Origin: Marinitoga hydrogenitolerans DSM 16785
GTDB taxonomy: Bacteria; Thermotogota; Thermotogae; Petrotogales; Petrotogaceae
Direction of reading: 5' to 3'
Length of the DNA: 46,289 nucleotides
Assembly (NCBI RefSeq): GCF_900129175.1
Contig: NZ_FQUI01000016.1
Location: 1-46,289 of the forward strand
In this document: piece after piece, positions 1 through 46,289 of the stretch
Layout of the letters: each line of letters opens with the position of its first letter
Position numbering within the stretch: position 1 is the first letter of the stretch
The notes under the pieces: generated by a model
Database searches by the model: none
What the model was told of the DNA's origin: nothing
Seen by the model: only the letters and a program-made list of their open reading frames with translations
Position numbers and translations under genes: made by a program

Positions 1-2
1 AT

Positions 3-68
3 GATATGGGTAGAGATGATTTACTTACTTCTATTAAATCAACTCGTTCTAATTTTGTTCGGAGATAA
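3..68 (+). CDS. Possible C-terminal tail of a protein cut by the window edge
   Basis: Frame 3 is open from the left edge to a TAA at 66-68 and would encode about 21 residues ending in ...TRSNFVRR, a charged, protein-like tail. No family can be recognised from so little sequence, and codons such as CGG and CGT are uncommon elsewhere in the window, so it could belong to a mobile or foreign gene or be chance. A small hairpin at 137-153 lies downstream and could end its transcript. Confidence 0.25.
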   Translation, partial: DMGRDDLLTSIKSTRSNFVRR

Positions 69-336
69 TATACATACTTACTATTAACTATTTTTATTAT
101 TTATTATTTTTTTGAAATTTCAATCTTTCAAATTAGCGAATCTTTTTGATTCGTTCTTTTGGTTTATGCTTTTCATACTACTTTTCAGTTTGATTTCGTC
201 CCTTTTTTCTACTTCTTTGTTTCCCCTATCTCTAATTTTGCTAATTTTTCCCTGTTTACCTTTGTGTAATCTTTTTTGCTTTGCCGTTACTTTCTTTTTC
301 CTCTATTTTTGAAGATCCTACATATTGATATAATAT
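69..336. other. Edge region without a recognisable gene; strand-biased pyrimidine tract
   Basis: No reading frame here looks like a real protein. The plus strand is heavily pyrimidine-rich from about 155 to 312 (polypurine on the minus strand), unlike the gaps between other genes. It holds the hairpin at 137-153 and, at 329-334, a TATAAT preceded by TGA that would fire antisense into the gene at 337-1434. No obvious Rho-independent terminator for the long minus-strand operon ending at 337 is visible. Confidence 0.5.
137..153. terminator. Small perfect hairpin, possible terminator
   Basis: Arms CGAATC (137-142) and GATTCG (148-153) enclose a TTTTT loop and are followed on the plus strand by a T-rich stretch. 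It could terminate the partial plus-strand gene at the left edge; the six-pair stem makes this weak. Confidence 0.35.
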
Positions 337-1434
337 TCAAGGTAAAGATAATTTTCCCAAAATACATTCTCTTTTTGCACCCGTAACATTAACTATATTT
401 GAATTAATTCCATTTAAAAATTCATTAGCCAAAATAGTCATTGCAATCGCTTCTTTTGATTCAATGAATTGATGAATTTCAACATTATAACCAAAAGATT
501 TTATATCTTTTATTAAAACAGGATTATATGCTCCGCCACCAGAGATTATTAGAGTATTAATTTCAGGAACATGCAATTCCAAATTTTTATGTATAGTGTA
601 AGCAGTAAAATATGTAAGCGTTCTTATTAAATCATATGGGTTATAAGATAGTAAATCAGATAAGTAATTTTCATTATAAATTTCTCTACCTGTAGTTTTT
701 GGTGTTTTTTTATTTAAATATTTAGTTTCTCTGGAAACTAATTTATTAAATATTTCTTCATTTATTTTGCCTTTTTTAGACAAATTGCCATCTTTATCAT
801 AAGATTGATTAAAAAAAAGATTTGCAATAGAGTCTATTAAACAGTTTCCAGGTCCTGTATCAAAAGCTATAATTTCCTCTTTTTTTTCAGATAAATACGT
901 TATATTTGAAATTCCACCAATATTTAAAGTTGCGGTTTTTTTTCTATCTCTAAAAAATATCCAATCGAAGTAAGAAGTAATAGGAGCACCTTCACCGCCT
1001 AATGCAACATCTTTTGTTCTAAATGAAAATATAACAGGAACGTTTAATTCAACAGCAAGAATATCAGATTCACCTATTTGAAGAGTATATCCCTCTTTTG
1101 GGTTATGATATACAGTTTGGCCATGATAACCTATTAAATCAAATTCCCAGTTTAAAGACTTTATCATTTCTGCATGTTTTTTGGCAATGTAAAAATTTAA
1201 ATATGCAATATCTTTTACTGTTGAGATATCAGGGTTATATGATCTAATTATTTTTTCTTTTAAGGATGTTGAATATGTTATTGATTTAAATTTCAAAAGT
1301 TCGAATTTTGTATTTTCCTCCCTACCAGATACCTTTACAAGAGCTACATCTAAACCATCAGCAGAAGTTCCAGACATTAAACCTAAAATTATTCTTTCTT
1401 TTTTATTTAAAATATTAAAGAAGTTATTCCACAT
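337..1434 (-). CDS. anmK: Anhydro-N-acetylmuramic acid kinase
   Basis: AnmK hydrolyses the 1,6-anhydro bond of anhydro-MurNAc and phosphorylates it with ATP to MurNAc-6-phosphate in the cytoplasm, the committing step of cell-wall sugar recycling. The 365-residue product has the family's normal length. It shows the N-terminal phosphate motif GLMSGTSADGLD (residues 18-29), GYHGQTVYH, the ALGGEGAP segment, FDTGPGNCLID and the C-terminal ISGGGAYNP ATP-binding motif. Start ATG at 1434 overlaps the stop of the upstream hydrolase by one base, with GGAGG about nine bases before it, so translation is probably coupled. It is the last gene of the putative muropeptide operon. MurQ, which would act next, is not in the window. 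Confidence 0.95.
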   Translation of the reverse strand: MWNNFFNILNKKERIILGLMSGTSADGLDVALVKVSGREENTKFELLKFKSITYSTSLKEKIIRSYNPDISTVKDIAYLNFYIAKKHAEMIKSLNWEFDLIGYHGQTVYHNPKEGYTLQIGESDILAVELNVPVIFSFRTKDVALGGEGAPITSYFDWIFFRDRKKTATLNIGGISNITYLSEKKEEIIAFDTGPGNCLIDSIANLFFNQSYDKDGNLSKKGKINEEIFNKLVSRETKYLNKKTPKTTGREIYNENYLSDLLSYNPYDLIRTLTYFTAYTIHKNLELHVPEINTLIISGGGAYNPVLIKDIKSFGYNVEIHQFIESKEAIAMTILANEFLNGINSNIVNVTGAKRECILGKLSLP

Positions 1435-2465
1435 TATAATAGTCCTCCAAAAATCACATTATGTAATAATATTCTTATTCTATTTATTTTTTTAAGATTT
1501 TTTCCAAATCTTTCGTAATATGTTCTATTAGTAAGAAAAATAACAAATAAATCTCTATATCCCCATATGCTAGTTCCCGTAAATCCAGTATGTCCGTATG
1601 CGTCATCATACATATTTAAAATATCACCAGCGCTACTTCCAGGATTAGGTGCCATCCAGCCAATATGCTTCTTTATATTATCTATATTAATAGTTGTAGT
1701 TGTAAATAAGTTGAAAAAGTTTTTTGGAATTATTTTTCCTTTTATTAAATGTGAAAGAAGAGTATATATTTCATTCGCATTCCCAAATAATCCAGCATTT
1801 CCACTAATTCCTCCAAGGTAATAGGCTAATTCATCATCAGGTTTTCCTATTAATCTATTTCCATTACGAATCGATGTTGGAGCTATTTTTAAAGATATTT
1901 TTTCATAAGGTTTGAAAAAAAGATTTTTTATTTCATAATCCCTGTATATTGATTCAATGTAATCATTAAACTTTTTTTCTGTTATTTTTTCTATTATGTG
2001 CATAAGAAGTATAAAATTTATACAAGAATAAACTATTTTTTGATCAGGCATATTTTCGGGATCTGTTTCTAAAATTTTATTATAAAGCGTTTTGCCATTA
2101 TAATCCTTCCATAATTCGCTATATGCAGGTAGTCCAGATGTATGAGTTAATAAGTTAAATATTGTAATATCCTTTTTATCATCTTTGAACCCAAAATTTT
2201 CTAACGTATCATTTAAATGAAAATATCCTTCTGATAATAGTTTCATTATTGCAATTGTTGTTGCTAAAACTTTGGTTAAGCTGGCTAAATCATAAATGGT
2301 ATCTAATGTTGTTTTTTTCTTTTCGTCAATGGTCCCATATGATTTTGAATATAAGATGTTTTCAGGATTTCCAACTAATATAGTTCCGCCAGGATAAACT
2401 TTTTCTTTTATTCCGGAATTAATAATTCTATCAACGTTATTCCATATTTCTTTTTTATAATTCAT
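1434..2465 (-). CDS. Class C beta-lactamase-like serine hydrolase, possible MurNAc-L-Ala amidase (AmiE-like)
   Basis: A 343-residue beta-lactamase/PBP4* family (PF00144) protein. The catalytic SxxK motif is SLTK at residues 62-65 and the third box is HTG in AYGHTGFTG, as in esterase-like members. The second box reads YSC instead of the usual YxN, an odd substitution. There is no signal peptide, so it should act in the cytoplasm. In Bacillus subtilis, AmiE (YbbE) of this superfamily removes the peptide from MurNAc and works with NagZ. Here the gene directly precedes anmK and shares the operon with a NagZ homologue, so an amidase acting on MurNAc-peptides is the best guess. An esterase or D-aminopeptidase role is possible. 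AAGGTG precedes the ATG at 2465. Confidence 0.8.
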   Translation of the reverse strand: MNYKKEIWNNVDRIINSGIKEKVYPGGTILVGNPENILYSKSYGTIDEKKKTTLDTIYDLASLTKVLATTIAIMKLLSEGYFHLNDTLENFGFKDDKKDITIFNLLTHTSGLPAYSELWKDYNGKTLYNKILETDPENMPDQKIVYSCINFILLMHIIEKITEKKFNDYIESIYRDYEIKNLFFKPYEKISLKIAPTSIRNGNRLIGKPDDELAYYLGGISGNAGLFGNANEIYTLLSHLIKGKIIPKNFFNLFTTTTINIDNIKKHIGWMAPNPGSSAGDILNMYDDAYGHTGFTGTSIWGYRDLFVIFLTNRTYYERFGKNLKKINRIRILLHNVIFGGLL

Positions 2466-2490
2466 AAATACACCTTCTATAATTTTTAAT

Positions 2491-3303
2491 TTAATCTTTT
2501 TCTGAAGTTGTTCTTTTAACCATTACAATTCCTGTATAAAATTCTATATAATAAGTAGGCATAAGATAGGGATGTTTTATTTTCTCTATCATTATTTTTT
2601 GAATATTTTTTTGATCATTATTATGAATTACAATACAACCATGCGTTTTTCTCAATTCTTTCTTTTCAGTTCCACCATGTATTAATATCCCATCTCTGTT
2701 TATTTTGTATATATTAGTTGCATATCCATATAACGGATACCATAATCTAAAAACACCATTATATCCAAATTTTTCAGGATCGTTTTTTAAAATACCAGAT
2801 TCATAAGATGACAAATAAATACCTATTGGTGTATCGCCGTTAACCATTTTTTGGCTTATTGAAGTTTCTATGTCATGCTGACCATGTCCTCTTGCGCCAC
2901 ATGAATATAGTAATTTGCTTTCCATGTTATATAATTTTAAAGTTCCCAATTTTGCTCTATTATCTGGTAATATAACTTCAATTAAAAATATAAAATTTTC
3001 ATTTGTGAGATCTAAAATCTTTTTAATTGTTTTAATACCTATATTGCCTTCATCGATATTCCAATCTTTTTTGAATTCGTTTATACTTTTAAAAAAATTT
3101 TCATCAGCAACTTGATCAATCTTGAATTTCGAACCCTTTCCAGAGAAATACAGCAATTTTGAAAATAAAAATTTTAATCTCCATATATCATTTCCAAAAT
3201 CATTTAATTTTATATCTCTAAAAAATGGTTCATATATTTCAAAAGCTCCAATTTTCCTTTTTAAACCAAAAGAATTAATTTTTTCATAATTATAATTATC
3301 CAT
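2491..3303 (-). CDS. YkuD-domain protein without signal peptide, candidate cytoplasmic L,D-carboxypeptidase
   Basis: The C-terminal half carries the YkuD (L,D-transpeptidase) signature: ILIHGG with His209, then THGC with Thr220, His221 and the presumed nucleophile Cys223 (numbering from ATG 3303). The N-terminal half is not recognised. The ATG at 3303 is preferred to an upstream TTG because GGGTGA sits five bases before it, overlapping the stop of lysA. Classical L,D-transpeptidases are exported, but this one has neither a signal peptide nor a membrane segment. Acinetobacter ElsL shows that cytoplasmic YkuD proteins can act as L,D-carboxypeptidases removing the terminal D-Ala from recycled tetrapeptides. 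Its position between lysA and an AmiE-like gene fits that role, which remains an inference. Confidence 0.8.
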   Translation of the reverse strand: MDNYNYEKINSFGLKRKIGAFEIYEPFFRDIKLNDFGNDIWRLKFLFSKLLYFSGKGSKFKIDQVADENFFKSINEFKKDWNIDEGNIGIKTIKKILDLTNENFIFLIEVILPDNRAKLGTLKLYNMESKLLYSCGARGHGQHDIETSISQKMVNGDTPIGIYLSSYESGILKNDPEKFGYNGVFRLWYPLYGYATNIYKINRDGILIHGGTEKKELRKTHGCIVIHNNDQKNIQKIMIEKIKHPYLMPTYYIEFYTGIVMVKRTTSEKD

Positions 3304-3307
3304 ATTT

Positions 3308-4474
3308 TCACCCATCAATAATTATATTTTTGTATAAATCATCATAACTTTCTCTTTTTCTTATTAATTTTGTCTCATGATTTTTAGTAACAAGTATTTC
3401 AGCGGGTTTTAAAGCAGAATTATAATTATTTGACATTGAATAACCATAAGCACCAGAGTTTTTTAAATATATTAAAGAATTTAATTCTGGAATTGGTAAT
3501 ATTTTATCCCATACCAGTTTATCTCCAGATTCGCATAAAGGTCCTACAATATCTGCCAACTTTTTATTTTCTGTTGGGTTTAAAAAAACAGGTTCATGAT
3601 AGGAATTGTATAAAGCAGGTCTTATTAAATCGTTCATTCCACCATTAGTTACTATAAATGTTTTATTTTCAGTTTCTTTGATTTGAACGACTTTTAATAA
3701 TAAAATACCCGCGGGAGCTATTATAAATCTTCCTAATTCTAAGATTACTTCATCATATCTCTTTAATAAAGGAATTACCTTTTTTTTATATTTATCTAAA
3801 TCTAATTCTTTACCAACATAGTTTATTCCCCAACCGCCACCGATATTTATTTTTCTAAAATTATATTTTTCAGAAAATTGTTTGGCTATTTCAAATGTTT
3901 TAACAAAAGGTTCTATTTCTGTAATTTGAGATCCGATATGAAAGTGTAATCCTTTTATTCTTTTGTCAGGAAAGTTCTTTAATACTTTTTCAACCATATG
4001 AATAGGAATTCCAAATTTATTTTTTTTCAATCCAGTAGAAATATGTGGATGCGTTTTAGCATTTATATCAGGATTAACTCTTAAAAAAAATTCAATTTCT
4101 TCATTATTATTTTCTTGCCAGAATCGCATTTCTTCAAAAGAGTCTATATTAACGTATTTTATTTTCTTATTTAAAAATTGTATTTCTTCTTTACTTTTTC
4201 CATTTCCATTCCAAACGATTTTTTCTTTTGGAATTCCAGCTAATTCAGCAGCTTTATATTCACCTATTGTAACAATATCTGCTCCAAAATCATATTTATT
4301 AAGAAGTTTTAAAATATTTGGATTATTGTTAGCTTTAACAGCAAATGTTGGAGTTAAATTTATATCTTTAAATATATTCCACATTTTATTTATCCTTTTT
4401 TCTATTTCTTCTTCAAAGTATACGTATGCAGGAGTTCCGAATTTTTCATTTATGTTTTCTAAAAGTTCTTTCAC
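3308..4474 (-). CDS. lysA: Diaminopimelate decarboxylase family (LysA)
   Basis: PLP-dependent fold-type III decarboxylase of 388 residues, converting meso-diaminopimelate to L-lysine. Visible motifs are FAVKANN with the PLP lysine at 47, HIGSQI, the phosphate-binding NIGGGWG, GPLCESGD with the active-site Cys, and AYGYSMSNNYNS. The usual EPGR reads ELGR here, a mild departure. Start is GTG at 4474, with GGAGAGG five bases upstream, 24 bases after dacB. Lying inside a peptidoglycan-recycling run rather than a lysine biosynthesis operon suggests that it may process amino acids released from wall peptides. A broad-specificity decarboxylase or racemase-like activity cannot be excluded. Confidence 0.87.
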   Translation of the reverse strand: MKELLENINEKFGTPAYVYFEEEIEKRINKMWNIFKDINLTPTFAVKANNNPNILKLLNKYDFGADIVTIGEYKAAELAGIPKEKIVWNGNGKSKEEIQFLNKKIKYVNIDSFEEMRFWQENNNEEIEFFLRVNPDINAKTHPHISTGLKKNKFGIPIHMVEKVLKNFPDKRIKGLHFHIGSQITEIEPFVKTFEIAKQFSEKYNFRKINIGGGWGINYVGKELDLDKYKKKVIPLLKRYDEVILELGRFIIAPAGILLLKVVQIKETENKTFIVTNGGMNDLIRPALYNSYHEPVFLNPTENKKLADIVGPLCESGDKLVWDKILPIPELNSLIYLKNSGAYGYSMSNNYNSALKPAEILVTKNHETKLIRKRESYDDLYKNIIIDG

Positions 4475-4498
4475 AGAAACCTCTCCTTCAATATAAAA

Positions 4499-5635
4499 TT
4501 ATTCTGAATAATTATATAAAAATTCTAAAATTCTATTTTCAAATGACTTTGCATCTACTTTTGCTTTTAAGTAATTATTTTCAAATAAAGAAAACACTAT
4601 AATTTTCCCATTTTTATTTTTCAAAAAACCAGCTATACCTGAAATACCTGTCATTGTTCCTGTTTTTGCCCAAACGTCGAAATTAAATCTTCCATTTATT
4701 GTTCCATCGGCTTTTGAATATGAAAGAATGTTTAAAAATTTATCACCGTATTTTTTATACATAAACTCTAACATTTGAACAACTAAATCTGGTGAAACAA
4801 GGTTATATCTTGATAATCCCGGTCCATCTACTATTGTAAAATCATTTATACCATAATTAAAAAGTTTTTTTGTAAGGTTTATTAAAGCTGCTATAGAATT
4901 ATTTATTGTTCCTTTTTTTAGAAACTTTGTTCCAACTGTTCTAAAAATATGTTCTGCAATTTCATTATCGCTATTTTTGACCATATACTGTAAAATTTCA
5001 TATAAAGTTTTTGATTTATGTATATAAAACGGAACTTTTTTAGAAGATATATATTTCATTTTTAGCTCACCATTAACTTTAACATTAAGATCCTCAAATG
5101 ATTTTTTTATAATATTAAACATGTACTCATTAATATCTTCTGGAGATAAATTGCCAGGGCGAATATTTTTTATGGTAAATGCGTTTATGAATGGATTAGC
5201 ATCATCCCACATCCAGCCTTTTCCAAAGAATTCTTTTTTGTCAAATAGTCTATCATCTATTATAATGTTGTTTATTTCTGTTATATTATTTTCTTCCACA
5301 AGTGTTTTTATTATATTATGTAAATCTGCTGGATAAAGAGTTGGATCACCACTACCTTTGACTTCAAAATCTCCATTTTCATAATAAAATTTTGTTTTAT
5401 ATGTATAATCCAGGCCTAAAATTTCATATGCTGAGAATAATGTAAATAATTTAGTGACAGAAGCTGGTGTAAAATTTTTAGTGACATTTGTAGAAATTAA
5501 AATTTTATTGGTGTTAAACTCTTTCGCATAAATCCCAACAAAACCGTGAAAATTATCGATTATAGAGTTTATATCGTTATTTGCATAAATGAATACGTTT
5601 ATAATTAATAATATACTAATAATTATTTTTTTCAT
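4499..5635 (-). CDS. dacB: D-alanyl-D-alanine carboxypeptidase/endopeptidase, PBP4 (S13) family
   Basis: Low-molecular-weight class C penicillin-binding protein of 378 residues. It has a short N-terminal signal peptide (about residues 1-18, ending IYA) and then the three penicillin-binding boxes: SVTK (Ser59, Lys62), SDN in NSDNEIAE, and KTG in AKTGTMTG. It should act in the periplasm, removing terminal D-Ala or cutting peptide cross-links, and so could generate the muropeptides taken up by the transporter encoded just upstream. The ATG at 5635 overlaps the MalG-type permease stop by four bases (ATGA). It is shorter than E. coli DacB, mainly because the large insertion domain is reduced. Confidence 0.9.
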   Translation of the reverse strand: MKKIIISILLIINVFIYANNDINSIIDNFHGFVGIYAKEFNTNKILISTNVTKNFTPASVTKLFTLFSAYEILGLDYTYKTKFYYENGDFEVKGSGDPTLYPADLHNIIKTLVEENNITEINNIIIDDRLFDKKEFFGKGWMWDDANPFINAFTIKNIRPGNLSPEDINEYMFNIIKKSFEDLNVKVNGELKMKYISSKKVPFYIHKSKTLYEILQYMVKNSDNEIAEHIFRTVGTKFLKKGTINNSIAALINLTKKLFNYGINDFTIVDGPGLSRYNLVSPDLVVQMLEFMYKKYGDKFLNILSYSKADGTINGRFNFDVWAKTGTMTGISGIAGFLKNKNGKIIVFSLFENNYLKAKVDAKSFENRILEFLYNYSE

Positions 5636-6471
5636 TCTTTAATAGCACCTCCAACAAGCCCTGAAATAATCTGTTTCTGGAAAGCTAAAAATACAATGAT
5701 AACAGGTATTGTGGCTATACTTGATCCAGCCATTAGATGGACATAATCTACACCATGAAGTGTATTAAAATATGCAATACCTATTGGTAATGTTCTCATA
5801 TTATCAGTATTAGTAAATATTAAAGGATATAGGAATGAGTTCCACGTGGTTAAAAAGGTGTTTATTCCCAGAACAGCTATAGCTGGTCTGGAAATAGGCA
5901 TTAATATTTTAAATAATATATTGAGATCACTTGCACCATCAATTCTTGCAGCTTCATCTAAAGACATTGGTAAGCCATCAAAATATTGTTTCATTAAAAA
6001 TATTCCAAAACCTTGAACTGCAAAAGGTAAAATAAGTGCCCAATACGTGTTATACATCCCTAATTTTTTTATTAGTATAAATAAAGGAATCATTAGAACC
6101 TGAGGTGGAATCATCATAGTTCCTAAAATAATTATTAATACTAGATTTGCTCCTTTAAATTTCTTTCTCGATAACGCAAAGGCTACAATAGAATCTAAAA
6201 TTATATTTAAAATTGTTACAGAAAAAGTTACAATAACGCTGTTTAAGAAATATCTATTAAAATTAGAGCTTTTCCATACATCAATATAATTTTGGAAAGT
6301 TATTTTTTTTGGTATTAAACTATCCCATGTTGGAAGTATATTACCTTCTGATTTTACTGATGTAGAAAGCATTATATATAACGGAAAAAGTGTGGTAAAA
6401 ACTAGAAATATCAGCAGTATATATGCCAGGGTTCTTTTAATCTTATATTTATAATCTTTTTTTATAATCAT
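5632..6471 (-). CDS. Sugar ABC transporter permease, MalG-type (CUT1)
   Basis: Inner-membrane permease with about six hydrophobic segments and the cytoplasmic EAA loop that docks the ATPase (DEAARIDGASDLNILF...MPISRP). Start is taken as ATG 6471, because an ideal GAGGTGA lies five bases upstream and overlaps the previous gene's stop; an in-frame TTG 24 bases earlier has no such site. It forms the heterodimeric channel with the preceding MalF-type permease and overlaps dacB by four bases. The neighbours suggest that the substrate is an amino-sugar disaccharide or muropeptide rather than maltose. Confidence 0.92.
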   Translation of the reverse strand: MIIKKDYKYKIKRTLAYILLIFLVFTTLFPLYIMLSTSVKSEGNILPTWDSLIPKKITFQNYIDVWKSSNFNRYFLNSVIVTFSVTILNIILDSIVAFALSRKKFKGANLVLIIILGTMMIPPQVLMIPLFILIKKLGMYNTYWALILPFAVQGFGIFLMKQYFDGLPMSLDEAARIDGASDLNILFKILMPISRPAIAVLGINTFLTTWNSFLYPLIFTNTDNMRTLPIGIAYFNTLHGVDYVHLMAGSSIATIPVIIVFLAFQKQIISGLVGGAIKE

Positions 6472-6475
6472 AAAA

Positions 6476-7363
6476 TCACCTCTTATCTCTAACAACGAGC
6501 TTTTGAATAATTGTGAAGAACAAAATAATTAAAAATAACACATAAGCCATTGCAGATGCATAACCCATTTTCATTTTATGAAATCCAGTTTCATAAAGAT
6601 AGTAAACAACTGTTGTAGTTGATCTCAGAGGTCCTCCCTGTGTCATAACATATACTTCAATGAATATTTGGAATGAACGAATTGTATTTATAACCAATAC
6701 AAATAGAAGCATTGGAGAAATTAAAGGGAAAGTGATTTTTCTGAATAATATAAAACCTTTTGCTCCATCAATTGCAGCAGCTTCATATATTTGTTCATCT
6801 ATTGATTGTAAACCAGCTAAAAATAATATTGTATAATAACCAAAACTTGCCCAAACATCCATTAGCATTATTGCGTATAACGCATATTTAGGATCGGCGA
6901 GTATTCCTCTTCCGAATTTTATATCCGCTCCAAGGAATTTTATAAGTGCTGTTAAATAACCGTTTGGAGAGTATAAAAAAGAAAAAATAGTAGCTATTAC
7001 TACCATTGAAGTTACAACAGGCATAAAATAACTTGATTGAAAAAACTGTTTTTTTCTTATATTTAGATTACTTACTAATAGGTTAGCTATAAATAATGCT
7101 ATTATAGTAGTTAAAGGAACTGTTATTATAACAAATAAAACTGTATTTTTTAAAGCTGTTGCAAATATAGAATCATTTAGTATTTTTTCATAGTTTCTCA
7201 ATCCGACAAATATAGGAGGTTTATTTCGTATAGGATTATATCTTGTAAAAGATAAATAAAATGAATAAATTATAGGATATAGTTTAAATATCAAGAATGA
7301 GATTAACCACGGTGAAATCAATAAAAGGATTTTTAATTTTTCTTTCAAACTTCTTTTTTTCAT
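6476..7363 (-). CDS. Sugar ABC transporter permease, MalF-type (CUT1)
   Basis: A 295-residue integral membrane protein with six predicted membrane segments and the EAA loop EAAAIDGAKGFILFRKITFP. It pairs with the MalG-type permease immediately downstream (four bases between stop and next start). Upstream is a 115-base gap containing two strong hairpins that separate it from the binding-protein gene, a common arrangement giving much more binding protein than permease. No ATPase gene accompanies the pair, so a shared MsmX/UgpC-type ATPase encoded elsewhere probably powers it. Confidence 0.92.
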   Translation of the reverse strand: MKKRSLKEKLKILLLISPWLISFLIFKLYPIIYSFYLSFTRYNPIRNKPPIFVGLRNYEKILNDSIFATALKNTVLFVIITVPLTTIIALFIANLLVSNLNIRKKQFFQSSYFMPVVTSMVVIATIFSFLYSPNGYLTALIKFLGADIKFGRGILADPKYALYAIMLMDVWASFGYYTILFLAGLQSIDEQIYEAAAIDGAKGFILFRKITFPLISPMLLFVLVINTIRSFQIFIEVYVMTQGGPLRSTTTVVYYLYETGFHKMKMGYASAMAYVLFLIILFFTIIQKLVVRDKR

Positions 7364-7390
7364 TCTGCCACCTCTATTGCTCTATAAATT

Positions 7391-7445
7391 TATAAGATTT
7401 ACAGAAAATTTTATTATGTATTAAAAATTTTTTGTAAATCTTATA
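7391..7445. repeat. 22-bp-stem AT-rich inverted repeat between binding protein and permease genes
   Basis: Arms 7391-7412 and 7424-7445 pair over 22 positions with a single G-T wobble, leaving an 11-base loop. The outer 13 bases (TATAAGATTTACA and its complement) are perfect. In the minus-strand transcript it follows the GC-rich hairpin at 7460-7477, so the mRNA would fold into two consecutive stem-loops here. Confidence 0.75.
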
Positions 7446-7459
7446 ATGAATCAGGTAAA

Positions 7460-7477
7460 GGTGGGGAGAACCCCACC
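7460..7477 (-). terminator. GC-rich stem-loop after the binding-protein gene (attenuator/processing site)
   Basis: Arms GGTGGGG (7460-7466) and CCCCACC (7471-7477) with a four-base loop. On the minus strand it begins 14 bases after the binding-protein stop and is followed by TTTACC, too short a U-run for a full terminator. It most likely causes partial termination or protects the 3' end of the upstream mRNA. Confidence 0.7.
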
Positions 7478-7490
7478 AGAGTTAATAAAA

Positions 7491-8708
7491 TTATTCACCA
7501 TATTCTTCTTCAAATTCTTCTAAAATAATGTTTATTTCTTCTGCAGCGTCTTTCATAGCTATTTCAGCATTCATGGTTCCGTTATAAACCTCTGTAATAT
7601 ATTGAGTTAAAACTTCTTGAATATCTATCCATTTTGGATGTGCTGGTGGTGTTTTGGTAAATTGTAATTGTTTAATTATGACATCAAATCCTGTTTGTTT
7701 TTTATAAAAATCATCATCTTTAACACTTTTATCAGCTGGGACAAGAGTAGGAATTCTTGAAGATATAGCCATAGATGCTTTTTTAGAGACTATATATCTT
7801 GCTAATTTTTCTGCAGCCTCTGGATACTTAGTATTTGCTGGTATAACAATAACTTCTGCTCCACCAAATTGAATAGGTTTTGACCATAATTTATCAGGTC
7901 TTACAAATAAGGAATAACCAAAGTTTAACTCAGGAGCGTCTTTAGCAAATGTTTTTATCTTACCAATATCATCTAGAATAATACCAACTTTTCCTTGCAT
8001 AAATGCTTGTCTTACGTTTAAATTAGAATCAATCATTGAGAAGTGAGTAAGACTTTGAACGTATTTTAAAGCATTTATAAATTCAGCAGAATCTACAGCA
8101 GCTTTTTTCCAATCATCACTTAATACGTTTCCGCCATTCGACCATGCAAAAGGTAAGAAAGTTTGCCATGTTGTATATCCTCCAACTTTAATGCCAAAAC
8201 CGAAAATGTCATCATCAAGGGATGATATTTTTTCTGCAGCGTCATATAATTCTTTCCAGGTTCGTGGAGGTAATTCTGGATCTAATCCGGCTTTTTTGAA
8301 TAAATCTTTGTTATAGAATAAAATTCTTGTTGATAATACCCATGGGTATCCATAATATTTCCCTTTATAAATAACAGGATCCCACATATTGTATTGATCT
8401 ACTATATCTGAAACATCAACTTCTTTTAATGCTCCATCAGCTGCAAATTGTGATACCCATGTTGAACCTAATTCAAGAACATCTGGTGTATCTCCGGCCG
8501 CAAATGCTGTAACAATTTTATTAAACCCGTCGGACCATGTTAAACGTTCAATTTGAACTTCAATATCAGGATTTTCTTTCATAAAATCTTCAATCATAGG
8601 ACCAATCCAGTTATCAGACCAAAAATTCCAGAACTTTAAAGTAACTTTAGCTTGAACAAATGAACTTACTAACAATACCAATACAAGTAAAATAGTTAAC
8701 TTCTTCAT
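7491..8708 (-). CDS. Sugar ABC transporter substrate-binding protein
   Basis: A 405-residue family 1 extracellular solute-binding protein. Residues 1-20 form a signal peptide (MKKLTILLVLVLLVSSFVQA) with no lipobox cysteine, followed directly by the typical VTLKFWNFWSDNW opening. The mature part has the usual family motifs, such as GDTPDVLELGS and YNKDLFKKAGLDP. It should capture the substrate outside the inner membrane and deliver it to the MalF/MalG-type permeases encoded downstream. The gene follows nagZ by 13 bases. Its substrate cannot be read from sequence; the operon points to GlcNAc-containing disaccharides or muropeptides. Confidence 0.93.
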   Translation of the reverse strand: MKKLTILLVLVLLVSSFVQAKVTLKFWNFWSDNWIGPMIEDFMKENPDIEVQIERLTWSDGFNKIVTAFAAGDTPDVLELGSTWVSQFAADGALKEVDVSDIVDQYNMWDPVIYKGKYYGYPWVLSTRILFYNKDLFKKAGLDPELPPRTWKELYDAAEKISSLDDDIFGFGIKVGGYTTWQTFLPFAWSNGGNVLSDDWKKAAVDSAEFINALKYVQSLTHFSMIDSNLNVRQAFMQGKVGIILDDIGKIKTFAKDAPELNFGYSLFVRPDKLWSKPIQFGGAEVIVIPANTKYPEAAEKLARYIVSKKASMAISSRIPTLVPADKSVKDDDFYKKQTGFDVIIKQLQFTKTPPAHPKWIDIQEVLTQYITEVYNGTMNAEIAMKDAAEEINIILEEFEEEYGE

Positions 8709-8721
8709 AAAATATACCCCC

Positions 8722-10302
8722 TCATTTTAAAATGCTATTTCCAAATAATATTTTTTTATTATTATATAAATATTCAAAAAGCGATTTCGCAAAATATTCA
8801 TTCCAATCATATGTCATAATATATGAACTCACATTGTTTTTATTTTTTAAAAATAGGTAATCGTATGGTGATTGTATAGCAACTATTAAATTATTTTTAT
8901 TCTGTTCAATTACCAAATCTGCTAATTGAGAAACATACTTATTTATTACAACATCAATTGTAAAAAATATTATGCCATCATATTCTTTAGTTTTTTTTAT
9001 GTAATTTTTATATCTATATGGTGATGAAGATATATTATATTTTTTAATTTTATATTCGATATTATTTTTATCAAAATATTTTGATATATATTCATTTAAA
9101 TAGGCTCTTTCCTGAACCCTAGTATAATTTAATGAAGTTGGGAAGAATATTAAATATTTTTTATTTTTTTCTATTCTAAAATTTCCTTTATAAACAGCTA
9201 TACCTTTACTAATTTTGTTTTCTAATTCTTCTTCAGATAAATTTGGGTCTTTAAATTCCATATTAGCATATTTTAACTTTAAGGATATAATTTTTTCTAA
9301 TGAATTATCTATTATTTCTTCACTAATATTTCCTTTCTTTACTTCATTCATTATATAATCAATTGCTTTTTTCTGAATATCAATATCTTTCCAGATAATA
9401 AACATATTAACTCCAGCTAATAAACTCTCTTTTACAACTTCACAAACATCTTTCTCTTTTGCAACTGCACCCATTAAAAGATCATCACTAATAATTACAC
9501 CCTTAAAATTTAAATCATTTCTTAAATAGGATATAATTTTTTTTGACAATGTTGCAGGTTTATTGTCCCAAAAAGGTAGAAGTATATGAGCTGTCATTAT
9601 TGCTGGAATACCATGTTTTATAGCTTCCTTAAATGGATATATATCTTCTTTTTCATATTGTTCTTTTGATTTATTTATAATAGGAAGATTTTTATGTGAA
9701 TCAACTTCTGTATCACCGTGACCAGGGAAATGTTTACCTACAGGTATTACTCCACCGTTTAATAGGCCTCTAAAATAATCAATTCCATTTTGAGCAACTA
9801 TCTTTTCATCATTCCAAAAAGATCTTACACCTATAATTGGATTATATGGATTTGAATTCACATCTAAGACTGGAGAAAAATTCATATTAATTCCTAATTC
9901 TTTTAATGATTTTCCAGAAAAATATCCAACTTTATAAGTTAAATCAGGATTATTTAATGCACCTAAAACCATCATATTAGGAGGTACGAAAATATCTCTA
10001 ATTCTCGCTACCATACCTCCTTCTTGATCAATGGCAATAAAAGGTGGTATTTCTTTAGTATGTGCTTTTATATCTTTTATCAATTTCTTTACCTGTTTTT
10101 TATTTTTCACGTTTCTTGAAAAAAGAATAAAGTTATTTGCACCATAATCTATTAATTCTTGAATTTTATTATTATATTCTGTTCCATCAAATCCAAAAAG
10201 GAATAATTCTCCTATTTTTTCTTTTAAAGACATATTATTAATAAATTGTGTAATGGTTATAACCCCCATTAAAATTAATTTGAAACTGTTATTCATACTC
10301 AT
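8722..10302 (-). CDS. nagZ: Beta-N-acetylglucosaminidase, GH3 family (NagZ) with C-terminal domain
   Basis: Releases terminal GlcNAc from GlcNAc-(anhydro)MurNAc. Residues 25-350 are a GH3 barrel with the NagZ hallmark KHFPGHGDTEVDSH (190-203), which supplies the Asp-His general acid pair (D201/H203), AIDQEGG at 90-96, and the nucleophile Asp in SDDL (272-275). About 170 further residues follow, as in two-domain Gram-positive NagZ and unlike short E. coli NagZ. A hydrophobic stretch at residues 8-20 could be a signal or anchor, so the protein may act outside. The ATG at 10302 overlaps the repressor stop (ATGA); ATG 10296 is better spaced from the GAGG site and equally possible. Confidence 0.92.
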   Translation of the reverse strand: MSMNNSFKLILMGVITITQFINNMSLKEKIGELFLFGFDGTEYNNKIQELIDYGANNFILFSRNVKNKKQVKKLIKDIKAHTKEIPPFIAIDQEGGMVARIRDIFVPPNMMVLGALNNPDLTYKVGYFSGKSLKELGINMNFSPVLDVNSNPYNPIIGVRSFWNDEKIVAQNGIDYFRGLLNGGVIPVGKHFPGHGDTEVDSHKNLPIINKSKEQYEKEDIYPFKEAIKHGIPAIMTAHILLPFWDNKPATLSKKIISYLRNDLNFKGVIISDDLLMGAVAKEKDVCEVVKESLLAGVNMFIIWKDIDIQKKAIDYIMNEVKKGNISEEIIDNSLEKIISLKLKYANMEFKDPNLSEEELENKISKGIAVYKGNFRIEKNKKYLIFFPTSLNYTRVQERAYLNEYISKYFDKNNIEYKIKKYNISSSPYRYKNYIKKTKEYDGIIFFTIDVVINKYVSQLADLVIEQNKNNLIVAIQSPYDYLFLKNKNNVSSYIMTYDWNEYFAKSLFEYLYNNKKILFGNSILK

Positions 10303-11042
10303 TTCGCCTCTAATGTAATCCTTAATTTAAAATTATCTTTTTTATATTTTGATTCAACATACTCAAAAGGAATATTATCCTGACTGCTGGTTAAACGTAT
10401 GATAGATAAAACACAATCATTTTCTTTTATATTAAGAATTTTTGAGATTTTTTTATTTGCATGAATAATTTCAATTTCTTCTTTTGCATGTGTTGGGAAA
10501 ATTTGAAATTTATCTTTTAACAATTTATATAAGGAAAGATTTGACATATCTTTTTCTTTTATTTCTATGAGTTCAGGATAAGCAGATATATTAAGATAAG
10601 CATTTTCTATAGCTCGAGGAATATTACCTTCAAATCTAATTCTTGAAAGAAGTAAGACTTTTTGATTTTTCTTTAATTTAAATATTTTCACTACTTTGGC
10701 ATCAGGTAATATAAAACCATTGAAAAGGACTTTCGCCTTTGTTTTTTTACCTATGCTTTCCATTTCATCATTAAAACCCTTTAAAGATGTCAAATCAGTA
10801 ATAAGTTTTTTTTCTGAAACAAATGTTCCTTTTCCTTGAATTCTATAAATAATTCCTTCATTTATTAATTCTTTCATTGCATTCCTTACAGTTAATCTAC
10901 TCACACTATATTTTTTTGAAAGTTCATCTTCAGTTGGTAATAGTGTATGTGCTGGCAATTTGTTCAATTCAATATAATTTTTTAGTTGTTCTTTGATCTG
11001 ATAATACAATGGTATTGGACTGTTTCTATCTATACTATCCAT
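10299..11042 (-). CDS. GntR-family transcriptional regulator, HutC/UTRA subfamily
   Basis: A 247-residue repressor with an N-terminal winged helix-turn-helix (residues 1-75, with the typical LPTEDELSKKYSVSRLTVR) and a C-terminal UTRA ligand domain. Amino-sugar regulators NagR/YvoA and DasR belong to this subfamily and respond to GlcNAc-6-P, GlcN-6-P or related sugars. It is the first gene of the operon and overlaps nagZ by four bases. AGGAGAG precedes the ATG. A perfect palindrome lies between its promoter and its start, so autoregulation and control of the whole cell-wall-fragment operon are likely. Confidence 0.92.
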   Translation of the reverse strand: MDSIDRNSPIPLYYQIKEQLKNYIELNKLPAHTLLPTEDELSKKYSVSRLTVRNAMKELINEGIIYRIQGKGTFVSEKKLITDLTSLKGFNDEMESIGKKTKAKVLFNGFILPDAKVVKIFKLKKNQKVLLLSRIRFEGNIPRAIENAYLNISAYPELIEIKEKDMSNLSLYKLLKDKFQIFPTHAKEEIEIIHANKKISKILNIKENDCVLSIIRLTSSQDNIPFEYVESKYKKDNFKLRITLEAK

Positions 11043-11072
11043 AATTATCTCTCCTAATTTGTTATGTTATAT

Positions 11073-11088
11073 ATTTGTATATACAAAT
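11073..11088. promoter_or_regulatory. Palindromic operator for the GntR-family regulator
   Basis: ATTTGTATATACAAAT is a perfect 16-bp palindrome located just downstream of the -10 box and about 30 bases before the regulator start. HutC-type GntR proteins bind TGTATA-centred palindromes, so this is the likely repressor site blocking transcription at initiation. Confidence 0.7.
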
Positions 11089-11099
11089 TTTCTATTTTT

Positions 11100-11128
11100 A
11101 TTTTACACTTTTTAAAATAAAAAGTCAA
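11100..11128 (-). promoter_or_regulatory. Promoter of the cell-wall-fragment operon
   Basis: On the minus strand TTGACT (11128-11123) and TAAAAT (11105-11100) are separated by exactly 17 bases. Transcription would start near 11093, so the palindrome at 11073-11088 falls in the first 20 transcribed bases. Confidence 0.75.
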
Positions 11129-11235
11129 CTGTAAAATTATATTAATTTTTGTAACTTGAAAGAAATCCGACACATATAAAATTAAAATGTGATTGTTTAA
11201 GAAAGTTTGAATAATATAAATTTGGAGGGATTAAA

Positions 11236-11883
11236 TTGTGTAGGATGGTAGGTTTTTCGTTTAATGAAATAAGAGAAAGTAGTTTTTTATTTGAACATTT
11301 AAAACAAATGTCGAAAAGTGGAATAGAATCACCACATTCACATGGTTGGGGTATGGCGATAAAGTATAATGATAAAGAAATTATATTTCATAAATCAATA
11401 AATCCAATTTATAATGAAAAAAGAATAAACATAGAAGGATATATAGGTATAATGCATTCAAGAAAAGCCTCACCAAAATTAGAAAAAACATTTCTTCAAT
11501 TACACCCATATTTTATAAAAGATACTTTCTTTTGTCATAATGGAACAATATATATGGATCAAATTAATAATGTTTTTGGTACAGATAGTTTTGAATATTT
11601 TAAATACATCAACGATTTTTCTAATGAAGATGAATTAAAAAGAAAAATAAAATTATTTTCTGAAAAAAATAAATATACTGGAATTAATTTTTTAATGATT
11701 AAAAATGATAAACTTTATGCTTTTTGCAAGTATAAAAAAGAAAAAGAATATTATACAATGTGGTATTCAGAAAAAAATGGGGTTATAATATCATCAGAAA
11801 AATTAGATGATTCTTTTCAACCGTTTGAAAATGGAATGTTTTTAATAGCATTTAATGGAGAAATAATAAAAAAGTGTAATTAG
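11236..11883 (+). CDS. Class II glutamine amidotransferase family protein (YafJ-like)
   Basis: A stand-alone N-terminal-nucleophile amidotransferase domain of 215 residues. Start is a TTG at 11236 behind GGAGGGA, which puts the expected nucleophile Cys at position 2 (MCRMVGF). Other family signatures are HGWGMAI, the HSRKAS segment, CHNGTI and ISSEKL. There is no synthase domain, as in YafJ-type proteins, so the acceptor reaction is unknown. It is transcribed away from the muropeptide operon and stands alone. A tentative promoter is TTGAAA at 11156 with TAAAAT at 11177 (15-base spacer). Confidence 0.82.
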   Translation: MCRMVGFSFNEIRESSFLFEHLKQMSKSGIESPHSHGWGMAIKYNDKEIIFHKSINPIYNEKRINIEGYIGIMHSRKASPKLEKTFLQLHPYFIKDTFFCHNGTIYMDQINNVFGTDSFEYFKYINDFSNEDELKRKIKLFSEKNKYTGINFLMIKNDKLYAFCKYKKEKEYYTMWYSEKNGVIISSEKLDDSFQPFENGMFLIAFNGEIIKKCN

Positions 11884-12007
11884 TCAGCATATTCGTAAAT
11901 CTATCTAAATTTTTTATAAATATAAGATTGTATAGGTATTAATGGTATTCGTAAATTAATAAGTTTTTTCATATCTTCTCCATAGTTTGTTATATTACAT
12001 AAGAAAA

Positions 12008-12023
12008 GGGGGAAAATTTCCCC
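12008..12023. terminator. Terminator of the opp operon (possibly bidirectional)
   Basis: GGGG and CCCC arms around AAAATTT, flanked by T/A runs on both sides, 23 bases after the oppF stop on the minus strand, where it is followed by CTTTTCTT. It could also stop the plus-strand transcript of the amidotransferase gene. Confidence 0.65.
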
Positions 12024-12045
12024 TCTTTAAAATATGTTTTTAGTG

Positions 12046-13041
12046 TTATTTTTTATTGAATAAATGGCAATTTACTTCATGTTGTTCGTCTAATTTTATT
12101 GTTTGTGGCTCTTCAATCTTACATATATCCATTGCATATGGGCATCTTGGATGAAATCTACAACCTTTTGGTGGATTAACGGCATTAGGGACTTCGCCTT
12201 GTGGGATGATTTTTTGTTTTTTTAATTTTGGATCTGGTTCTGGAACTGCTGAAATTAATGCTTTTGTATAAGGATGTGCAGGATTTCTATATATATCTTC
12301 AAATGTTCCTATTTCAACTATTTTTCCAAGATACATAACAGCTATTCTATCACATATATATTTGGTTGTAGCTAAATCATGAGTAATAAATAGATATGTT
12401 AAATTAAATTCTTCTTTTAAATCAATCATTAATTTTAATAATTGTGATCTTACAGAAACGTCTAGCATTGCTATTGCTTCATCAGCGACTATAAATTCTG
12501 GTTTTAATACGAGTGCTCTTGCTATAACCACCCTTTGCCTTTGACCACCGGATAAATCACGTGGATATCTATTATAATATTGTTCTGCCGGCTTTAAATT
12601 AACCCTTTCCATAATATCATATACTATTTGTTTTTGTTCTGTATAATTTTCCCCTATTTTATGTATTTTCAGTGCATGACGAATTGCTTCACCAATTTTC
12701 ATATATGGGTTTAATGCTGCCATTGGATCTTGGAAAATAATTTGTATCTTTTTTCTGAATTTTCTTAATTCTTCTGAAGTTAAAGAAGTTATATCTATAT
12801 CATTAATTTTAATTGTACCAGAGGTAGGTTCTAATAATCTTAAGACCATTCTCCCTGTTGTGGTTTTTCCTGAACCGGATTCACCTACTAGTCCCAACGT
12901 TTCTCCTTTTTTTATTGTAAAAGATATATCATCAACAGCCTTTACGAATTTTTGTTCTTTCCTTGTTAAAAATTCTGTTATAGTTCTTTTCAATGGAAAA
13001 TATTTTTTTAAATTTTTTACTTCGATTAAATTTTGATTCAT
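12046..13041 (-). CDS. oppF: Oligopeptide/dipeptide ABC transporter ATPase (OppF/DppF)
   Basis: One of two ATPases of a nickel/peptide/opine-type importer, 331 residues. It has Walker A GESGSGKTT, the Q-loop FQDPMAALNP, ABC signature LSGGQRQRV, and Walker B FIVADEA. The residue after the catalytic Glu is Ala rather than the usual Pro (DEAIAMLDVS). The C-terminal oligo_HPY region carries a CRFHPRCPYAMDIC cluster and a later Cys; this four-cysteine motif is typical of Opp/Dpp ATPases. It overlaps oppD by four bases. Peptides are the default substrate, although in Thermotogota such systems often move oligosaccharides. Confidence 0.93.
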   Translation of the reverse strand: MNQNLIEVKNLKKYFPLKRTITEFLTRKEQKFVKAVDDISFTIKKGETLGLVGESGSGKTTTGRMVLRLLEPTSGTIKINDIDITSLTSEELRKFRKKIQIIFQDPMAALNPYMKIGEAIRHALKIHKIGENYTEQKQIVYDIMERVNLKPAEQYYNRYPRDLSGGQRQRVVIARALVLKPEFIVADEAIAMLDVSVRSQLLKLMIDLKEEFNLTYLFITHDLATTKYICDRIAVMYLGKIVEIGTFEDIYRNPAHPYTKALISAVPEPDPKLKKQKIIPQGEVPNAVNPPKGCRFHPRCPYAMDICKIEEPQTIKLDEQHEVNCHLFNKK

Positions 13042-14006
13042 ACTTTCACCTTCTCATATAGCCAGCATTTTACCTTTGTACCTTCAACTTCAAAATCTGG
13101 AGGAATTTGTTCATGGCATATACTTTTTGCATAAGGACATCTAGATGCAAATCTGCACCCTTTTGGAGGTTTTACTAGATTTGGCAAATCTCCAGGAATA
13201 TATCGTAACTCTCTGTCTTCAATATTAGTATTAGGTATAGATTTTAATAATGCTTGAGTATAAGGATGTTTTGGTTCATAATATATTTTTTCTGCAGTTG
13301 ATAGTTCAACTAAATGTCCAGCATACATAACACCTATTCTATCAGCTAATTCAGCAACAACACCTAAATCATGAGTAATTAAAATCATAGACATTCTATG
13401 TTCATCTTTTAATTTTTTTAATACTGTCATTATTTGGGCCTGTACAATAACATCTAATGATGTAGTTGGTTCATCTGCAATTACAATTTCCGGTTTCAAA
13501 ACAAGAGATAAAGCTATCATAACTCTTTGCCTCATTCCACCAGAAAATTGAAAAGAATATTCGTTCATACGTATTGGGTCTATACCAACATCTGATAATA
13601 TTTTACCAGACATCTCGAGTGCTTCTTCTTCAGGTATATCAGGATAATGAGATTTTATTGTTTCCAAAAACAAATCTTTTACCTTCATTATAGGATTTAA
13701 TGACGTCATTGGGTCTTGGAAAATCATAGAGATATGTTTTCCTCTAATTTTTCTCATTTCTTTCTCATTGTATTTTGCAATATTTTTATTTTTAAAAAGT
13801 ATCTCACCATCAATTTTTGCATTCTTAGGTAAAATTTTCAATAAGGATTTTCCCAATGTAGATTTTCCACATCCAGATTCTCCTACTAACCCTAATGTTT
13901 CATTTTCTGATAAAGTTATATTGACATCTTGAACAGCATTAACAAATCCATTCCTTACTTCATAATTAATATTTAAATTTTTTATTTGTAATATCAAAAA
14001 ACTCAC
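13038..14006 (-). CDS. oppD: Oligopeptide/dipeptide ABC transporter ATPase (OppD/DppD)
   Basis: Partner ATPase of 322 residues with Walker A GESGCGKST, FQDPMTSLNP, signature FSGGMRQRV, Walker B IVIADEPTTSLD and the C-terminal cysteine motif CRFASRCPYAKSIC. The GTG at 14006 overlaps the oppC stop (GTGA). A TTG nine bases downstream (13997) has a better-spaced AGGTGA and may be the true start. It forms a heterodimer with OppF on the cytoplasmic side of the OppB/OppC channel. Confidence 0.93.
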   Translation of the reverse strand: MSFLILQIKNLNINYEVRNGFVNAVQDVNITLSENETLGLVGESGCGKSTLGKSLLKILPKNAKIDGEILFKNKNIAKYNEKEMRKIRGKHISMIFQDPMTSLNPIMKVKDLFLETIKSHYPDIPEEEALEMSGKILSDVGIDPIRMNEYSFQFSGGMRQRVMIALSLVLKPEIVIADEPTTSLDVIVQAQIMTVLKKLKDEHRMSMILITHDLGVVAELADRIGVMYAGHLVELSTAEKIYYEPKHPYTQALLKSIPNTNIEDRELRYIPGDLPNLVKPPKGCRFASRCPYAKSICHEQIPPDFEVEGTKVKCWLYEKVKV

Positions 14007-14875
14007 CTTCTTTCACGAATGGTAGGATTCAATAGTTCATTAAGGCCTTCGCTAAACAAAGAAAATCCTAAAACAATGGTTATTATAGCCATTCCAGGAT
14101 ATAATATACCCCACCATGCTCTTGATAAAACAAATCTCTGACCATTACTTAAATCATACCCCCAGTCTGGTGTTGGAGGAGCAATACCGAGACCTAAAAA
14201 GCTTAATCCTGCTTCGGTCATAATTGCGTCAGCTAAATTCATTGATAAAACAACAACAACAGAAGGTAACACGTTTGGTAAAATATATTTAAACAATATT
14301 TCCCAATTTTTTGCTCCAATAGCTCTGGCACCTTCAACATAAAGTTCATTTTTAATACTAGAAACCTGATTCCTTATAACTCTAAAATATGTTGGAGTAT
14401 AAACAACAGCTATAGATAAAGCAATATTAACCATGCCAGGTCCTAAAACAGCAGCTATTGCAATAGCTAATATTAATCCAGGAAAAGAATATATTGCATC
14501 CATTATTAATGTTAGAATTCTATCTAAAGGACCACCTATATACCCTGATAATAGTCCTAAAGGAATTCCAAATGCAGATGCAAAACCGACAGAAATAAAA
14601 GCTATAGATAAAGCAATTCTGGAGCCATATAATATTCTGCTAAAAACATCTCTTCCAAGATTATCTGTTCCAAAAATAAATTGACTATTTGGTGCGCTTA
14701 AAGCTCTACCAACCCTTTGTATAGGATTATAAGGGGCTAATTGTGGAGCGAAAATAGCCATTAGTATATAAAATAATAAAATCATTGCACCTGCAAAGGT
14801 TATCCAACCTGTTCCAGTTTTAAAAAGTTCTTTAAAAAACAATCCGATTTTATGTGAAAAAAATTTTTCTTCCAT
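14003..14875 (-). CDS. oppC: Oligopeptide/dipeptide ABC transporter permease (OppC/DppC)
   Basis: Inner-membrane permease of 290 residues. It has the N-terminal OppC segment with one membrane helix (about 25-45), the FGTDNLGRDVFSRILYGSR motif characteristic of OppC/DppC, then five more helices and the EAA-like loop (EGARAIGAKNWEILFKYILP). The C-terminus contains GLSFLGLGIAPPTPDWG, also typical. It lies nine bases after oppB and overlaps oppD. Confidence 0.94.
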   Translation of the reverse strand: MEEKFFSHKIGLFFKELFKTGTGWITFAGAMILLFYILMAIFAPQLAPYNPIQRVGRALSAPNSQFIFGTDNLGRDVFSRILYGSRIALSIAFISVGFASAFGIPLGLLSGYIGGPLDRILTLIMDAIYSFPGLILAIAIAAVLGPGMVNIALSIAVVYTPTYFRVIRNQVSSIKNELYVEGARAIGAKNWEILFKYILPNVLPSVVVVLSMNLADAIMTEAGLSFLGLGIAPPTPDWGYDLSNGQRFVLSRAWWGILYPGMAIITIVLGFSLFSEGLNELLNPTIRERR

Positions 14876-14884
14876 TTTATCACC

Positions 14885-15892
14885 TCAATATCTAACTCTT
14901 GGATCAATTAGAGCATTTATTATATCAATAACAATACTAATAATAATTACAAAAAATGCAAAAAAGACAATAGTTCCCTGAATAGCTGGAAAATCCCTAT
15001 ATCTAATTTTCATAACTAGATAACTTCCAAGACCAGGCCAAGAAAATGTTGTTTCGGTTAAGACGGCACCAGCTAATAAAATAGCCAATTGAAGTCCCAT
15101 AACTGTCAAAATAGGAACCATAGCATTTCTTAAAGCATGTTTATACAATACTCTTTTTTCACTAATCCCACGTGCTCTTGCAGCAGTAGAAAAATCTTGA
15201 GATAACATTAATATTGTATTGTTTCTAACCATTCTTAAAAATATACTTGAAATAACTAAACCAAGAGTAATGCCAGGCATTAGTAAGTGTTTTAAGACAT
15301 CAATAAATGCCTCCCAATTTCCTGAAATTAAAGCATCAAATAAAAAAAATCCTGTTTTTGTATCTAACGAAACGATAGGAGATAATCTACCAGCAACAGG
15401 TAGCCATCTTAGTATCATTCCAAAATAATATTGCATCATTAAACCAAACCAAAAAACAGGTATGGCGTAAATAAACACTGCATAAACTCTTGCAGAGACG
15501 TCTATAATTCCATCTCTGTGCGCCGCTGCTGCACTACCCCAAAAAATTCCAATTAAAACGGCGATAATAAAAGCGAATAAGGTTAATTCTACAGTTGCAG
15601 GAAATCTATCTATTATTTCATTCCATACGGGTCTTGATGTAAGGGTGGATGTACCAAGATCACCCTTTAATAATTTACCAACATAATCAAAAAATTGTGC
15701 AATAATAGGTTTATCTAAACCTAATTCATGACGTTTTTGTTCTATAACCTCTTGTGGAGCTTTTCCACCCAACATTGCTAAAACAGGATCACCTGGAATA
15801 ATTCTAAGAACAAAGAATATTACAATTAATAAAATGAACATCATAGGTATAGCCAATAAAATACGTGTGAGTATATAATCTTTTAAGGACAA
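14885..15892 (-). CDS. oppB: Oligopeptide/dipeptide ABC transporter permease (OppB/DppB)
   Basis: Permease of about 335 residues beginning SLKDYILTRILLAIPMMFI, with the OppB hallmarks IPGDPVLAMLGG, the GDLGTS segment and the EAA-like loop TAARARGISEKRVLYKHALR. The start is taken as TTG 15892, five bases after AGAGGTGA. An in-frame ATG at 15922 is rejected because it lies in the loop of the hairpin that separates oppA from oppB. It forms the membrane channel with OppC. Confidence 0.9.
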   Translation of the reverse strand: MSLKDYILTRILLAIPMMFILLIVIFFVLRIIPGDPVLAMLGGKAPQEVIEQKRHELGLDKPIIAQFFDYVGKLLKGDLGTSTLTSRPVWNEIIDRFPATVELTLFAFIIAVLIGIFWGSAAAAHRDGIIDVSARVYAVFIYAIPVFWFGLMMQYYFGMILRWLPVAGRLSPIVSLDTKTGFFLFDALISGNWEAFIDVLKHLLMPGITLGLVISSIFLRMVRNNTILMLSQDFSTAARARGISEKRVLYKHALRNAMVPILTVMGLQLAILLAGAVLTETTFSWPGLGSYLVMKIRYRDFPAIQGTIVFFAFFVIIISIVIDIINALIDPRVRY

Positions 15893-15913
15893 AGTCATCA
15901 CCTCTTTTAAAAA

Positions 15914-15931
15914 CCCCGCCATGCGGCGGGG
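15914..15931 (-). terminator. GC-rich stem-loop with T-run between oppA and oppB
   Basis: Arms CCCCGCC and GGCGGGG with a four-base loop are followed on the minus strand by TTTTT. It begins seven bases after the oppA stop, so it should end most transcripts there and let a fraction continue into oppBCDF, giving excess binding protein. Confidence 0.82.
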
Positions 15932-15937
15932 AAATTA

Positions 15938-17437
15938 TTATTTCTTTTCGATTAAATAATATCTGAAGATTTGTGTAGGCTCTAATAATACACCTTTTAT
16001 ATTCTTTTGAGATGCAACAACAGCAACACCCTGCCATAATGGAATATTAGGAACATCAACAACTAAATGATTTTGAACTTGTTCATAAAGATCAGATCTT
16101 GTATTTTGATCAACACAAACTCTAGCAGCTTTCATTATAGATTCTGTAATTGGGTTTTCATAGAAACTACCCATTGATTTTGCGCCGTTGGTACTTAAGA
16201 ATGGCCATAAATAATCGTCTGGATCAATATAATCAGGATACCATCCTAATAAGAATAAACCCATAGTTCCATTTAAGAAATAGTCAACATATGTAGACCA
16301 TTCAGCATATTTGATGTTAACTTTGATAATTCCAGTTTCTTCTAAAGATTCTTTCAATACTTGAGCAACGTCTGCTTCAGTTGTACCATAATGTGTAGGT
16401 GAATACCATAAATCAATAGTTAATGGTTTATCTGTCCAATAACCTGCTTGTTGTAATAATCTCTTAGCTGCTCTTAAGTTTCTTTTCGGGAATACGTCTT
16501 CATGACTCCACATTCCCATAGGAACCATTGAATACAACGGTTGAGCTAATCCAACAAATACATCATCAACGATTCTTTGTCTATCAACAGCATACATAAT
16601 AGCTTTTCTCACTAATGGATCAGAGAATGGGGATTGTTTGGTATTTAAGACAAGATATCTTATTTGAGGACTGCTTCCTTTTAATACGTTAATATTAGGA
16701 TTATCTTCAAGATCATTAATATCTCTTGGATCTAGATGTCTAAATGCAACATCAATTTGACCAGTTTCTAAAGCTAATCTTAAAGTTGCTGCGCTTTCGT
16801 AAAAAGTAATAACAACTTTATCAGTTTTTGGTGCTGGTCCATAAAATTTATCATTTTTTTCTAAAACAATTCTTACGTCTCTAATCCATTCTGTGATTTT
16901 ATATGGTCCAGAAGCAGAAGGAGCACCTTCATAAAATCCATTTTCTGGATAAAGATTAGGATTTACAGGCCAGGCTACAGTGTATCCTAATACAGAAACA
17001 AATGCGGAGAATGGATATTTTAATTTAATCTGAAAAGTATGATCATCAACAACTTTTGTGCTGCTAACAATGTCTGTTAATAAAAATGCAGGGTCGCCGT
17101 TTAATTTCATTGCTCTGTCTATTGAATATTTCATTACAGAAGCATCAATTGGAGTTCCATCTTCAAATTTAGCATCTTTTCTTAAATAGAATGTATAAAC
17201 CAATCCGTCAGGAGAAACCTCCCATTTCTCAGCTAAAGCTGGAACGAGATTTGAAGTGTTCACTTCATAATCTACCAAGCCAACCAACACATTTTGAAGA
17301 ATATTACTTGAAAAATAATCATAACATTTTGCCGGGTCCAATGTTCTGATCTTGTCAGTTGTTCCGACAACTAAAACTTTTGATGAAAATGCTACAAGTG
17401 ATAATGCTAAAAGTAAGACCAATAACAACTTTTTCAT
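15938..17437 (-). CDS. oppA: Oligopeptide/dipeptide ABC transporter substrate-binding protein (OppA/DppA)
   Basis: Family 5 solute-binding protein, 499 residues from ATG 17437. This start is chosen over an upstream in-frame ATG because AGGGAGGGAT lies just before it and the product then begins with a clean signal peptide (MKKLLLVLLLALSLVAF), without a lipobox. Mature-region signatures include EKWEVSPDGLVYTFYLRKD, DGTPIDASVMKYSIDRA and ASGPYKI. It is the first gene of the opp operon, read from a strong promoter at about 17520-17548 and separated from oppB by a terminator-like hairpin. It delivers peptides, or possibly oligosaccharides, to OppBC. Confidence 0.93.
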   Translation of the reverse strand: MKKLLLVLLLALSLVAFSSKVLVVGTTDKIRTLDPAKCYDYFSSNILQNVLVGLVDYEVNTSNLVPALAEKWEVSPDGLVYTFYLRKDAKFEDGTPIDASVMKYSIDRAMKLNGDPAFLLTDIVSSTKVVDDHTFQIKLKYPFSAFVSVLGYTVAWPVNPNLYPENGFYEGAPSASGPYKITEWIRDVRIVLEKNDKFYGPAPKTDKVVITFYESAATLRLALETGQIDVAFRHLDPRDINDLEDNPNINVLKGSSPQIRYLVLNTKQSPFSDPLVRKAIMYAVDRQRIVDDVFVGLAQPLYSMVPMGMWSHEDVFPKRNLRAAKRLLQQAGYWTDKPLTIDLWYSPTHYGTTEADVAQVLKESLEETGIIKVNIKYAEWSTYVDYFLNGTMGLFLLGWYPDYIDPDDYLWPFLSTNGAKSMGSFYENPITESIMKAARVCVDQNTRSDLYEQVQNHLVVDVPNIPLWQGVAVVASQKNIKGVLLEPTQIFRYYLIEKK

Positions 17438-17518
17438 ACTATCCCTCCCTCTAAGTAATGTTAAATAAAAATTTAAAATTAGTAACTTTTGATTTTTGAT
17501 ATAAAAAATCATAAACAT

Positions 17519-17548
17519 ATTATAACATAAAAAATATATTATTTACAA
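17519..17548 (-). promoter_or_regulatory. Promoter of the opp operon
   Basis: Minus-strand TTGTAA (17548-17543), 18-base spacer, TATAAT (17524-17519), with an extended -10 TG one base upstream. It leaves a 5' leader of about 75 bases before the oppA start. Confidence 0.7.
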
Positions 17549-17562
17549 GAGGTAAAAATAAA

Positions 17563-17592
17563 AAAGTGCAATTTTTTTACAAATTGCACTTT
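17563..17592. terminator. Terminator after the YtrB-like ABC operon
   Basis: Perfect 12-bp stem: arm AAAGTGCAATTT at 17563-17574 and its complement at 17581-17592, with a six-base loop. On the minus strand it is followed by TTTTTTATTTTT, giving a good Rho-independent terminator 53 bases after the ATPase gene. Confidence 0.85.
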
Positions 17593-17645
17593 AATCTCTT
17601 TAAATTAAAGATAATAAAGGTATTAGAAATATAAAAAAAACATGT

Positions 17646-18434
17646 CTATTTTTTTAAATATCCTAACACAACTTCTCTAAAATCTGGATTTCTTCCTATT
17701 TTTTCAGAAGTTTTCACTAAAATACCATCATCTAATTGAGTAATTATTTCCATTTCTTCCGTCATTTCACTTTGTTTTACAATTTTATGTTCAGATAATG
17801 CCTTTTCAATATTACCTTCAAAAGTAGTTTTTCCGGAATTAATTATAGCAAATCTTGTAGCAATTAATTCCACTTCTTCAATATGGTGAGTTGACATAAT
17901 CACTATATTTTCACCATTAGAGGTGAAATCTTTTAACATTTTGAGAATTTTATCTTTTTTAACAGGATCGATATTTTGTGTAGGTTCATCAAGAATTAAT
18001 ACCTTTGGTTGTGAAGAAAACATAAGAATAATATGAAATAATGTTTTCATACCGGAAGAATATGTATGAACAGGTTTATTTATAGGTAGATTAAATTCCA
18101 TTATCAATTCTTTATATTTTTTTTCATTCCAATTTGGATATAATATTTTCCATAATTCAGCATAATCATATGGAAATAAACCTTTAAAAGTGACACGTTC
18201 TTCAAGTAATACAGCAATATTTCTTTTTTTAAATTTATTTAATTTTTTTTCGAAAACAAGTATTTTCCCTTCATCGGGTTTTAAGTCTCCATATATACAT
18301 TTTAATGTAGTGGTTTTTCCTGCACCATTTGGACCAACTAAAACATAAATATCGCCAGGATTAATCGTTAGATTAACATCTATTAAAGCGGGTTTATGTC
18401 CATAAGATTTTTCAAGATTAATAACTTCAATCAT
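17646..18434 (-). CDS. ABC transporter ATP-binding protein (YtrB/GntR-associated type)
   Basis: A 262-residue single ATPase of the ABC-2 type: Walker A GPNGAGKTT, signature region YSSGMKTLF (a degenerate LSGGQ, as in YtrB-like exporters), Walker B VLILDEPTQNIDP, and the switch His in STHHIEE. The C-terminal 50 residues are an accessory extension of unknown role. It follows the membrane subunit gene by six bases and should energise it. The substrate is unknown; related systems are linked to cell-envelope stress and antibiotic export. Confidence 0.87.
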   Translation of the reverse strand: MIEVINLEKSYGHKPALIDVNLTINPGDIYVLVGPNGAGKTTTLKCIYGDLKPDEGKILVFEKKLNKFKKRNIAVLLEERVTFKGLFPYDYAELWKILYPNWNEKKYKELIMEFNLPINKPVHTYSSGMKTLFHIILMFSSQPKVLILDEPTQNIDPVKKDKILKMLKDFTSNGENIVIMSTHHIEEVELIATRFAIINSGKTTFEGNIEKALSEHKIVKQSEMTEEMEIITQLDDGILVKTSEKIGRNPDFREVVLGYLKK

Positions 18435-18440
18435 TTAAAA

Positions 18441-19067
18441 TCACCTCAATGAATTTGTTATAAGCCATGCAACGATTATTAATACAAAAATTAAACTTAT
18501 AACGGTAAATATTTTATTTTTATTCTTTGTATAATTTGATGAATCAGAAAAGTGAAAAATAAACATTACAGAGAAAAATAAGAATAAAGAAATTATATTT
18601 ATAAATATGTTTTTTTGTGTAACTAAGCTATAATCTCTTATTAAGTCATTCGATTTAAGGAATAAATCCACTAACCAGATGGAAATTGGAATATAAATTC
18701 CACCAAGTCCTTTTAAAGAAGATAATACACTTAAGCTATAAAAAAATGCAAAGAATAATAAAATGCCTATTAATCCAATTAAATCAGAATTTTTGGTTAT
18801 TCCATAATATAAGCTTTTTGAGAAAAGAAGTAAACTTGCACCAAATATATAGTATGATAGATAAAGTTCAAATCTTGATATAGGAAGTGTTGAAATTAAA
18901 GAAAAAGATTTATTTTCCATTTCTCTAGTAAATAAGGTAGATGCAAATAATACAGCAAATAAATTTCCTAAATCATTAGGTAAAAAAAGTAAAATAGAAA
19001 TAACTATTAAATAATATGATTTTTGTCTAAATTCTTTTTCAAATACAAACTTTAACGTTTTTATCAT
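18441..19067 (-). CDS. ABC-2-type membrane subunit
   Basis: A 208-residue, very hydrophobic protein with about six membrane segments and an N-terminal cytoplasmic segment (FEKEFRQKSYY) typical of ABC-2 permeases, plus TREMENKSFSLISTLPISR, which resembles the coupling region of YtrC/YtrD-like subunits. GGGGTGA precedes the ATG at 19067. It sits between the small membrane protein and the ATPase and is probably the channel subunit of that transporter. Confidence 0.75.
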   Translation of the reverse strand: MIKTLKFVFEKEFRQKSYYLIVISILLFLPNDLGNLFAVLFASTLFTREMENKSFSLISTLPISRFELYLSYYIFGASLLLFSKSLYYGITKNSDLIGLIGILLFFAFFYSLSVLSSLKGLGGIYIPISIWLVDLFLKSNDLIRDYSLVTQKNIFINIISLFLFFSVMFIFHFSDSSNYTKNKNKIFTVISLIFVLIIVAWLITNSLR

Positions 19068-19079
19068 TGTTTCACCCCA

Positions 19080-19304
19080 TTATTTTATTGTTAATAAAAA
19101 TTCAAAAGAAGGCATATAATTAGTTATTATAAGAATAAAAACAGAGAAAAATAAGATTAAATATAGCCATTTTCCTTTTTCGAAATTCATAGAAAATACA
19201 ATGGCAGCTAAAGCTTCCAATATAATAGGCAATATTGGAATATTCGAAAAAAATACTCCTAAAACAGCTATTAATATAGCAGCATAAAAAATTAATATTT
19301 TCAT
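19080..19304 (-). CDS. Small hydrophobic membrane protein
   Basis: A 74-residue protein made almost entirely of two to three membrane segments with one charged loop (NFEKGKW). It has a strong site (GAGGAGG) before its ATG and lies 12 bases from the permease and 13 from the STAS gene, so it is a genuine operon member. No family is recognised. It may be an accessory subunit of the neighbouring ABC transporter. Confidence 0.65.
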   Translation of the reverse strand: MKILIFYAAILIAVLGVFFSNIPILPIILEALAAIVFSMNFEKGKWLYLILFFSVFILIITNYMPSFEFLLTIK

Positions 19305-19317
19305 AAATTTCCTCCTC

Positions 19318-19626
19318 TTATTTTTGTATGGTGAATACTTCCTGAAGTTTCAATAAAGCAAATAATTTTTGGATTTTTTCATCCATATTTATTAGGATTA
19401 AGTTTTTTCCATTCTCATTTAATTTTTTTTGCAAGGCTATCAATTGACCTATTCCTGTACTATCTATTGCCATTAGATTAGAAAAATCGATAATTATGGT
19501 AGATATATCTTTTTTAGGTAAAACATCAGATAATTCACTATTAAAATCGTGAATATCATATAATGTAAACTCACCAATAAGACTTATAGTGTAGATTTTA
19601 TTTCTTTGTTTTTTTAATACTTTCAT
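19318..19626 (-). CDS. STAS-domain protein (anti-sigma factor antagonist-like)
   Basis: A 102-residue single STAS domain with the SpoIIAA/RsbV hallmark DSTGIG at 55-60. Ser56 is the residue phosphorylated in family members by an anti-sigma kinase, so this protein may act in a partner-switching pathway. No matching kinase or phosphatase is in the window. It is the first gene of a run with a YtrB-like ABC transporter, an unusual pairing. GGGGGA lies just upstream of the ATG and an extended -10 promoter about 35 bases before it. Confidence 0.85.
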   Translation of the reverse strand: MKVLKKQRNKIYTISLIGEFTLYDIHDFNSELSDVLPKKDISTIIIDFSNLMAIDSTGIGQLIALQKKLNENGKNLILINMDEKIQKLFALLKLQEVFTIQK

Positions 19627-19656
19627 AATGTCCCCCTTTAAATAAGCTATATGAAA

Positions 19657-19665
19657 ATTATATCA
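19657..19665 (-). promoter_or_regulatory. Extended -10 promoter of the STAS/ABC operon
   Basis: Minus-strand TGATATAAT, immediately downstream of the tatD terminator. No good -35 is visible because the terminator stem occupies that position. Confidence 0.5.
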
Positions 19666-19667
19666 TA

Positions 19668-19691
19668 AAAACCTCCCTTTTGGGAGGTTTT
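19668..19691 (-). terminator. Terminator of the lgt-cupin-tatD operon
   Basis: Ten-bp stem AAAACCTCCC/GGGAGGTTTT with a TTTT loop. It overlaps the tatD stop by two bases and continues into a T-run on the minus strand. Confidence 0.88.
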
Positions 19692-20448
19692 ACAGTTTAA
19701 AAAGTTTTTTAGCATTATTTGATAAAATTTCTGATACGTTATCTTTATTTAATCCCTTTATTTCAGCAATTTTTTCTATAATATATTTTACATAAATTGG
19801 ATTATTCTTTTTTCCTCTAAAAGGAACAGGTGTTAGAAATGGTGAATCTGTTTCTGGTAAAATGTATTCAACCGGCGTATTTTTTACAACTTCAATTAAT
19901 GTGTGATTATTTTTAAAGGTTATCGGTCCATCAATTCCTATATAAAATCCCAAATCTAAAAATTTTTTTGCTGTTTTCCAATTAGAAGAAAAACAATGGA
20001 CAACACCGGTGTTTTCTGGGATACCCTCATTTATCAATAAATTAAAAGCATCATCATATGCATCTCTAATATGTAAAATAACAGGTAATTCATTTTCTTT
20101 AGCAATTTGAAGTTGGTTTGAAAATGATGCAAATTGTTCTTTTTTTGTAGTATATTCTCTATAATAATCTAAACCTATTTCACCGATTGCTACAACCTTT
20201 TTGTTATTTGCTAACACATAGATACTATCATAATCCTTGTTTGTTAGATTTTTTGAATCATTTGGATGAATACCTACAGAACAAAATATATTTTCATGTT
20301 CATTAGCTAATTCTACAGTTTTAAATGAGTTTTCAACATTTATCCCAACTTCTATTACAAATTCAATGTTATTAATTTCAAAAGATTTTATGATTTCTTC
20401 TTTATCATCAATTAAACTTAAATGACAATGTGTATCTATTAATCTCAA
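19690..20448 (-). CDS. tatD: TatD-family metal-dependent hydrolase/DNase
   Basis: A 252-residue TIM-barrel hydrolase with all metal-binding motifs: DTHCHL at the N-terminus, GIHP, GEIGLDYYR, ILHIRDA, HCF and ETDSP. TatD/YcfH proteins are 3'-5' nucleases active in DNA repair or turnover. Start is TTG 20448, preceded by GGAGGCG inside the end of the cupin gene, three bases away. The terminator stem overlaps its stop. Confidence 0.93.
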   Translation of the reverse strand: MRLIDTHCHLSLIDDKEEIIKSFEINNIEFVIEVGINVENSFKTVELANEHENIFCSVGIHPNDSKNLTNKDYDSIYVLANNKKVVAIGEIGLDYYREYTTKKEQFASFSNQLQIAKENELPVILHIRDAYDDAFNLLINEGIPENTGVVHCFSSNWKTAKKFLDLGFYIGIDGPITFKNNHTLIEVVKNTPVEYILPETDSPFLTPVPFRGKKNNPIYVKYIIEKIAEIKGLNKDNVSEILSNNAKKLFKL

Positions 20449-20451
20449 TTA

Positions 20452-20811
20452 TTATTCGCCTCCACTTTTTGGAATTACACAAATAAATTGGCTTTCTCCA
20501 TCATTTATATTTTTAAATTGATGTTCGACATTTGGTGGAACAAATACAAAATCTCCTTCTTCAGCTACTACATATTCCTCACCATTAAATACTTCTAATT
20601 TTCCTTTTAGAACAAAAACTTCATGTTCCCAATCGTGAGTATGCTTTGGTGAAAAACCATTTTTTTCTAATGTAAATAGTCTCATGACAAAATTAGGAGC
20701 GCCCAATTTATTTCCTATTAAAACTCTTTTATGGGCCTTTTTCACATTTATTCCATCATCATATGTTATAGGTTCAATATCCATAGCCTTTCCTACATAA
20801 GCTTTTTTCAT
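20452..20811 (-). CDS. Cupin-domain protein
   Basis: A 119-residue single cupin barrel. Motif 1 is KHTHDWEHEVFVLKG with metal-ligand histidines and Glu, and motif 2 is FVPPNVEHQF with the last His. It probably binds a divalent metal; the reaction or ligand cannot be told from sequence. Its ATG overlaps the lgt stop by four bases (ATGA), behind AAAGGAGG. Confidence 0.88.
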   Translation of the reverse strand: MKKAYVGKAMDIEPITYDDGINVKKAHKRVLIGNKLGAPNFVMRLFTLEKNGFSPKHTHDWEHEVFVLKGKLEVFNGEEYVVAEEGDFVFVPPNVEHQFKNINDGESQFICVIPKSGGE

Positions 20812-21701
20812 AATATTCCTCCTTTTGAATTATTTGTTTTCTTTTTTAAAATAAAATACATAAATATTCCAATAATTATAAATAAGATACTTATTAATAC
20901 AGCAACTTTCATTCCCAAGAACATTAAAGAATCTGTTCTCAATAATTCAATCCAGGCTCTCCCAGATGAATATAATATCAAGTATAGAGAAATTATCTCT
21001 CCATCGAATTTTTTTCTATTTCTGGCATAGTAAAAGAGGAATAAAAATATACCTAAATTCCACAAAGATTCATATAAGAATGTTGGATGAAAATATTCAA
21101 ATTTTTCGTATCCTGGCATTCTATATGGTTTTGGCACAAACATTTTCCACGGTAATTCTGTTGGAGCACCATAGGCTTCGTAATTGACAAAATTTCCCCA
21201 TCTTCCAATAGCCTGTCCTAAAGGTAAAACATGTGCTAATAAATCTAATCCAGTTAAAAAATTAAAGGTTACATTTTTCTTTAATTTGGTATAAAGAAAT
21301 ACAGATAGCAAAGCTCCTAGAATTCCGCCATGTATAGCCATTCCGCCATGCCATATTTTATAAATTTCTGAAGGCATTTTTGAATAAATATCCCAATTAA
21401 ACACTACATAGTAAAGCCTTGCGCCAATAATAGAAAAGAAAATCCCAATAACAACGGCATTAGACAGATCATCTTCTGAAATTCCCCATTTTTTTGCTGT
21501 ATCATTCGCTAAATAAAAACTTATAAATATTCCTGAAGCAATTAATAAACCATACCATCTAATTTCCAAAGGTCCTAATGTTATTAATATAGGATTAAGT
21601 ATTAATTTCCCAGAAAAAACCAAAGGTAAAAAAAAGATTAATATAATAGCTGTTAAAAATATAGACACTATTAAAGTACGTTTAAATAATTTATCTTTCA
21701 T
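20808..21701 (-). CDS. lgt: Phosphatidylglycerol-prolipoprotein diacylglyceryl transferase
   Basis: Integral membrane enzyme that adds diacylglycerol to the lipobox Cys of prolipoproteins. The 297-residue product has seven hydrophobic segments and the Lgt signature GQAIGRWGNFVNYEAYG, plus IRWYGLL, HGGMAIHGG, HPTFLYES and GRAWIE. It heads a three-gene run with the cupin and tatD, diverging from the tRNA gene. The solute-binding proteins in this window have no lipobox, so its substrates must be other proteins. Confidence 0.96.
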   Translation of the reverse strand: MKDKLFKRTLIVSIFLTAIILIFFLPLVFSGKLILNPILITLGPLEIRWYGLLIASGIFISFYLANDTAKKWGISEDDLSNAVVIGIFFSIIGARLYYVVFNWDIYSKMPSEIYKIWHGGMAIHGGILGALLSVFLYTKLKKNVTFNFLTGLDLLAHVLPLGQAIGRWGNFVNYEAYGAPTELPWKMFVPKPYRMPGYEKFEYFHPTFLYESLWNLGIFLFLFYYARNRKKFDGEIISLYLILYSSGRAWIELLRTDSLMFLGMKVAVLISILFIIIGIFMYFILKKKTNNSKGGIL

Positions 21702-21711
21702 AATAACCCCC

Positions 21712-21740
21712 TTGAAAAAAGTTTTAAAAAATGATATAAT
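21712..21740 (+). promoter_or_regulatory. Promoter of the tRNA-Gly gene
   Basis: TTGAAA (21712-21717), 17-base spacer, TATAAT (21735-21740), with an extended -10 TGA. Transcription should start near 21747, about seven bases before the mature tRNA. Confidence 0.85.
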
Positions 21741-21753
21741 ACTTCATTGGAAT

Positions 21754-21829
21754 GCGGGTGTAGCTCAGTTGGTAGAGCATCAGCTTCCCAAGCTGAGGGT
21801 CGCGGGTTCGAGTCCCGTTGCCCGCTCCA
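21754..21829 (+). tRNA. tRNA-Gly (anticodon CCC)
   Basis: A 76-base cloverleaf. The acceptor stem GCGGGTG pairs with TGCCCGC (two G-U pairs). It has a D-loop with GGTAGAGC, anticodon stem CAGCT/AGCTG around TTCCCAA (anticodon CCC, 34-36), T-loop GGTTCGAGTCC, discriminator T and an encoded CCA. It ends one base before the stop codon of the convergent minus-strand gene, leaving no room for its own terminator. Confidence 0.96.
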
Positions 21830-23059
21830 TTATTCGATCATCAATGAACCTCTATTTTTTTCTGCAAAAATTTCTTTAAAGATATTATGCAAATCTCCTT
21901 TTGTGAATTGCCCCCCTTTCTTTATAACTTCTTCATCAAGTTTTTCAAGAGAATCTAATCCTTTAATGTTTGATACAATAATACTACCTTCAGGTTCTGA
22001 CATAATTTTATTATATTTTGTAATAACATCAATTGGAGGTTTGATAGTTTCAATATTGTCTAAATTTTCCATTTTATCTTTTTCTATAAAAGCTTCAATA
22101 TTCTCAGCTTCAACATTTTCTTCTGGTTTTTCAGAGGTTTCTTTATTATTTTCTTCAACTTCTAATACATCATCAATATCTAAGTTGATATTTTTATTTT
22201 CTTCTTCTTTCTCTTTATTTTCTTCTGTTTTTTCAATTTGTTCATTATTTATAGGTGTAGGTTGTTCTTCAAGTACCTCTTCATTCAATAATTCATCTAC
22301 ATTTAATTCTTCGAGATTAGTTTCGAGTGTTTGAGATGTTTGTTGTTCGATAATTCCAGGAACTTCAGTAGATTCAACTTCATCAATATCCATCTTTTTT
22401 TTCATTTTTTCATATTCTTCCCATAATTCTTCCAGTTCATCAATTTTTACTTCTAATATTTCTTCCACAGGTATTGATTCTTCTTCTTCTTCTTCAATAT
22501 ATTCACTTTCTTCAATATTTTTGATTCTTTCAGTTTTATTACTAAAAGAATATCTTTTTAAAACAAAGAAATATGTTAAAAATCCCATAGTAGCCACTAT
22601 AAATAGAATAACAAAAGCAACAAGAAAATAATAGAATAATCCAATTTTCATATTGTTATTTGTAGTTGCTTCTGTAGCAGGAAAAGAGGATTTTAATTTT
22701 AATGATTTAAAATGCAATTCTTCTTGTATATTTCCTTCTGACATACTTTTTAATGCAAGCAATGTTTTTGGATCATCATAATATTTTAAATATTTTTGAG
22801 CTTCATCGTATTTTTTTAGATAAAATTTTGTCCATCCTAACATGTACCTAATGTCGGGATATTTAGTTTCAATTTGAGCAGTGAGTTTTAAAGCTTCTTC
22901 AAAAAACCTCTCAGCGCTTTTATATTCACCAGTTTGAAAAGCGCTTTTCCCATTAAAATAATATATTTCTGCTCGATCAAGGAGTGTTTGAGTAAATCCT
23001 AATATTATAAATAGTAAGAAATATATAAAAAACATTTTTTTTAGTATTGTACTATCCAT
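21830..23059 (-). CDS. Membrane protein with TPR domain and long acidic tail
   Basis: A 409-residue protein of unknown function. It has a signal or anchor segment (about 8-25) and two to three TPR-like helix pairs (about 28-115, such as FNGKSAFQTGEYKSAERFFEEAL), then a strong membrane helix (about 138-167). The tail of about 240 residues is highly acidic and low-complexity, with runs of Glu and a coiled-coil-like segment (ELEELWEEYEKMKKKM). The TPRs are probably outside and the tail in the cytoplasm. Its ATG lies within the end of the hydrolase-like gene (19-base overlap), so the two products may form an envelope complex. Confidence 0.75.
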   Translation of the reverse strand: MDSTILKKMFFIYFLLFIILGFTQTLLDRAEIYYFNGKSAFQTGEYKSAERFFEEALKLTAQIETKYPDIRYMLGWTKFYLKKYDEAQKYLKYYDDPKTLLALKSMSEGNIQEELHFKSLKLKSSFPATEATTNNNMKIGLFYYFLVAFVILFIVATMGFLTYFFVLKRYSFSNKTERIKNIEESEYIEEEEEESIPVEEILEVKIDELEELWEEYEKMKKKMDIDEVESTEVPGIIEQQTSQTLETNLEELNVDELLNEEVLEEQPTPINNEQIEKTEENKEKEEENKNINLDIDDVLEVEENNKETSEKPEENVEAENIEAFIEKDKMENLDNIETIKPPIDVITKYNKIMSEPEGSIIVSNIKGLDSLEKLDEEVIKKGGQFTKGDLHNIFKEIFAEKNRGSLMIE

Positions 23060-24418
23060 AATTCAAATCCCCTATCTTTTTTTATTAAAGTTAAAAAAGA
23101 ATCTGTTTTGTAATCAATGATATCAATAATATTGAAATCATTAAAGGCTTGATATTCGCCAGGGAATATTTTATTTTTTAAATCAATATAGGTTGCATAA
23201 TTTTTATCAAAAATCCATAATTTATTGTTGTTTTCTAACATTTTAAATTTTCCTACATCACTATCTCCTAAAATTTGCAGCTTTTTGTTTTTAGTATCAA
23301 AAACCAATAGTTTATAATCTGAAGTTAAAATATATAAATAATATGCTCGAGAATAATAATCTGTAAAGTAACCTATATTTTTCTTTAAAATATCTTCAAG
23401 ACCTGTTTTTGTTACAATTGTTTCCCATTTGTTATTTTTTCTCTTTAATATTTTATTTCCTAAAATCATATAAAAGTCATTATTCAAAACTTTTAGTGAA
23501 ATAAACATAGTTTTATCAGCTATTATTTTTTTATTCTCGAATACAGTTGCCAGACCATTTTTATAGTCAACATATATATATTTTCTTATTTCTGGCAAGT
23601 AAAAAACATTATCATGGATATCAAAATCTATATTTTTTATTTTTATAAACTCGTATGAACTATTATCAATAGCATAAACACCATCATTTGTAGTTATATA
23701 AAGTCTATTTTTATATTCTAAACTTCCTAAAATATTTTTCTTTAAAATATTTTTACCATCAAGATCGTATATACCCTTATTTGTGCTAATTAAAATATTT
23801 CCCGATAAATTAAATATTTTCCCATAATTTATATTTTCTAAATATAGTAGTTGTTCAGTATATTTTAGTAAATTTTTCTTTTTATAATTTTGTGGTTTTT
23901 CATAAATTTTTGAAATTTTTTCTTTTTTTAGTTCTTCTTTTACAGTTTTTTCAAGAACTTCTTTTTTGGTTTCAGGAAATACATCATCAGTAATATTTGG
24001 TATATTTACTTTTTGGATGCCTTCAGAAAGATTTTTTTGTAATATTTTGAGAACATCATTGTTAGAATATAATTTATTATAGGGAAGATCAAATGTATAA
24101 AATTCAACGCCATTTAATTTTGCACTGTCAACAGTTACTAAACCATCACCCATTCCATTGATAAATTCTGGGTAAAATGTTGCTAATTTTGTATTTTTAA
24201 TATGAACTTTTATATCTGGTTTAGTACCTGTGTATATATAATATTTAATATCATTTCTTCGATCTAAAGAATTTATTTTTTTTATAAATTCCGAATCAGG
24301 TAAAAGTTCTTTATAATACGAAGAAATTAATTCCATCTTTGAAGAAATATTTAGAAATAAAGAATTGTATTCTTCTTTATTTAACCCATAGGTTAATTCT
24401 ATAATTTCAGGGCTTTTT
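23041..24418 (-). CDS. C-terminal part of a frameshifted alpha/beta-hydrolase-like protein with propeller-like repeats
   Basis: The longest ATG ORF starts at 24336 (431 residues), but the same frame stays open upstream to about 24421 and joins the preceding gene. The first 100 residues continue a lipase-like fold (FINGMGDGLVTVDSA resembles the GDG...V.SA segment of triacylglycerol-lipase/PGAP1-type proteins). The rest shows repeated short beta motifs (KGIYDLDGKN, DGVYAIDN, LLVFDTKN, LWIFDKN) suggestive of a beta-propeller. No separate ribosome binding site of quality precedes 24336. It is best read as the second half of one protein interrupted at a TATATATAAAAAAA run, or as a second polypeptide. 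Confidence 0.65.
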
Positions 24419-25570
24419 TTATATATAATTATAATATATTGGATTAACTGTGTTTATGCCTTTATTAGGAGGTGAAAACATACTGATGCTTCTTACGTTT
24501 TTAATTTCTGGATGTTTCTCTAATGCATATCTAACGATTAAACTACCAATACCTTGAGTAATTATATCGAATTGTTTATTATGTTTTGTTTTTAATTCTA
24601 AAGCAAATCTTTCAGCTTCAAATTCAAGATAGCTATTAGATCCTGTTCTTATAAAATAACCAAAAAAGGCATCCATATAGCTTTTAGGTTTTGTTTCTAA
24701 TAGTGGATATTTATAATACCAAATCGTTCTATTTGGAAAATATAAACTCCAAACATTTTCACCATATAAATTATTAATGGTTTGGGTATTTGGAACAAAT
24801 CCAAGAAAATTATTATCTATACCCTGAACCAAAATTAAATCAGGTTCTAATGAAGAAGGTTTTTCAATTAATGTTTTTAAACCAAAAGAAGCTTCCTTGG
24901 GTGTTGGATCAACATACAGTCCGAATTTTGAAAAGTGAAAAGTATTTGCTTGCACAACATATGTTCCTAAGGATTCATCTTTAAATATTTCACAACCAGA
25001 AAGTTTTTTTATTATAGGTGGATCATCATCTGAAGCATATACAATGGAAAAATTATTAAAATTATCACCATAATAAAGATTCATAGGAATTTTATATTTT
25101 ATTTTTATAGGTTTTAAAGAAGATTCTTCTTTATTGTCATCAGGGATTATTTCGTATATAGGTCCATAAAAGTTGCCTAAAGTTTTTAAATTTTGATATA
25201 CGGCGGAGTTTTCTTTTAAAGCTCTAATTGTAAAGTTTTTTTTATATTGGAACGCATCAGGTGGAATATATAAAAACAAATTCGATATTGAAGCAGATTT
25301 AGCTTCGTTTTCTATTTTTAACTTACTTGTAGTAAATCGTGGAATAAATATAATAGATAATAATATTATTAAAACAAAAAGCAAAATCATCCCAAGCAAC
25401 ATTAATTTTTTCTTTTTTTCCAGTTGCTTGAATTCTTTTAAATCACTGATAAATTTTTTAATATTTAATTTTCTGAATTTGAATTTACCAAAAATACCAA
25501 ACAATTTGCCAAAATCGAATTTCTTTTTTTTCTCGGATTCTTTTTGAGGAATTTTTTCTTTTTTAGCCAT
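24419..25570 (-). CDS. N-terminal part of a membrane-anchored alpha/beta-hydrolase-like protein (frameshifted)
   Basis: 383 residues before a TAA at 24419. A Lys-rich cytoplasmic start is followed by one membrane helix (about 56-77), an unrecognised beta-rich region, and then an alpha/beta-hydrolase-like segment (LILVQGIDNN, FALELKTKH, DIITQGIGSLIVRYALEKHP, SMFSPPNKG). The nucleophile elbow expected as GHSMG reads TQGIG, so the catalytic Ser is replaced by Gly340. The ORF stops just after SPPNKG, where relatives continue. The next ORF resumes that fold in another frame, so a frameshift is likely. It starts two bases after the polyprenyl synthase stop, behind GAAAGGA. Confidence 0.7.
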   Translation of the reverse strand: MAKKEKIPQKESEKKKKFDFGKLFGIFGKFKFRKLNIKKFISDLKEFKQLEKKKKLMLLGMILLFVLIILLSIIFIPRFTTSKLKIENEAKSASISNLFLYIPPDAFQYKKNFTIRALKENSAVYQNLKTLGNFYGPIYEIIPDDNKEESSLKPIKIKYKIPMNLYYGDNFNNFSIVYASDDDPPIIKKLSGCEIFKDESLGTYVVQANTFHFSKFGLYVDPTPKEASFGLKTLIEKPSSLEPDLILVQGIDNNFLGFVPNTQTINNLYGENVWSLYFPNRTIWYYKYPLLETKPKSYMDAFFGYFIRTGSNSYLEFEAERFALELKTKHNKQFDIITQGIGSLIVRYALEKHPEIKNVRSISMFSPPNKGINTVNPIYYNYI

Positions 25571-25572
25571 TA

Positions 25573-26430
25573 TTATTTCCTTTCAATTAAAACTTTTATC
25601 TTTTTTAATTCTTCAATAAAATCATTAAATTTTAATTTTGAAAGAATTAATAGGGTTTCATCAAACAATATATCAGCATAATATTTAGCTTCTTCAATGG
25701 GGAATATCTTTAAAAATGTATATTTATTTTCATCATTATTTAGATCTTTTCCAATATCATTAAAATTACCGTATTTATCCTTTATATCATCATAGATTTG
25801 AAAAGCAATACCGAAATTTTTTCCAGCTTTTTTTAATTCTTCAAAATCCCTGTTATTATTTATTAAAAGCGAAGAACACGCAAAAGAAAATTCGAACAAA
25901 GCAGATGTTTTCTTGATATACATATCTTCTATTTTTTCTTTTGTGGGAGAAATAATTTTTTTTTCTAAAGCTATATCTATAGTTTCGCCTTCAATAAGTT
26001 TTAAAGTCGTATTGGCGAAAAAATTATTTAATGCATAAGCTTCATCTTTGTTAAAAGTGGAGAAAATTTTAAAGGGCAAAATAAATCCAAGATCACCAGC
26101 TAAGATGGCTCGCCATTCTCCGAATTTTTTGTGATTAGATTCATTACCTCGTCTGAAATTACTGTTGTCTATTGCCGGTAAATCATCATGTATTAATGAA
26201 GCGGTATGCATAATTTCTGCTGCGAATCCTATTTTTAAAAGTTTTTCAATGTCTATATTATAATATCGTCCAATATTATAAATTATCCAGGGGCGTAATC
26301 TTTTTCCACCAGAAAAAAAAGAATATATAAAAGATTCTTTTAATATATCTGTTAGATCTAAATGATTTAAAAATTCATTAGCCTTTTCGTCAAAAAATTT
26401 TTTAAAGTCATTTATTTTCACTATCCTCAT
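25573..26430 (-). CDS. Polyprenyl (farnesyl/geranylgeranyl) diphosphate synthase
   Basis: Trans-isoprenyl diphosphate synthase condensing IPP with allylic diphosphates. From ATG 26430 it has 285 residues, normal for IspA-type enzymes, with GGKRLRP (41-47), the first Asp-rich motif DDLPAID (82-88, the DDx4D form of bacterial short-chain enzymes), GNESNHKKFGE, KTSALFEF and the second motif DDIKD. A longer in-frame ORF runs upstream through the DUF151 gene but is not family-like. GTG 26421 is an alternative start. It overlaps the DUF151 gene by about 22 bases. The product feeds undecaprenyl phosphate or membrane-lipid synthesis. Confidence 0.9.
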   Translation of the reverse strand: MRIVKINDFKKFFDEKANEFLNHLDLTDILKESFIYSFFSGGKRLRPWIIYNIGRYYNIDIEKLLKIGFAAEIMHTASLIHDDLPAIDNSNFRRGNESNHKKFGEWRAILAGDLGFILPFKIFSTFNKDEAYALNNFFANTTLKLIEGETIDIALEKKIISPTKEKIEDMYIKKTSALFEFSFACSSLLINNNRDFEELKKAGKNFGIAFQIYDDIKDKYGNFNDIGKDLNNDENKYTFLKIFPIEEAKYYADILFDETLLILSKLKFNDFIEELKKIKVLIERK

Positions 26431-26950
26431 TCCCTTCGTCAAAAAAATGCTTTTTAATTGTATCGATATCAAAATTTTCAAGAAATTCTTTAAATTCTCT
26501 TCTTTTGTTTTCTTCATCTTCATTTTTGTGTTCATCGATAGGAATAAAAGAAATATCAATACCATTTTCTATCACTAATTTGTCTTTTACATATATAGGA
26601 ATTTTTGATTTTATAGCTAGTATTAATGCATCAGAAGGCCTTGAATCAATTATTATTTCATTTTCCTCTTTTTCTAAAAAGATATTAGAGTAATAAATAT
26701 CATTTTCCATATTGATTATTTCGATTTTTTTCAAAAAATATCCTTCTTTTTCTAATATATTTAATAAAAGATCATGAGTTAAAGGACGTGGGGTTTTCTG
26801 TTCATTTATAGCTAAAGCTAAGTATGTTGCCTCGCAAGCTCCTATCCATATTGGGAGTCCTATATTTGTGTGCTCGATTCTTAAAAAAACAACGGGAGAG
26901 TTCGAAACTTTATCAAGCCCCATAGTAATAACATCAACTTTTTTAAACAT
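26408..26950 (-). CDS. Bifunctional nuclease domain protein (DUF151/BFN)
   Basis: A 180-residue DUF151 protein: the N-terminal core includes PVVFLRIEHTNIGLPIWIG and the conserved SRPSDALILAIKSKIPIYV near residues 105-123, followed by an acidic C-terminal extension. Family members are reported to have nuclease activity on DNA and RNA; the physiological role is unclear. GGAAGTGA precedes the ATG, and its 3' end overlaps the polyprenyl synthase start. Confidence 0.88.
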   Translation of the reverse strand: MFKKVDVITMGLDKVSNSPVVFLRIEHTNIGLPIWIGACEATYLALAINEQKTPRPLTHDLLLNILEKEGYFLKKIEIINMENDIYYSNIFLEKEENEIIIDSRPSDALILAIKSKIPIYVKDKLVIENGIDISFIPIDEHKNEDEENKRREFKEFLENFDIDTIKKHFFDEGNEDSENK

Positions 26951-26962
26951 GTAATCACTTCC

Positions 26963-27715
26963 TTATTTTTCATTAACTTCTGAAGCTAATAAATTATAAA
27001 TATAAGTTCTTAACTCTTCCTCATTTTCGAATTTTTTTGGATCAACAGGGGTGAAAATTTTTACTTTCACATTATGTGGAGTTAAATAATAATCATTCTT
27101 TTTTATTATTTGATATGTACCATTGATAGAAACTGGAACAATTTTAATACCATATCTATAAGGAATCATTAAAGATCCTCTTTTGAATGGTTTTACCTTT
27201 CCATCTAATGTTCGAGTGCCTTCTGGAAAGAGAGCAAGCTTTTTTCCTTCAGCAAGTTTCTTTTTTAACTCTCTAAGTGCTCTTGCAGCTTGAGATGAGT
27301 TTTTTCTATCAATGAAAACAGAACCTAAAGCTTTTATATAAGATGATATTATAGGTGCTTTTTCTAATTCTTTTTTTGCAATAAAACCTACGGGGTGAAC
27401 GTAACCAATGATTAAAGGAATGTCCAATAGACTTTGATGATTAGCTACAATAATGTAAGATTCGTTTTCTAAAGTGTTTAAATCAAATTCTTTTTCCACA
27501 TCGACCTTTATTCCCATTAATTTAAAAGCTCTCATTCCAAAATTGGAGACAACATTTCTTAAATAGTAATTAGCTTTTTCTTCATTCGAAAATAATTTTA
27601 TTATTTTTGAAATAAAAAGAACTAAAGATCCATATATAACAACATATCCAAAAAAACCAACATAAAACCATATGGTTAAGAGTAATCTTTTTAATAAGAG
27701 TGTAAATTTATTCAT
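26963..27715 (-). CDS. plsC: 1-acyl-sn-glycerol-3-phosphate acyltransferase
   Basis: Membrane-associated acyltransferase making phosphatidic acid. It has an N-terminal hydrophobic helix (about 10-38), the catalytic NHQSLLD block (His93, Asp98), and FPEGTRTLDG for glycerol-3-phosphate binding. At 250 residues it is of normal size. The ATG at 27715 lies within the last codons of thiI (eight-base overlap), behind GAGGTAA. Confidence 0.94.
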   Translation of the reverse strand: MNKFTLLLKRLLLTIWFYVGFFGYVVIYGSLVLFISKIIKLFSNEEKANYYLRNVVSNFGMRAFKLMGIKVDVEKEFDLNTLENESYIIVANHQSLLDIPLIIGYVHPVGFIAKKELEKAPIISSYIKALGSVFIDRKNSSQAARALRELKKKLAEGKKLALFPEGTRTLDGKVKPFKRGSLMIPYRYGIKIVPVSINGTYQIIKKNDYYLTPHNVKVKIFTPVDPKKFENEEELRTYIYNLLASEVNEK

Positions 27716-28934
27716 AGTCTATTACCTCTTTCTCTGAAAAAATATAATTTTCAATAATTTTCCCATTTTTTATTACATAAACTAAGCTATTGTTTAATGC
27801 ATCTAATTCCAATTCAGAAAAATTTTCAATTTTTGTTTCTAATTTTTTCATCTTGTTTGGGAAAGATTTAGTTGCAGGGCTTTTTGGTAGAAAAGCAACG
27901 CAACTATCTTTATAAGGCCAAATAGATATATCATAAGTGCCTATTTCTTGAGCTTTTTTTACAATTTCCAATTTTTCATAACCTATTAAAGGTCTTAAAA
28001 TCAGCATATCAGTAGCTTTGGAAATACTGATCATATTTTCCAAAGTTTGTGAAGCAACTTGACCAAGATTTTCGCCTGTTATTAATGCGGTGCTTTTTGT
28101 ATGTTTTGCTAATACAGAAGCAATTCTCAACATAGATCTTCTTTGTAAAATTAATGAGTAACTCTCTGCTTTTAAATTTTTAATAGCTAATTGAACATTT
28201 GTGAAAGGGATTATATAATGGTAAAAATTAAAAGGATAAAATTCACTTAATCTTTTACTCAACTCCAATAATTTTGTTATTGTTTTTTCATTATTACTTG
28301 GTGGGCTATAAAAAGATATAGCATTTAATTTTAAACCACGTTTCATCATTGTCCATGCTGCAACAGGACTATCAATTCCACCAGATAACATTATACTAGC
28401 TTTTCCACCTGCACCAACAGGATATCCGGCAAAGCATTCTATATTTTCAAAATAAATAAAAGATAATTCCTGTCTTATTTCAACACGTATTAAATAATTT
28501 GGTTTATGTACATCAACCTTTAATTCAGAAAATTCATTAAGAATATCTGCTCCTAAGTTTTTGTTTAAGTCAAAACTTCTGATAGGAAAAGTTTTATCTG
28601 TACGCCTTGCGACTATTTTAAATGTTCCTCGCTCAATCTTTTTCTCTTTCAATAACCATATGATTTTATTTTTTATATCTTCATAATCTTTTTTTACTTG
28701 AATAGCTGGGGATATTGACTTAATACCAAAAACTTTTTTTAAAGAGTTTAATAAACTTTCATCAATTTTTTCATTTTCTTTTGGTGTAACAATAATTCTT
28801 CCATAGATTTTTTTTGCGCTTACTTTGTGATTTAGTTGAAGAACAATATTGTTCATTAATTTACTTTCAAAAATTCTTCTGTTTTTACCCTTTGTACCAA
28901 TTTCACTATATTTTATTACAACAAAATCATACAC
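27708..28934 (-). CDS. thiI: tRNA 4-thiouridine synthase (tRNA sulfurtransferase)
   Basis: Forms 4-thiouridine at tRNA position 8 and may donate sulfur for thiamine. The 408-residue product has an N-terminal ferredoxin-like/THUMP region (about 60-166), the PP-loop SGGIDSP (184-190), and DSCVAFLPKSPAT, the segment carrying the conserved AANH-domain Cys. It has no rhodanese domain, so like Bacillus ThiI it would need a separate sulfur carrier or desulfurase. Start is GTG 28934 behind GAGGAGG. Confidence 0.94.
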   Translation of the reverse strand: MYDFVVIKYSEIGTKGKNRRIFESKLMNNIVLQLNHKVSAKKIYGRIIVTPKENEKIDESLLNSLKKVFGIKSISPAIQVKKDYEDIKNKIIWLLKEKKIERGTFKIVARRTDKTFPIRSFDLNKNLGADILNEFSELKVDVHKPNYLIRVEIRQELSFIYFENIECFAGYPVGAGGKASIMLSGGIDSPVAAWTMMKRGLKLNAISFYSPPSNNEKTITKLLELSKRLSEFYPFNFYHYIIPFTNVQLAIKNLKAESYSLILQRRSMLRIASVLAKHTKSTALITGENLGQVASQTLENMISISKATDMLILRPLIGYEKLEIVKKAQEIGTYDISIWPYKDSCVAFLPKSPATKSFPNKMKKLETKIENFSELELDALNNSLVYVIKNGKIIENYIFSEKEVIDYE

Positions 28935-28949
28935 AGCAATTCCTCCTCT

Positions 28950-28977
28950 ATTATACTATAATTTTATTAATTAGCAA
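28950..28977 (-). promoter_or_regulatory. Promoter of the thiI-plsC operon
   Basis: Minus-strand TTGCTA (28977-28972), 16-base spacer, TATAAT (28955-28950). The ribosome binding site starts one base after the -10, so the leader would be very short. Confidence 0.55.
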
Positions 28978-28982
28978 AAGGT

Positions 28983-29819
28983 TTATATTCTTAATTGCTC
29001 AAATCCCTGTCCAAATACGCCAACAACAGAAGACATTGAGATAAAAGCTTTTTTATCATATTTTTTGATAATTTTTAACACAACAGGTAATTCTTTTCTT
29101 TTTATTATTGTTAGAATAACATTTTTATTTTCTTTTGTATACCATCCAGTTCCTTGAAATACAGTAACGCCTCTCCCAAGGGTGTTAGTAATTTCATCAG
29201 CAATATATCCATAAGCCTCTGAAAAAATAAATAATTGAACAGAAGATTTTCTCCCTTCTAATACTAAATCAGTAGCATATCCCGCTATTGCCATTGTCAC
29301 ATAGCTATATATAATTTTTTCAAAAGAGCCAAAAATAAAAATTGAACTTCCAATAATAATTATATCAAATAAAAACATAGTTCTTCCAGGACTTACATTT
29401 CTATATTTGTTAATTATCATTACAATTATTTCTGTTCCACCAGTACTTCCACCTGCTAAAAATACAATACCTATACCTGTTCCTAATAATATTCCGCCAA
29501 TTACAGTAGATAAAAATTGATCATAAATAATAGGAGAATGGAAATAATTTTGCAAGAGTGTAATAAATAAAGATGAACTGAGTATACCATATATGGTTTT
29601 AAAGCCAAAAGATTTTTCGATAATTTTCATTGCAATAAAAAGGAGAATAATGTTCATTAATAAATAACTAATTCCAACGGGGATTCCTGTCACATAATAT
29701 ATCATGGTACCTACACCACTTAATCCTCCGCCAACAATCTTCCATGGAATTAAAAATATAGTCCACCCTATTGCATTGATAAAGGTGCCCAGGGAAATTA
29801 ATAATATTTCTTTTATCAT
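28983..29819 (-). CDS. YitT family membrane protein (DUF161/DUF2179)
   Basis: A 278-residue protein with five or six membrane segments and the repeated Gly-rich motif VGGGLSGVGTM...GGSTGGTEIIV, followed by a soluble C-terminal DUF2179 domain (about 200-275, with GRGVTVFQGTGWYTKENKNV). The function of this widespread family is unknown. AAAGGAGA precedes the ATG, and an extended -10 promoter lies at 29851-29859. Confidence 0.88.
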   Translation of the reverse strand: MIKEILLISLGTFINAIGWTIFLIPWKIVGGGLSGVGTMIYYVTGIPVGISYLLMNIILLFIAMKIIEKSFGFKTIYGILSSSLFITLLQNYFHSPIIYDQFLSTVIGGILLGTGIGIVFLAGGSTGGTEIIVMIINKYRNVSPGRTMFLFDIIIIGSSIFIFGSFEKIIYSYVTMAIAGYATDLVLEGRKSSVQLFIFSEAYGYIADEITNTLGRGVTVFQGTGWYTKENKNVILTIIKRKELPVVLKIIKKYDKKAFISMSSVVGVFGQGFEQLRI

Positions 29820-29850
29820 TTTAAATCTCCTTTCTTGTTTGTTAAAACTA

Positions 29851-29859
29851 ATTATATCA
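29851..29859 (-). promoter_or_regulatory. Extended -10 promoter of the YitT-family gene
   Basis: Minus-strand TGATATAAT about 32 bases before the start codon; the -35 is poor. Confidence 0.5.
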
Positions 29860-29910
29860 AAATAATTTTAATTTCTGAGTATTATTGTTAAAAATTTCGA
29901 ATTTTTATAG

Positions 29911-29916
29911 TATAAT
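29911..29916 (+). promoter_or_regulatory. -10 box placing transcription start at the Mut7-C start codon
   Basis: TATAAT ends six bases before the ATG at 29923, so transcription should begin at or beside the start codon. The -35 is unclear (TTGTTA at 29885, 20-base spacer). Confidence 0.55.
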
Positions 29917-29922
29917 ATTATT

Positions 29923-30396
29923 ATGAATGAATTTTGTTTTATCCTAGATGCAACTTTGGGTAAGTTAGCCCAAAAGATTAGAATTTTAGGATTTAATGCA
30001 ATGTATTTTAATAATATAACATATGAAGAATTGGAAATTTTTATTTCCAAAAACAGTAATTGTATAGTTTTAACCAGAAATAGGAAATTTTATGAGAAAT
30101 TAAAAGAAAAATATGATATTTTATTTATAAAGTCAGATTTATGGAGAGCACAATTGAGGTTTGTAGTAAAAAAGTTGAATTTAAAACTGATTAATTTAAA
30201 GATATTTTCGAGATGTATTATTTGTAATTCGCAACTTGTAAAGGTTAAAAAAGAAAATTATAAAGACATTATACCTGATCATGTGTACAGGACGTGTGAT
30301 GAGTATTCATATTGTGAAAAATGTCAAAAAATCTATTGGCATGGTACGCATGTAGAGCATGTATTGTGTGATTTGAGGGAAATATTTAAGGAGTGA
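29923..30396 (+). CDS. Mut7-C (DUF82) PIN-like RNase domain protein
   Basis: A 157-residue Mut7-C protein. The PIN-like part opens with CFILDATLGKLAQKIRILGF and contains LTRNRKF. The C-terminal zinc ribbon has CIIC (about 97-100) and CEKC with flanking GTHVEHV. Relatives are thought to be RNases or RNA-binding proteins; no specific role is established. No Shine-Dalgarno is present, and the -10 box lies directly upstream, suggesting a leaderless mRNA. The histidine kinase gene follows four bases later with its own AAGGAGTG. Confidence 0.87.
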   Translation: MNEFCFILDATLGKLAQKIRILGFNAMYFNNITYEELEIFISKNSNCIVLTRNRKFYEKLKEKYDILFIKSDLWRAQLRFVVKKLNLKLINLKIFSRCIICNSQLVKVKKENYKDIIPDHVYRTCDEYSYCEKCQKIYWHGTHVEHVLCDLREIFKE

Positions 30397-30400
30397 TTAG

Positions 30401-33154
30401 ATGCTAAGTGATTTATTAAAAAATTTTTCTAATGAAAACCCATCTAAATTATTAAAAACAATTTTAAATGAAACTGCTAAAAATTTATCAAAAACATTTA
30501 AAAGGGATATATTCATATTTGTTCACGAGCCACCAAGAGATTTACTTAAATTATTGGGTGCTTCAAAAAAATGTGAAGCGGTGGAAAAATTTAAGATTTA
30601 TTTTTCCGATAACAAAGGATTATATGAAAATTTATTTAATAAAGAAATCTATAAAATGACAGTTGAAGATTTTGAAGAATTAAAATGTTTAAATACAAAC
30701 GAACTTTATTTAATACCAATTGTATTAAATAATTCTTTAATAGGAGCATTTGGATTACCAAATAAATTTGATGAAAAAGAACTAAAAAAATTTATAGATG
30801 AAACAGAAAGTTATGGGATTATTTTAAAACTAACTATGGAATTTCTTGTGTTAGAAGAAACAAGAGACAGGCTTGAATATATTGAAGAAATAACAGATTT
30901 GTTTGAAAATATATTAGATGAAAATATTTTGGTGAGAAAGATTATAGAAACAATTAAAAATATGTTACATGCTCAAGGTGTTTTGTTATGGAAAATTGAA
31001 GGGAATAAATTAATTTTAAAAGAAAGTTTAGGATTTTCAAGTAATGAAATATCTAAAAATATATTAAACGAGGAAGACTCTCTTGAAGGACTATGTAAAA
31101 AAAATAAAAAACCTTTTTTAGTTGTTGGAAAAAAGAGATTTGAAAAATTTAAAGTACCTCTTCAAACAGAAATTCTATCAGCTTTATATGCACCAATAAC
31201 AATTGATAATGTTGAATATGGAGTAGTTAGTGTATATAATAGAAAGGAAGGTTTTGGGTTTAGACCATATAAGCATTTTGATAATTTTGATTTATCTTCT
31301 TTACGGAATATAACTCGAAGATTGGGGTTGGCTCTTAGCAGAATATATTTATATGACAAATTAAAAGATGAAATAGAAAAATTAATCACATTAAAGAAAA
31401 ATCATGAAAATTTAATTAAAATCCAGAGAGAACATCTTGATAAATTAAATTCATTACATAAAATCAGTCAAGCAGTGAGATCGACTTTTGATAAAATAAA
31501 TGCAATAAAAATAATGTTAATGGGGCTAACAAGTGTTAGAGGATTGAAATTTAATAGAGCTTTATATTTAGAAAGAGATAGAACAAGAGGTGTCTTGGTT
31601 CCGAAAATTTGGGTTGGTCCGTCTGATGATGAAAATGTTGAAAATATTTGGAAAGAAGCTAATAAAAGAGCATTAAGATATGGAGATATTGTTCAATATT
31701 TAAGAGAAGAAGCGATACAACTTCCATCTAATAATAAATTAACTCAAAGTGTAAGAAATAAACTTATTGTATACAAAGGTCAAACTATTCTGGAAAGAGC
31801 TGTTACGAAAAAACATATAATTCATGTGGTTCCACAAATGATAAAGTTAAAAAGTGATGAACTTCAATACTTATATGAACTTATAAAATACGATGAATTT
31901 GTAATAATACCAATTACGGGCAAATGGGAAACAAAGGGTGTTGTTATAGCAGATAATAAATTTACTGGAAAAGAGATAACATCTGTTGATATAGAAATTC
32001 TCAGATTATTTCAAGATAGTATAGGACTTTCTATTGAAACAATTGAAAATTATGAAGAATTAAAAGAAAAAACAAAATCTCTTGAAGAACAAAAAAATTT
32101 GATAGATTTCTACAGACGATTTAATGAAAATATTTTGCAAAATTTAGCAGTGGCTGTGATAGTAATAGATAGAAAAGGAAAAATATTAGAATGGAACAAG
32201 AAAGCAGAATTATTTTTTGATAAAAGTAGAGAGCAAATAGTTGGTGAAAGCACAGAAATATTAAAAGAAAAGTTAGGTATAGATGTCATAAATTCTATAG
32301 AAAGTATATTTTTCACAAGAGAAGAAATGAAGATGCCAAAATATATAATTCAACAGGGATATGAAGAAAAAGTTTTTGATATACAATTAGCACCGTTATG
32401 GAATAGAGATTTAGATGTAATAGAAGGAGTTATAGTTACTTTCGATGAAGTTACAGAAACATATAAAATGGAAAAAGAAATTGCGCGTAGAGAAAAACTT
32501 GCAGCTATTGGTGAAATGACTGCAAGAGTAGCACATGAGATAAAAAATCCATTAACCATAATAGGTGGCTTTGTTAATAGAATGATGAAAAAATTAGATC
32601 AACCTGAAAAAATCAAACAGTATTCTCAAATTATAATGGATGAATTATCTCATTTGGAAAGTATTGTTTCAGAAATTTTGGAATTTAGTAGAGGAAGTAG
32701 AATTCCAATGTTTGAAAGTGTTGATTTAAATTCTATGATAAGCGAAATTATTTTGATGTATCAAGATTTCTTCCACCAAAAAGATTTAGAGTTGAAATTT
32801 GAAAAAATGTTTGATAAAATAGAGGTAAAATGTGATAGAAGTAGAGTTAAACAAGTTTTGATAAATTTAATAAAGAATGCGATTGAAGCAACAAATGAAA
32901 AAAATTACGTTTACATAAAAACAGGTATTGAAAATGAATACGTGTTTTTTCAGATTGAAAATAATGGTAAACCTATTCCAGAAGATGAGCAAAATAAAAT
33001 TTTTTCACCTTTTTTTACTACAAAGGTTCAAGGAACAGGCTTGGGGTTACCAATTTGTAAAAAAATAATAGAAGAAGAACATAAAGGTAAACTTTATTTA
33101 GTAAAATCAGATGAGCGATCAACTATTTTTAGGTTTGAATTACCTTTAAATTAA
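30401..33154 (+). CDS. Soluble multi-sensor histidine kinase (GAF/GAF/PAS)
   Basis: A 917-residue kinase without membrane segments. There are probable GAF-type sensor domains at about 30-150, 180-320 and 350-555, joined by coiled-coil linkers, then a PAS domain (about 575-690; NLAVAVIVIDRKGKILEWN). HisKA follows with phosphoacceptor His712 in VAHEIKNPLT. The HATPase has the N-box around Asn826 (NLIKNAIEAT), the F-box FSPFFTTK and G-box GTGLGLPI. It should sense cytoplasmic signals and phosphorylate the single-domain response regulator encoded 18 bases downstream. The ligands are unknown. Confidence 0.92.
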   Translation: MLSDLLKNFSNENPSKLLKTILNETAKNLSKTFKRDIFIFVHEPPRDLLKLLGASKKCEAVEKFKIYFSDNKGLYENLFNKEIYKMTVEDFEELKCLNTNELYLIPIVLNNSLIGAFGLPNKFDEKELKKFIDETESYGIILKLTMEFLVLEETRDRLEYIEEITDLFENILDENILVRKIIETIKNMLHAQGVLLWKIEGNKLILKESLGFSSNEISKNILNEEDSLEGLCKKNKKPFLVVGKKRFEKFKVPLQTEILSALYAPITIDNVEYGVVSVYNRKEGFGFRPYKHFDNFDLSSLRNITRRLGLALSRIYLYDKLKDEIEKLITLKKNHENLIKIQREHLDKLNSLHKISQAVRSTFDKINAIKIMLMGLTSVRGLKFNRALYLERDRTRGVLVPKIWVGPSDDENVENIWKEANKRALRYGDIVQYLREEAIQLPSNNKLTQSVRNKLIVYKGQTILERAVTKKHIIHVVPQMIKLKSDELQYLYELIKYDEFVIIPITGKWETKGVVIADNKFTGKEITSVDIEILRLFQDSIGLSIETIENYEELKEKTKSLEEQKNLIDFYRRFNENILQNLAVAVIVIDRKGKILEWNKKAELFFDKSREQIVGESTEILKEKLGIDVINSIESIFFTREEMKMPKYIIQQGYEEKVFDIQLAPLWNRDLDVIEGVIVTFDEVTETYKMEKEIARREKLAAIGEMTARVAHEIKNPLTIIGGFVNRMMKKLDQPEKIKQYSQIIMDELSHLESIVSEILEFSRGSRIPMFESVDLNSMISEIILMYQDFFHQKDLELKFEKMFDKIEVKCDRSRVKQVLINLIKNAIEATNEKNYVYIKTGIENEYVFFQIENNGKPIPEDEQNKIFSPFFTTKVQGTGLGLPICKKIIEEEHKGKLYLVKSDERSTIFRFELPLN

Positions 33155-33172
33155 TTTTTGGGAGGGGTTAAT

Positions 33173-33529
33173 ATGGCTAGAATTTTAATTGTTGATGATG
33201 AAGATAATATTAGACTTTTATTAAAAGAAGAATTAGAAGATACAGGTCATGAAGTAATTGAAGCAAATTGCGCTAAAAAAGTATTAGAAATATTGTCAAA
33301 AGATCAGAATTTTGACATCATATCGTTAGATATAGAAATGCCTGAGATGAATGGTTTAGAATTAGCTGCAGAAATTAGAAAGAAATATCCGAATAAAAAA
33401 ATCATATTGATGACCGCTTATAGTCATTATAAAAGTGATATGGCATCATGGGCAGCAGATGCATATGTTGTAAAATCGTTGGATCTAACAGAATTTAAAG
33501 ATACTATAAATAGACTTTTACAAATTTAA
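33173..33529 (+). CDS. Single-domain response regulator
   Basis: A stand-alone receiver domain of 118 residues from ATG 33173, chosen over the TTG at 33158 because that codon begins the GGGAGGGG site itself. Conserved residues are Asp8/Asp9, phosphoacceptor Asp53 (SLDIEMPEMNG), Thr81 and Lys101. It has no output domain, so it resembles Spo0F or CheY in passing phosphate on or acting by protein contact. It is probably the partner of the preceding histidine kinase. Confidence 0.93.
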   Translation: MARILIVDDEDNIRLLLKEELEDTGHEVIEANCAKKVLEILSKDQNFDIISLDIEMPEMNGLELAAEIRKKYPNKKIILMTAYSHYKSDMASWAADAYVVKSLDLTEFKDTINRLLQI

Positions 33530-33544
33530 TGGAGGTGCTTTACA

Positions 33545-36292
33545 TTGGATTATAAGGATACGTTAAATTTGCCGAAAACATCGTTTAAGATGAAAGCAAA
33601 TTTAAAAATGAAAGAACCAGAGACATTAAAAAAGTGGGAAAAATTGAATCTTGAACATTATATTAGAAAAGAAAGAGAAAATGAGCCAACATATATTTTG
33701 CATGATGGACCTCCATATGCAAATGGTCATATTCATTTAGGTCATGCTTTAAATAAAGTTTTAAAGGATATAATAATAAAATATAAAGTAATGCGCGGGT
33801 ATAATGCACCATATGTACCAGGTTGGGATACCCATGGGCTTCCAATAGAACATAAGGTAACTACAGATTTGGGTGAAAAAGCAAAGCAAATGAGTAAATT
33901 GGAAATTAGAAAATTATGCGAAGATTATGCGATGAACTATGTAAAAATTCAAAAAGAAGAGTTTAAAAGATTAGGTATTAGAGGTGATTGGGAAAATCCA
34001 TATTTAACATTAAAGCCTGAATATGAAGCAAAAGTTTTAGATATATTGAAAAAGATGGTAAATGATGGTAATGTTTTCAGAAGCAAAAAACCTATATACT
34101 GGTGTCCAAGTTGTGAAACGGCTTTAGCTGAAGCTGAGATTGAATATCATGATCACACATCACCATCAATATATGTTAAATTTGAAATGGTAGATGAACC
34201 AAACACATATGTTGTTATCTGGACAACAACACCATGGACATTGCCAGCAAACGTTGCAATAGCTGTTCATCCTGAGTATGATTATGTAAAGATAAATATT
34301 GGAGACGAAAACTGGATTTTAGCTGAAAGTTTAGTAGAAAATTTATTAAAAGTTGCTGGAATTGAAGAATATAAAATAGTAGATAAATTTAAAGGAAAAG
34401 ACTTGGAATATAAAAAGACAAAACATCCATTTATGGATAGGGAGTCTGTATTAGTATTAGCAGATTACGTAACATTAGAAGATGGTACCGGTTGTGTACA
34501 TACTGCACCAGGACACGGTGCAGATGACTATCAAACAGGTTTAAAATACAAACTACCTGTTTTATCCCCTGTTAATCATGAAGGTGTATTTACTTCCGAA
34601 GCAGGAAAATATGCAGGATTACATATTTGGAAAGCAAATAAGATAATCATAGAAGATTTAAAAAATTCCGGACATTTAATAGGTAAAAATGATATTAAAC
34701 ATTCATATCCACATTGTTGGAGATGTAAAAAACCGGTTATTTTTAGAGCTACAGAACAGTGGTTTATTTCTGTAGATAAAAATGATTTAAGGAAAAAAGC
34801 ATTAGATGAAATTAATAAAGTAACGTGGATTCCAGATTGGGGGGTAAATAGAATAACCTCAATGGTTCAAGAAAGACCAGATTGGTGTATTTCAAGGCAA
34901 AGAGCTTGGGGAATTCCTATTCCAGCGATATCTTGTAAAGAATGTGGTGAAACATTTTTAGATGAAAATGTAATGGAAAATGTTATAAAAATTGTTGAAA
35001 AAGAAGGAACAAATGCATGGTATGAAAGAGATGTTGAAGATTTCTTACCAGAAGATTTCAAATGTCCTAAATGTGGAGGGACACATTTTAATAAAGAAGA
35101 GGATATATTAGATGTATGGATAGATTCAGGTTCTTCATGGGACGCTGTTGTCAATGTAAGAGATGATTTGAAGAAATACCCTGTTGACTTATATCTTGAG
35201 GGGACAGATCAGCATAGAGGTTGGTTCCAGAGTTCATTATTCTTATCAGTTGCTAAAAACGGAATAGCGCCATATGAAACAGTATTAACCCATGGATTTA
35301 TAAAGGATAAAGATGGAAGGAAAATGTCAAAATCTTTAGGTAATGTCATCAGTCCTTTTGATGTAATAGATAAATATGGTGCAGATATATTGAGATTATG
35401 GGTAGCTTCTAGTGACTATAGAGGTGATATTAGAGTATCTTTTGATATTTTAAAGCAACAAACAGAAGTATATAGAAAATACAGAAATACTATAAGATTT
35501 TTATTAGGTAATACTTCTGATTTTAATCCTGAAACTGATGCTGTATTATATGAAGAAATGGAAGAGTTGGATAAATGGGTAATGATAAAAATTCATCAAT
35601 TAATAGAAAAAGTAACAGATGCTTATGAAAAATATGAATTTTTCAGAGTGCATCATTTAATAAATAATTTCTGTACAGTAGAAATGAGTTCTATTTACTT
35701 AGATATAATAAAAGATAGAGTATATACAGAATTACCAAAATCAAAATTAAGAAGGTCTGCACAAACAGTTATGTATGAAGCACTTGTTGTATTAACTAAG
35801 TTAATGGTTCCATTATTAGCTTTTACGACAGAAGAAATTTATACATATTTACCAACTAAAAAATATGAAACTGTTCAATTAGAAAAATGGCCTGAAGTTA
35901 ATACAAAATATTTCGATAAGGAATTAGAAGAGAAATGGAATAGAATATTTAAATTAAGAGAAGATATTACTAAAGCTTTAGAAGAAAAGAGAAGAGAAAA
36001 ATTTATTGGACATCCTCTAGATGCAAAAATTATTGTTGAACCTAAATCAGAAGAATTAAAAGAGATATTAACTTCATACGATCCATATTTTGTTGCGGAT
36101 TTATTTATTACATCACAATTTGAATTAGGAATTGTTGATGATGGTTTTGATGGAGAATATGCAAAGGTAAAAGTAGTTAAAGCAGAAGGTAAAAAATGTG
36201 AAAGATGTTGGAAAATACATCCAGAGGTTGGTTCAAATGAAAAATATCCTGACGCATGCCCAAGATGTGTAAATGTATTAGAACAATTATAG
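33545..36292 (+). CDS. ileS: Isoleucyl-tRNA synthetase
   Basis: Class Ia synthetase of 915 residues charging tRNA-Ile. It has the HIGH-type motif HIHLGHA near residue 62, the editing domain with [15 protein letters not shown] (Lys593), the anticodon-binding region, and a C-terminal zinc finger [11 protein letters not shown]...CPRC, as in bacterial A-type enzymes. Start is TTG 33545, eight bases after GGAGGTG. It follows the two-component pair by 15 bases on the same strand and ends in a strong terminator. Confidence 0.97.
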
Positions 36293-36300
36293 TATAATAT

Positions 36301-36340
36301 AAAAATAACCTAGAGGCAAAATTACCTCTAGGTTATTTTT
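36301..36340. terminator. Bidirectional terminator between ileS and rubrerythrin operons
   Basis: Perfect 16-bp stem (36301-36316 with 36325-36340), an eight-base loop, A-run on one side and T-run on the other. It serves ileS on the plus strand and overlaps the rubrerythrin stop by two bases on the minus strand. Confidence 0.93.
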
Positions 36341-36899
36341 ATATTTTTACAAAATAAGCTTTTGGATGATTACAAGCTGGGCATTTTTCTGGAGGTTCAA
36401 AACCTTCCATGATGTATCCACACTTTTCACATTTCCATAATACTTTTTTATTACTTTTAAAAATATTACCTGTTTCAATTTCATTTAATAAATTTTGTAA
36501 TATTTCAGCATGATGTTTTTCAGCAACAGCTATAGATTTAAACAAAATAGAAATATCTTTGAATCCTTCTTCTTCTGCAATTCTTGCAAATTCAGGATAT
36601 AATTTTGAATATTCCTCAATCTCTTCATTTATAGAGAATCTTAAGTTTTCAATAGTATTTCCTATTTTTCCAGGTTTAAAAGAAACTGTTAAATTTAAAT
36701 CTCCCCCTTCAATATGCTTATAAAAGTTTTTCGCATGAGATCTTTCATTTTCAGATAATTCTAAAAATGTTTTTTGAATTTTAATATATCCATCCTTTTT
36801 AGCAACTCCTGCAAAAAAATCATATCTGTTTCTAGCTTGAGATTCACCGATAAAAGCTATTAATAAATTTTTCTCTGTTTTAGAGGATTTAATAGACAT
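36339..36899 (-). CDS. Rubrerythrin
   Basis: Non-haem di-iron peroxidase of anaerobes, detoxifying hydrogen peroxide. From ATG 36899 it has 186 residues. The ferritin-like four-helix part has GESQARNRY, ENERSHA, an EEIEEYSKLYPEFA helix and AEKHHAE supplying the iron ligands. The C-terminal rubredoxin domain has CEKCGY and CPACNHP. GGAGGG before ATG 36899 lies inside the end of prmC; the longer TTG start would overlap prmC and is rejected. Confidence 0.95.
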   Translation of the reverse strand: MSIKSSKTEKNLLIAFIGESQARNRYDFFAGVAKKDGYIKIQKTFLELSENERSHAKNFYKHIEGGDLNLTVSFKPGKIGNTIENLRFSINEEIEEYSKLYPEFARIAEEEGFKDISILFKSIAVAEKHHAEILQNLLNEIETGNIFKSNKKVLWKCEKCGYIMEGFEPPEKCPACNHPKAYFVKI

Positions 36900-36901
36900 T
36901 T

Positions 36902-37732
36902 TTAATCCCTCCAAGGTAATTTTTCGATAAATCTATTTATACCAAATGAATCTTTGTAAATTTTAACTTTTCCAAATTTAGATAATAATAGTTTTGTTTT
37001 ATCAATATTAAATTCTGTGGTTTCAAATATAAAATGCTTACTTTTTAATATATCAGGATAATTATAACTTAAATTTAGAAAAAAAGATTGCCCATCTTTT
37101 CCAGCTTCTAAAGCTATTTTAGGTTCAAAATGTAAAGCTTTGTTTTGAAAATAAAAATCGGTTTCTACATAAGGTGGATTTGAAATTATAAAATCAGCAT
37201 CTTTAATTATATCATAAGTTATGTCTTTAAGAATATCGCTTTTTATAAATTGTATAGAAACATTATGCAATTTAGCGTTATAATTTGCGATCTTTAAAGC
37301 ATCTTCTGAAATATCAATACCATACACAATCAAATTGGGAAAATATTTTTTTAAAATAATTGCTATTACACCACTACCTGTTCCAATATCAATAATTGTT
37401 TTATAATTGTTTTCTTTTATAATATCAATAGCAATTTTTATTAAATCTTCAGTTTCTATTCGGGGAATCAAAACATGTTCATCAACATAAAACTCACCAT
37501 TAAAAAAAACAACTTTTTTAGTTATATATTCAACAGGATATTCTTCTATAATTATTTTTTTTAATTTATTTAGTAGTTCTTCCTTTATTTCAAAATCTTT
37601 TTCTATTAATATTTTACTTAAAGGTATATTGTCTATTTTCGAAATTATATTTCCAACAAAATAAAGGGGATTTTTTATCCCCTTTTTTACTAAAATATTT
37701 TGAAATTCTTTTATAAATTCATTTAATGTCAT
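36902..37732 (-). CDS. prmC: Peptide chain release factor N5-glutamine methyltransferase
   Basis: SAM-dependent enzyme methylating the GGQ glutamine of release factors. It is 276 residues long, with an N-terminal helical substrate-binding domain (1-85), PRIETEDL, the SAM-binding DIGTGSGVIAI near residue 117, and the catalytic NPPYVE motif. The ATG overlaps the preceding gene's stop by four bases. Confidence 0.95.
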   Translation of the reverse strand: MTLNEFIKEFQNILVKKGIKNPLYFVGNIISKIDNIPLSKILIEKDFEIKEELLNKLKKIIIEEYPVEYITKKVVFFNGEFYVDEHVLIPRIETEDLIKIAIDIIKENNYKTIIDIGTGSGVIAIILKKYFPNLIVYGIDISEDALKIANYNAKLHNVSIQFIKSDILKDITYDIIKDADFIISNPPYVETDFYFQNKALHFEPKIALEAGKDGQSFFLNLSYNYPDILKSKHFIFETTEFNIDKTKLLLSKFGKVKIYKDSFGINRFIEKLPWRD

Positions 37733-38028
37733 ATTCCTAATATTGTTCTTACTTCATCAGATGCTTTTGAAGGATCCCAAGGTGGATCAAATGTAAGTTC
37801 CACATTAACGCTTTTTACTCCTTCAATTGATCCCACTTTATTTTTTGCATCTTCAGTTATAAAACCTGCTAATGGGCACATTGGAGTAGTTAATGTCATT
37901 AATACGTGTACGTTGTTTTCTTCATCTATGTTAACCTCATAAATAAGTCCTAAAGATACAACATCAAAACCAACTTCCATATCATATACATTTCTTAAAG
38001 CATTCATAACTTCTTCTTTAGTCACCAT
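37729..38028 (-). CDS. MIP18/SufT-like protein (DUF59), Fe-S assembly related
   Basis: A single DUF59 domain of about 99 residues with the conserved LTTPMCPLAG (Cys near 51) and FDPPWDPSKASDE motifs. Relatives function in iron-sulfur cluster maturation or delivery. ATG 38028 is preferred because GGAG lies nine bases upstream; ATG 38037 would touch it. It overlaps the foldase gene end and prmC start. Confidence 0.9.
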   Translation of the reverse strand: MVTKEEVMNALRNVYDMEVGFDVVSLGLIYEVNIDEENNVHVLMTLTTPMCPLAGFITEDAKNKVGSIEGVKSVNVELTFDPPWDPSKASDEVRTILGI

Positions 38029-39046
38029 TTGATTCATCTCCTTTAAAATATTTAGTGTTTATAATAATATCAGAATTATTTTTGAATGTTTGAAATTCAG
38101 AGGATATCAATTTATCAAATAATTGTTTGGCTTTTTCATCTTTGATATTATTTATTATCATATCTTTAGCTTCATCTAAAGTCATTGGTTGTTTTGGAGT
38201 TTTTTTCTCAATTTTTATTAAAGAATAATAATTGTTGTTATATTTCATAGGTTTTAATATTGCTCCTGGAAATGAAGATTTTATTGTTTTAATTAATTCA
38301 TTTGTTTGATCATCTATATTTATTTTTATTGTAGTAGCTTCTCTTGAAGGATATTTATTGTTATATATATCATCAAATGAATAATAACCATCTATTATTT
38401 TTTGATATGCCAGAGATGCATCATCAGAAGACTTAAAGAATACCAGTTTTAAATCTGAAGATTGTGGTTTATAATATTTATCTTTATTTGTATTATATTC
38501 ATTTTTAATTTCTTCATCAGAAACATCAATATTATTGATTAAATATTGATAAATAGCGGAAACAGCGTTTTTATACAACTTTTCATGGTATAAGCTATAA
38601 ATATATTGTTCTTTGTTTTCAAAACCTTTTGAAATTAAATATAATAAAATATCATTTTCTGATAAATTTGAAGAATTAAAAATATTTTCTGTTTGACTTT
38701 TAATAGCGTTAAACAATTCTTCTTTTTTTAAATCAATATTTTTACTCTCTGTGAATTGAATAAATAATATTTCACCAGCTAATCTATCTAACTTTGTTCT
38801 TTCATATTTTTGAATAACATTATTTCCATCTATCGTTCCAACTAATATTTTATAAAAAGTATCATTAATTTTATTAATTCCTCTCAAAATTTCCAGAGTT
38901 TTTGCCTGTGATTGGAAATAATCATAATTTATAATTTCTTTATTAATGATTGCTACACTTTTAGAATCTAAATCACTGTATTTAATGACCCCAAGGGAAA
39001 TAAAAGTAAATAAAAAAACTAAAATTAAAAATAAATATTTCTTCAT
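38018..39046 (-). CDS. SurA/PrsA-like exported foldase
   Basis: A 342-residue protein with a signal peptide (about 1-18) and a SurA N-terminal-like region (AIINKEIINYDYFQ... and a helical stretch with ISKGFENKEQYIYSLYHEKL). A central segment resembles a degenerate parvulin domain (LKLVFFKSSDDASLAYQKI). It probably chaperones exported proteins in the periplasm. The usual parvulin catalytic residues are not evident, so isomerase activity is doubtful. ATG overlaps the mazG stop by four bases. Confidence 0.75.
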   Translation of the reverse strand: MKKYLFLILVFLFTFISLGVIKYSDLDSKSVAIINKEIINYDYFQSQAKTLEILRGINKINDTFYKILVGTIDGNNVIQKYERTKLDRLAGEILFIQFTESKNIDLKKEELFNAIKSQTENIFNSSNLSENDILLYLISKGFENKEQYIYSLYHEKLYKNAVSAIYQYLINNIDVSDEEIKNEYNTNKDKYYKPQSSDLKLVFFKSSDDASLAYQKIIDGYYSFDDIYNNKYPSREATTIKINIDDQTNELIKTIKSSFPGAILKPMKYNNNYYSLIKIEKKTPKQPMTLDEAKDMIINNIKDEKAKQLFDKLISSEFQTFKNNSDIIINTKYFKGDESNGD

Positions 39047-39723
39047 TTAAAATCCTCCCTATCTTCATATTTTTTGTAATTTTGTATAAATACCTGAGCA
39101 GCTTTAGAAATGATAGAATCTATGTTTATATTATTTTTAACATAAAAATATATCAAATGCGTTAAAAAATCAATATTATATTTTTCATTCAAATTATCCT
39201 TTTTCAAATTTTTCAAATCTTCAAATAATAAATTTATTATATCATTATCCTTATAAGGATCATAACCTACTGCGAAAGCATTTTCTATTAATCTTCTTAA
39301 ATTCATTAATGGGGGCATTCCGTTATTATATTCCCCAATTTTAGAGAAATCTTTTTTTCCTTTTTCTTTTGCTTTTAATTTTTCCCATTGTTCATAAGAA
39401 TACTCTCCTTCATTTTCAAAAACATGTGGATGTCGTCTTATTAACTTATTATTGAGATTTTCTAATACATCATTTATAGTAAAATCACCGTTTTCCTTTG
39501 CAATTTGAGAATGAAAAATTACCTGAAGTAAAACGTCCCCTAATTCTTCTATAAAATGATTCTTGTCTTTGCCATCTATAGCATGTACCAATTCATAGGC
39601 TTCTTCTATAGCATAAGGTTTTAAAGATTCATGGGTTTGTTTTTTGTCCCATGGGCATCCTTTTTCTGAACGTAAAGTTTCCATTATTTCCAATAATTTA
39701 TTAAAATTATCTAATTCTTTCAT
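39043..39723 (-). CDS. mazG: Nucleoside triphosphate pyrophosphohydrolase MazG
   Basis: Hydrolyses (d)NTPs to NMP and PPi, a house-cleaning enzyme. The first MazG domain has GCPWDKKQTHESL, the EEAYELVHAI and EELGDVLLQVIFH metal-binding helices, and RRHPHVF. The second half is more diverged, which is normal. 226 residues, strong AGGAGGGA before the ATG, eight bases after rnhB. Confidence 0.94.
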   Translation of the reverse strand: MKELDNFNKLLEIMETLRSEKGCPWDKKQTHESLKPYAIEEAYELVHAIDGKDKNHFIEELGDVLLQVIFHSQIAKENGDFTINDVLENLNNKLIRRHPHVFENEGEYSYEQWEKLKAKEKGKKDFSKIGEYNNGMPPLMNLRRLIENAFAVGYDPYKDNDIINLLFEDLKNLKKDNLNEKYNIDFLTHLIYFYVKNNINIDSIISKAAQVFIQNYKKYEDREDFK

Positions 39724-39731
39724 ATTCCCTC

Positions 39732-40391
39732 CTATAAACCTATCCTCATTAATCTCATAGAGTCGAATTCGTTTTTATTAAATTTGATTTCTTTGTTTAG
39801 CATCAATTTTTTAATAGGGTTAAAAGTTATTCTATGAAATGACTTTACACCGTGTTTTTTAATATTTTCAATATGTTCTTTAGTGGGATAACCTTTATGT
39901 TTCTTGAAATTATACTCAGGAAATTCTTCATCTAACTCTTTCATGTATCGATCTCTAAAAACTTTAGCTAAAATTGATGCAGCTCCTATTACTTTAGACT
40001 TAGAATCTCCTTTTACTATGCATTCATAATTGTTCATATTAAGTTTGAAATTTTTTCCATCAATCAAAACATATTTATCAGCGATATTAAAATCATTTAA
40101 GGCTCTTTTTATTCCAAGTGTTGTCGCAGAAAAAATATTTAACATATCTATTTCTTCAGGTGAAGAAATTTTTATAGAGTATTTAAAATTTTTCATAATT
40201 ATTTCAAAAGCTATATCTCTATCTTTTTCACTCATCTTTTTTGAATCATTGGATATTTTATTTAATAAATTTAGTTGTTTTATATTTTCCAATAATACAG
40301 CTCCTACAACAACAGGACCTGCTAATGGGCCTCTTCCAGCTTCATCCACCCCAATAATTTTACCATATTTTTTTAAATATTCTAAATCCAT
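39732..40391 (-). CDS. rnhB: Ribonuclease HII
   Basis: Removes the RNA strand of RNA-DNA hybrids and ribonucleotides misincorporated in DNA. Motifs are GVDEAGRGPLAGP with the catalytic Asp-Glu near residues 16-17, LIDGKNF, and the KGDSKSKVIGAASILAKVFRD block with the remaining acidic residues, then KHKGYPTKEH. ATG 40391 is taken as the start; TTG 40403 and an intervening GTG/TTG are alternatives. First gene of the rnhB-mazG-foldase-prmC-rubrerythrin run. Confidence 0.95.
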   Translation of the reverse strand: MDLEYLKKYGKIIGVDEAGRGPLAGPVVVGAVLLENIKQLNLLNKISNDSKKMSEKDRDIAFEIIMKNFKYSIKISSPEEIDMLNIFSATTLGIKRALNDFNIADKYVLIDGKNFKLNMNNYECIVKGDSKSKVIGAASILAKVFRDRYMKELDEEFPEYNFKKHKGYPTKEHIENIKKHGVKSFHRITFNPIKKLMLNKEIKFNKNEFDSMRLMRIGL

Positions 40392-40494
40392 ATTCAACAC
40401 CAACCTTCTTTAATTAAATTCTTTTACAAGAAATCTATTCCTATTATTTAATAATATTATTACAAATTAATATGAAAAAAACCTTAACATTTAT

Positions 40495-40502
40495 GGTAAA
40501 AT
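40495..40502 (+). promoter_or_regulatory. Extended -10 promoter of the aminotransferase gene
   Basis: TGGTAAAAT-type element (TAAAAT at 40497-40502), about 40 bases before the ATG; the -35 is not convincing. Confidence 0.4.
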
Positions 40503-40540
40503 TAAATATAAGAAAATTAATTTGGTGGGAGGTTGAATAA

Positions 40541-41740
40541 ATGGAGTTTTCTAAAAGAGTTTTAAATATGCAAGCGTCACCAATTAGAAAATTGATTCCA
40601 TATGCAGAACAGGCGAAAAAAATGGGTAAAACTGTATTACATCTTAATATAGGGCAACCAGATTTAGAAACACCAAAAGCCTTTTTTGATTATATAGAGA
40701 AGCATAATCCGGAAATTATATCCTATACGCATTCAGCAGGATTAATAGAATTAAGAGAAGCATTTTCAAAATACTATAAAGATAATAATATTCCGTTTAC
40801 TCCAGAAGAAATAATAGTTACAAATGGTGGAAGTGAAGCAATTATTTTCGCATTAGGAGCAATAGCTGATCCAGGAGACGAAATTATTGTTATAGAACCA
40901 TTCTATGCAAATTATAAAGGATTTGCAGAGATGATAAATGTGAAATTAGTTCCAGTTAGGGCTCTTCCTGAAACAGGTTATGCTGTTCCTTCGATAAATG
41001 AGTTTGAAGCAGTTTTGTCAAATAGGACTAAAGGTATAATTTTTTCAAACCCGTCAAATCCAACAGGTGCTGTATATAGTGAAGAGGAATTAAAGACAAT
41101 TGTTGAATTTGCGAAAAAACATGATTTATATATAATCTCAGATGAAGTTTATAGAGAATTTACATTTGATGGTACAAAACATATTTCAACAATGGCATTT
41201 GGTGAGTATAATAGAACAATAGTTGTTGACAGTATTTCAAAGAGATATAGTGCGTGTGGCGCCAGAGTAGGAGTATTTGCTACAAAAAATAGAGAGTTAT
41301 ATAATCAGGTTATGAAAATGGCACAATCCAGATTATGTCCTCCAATGATAGCACAACTTGGAACAATAGGACTTTTAGAAATGGATAAATCATATATTGA
41401 ATCAGTTTACAAAGAATATGATAAAAGAAGATTAGCAGTTTATGAGGAATTATCTAAGATAGAAGGAGCTGTTTTTGAAAAACCGAAAGGAGCATTTTAT
41501 GTTTCTGTAAAATTACCAGTTGATAACAGTGAAAAATTTGTTAAATGGCTTCTTACAGATTTTAGTATAGAAAATACAACGGTAATGGTTGCGCCTTTAA
41601 ATGGTTTTTATGCCACGCCAAATACAGGTATGCAGGAAATTAGAATTGCTTATGTATTGAACAGTGAGAAATTAAGATTTGCAACTAAAATTTTAGCTGA
41701 AGCAGTTAAAGTTTACAATAACGGGCGGGTGATATCTTGA
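40541..41740 (+). CDS. Class I/II aminotransferase (aspartate aminotransferase-like)
   Basis: PLP-dependent fold-type I aminotransferase of 399 residues. It has LNIGQPDLETP, the NGGSEAI cofactor loop, NPSNPTG, SDEVYREF, the PLP lysine in SISKRYSACGARVG, and the C-terminal IRIAYVL (carboxylate-binding Arg). The active-site loop has Cys-rich SACGARVG instead of the common SMTGWRIG, hinting at altered substrate preference. GGTGGGAGG precedes the ATG. It overlaps the following aldolase gene by four bases, so the two steps may belong to one pathway. Confidence 0.9.
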   Translation: MEFSKRVLNMQASPIRKLIPYAEQAKKMGKTVLHLNIGQPDLETPKAFFDYIEKHNPEIISYTHSAGLIELREAFSKYYKDNNIPFTPEEIIVTNGGSEAIIFALGAIADPGDEIIVIEPFYANYKGFAEMINVKLVPVRALPETGYAVPSINEFEAVLSNRTKGIIFSNPSNPTGAVYSEEELKTIVEFAKKHDLYIISDEVYREFTFDGTKHISTMAFGEYNRTIVVDSISKRYSACGARVGVFATKNRELYNQVMKMAQSRLCPPMIAQLGTIGLLEMDKSYIESVYKEYDKRRLAVYEELSKIEGAVFEKPKGAFYVSVKLPVDNSEKFVKWLLTDFSIENTTVMVAPLNGFYATPNTGMQEIRIAYVLNSEKLRFATKILAEAVKVYNNGRVIS

Positions 41741-42369
41741 AAAGTGAAATAATAAAAGCAATAGAGTATCTTGAGAAAAAAGGGTTGATAAAAGGGACAT
41801 GGGGGAATTTAAGTATAAAGATAAAAGATAAAATATATATAACTCCATCTGGAGTTCCTTATGATATATTAAAGGAAGAAGATATTTCTGTTATGGATTT
41901 TGAAAGCCAAAAACATATTTCCGGATTAAAGCCATCTTCTGAAAAAGCTTTGCATTTTGAAATATATAAAAATTTTCCAGAAATAAAAGCAGTAGTGCAT
42001 ACTCACAGTCTATATGCATCTATTTATTCTGCTTTGAGAAAGCCTGTTCCATGTTATATTGAAGATCAGGCGCAGATTATTGGAGGAGAAATACCAGTTG
42101 CAGAATATAAATTGCCTGGGACACTAGATTTGGCACTTGAAGCAGTAAAGAAGTTTAAAATAGGTGTATATGGAATTTTATTAGCAAATCATGGAATTGT
42201 TTCAATAGGAAGGAATTTAAAAGAGGCTTTAATTGCTGCTGAAATAATTGAGAAAAGTGCAAATATAGCCTATCATGTTGAATTGATGGGAGAAGGTTAT
42301 CCTTTGTCTGAAGAGGATATTAAATGGATGAGGAATTTATACATAGCTTCTTATAGTAAAAATATATAA
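41737..42369 (+). CDS. Class II aldolase/adducin family protein
   Basis: A 210-residue zinc enzyme of the FucA/AraD/MtnB family: GTWGNLSIK, PSGVPYD, SSEKALHFEIY, HTHSLYASIYSAL (zinc histidines) and ILLANHGIVSIG (third zinc His). Substrates in the family include fuculose-1-P, ribulose-5-P, 5-deoxyribulose-1-P and methylthioribulose-1-P. Together with the overlapping aminotransferase, a methionine-salvage or deoxysugar-phosphate role is possible but unproven. Start TTG 41737 overlaps the aminotransferase stop (TTGA), behind GGGTGAT. Confidence 0.87.
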   Translation: MKSEIIKAIEYLEKKGLIKGTWGNLSIKIKDKIYITPSGVPYDILKEEDISVMDFESQKHISGLKPSSEKALHFEIYKNFPEIKAVVHTHSLYASIYSALRKPVPCYIEDQAQIIGGEIPVAEYKLPGTLDLALEAVKKFKIGVYGILLANHGIVSIGRNLKEALIAAEIIEKSANIAYHVELMGEGYPLSEEDIKWMRNLYIASYSKNI

Positions 42370-42395
42370 ATATTTATAATTTGAGTTGAAGTTAA

Positions 42396-42415
42396 TATTT
42401 TTTTGCAAAAAAATA
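42396..42415. promoter_or_regulatory. 20-bp palindrome overlapping the chemoreceptor -35 box
   Basis: Seven T, GC, seven A, flanked by TA on each side: a perfect 20-bp palindrome centred on the TTGCAA used as the -35. It could be an operator or an AT-only stop signal for the aldolase transcript. Confidence 0.45.
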
Positions 42416-42431
42416 AAATATATGGTATAAT
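42403..42431 (+). promoter_or_regulatory. Promoter of the chemoreceptor gene
   Basis: TTGCAA (42403-42408), 17-base spacer, TATAAT (42426-42431), with extended -10 TGG. The start codon lies 28 bases beyond the -10, behind a run of six G. Confidence 0.8.
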
Positions 42432-42458
42432 TTTGCTATAAAAAAGGGGGGTATTTTT

Positions 42459-44438
42459 ATGAAGAGTTTAAAAACACAAATGATTTGGCTTATTATTGTA
42501 ATTTCATTATTGCCTATGATTATTTTTACGGCAATTAGTACTTATCAGAACTATAATAAAGCATTTATCAACATTAAAGGTCGTATTGAATCTTCAACAA
42601 AAAGCAGAGCTGAAAATTTGAAAACACATTTTAAGCCTATTTTTGATATGGCAAATATGTTATCTGAAGATGCAAATGTGAAAGGTTCTTATAGTAATAA
42701 ATATAATGAAAGGACATGGATGCTCAAAAATTTTGACAATATAATAAAACATTATAAGAATTATAGTGCATTATATTTAGGATTAAAGGATAAAACGATG
42801 TTAATGAAACCTGATGCCGAACTACCTTCAGGATATGATCCAACACAAAGACCATGGTATAAGGCAGCAATGGGAAAGTCGGGTGAAGTGGTTGTTTCCG
42901 AACCTTATGCTGATGCTTCAAGTGGAGATATTTTAATCACTGTATCTAAGACAGTCAAAGATGAATCGGGACAAATTATAGGAGTTTTAGGAATTGACTT
43001 ATCTATTAAAAATTTAGTTGAGGCATTTTTAGGAGATCAATTGTTTGAAGAAGAAACACCATATATAATTAACGAAAAAGGTATAACATTAATTCATGAA
43101 GATCCTGAAAAATGGGGAATAGACGTAAGTGCAATGGAATTCTTCACAAAAGCAACAGAATCTTTTGGTACAATCGAGTATACATATAATAATGTTATTA
43201 AGCTTGCATTTTATTATAAGATACCTGAGTTAGGTTGGACAGTTTATGATGCAATACCAAAATCGGTAATTCAAAACCAAGTATGGAACCAAACATATAT
43301 TTATTTAGGTGTATTTGGGATAATAATAATAGCATTTGTTATAGGTATAATGTTTGTTAATAATGTTGTTGTCAAACCAATTTTAATAATGTCTGAAGAT
43401 ATGAAGAAAGTTGGAGAAGGTGAATTAAGCGTTGTTGTGAAAGTTGATTCAAAAAATGAATTAGGAGAATTAGCAAAAATAATGAACAAAACTATTACTT
43501 CTTTAAGAATATTGGTAGAAAAGGTGAAAAAATCATCGGAAATGTTAATTGAAACATCTGAAGATGTAGCGAATTCTATAGAAAAGAATGTCAAATTAAA
43601 TGAAAGCATATATTCTGAAATAGATGAAATTAATGCAAAGGTGCAAGATGCATCATCATCATTAGAAGAAACAACAGCAGGAGTAGAAGAAATAGCAGCA
43701 GCAGCACAAAGCGTTTCAAGATCCACCCAAGAAGTTATGGAAAGTTCATCTGAAGTATTAGGATTAGCTAAAAATGGAGCAAAAAATATAGAAGAAGTAA
43801 AAGAAAAGATCAATAATGTAAATGAAAAAGCCAAGGAAAATGCTAAAACAGTAAAAACTTTAGCAAATGAAACAGCAAATATTCAGGAAATAGTAGATAC
43901 AATTAATTCCATAACAGAACAAACTAATTTATTAGCATTAAATGCTGCAATAGAAGCAGCAAGAGCTGGAGAGGCTGGTAAAGGGTTCGCTGTAGTTGCA
44001 GATGAAATAAGAAAACTTGCTGAAGAAAGTAAAAAAGCTACAGAAGAAATAGCAGTAATTTTGGGAAAAATACAAGAAAGTGCAAAAGAAGTTGATGTTG
44101 AAACAGAAAATGTTGTTACAAGTATAACAGAAACGAATAAAATGGTATTTGAAATTGCTGAACAATTTGAAGGAATTACAGGTAAAATAGAACAGATCTC
44201 AATGATGATAGATAATACAGCAGCATCTGCAGAAGAACAAACAGCTTCAACAGAAGAGATAGCAGCAGCAGTTGATACAGCAAATAAATCAGTATTAAGT
44301 GTTTCTGAAGATGTAGCTAATTTTAAAGGTGAAATATTGGAACAAAAAGAAGATTTCAATAAAGTAGCAGTAGCAGCAAAAGAATTATCAAATTTAAGTG
44401 AAGAATTAGAAAGTTTAATAAAACAATTTAAAATATAA
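42459..44438 (+). CDS. Methyl-accepting chemotaxis protein with dCache domain
   Basis: A 659-residue chemoreceptor. It has membrane helix 1 (about 8-28), a periplasmic dCache sensor (about 30-275), helix 2 (about 278-302), HAMP (about 303-355), and a long coiled coil with the hairpin tip [27 protein letters not shown]. In the sensor, Tyr126, Arg131, Trp133 and Tyr134 ([10 protein letters not shown]) with Asp180 match the spacing of the amino-acid-binding dCache motif, so an amino acid ligand is likely. There is no C-terminal CheR pentapeptide. Single gene with its own strong promoter, followed by repeated terminators. Confidence 0.95.
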
Positions 44439-44447
44439 CATAACACA

Positions 44448-44470
44448 AAGAGGAGCGAAGCTCCTCTTTG
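44448..44470. terminator. Terminator hairpin, first of three tandem copies
   Basis: Arms AAAGAGGAGC (44448-44457) and GCTCCTCTTT (44461-44470) with loop GAA, ten bases after the chemoreceptor stop. Confidence 0.85.
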
Positions 44471-44511
44471 ATATAAAAATAGGAATAAATAAAAAAAGTA
44501 ATAAATAACAA

Positions 44512-44534
44512 AAGAGGAGCAAAGCTCCTCTTTG
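44512..44534. terminator. Terminator hairpin, second tandem copy
   Basis: Same ten-bp stem as the first copy; the loop is AAA instead of GAA. Confidence 0.8.
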
Positions 44535-44589
44535 ATATAAAAATAGGAATAAAATGAAAAAAGTAATAAATAATAAATAATAAATCATG

Positions 44590-44610
44590 AGGAGCGAAGC
44601 TCCTCTTTTG
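44590..44610. terminator. Terminator hairpin, third tandem copy
   Basis: Seven-bp stem GAGGAGC/GCTCCTC with loop GAA (44590-44606), followed on the plus strand by TTTT. On the minus strand it follows the HAD gene stop within five bases. Confidence 0.75.
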
Positions 44611-45291
44611 TTATATTATTAATTTTAATAATTCAGTATAATTCGCAACTTTCTTACAGTCTAATTCTGGATGTTTATTATAAGGATCATATAATATAAA
44701 ATCCATTCCAACATTTTTTGAACCCAGATAATCGGAATCTGGATTATCGCCAATATAAACAGAGTTTTTAATAGAAACATTAGATAATTTTGCAGCTTCA
44801 TAAAAGATTAAAGGATCAGGTTTTGGTTTCCCGACCTTTTCAGAAGTTAATATGAATTCAAAATATTTATCAAGGTTTAAAGCTTTACTTCTACCTTTTT
44901 GCACCTTTTCAACACCATTTGTAATGGCGGCCATCCGCTGCTTTTTTTCTTTTAGAATTTTCAATAAATTTTCAGCACCATCTAAAAAAAAGCCTAATTT
45001 AGATAGGTTTTCAAGATAAATATCAGAAACTTTGTTTAAATCAAATTTTGAATCTAATCCAATAGAACTAAAAAATTCTCTAAAACGTTCGACAATTATC
45101 ACTTCCTTGGGATATGTTCCATTAGAAAAAAGTTTCCACCATTTTTCATTAATGGGTTTATAAATTTCTATATATTCTTCTTTCACAGTAATTGAAAAAT
45201 GTTTTAGCGTATTAAAAAGGGCAACTTTTTCAGATTTTTCAAAATCGAGTAACGTGTGATCTAGATCAAAATATACAATTTCGTATTTCAT
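44611..45291 (-). CDS. HAD-family phosphatase, YjjG/YfnB-like (probable 5'-nucleotidase)
   Basis: A 226-residue haloacid dehalogenase hydrolase. Motif I is DLDHTLLDFEKSE with nucleophile Asp10 and Asp12, motif II is ITNG, motif III is SEKVGKPKPDP and motif IV is GDNPDSDYLGSKNVG. The C1 helical cap and the DFEKSE sequence match the YjjG/YfnB subfamily, which dephosphorylates pyrimidine and other nucleotides. It follows the methyltransferase by three bases. Confidence 0.9.
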   Translation of the reverse strand: MKYEIVYFDLDHTLLDFEKSEKVALFNTLKHFSITVKEEYIEIYKPINEKWWKLFSNGTYPKEVIIVERFREFFSSIGLDSKFDLNKVSDIYLENLSKLGFFLDGAENLLKILKEKKQRMAAITNGVEKVQKGRSKALNLDKYFEFILTSEKVGKPKPDPLIFYEAAKLSNVSIKNSVYIGDNPDSDYLGSKNVGMDFILYDPYNKHPELDCKKVANYTELLKLII

Positions 45292-45294
45292 ATT

Positions 45295-45888
45295 TTACTC
45301 CTTTCTTACAATAAAATAATAAAATGAATTTTTCAAATGGCCATATTCTAATAATTTAAAATTTGCAGACTGAATATAGTCTAAAGGTTTTCTAATCATT
45401 GAAGAACCTACTGTTGGATATGTTATTAATGTGGTTATATATAAAAAGAAATCTTTTAAAATATCTCCTGTTAAACCATGTTCTACAAAAATTCCTTTTC
45501 CACCATGTTTTAAAACATTTTTAACTGCGAGCATTGATTTGAAAGGATTTTTTACAGAACAAAAAACATCTATTGATAAAATAGTATCAAAGGTATTATC
45601 TTTAAAAGGCATATTCTCTACAGATGAATTTATAAATTCTAATTTCAAATCATTTCTTTTTTTAGCTTTTTCTTTGGCTATTTCTAACATTTTTATGCTT
45701 TTATCAATAAGAACAACATGTGAATTTTTAGGATAATATGATATATTATTTCCTGTACCAACAGCAAGATCAAGTGTATAACCTTCTATTTGAGGTACAA
45801 ATATTTTTCTGAATTCATTCATTGTAGTTTTTTCTAAAGAGCTTAGTAACTTATCATAATACTTTGCAATAAAGTCATATCTTGTCAT
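45295..45888 (-). CDS. Class I SAM-dependent methyltransferase
   Basis: A 197-residue UbiE-like methyltransferase: LDLAVGTGNNISYYP (SAM-binding motif I, near residue 40), the VLIDKSIKMLEIAKEKA acidic loop, ENMPFKDNTFDTILS and GGKGIFVEHG. Resemblance to small phospholipid N-methyltransferases and UbiE is general, and the substrate is unknown. GAAGGTGA precedes the ATG at 45888, and an extended -10 promoter lies at 45918. Confidence 0.87.
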   Translation of the reverse strand: MTRYDFIAKYYDKLLSSLEKTTMNEFRKIFVPQIEGYTLDLAVGTGNNISYYPKNSHVVLIDKSIKMLEIAKEKAKKRNDLKLEFINSSVENMPFKDNTFDTILSIDVFCSVKNPFKSMLAVKNVLKHGGKGIFVEHGLTGDILKDFFLYITTLITYPTVGSSMIRKPLDYIQSANFKLLEYGHLKNSFYYFIVRKE

Positions 45889-45917
45889 GGTTTCACCTTC
45901 GTTTTGTATTTAATATT

Positions 45918-45926
45918 ATTATACCA
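45918..45926 (-). promoter_or_regulatory. Extended -10 promoter of the methyltransferase/HAD operon
   Basis: Minus-strand TGGTATAAT about 30 bases before the methyltransferase start. Confidence 0.55.
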
Positions 45927-45933
45927 TATAAAA

Positions 45934-45942
45934 TGATATAAT
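45934..45942 (+). promoter_or_regulatory. Extended -10 element pointing at the IS110 3' region
   Basis: Plus-strand TGATATAAT without a convincing -35. It would transcribe the purine-rich non-coding stretch and run antisense into the transposase. Confidence 0.35.
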
Positions 45943-45949
45943 ATTCTAA

Positions 45950-46102
45950 AAGAATTATTTTCTTTAAAGATTTCCGGTAGGGAGTCAAATCAGTAAAAAA
46001 GAGCAAAAAGGAAATAATTAGCTATAAAAGAAGCTAATAGTTTGAGAATATTGAAATTCAAAAATAAAAGAAAATAAATAATAAAACAAAGATGAGAAAA
46101 AA
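45950..46102. mobile_element. Non-coding purine-rich 3' flank of an IS110-family element
   Basis: About 150 bases downstream of the transposase stop hold no gene. They contain the palindrome TCTTTAAAGA (45961-45970), a GC-containing TTTCCGGTAGGGAGTC, and a perfect seven-bp hairpin ATTAGCT/AGCTAAT (46017-46023 with 46032-46038). The element boundary is not defined by an obvious terminal repeat, which is normal for IS110. Confidence 0.4.
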
Positions 46103-46289
46103 TTATTTCATGGGAATATAAGGTACATTGTTTTTAAGTAAATAAAAAATAAGATTGACAAGTTTTCTACCGCTTAATACAAGAGCTCTCATATGACGAT
46201 GAGAATTAGATTCATTAAATTTTTTCCAGTAATATTCTTTGAAAATAGGATTATGATATCTAAGAGAATTAGCAGCTAAAATCAAATAA
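46103..46289 (-). CDS. IS110/IS1111-family transposase, C-terminal fragment at window edge
   Basis: The frame is open through the right edge, giving about 62 residues including AANSLRYHNPIFKEYYWKK, HRHMRALVLSGRKLVNLIF and LLKNNVPY. This is the C-terminal end of the Transposase_20 domain (N-P-x-x-K-x-Y-Y, then a conserved R-K-L). The rest of the gene lies outside the window, so it is not possible to say whether the element is intact. IS110 enzymes are DEDD recombinases guided by an RNA made from the element's non-coding end. Confidence 0.78.
   Translation of the reverse strand, partial: YLILAANSLRYHNPIFKEYYWKKFNESNSHRHMRALVLSGRKLVNLIFYLLKNNVPYIPMK

Follow-up and report, generated by a model that had tools for sequence, protein, structure and literature searches.

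Related systems

In Bacillus subtilis, the NagZ, AmiE and NamZ enzymes of the nagZ-amiE-murQRP-namZ cluster act outside the cell, and MurNAc is imported by MurP, a PTS permease. The locus analyzed here, in a stretch of 46,289 nucleotides from Marinitoga hydrogenitolerans DSM 16785, a thermophile of the phylum Thermotogota (hereafter the window), resembles this cluster in its YbbD-type NagZ, AmiE-like hydrolase and MurQ, but differs from it in having AnmK, enzymes without signal peptides and an importer of the CUT1 type. The Thermotoga ChiR regulon, which comprises the ChiEFG importer, CbsA and NagAB and was assigned to chitobiose, a GlcNAc disaccharide (PMC3750489), likewise places a CUT1 importer beside a GH3 beta-N-acetylglucosaminidase and NagA/deaminase genes, and its permeases group with those of the window in a tree. 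However, that regulon has a ROK regulator and a CbsA-type NagZ, where the window operon has a GntR-UTRA regulator and a YbbD-type NagZ, and it lacks AnmK, MurQ, AmiE, DacB, YkuD and LysA.

Other ABC importers have been connected with wall fragments. YejBEF-YepA of Agrobacterium imports muropeptides in place of AmpG (PMC9790009), as the window importer, whose substrate we infer, may also do, but its binding protein and permeases are of the peptide (Yej/Opp) type rather than CUT1. In Mycobacterium tuberculosis, the UspABC binding protein binds amino sugars, namely chitobiose and muramic acid, with millimolar affinity, and a role in peptidoglycan recycling was proposed (PMC4929945); this too is a carbohydrate importer put forward for wall-fragment use, although no linkage to AnmK, MurQ or NagZ is described there and free amino groups are preferred. 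As far as we could find, the literature contains no earlier description of a gene set for cell-wall fragments in which a sugar importer, a relative of the Thermotogota chitobiose importer, stands in for the customary importers of wall fragments or peptides.

A putative operon around a CUT1 importer

All ten minus-strand open reading frames that the first-pass annotation had placed at 337-11042 are present in the order and orientation given, beginning with a GntR/HutC-type regulator (10299-11042; GntR and UTRA domains by Pfam and NCBIfam) and ending with AnmK. The near-continuous overlaps described earlier hold (gaps along the operon of -4, 13, 127, -20, -4, 24, -11, 25 and -1 nt) except between the binding protein and MalF, where 127 nt (7364-7490) fold strongly into two hairpins (-35.8 kcal/mol) that likely set expression of the binding protein above that of the permeases. 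We infer that the genes are co-transcribed and that GntR represses them. The proposal of one promoter ahead of the operon fared less clearly: a weak promoter-like site, TTGACT-17-TAAAAT, does occur on the minus strand at 11100-11128, but such matches are about as frequent in shuffled sequences (95 observed, 90.8 in shuffles). Between this site and the GntR start lies a 16-bp perfect palindrome, ATTTGTATATACAAAT (11073-11088), a putative operator; the window has five palindromes of this length in all, and since a GTnTAnAC operator was absent upstream of the relatives' genes, we treat it as a lead for the window only.

The importer consists of a binding protein with a signal peptide (7491-8708; SBP_bac_1) and two BPD_transp_1 permeases, MalF-like (6476-7363) and MalG-like (5632-6495), the make-up of a CUT1 system. 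Its ATPase is encoded outside the operon; an MsmK/UgpC-type ATPase scoring above the NF008653 cut-off (contig C9, 4404-5492) may be its partner. Orthologs of the binding protein with 75-79% identity were found in three other genomes only.

Kinship of the importer and of NagZ

The permeases fall within a clade of ChiEFG-type chitobiose importers with support of 98/99 in the MalF tree, which we used in place of the binding-protein tree because the latter is weakly supported and has long outgroup branches. To NagZ-linked ChiEFG-type loci, the binding protein is 34-39% and MalF about 50% identical. This kinship raises the alternative that importer and NagZ form a chitobiose (chitin) system, a ChiEFG-CbsA paralog that merely sits beside wall-recycling genes, and NagA/GlmD-type genes, found in a segment of the operon described below, would serve chitobiose as well. 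Yet clade-specific changes in the binding protein (SGAW to DDxG, and the SPWQ region) have removed residues that are frequent among Chi-clade members, and a GntR regulator and a YbbD-type NagZ stand where the Chi loci have a ROK regulator and a CbsA-type NagZ.

NagZ (8722-10302; NF003740, 217.5 against a cut-off of 207) is a two-domain, YbbD-type GH3 beta-N-acetylglucosaminidase. Its model resembles the GlcNAc-MurNAc enzyme type of B. subtilis (TM 0.81 to B. subtilis NagZ bound to GlcNAc-MurNAc) and not the Thermotoga chitobiase type (TM 0.52 to CbsA); a match to a Paenibacillus GH3 beta-N-acetylglucosaminidase (TM 0.83) is in keeping with chitobiose. AnmK and MurQ, however, have no use in chitobiose catabolism and are nevertheless linked to the importer in several lineages, and on balance we regard a chitobiose system as improbable. 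An N-terminal hydrophobic stretch of NagZ is kept in four close orthologs only. We rejected it as a signal peptide, since in the model residues 11-30 are ordered and belong to the GH3 fold (pLDDT ~91-93) and no cleavage site is obvious, and for the same reason NagZ is probably cytoplasmic.

Candidate wall-processing enzymes

AnmK, the anhydro-N-acetylmuramic acid kinase (337-1434), is assigned by PF03702 (274 bits) and the equivalog NF007148 (419.9 against 387). Upstream of it, a serine hydrolase of the AmiE/PBP4B-like, class C beta-lactamase-type family (1434-2465; PF00144), with motifs SLTK (the SxxK), YSC and HTG, is a candidate MurNAc-L-Ala amidase, and such a gene adjoins AnmK in 44 of 50 AnmK loci. 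Neither the window protein nor most of its relatives have a signal peptide; peptide-bearing muramyl residues should therefore reach the cytoplasm.

A second leaderless protein (2491-3318) joins a helical, peptidoglycan-binding-like N-domain to a YkuD domain (H...THGC) and is a candidate cytoplasmic L,D-carboxypeptidase. Its PF03734 score of 23.1 bits is slightly below the cut-off of 23.4, and a 57% identical relative in genome G042 scores 30.6; three of three relatives are leaderless, with the catalytic H and THGC/SHGC conserved. Because its structural model is of low confidence (pLDDT 58), we drew cautiously on only two features, an N-domain matching 3bkh (78 columns, 1.9 A) and a weak L,D-transpeptidase match (4lpq). 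ElsL/LdtK of Acinetobacter is likewise a leaderless YkuD protein with a catalytic Cys in a muropeptide pathway (PMC8649774), from which the window protein, with its predicted activity, differs in its extra N-domain and remote sequence. The remaining genes encode an exported DacB/PBP4-type D,D-carboxypeptidase/endopeptidase with an N-terminal signal-like segment (4499-5635; PF02113; TIGR00666, 150 against 107.8) and an extra copy of the diaminopimelate decarboxylase LysA (3308-4474; TIGR01048, 416.8 against 297.9), in addition to the LysA that contig C17 carries between asd and dapA. Diaminopimelate use, as annotated at first, is uncertain: the walls of Thermotogales reportedly contain L-/D-Lys and no meso-DAP (PMC5487896), so the extra copy would fit scavenging of foreign walls or another role.

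An insertion sequence divides the putative operon

The gene set breaks off at 337 for no other reason than the end of the contig, which falls 336 bp beyond AnmK and within an insertion sequence (IS). The left end of this element (1-320; TIR TAGGATCTTCAAAAAT), of which near-identical copies occur at the ends of contigs C33, C65 and C26, truncates the assembly and parts AnmK from MurQ. It is followed by a 13-bp target-site duplication, TTATATCAATATG in minus-strand reading (321-333), whose second copy lies at 308-320 of contig C47, next to the other IS end and just before MurQ, a GlcN6P-deaminase-like SIS protein and NagA. The remaining three left ends could likewise be paired, each with a single right end that shares its particular duplication of 9-10 bp. 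This pairing of duplications, rather than reads, suggests that the window contig adjoins C47 and that the order before insertion was GntR-NagZ-SBP-MalF-MalG-DacB-LysA-YkuD-AmiE-like-AnmK-MurQ-SIS-NagA. The operon would thus be longer than the window shows and hold a near-complete route to fructose-6-P.

The genome accordingly has AnmK, MurQ and NagA, the set for E. coli-type MurNAc recycling; the best profile match of the SIS protein is GlmD (124.9 bits, cut-off 580). Since the AnmK product requires MurQ and NagA, both on C47, the window set is not self-contained, contrary to the first-pass annotation. No dedicated GlcNAc kinase was found, a BadF-type search being negative, and a ROK glucokinase-type gene is present in the genome. 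As no gamma-D-Glu-DAP peptidase was seen either, GlcNAc and DAP use appear incomplete.

Distribution in Thermotogota and import routes

Across 103 Thermotogota genomes, AnmK and MurQ co-occur strongly (46/5/10/42; Fisher p 8.6e-14), and within the genus this genome alone, one of seven, has both. The neighborhood search for anmK with CUT1 permeases showed that the grouping recurs in other lineages, which together with the gene families supports the placement of a CUT1-type importer within a peptidoglycan-fragment catabolic operon. CUT1 importers at wall-recycling loci were found in the window genome, in G019 (Kosmotogaceae) and in two Thermotogaceae MAGs. In G019, MurQ joins the full set of ten window genes in a rearranged cluster (MurQ-GntR-NagZ-SBP-MalF-MalG-DacB, a divergent SerHyd-AnmK pair, and YkuD and LysA), and SBP-MalF-MalG-DacB lie within ~10 kb of MurQ/NamZ/SerHyd/AnmK in G097. 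A contig scan with two peptide patterns returned two Thermotogaceae MAGs and one remote match, and a plasmid search gave no match above 60% identity.

The absence of AnmK and MurQ from six sister genomes of the genus bears on where the fragments come from. That the cell recycles its own wall, which would change the origin of the fragments but not the route, accords with the E. coli-type AnmK/MurQ/NagA path and with the constant supply from turnover; we nonetheless think it rather unlikely, given that these sister genomes manage without AnmK and MurQ, that the catabolic genes run all the way to fructose-6-P and have a regulator of their own, and that an extra LysA accompanies walls reported to lack DAP (PMC5487896).

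AmpG scored above the cut-off in none of the 103 genomes and had no match in that of the window, in line with the earlier suggestion of recycling without it. AnmK is nevertheless present in half of the sampled genomes, which raises the question of how muropeptides are imported in Thermotogota. An Opp-type importer lies near over half of the AnmK loci, and in G042 DacB-LysA-YkuD is followed by an Opp importer whose binding protein is 52-58% identical to that downstream of AnmK in G036/G037. The AnmK operon of the window contains no SBP_bac_5 binding protein and no MurP permease. A Dpp-type peptide importer adjoins it (12046-17518); we rejected this as an ortholog of the AnmK-linked Opp system (22-27% identity to AnmK-linked OppA).

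These neighborhoods bear on whether the CUT1 importer carries sugar only (GlcNAc-anhMurNAc or a MurNAc-type disaccharide), with peptides removed outside or taken up by a different route, and with fragments from another importer as substrates of the AmiE-like and YkuD proteins in the cytoplasm. CUT1 importers are sugar importers, and we know of no peptide-bearing ligands of CUT1 binding proteins; the adjoining Dpp-type importer and the Opp-linked module of G042 point the same way. The leaderless AmiE-like proteins and the non-orthology of the Dpp importer speak against it. Sugar-only import, a version of our preferred explanation and compatible with it, seems to us quite possible, if a little short of an even chance.

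A model for wall-fragment catabolism

Our preferred explanation, which we consider probable, is an operon for catabolism of cell-wall fragments, probably inducible and originally of 13 genes, whose CUT1 system would import GlcNAc-(anhydro)MurNAc, either bare or peptide-bearing; its enzyme activities are all predicted, and comparative genomics leaves disaccharide, muropeptide and chitobiose as candidate substrates. Exported DacB would trim or uncrosslink muropeptides, and the binding protein, MalF, MalG and a shared MsmK/UgpC-type ATPase would import the disaccharide in either form. Inside the cell, NagZ would take off GlcNAc, the AmiE-like hydrolase would free the peptide from its muramyl residue, and removal of the terminal D-residue of the stem would fall to the YkuD protein; the peptide could also be removed outside or come in through another system. 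AnmK would then yield MurNAc-6-P, MurQ GlcNAc-6-P, and NagA and the SIS protein, by deacetylation and conversion, fructose-6-P, while any DAP set free would become lysine via LysA. More tentatively, and with the chances somewhat against it, the importer may bring in peptide-bearing GlcNAc-(anhydro)MurNAc, the full pathway may let the species feed on foreign DAP-type walls, and CUT1 and Opp may be interchangeable front ends in the absence of AmpG.

The neighborhoods offer two candidate answers to how fragments are imported, Opp-type importers near more than half of the AnmK loci and CUT1 importers in a small group, along with a candidate pathway that is almost complete. Should muramyl disaccharides or muropeptides prove to be substrates of the CUT1 importer, they would be a new substrate class for a major family of sugar importers, and the operon would provide a defined gene set for necromass feeding by thermophiles.

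Operon structure and control signals

All ten minus-strand open reading frames of the operon (337-11042; GntR, NagZ, solute-binding protein (SBP), MalF, MalG, DacB, LysA, YkuD, AmiE-like hydrolase and AnmK) were found where the first-pass annotation had placed them. In a profile search of the window proteins, AnmK, LysA, DacB and NagZ passed curated family cut-offs, and the other family assignments were also upheld. The near-continuous overlaps originally described hold for eight of the nine gaps, which span -20 to 25 nt (-4, 13, 127, -20, -4, 24, -11, 25 and -1 nt along the operon), but not for the 127 nt after the SBP gene (7364-7490), where two strong hairpins occur (-35.8 kcal/mol). Hairpins between binding-protein and permease genes are common in ABC operons, and because of them transcript levels may be graded across the operon. 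A promoter-like site precedes the GntR start by 58 nt and is a candidate for the proposed single promoter, although comparable sites are not enriched. Between this site and the GntR start codon lies a perfect 16-bp palindrome, ATTTGTATATACAAAT (11073-11088), holding what we take to be the HutC-type core GTnTAnAC, which makes it a plausible GntR operator.

An insertion sequence between AnmK and MurQ

The gene set had been regarded as self-contained, but the operon runs past the window: MurQ (C47:351-1190), a SIS-domain protein and NagA follow in tight order near the start of C47, another contig of the same assembly (2.31 Mb, 87 contigs). NagA passes its family cut-off, and the SIS-domain protein best matches GlmD glucosamine-6-phosphate deaminase, below cut-off. 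The terminal 320 bases of the window contig, C16, match ends of C33, C65 and C26, and C47 begins with 307 bases that recur at the ends of C56, C25 and C51 and, over shorter stretches, at those of C75 and C73; the two groups represent opposite ends of a single type of insertion sequence (IS), whose inverted ends are TAGGATCTTCAAAAAT and TACCATCTTCAAAAAT. A 13-bp direct repeat, TTATATCAATATG, flanks the IS ends of both C16 and C47, against a hand-calculated chance expectation of ~4e-6 for a 13-bp match at fixed positions over 24 combinations, given base composition. Such repeats are also common to C65-C51 (TTTATTCAA), C26-C25 (TTAAGAAAGA) and C33-C75 (CTAATATAA). With the C16 and C47 flanks joined, 31 nt that include a GGAGG ribosome site separate the AnmK stop codon from the MurQ ATG, indicating that AnmK and MurQ once followed each other directly and that the IS came between them afterwards. 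This multi-copy element, with 9-13 bp target duplications, lies behind many contig breaks (ends of C16, C33, C65, C26, C47, C56, C25, C51, C75 and C73), and its flanking repeats let contigs be paired.

Substrate of the CUT1 importer

Described inner-membrane routes include AmpG (MFS) and MurP (PTS). Further routes are MurT of Tannerella (PMC10465942) and YejBEF-YepA (PMC9790009); mycobacterial UspABC, a carbohydrate ABC importer, has been proposed for wall amino-sugar recycling on millimolar binding data (PMC4929945). We found no CUT1 (maltose-type) importer tied to AnmK in the open-access papers searched, in line with the suggestion that CUT1 import differs from known routes. The operon very probably catabolizes peptidoglycan fragments, and its CUT1 system more likely than not imports a muramyl disaccharide or muropeptide.

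Chitobiose is the competing ligand. In the MalF tree, the window group falls inside a 98/99-supported clade with permeases of NagZ-linked loci; these are the counterparts of ChiEFG, to which chitobiose has been assigned as substrate in T. maritima (PMC3750489). The window SBP (7491-8708) differs from the Chi clade in having DDxG and GxYTTWQT in place of the SGAW and GENYSPWQQW that are common there, at positions that we infer line the sugar site. The window NagZ model aligns with the B. subtilis NagZ-GlcNAc-MurNAc complex (TM 0.81) and a Paenibacillus enzyme (0.83), and at 0.52 with the chitobiase-type Thermotoga CbsA/NagZ; AnmK and MurQ act on muramyl sugars only. Together, these observations favor GlcNAc-(anhydro)MurNAc over chitobiose. 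A hydrophobic FKxLLxGTLTLS-type extension at the NagZ N-terminus (10230-10302, minus strand) is shared by just the four NagZ proteins linked to CUT1 importers; other AnmK-linked NagZ lack it.

Peptide processing and missing steps

Because the AmiE-like and YkuD proteins lack signal peptides, peptide-bearing muramyl residues would seem to reach the cytoplasm; import of such forms by the CUT1 system itself is a tentative, rather doubtful proposal. The window YkuD protein is leaderless like Acinetobacter ElsL, a cytoplasmic L,D-carboxypeptidase in recycling (PMC8649774), and differs in having an extra helical domain similar to one that binds peptidoglycan (3bkh; low-confidence model). The YkuD His and Cys motif is kept in this protein and its two relatives; the pairing of a peptidoglycan-binding-like helical domain and a divergent YkuD domain in one leaderless protein (2491-3318) occurs in just 3 of the 103 Thermotogota genomes. 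The operon LysA is a second copy; the LysA that looks biosynthetic lies between asd and dapA on C17. Since Thermotogales walls reportedly contain L- and D-lysine and lack meso-DAP (PMC5487896), a LysA of the operon's own would be in keeping with feeding on foreign walls of the DAP type, although we saw no peptidase that would free DAP from the tripeptide. Besides this gap, two further components are lacking: the importer ATPase, absent from the operon (MsmK/UgpC-type candidates lie elsewhere in the genome), and a BadF-type GlcNAc/MurNAc kinase, none of which was found in this genome; a ROK glucokinase-type protein might act instead.

Relatives and AnmK loci across Thermotogota

Among Thermotogota genomes, orthologs of the window SBP (75-79% identity) occur only in G019, G098 and G097; in the named genome collection, close matches occur only in two Thermotogaceae MAGs. 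In G019, where the assembly is one contig (2,302,126 bases), eleven genes of the set stay together in rearranged form: MurQ-GntR-NagZ-SBP-MalF-MalG-DacB, with AmiE-like hydrolase-AnmK divergent and YkuD and LysA on either side. G097 has SBP-MalF-MalG-DacB, with kinase-GntR-MurQ and NamZ-AmiE-like hydrolase-AnmK within ~10 kb, and a short contig of G098 carries NagZ-SBP-MalF-MalG-DacB. In G042, which belongs to the window's genus, DacB-LysA-YkuD is instead followed by a tandem pair of OppA-like binding proteins (72% identical) together with an Opp importer (L095, C2:2047600-2059400), whose nearest relatives lie downstream of AnmK in G036/G037 (binding protein 52-58% identity). The same processing module thus pairs with either a CUT1 or an Opp importer; G042 lacks AnmK and MurQ, and its locus may represent a form of the pathway that handles peptides only.

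AnmK is present in 51 of the 103 Thermotogota genomes (one of seven in the window's genus), and MurQ, above or near cut-off, in 56; both occur in 46, AnmK only in 5, MurQ only in 10 and neither in 42 (Fisher p 8.6e-14, uncorrected for relatedness). The AmiE-like class C beta-lactamase-type serine hydrolase (window 1434-2465) adjoins AnmK in 44 of 50 neighborhoods, and the suggested neighborhood search recovered CUT1 permeases near AnmK in 8/50. Opp-type importers lie within eight genes of AnmK in 27/50. Further neighbors include NamZ, MurQ, a BadF-type sugar kinase, NagA, SIS proteins, NlpC/P60 and NagZ, which makes the AnmK neighborhoods peptidoglycan-catabolism islands. The hydrolase-AnmK pair accompanies Opp importers, NamZ, GH84, NlpC/P60 or transglutaminase-like genes at L037, L039, L040, L045-L047, L049, L080 and L063-L067. 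Beside the window operon lies a five-gene Dpp/Opp-type ABC importer (12046-17518), with a class II glutamine amidotransferase-like gene (11236-11883, plus strand) between them; comparison ruled this importer out as one of the AnmK-linked Opp kind. AmpG exceeded its cut-off in none of the 103 Thermotogota genomes, and the AnmK-linked Opp importers are candidate muropeptide importers of these AmpG-less bacteria.
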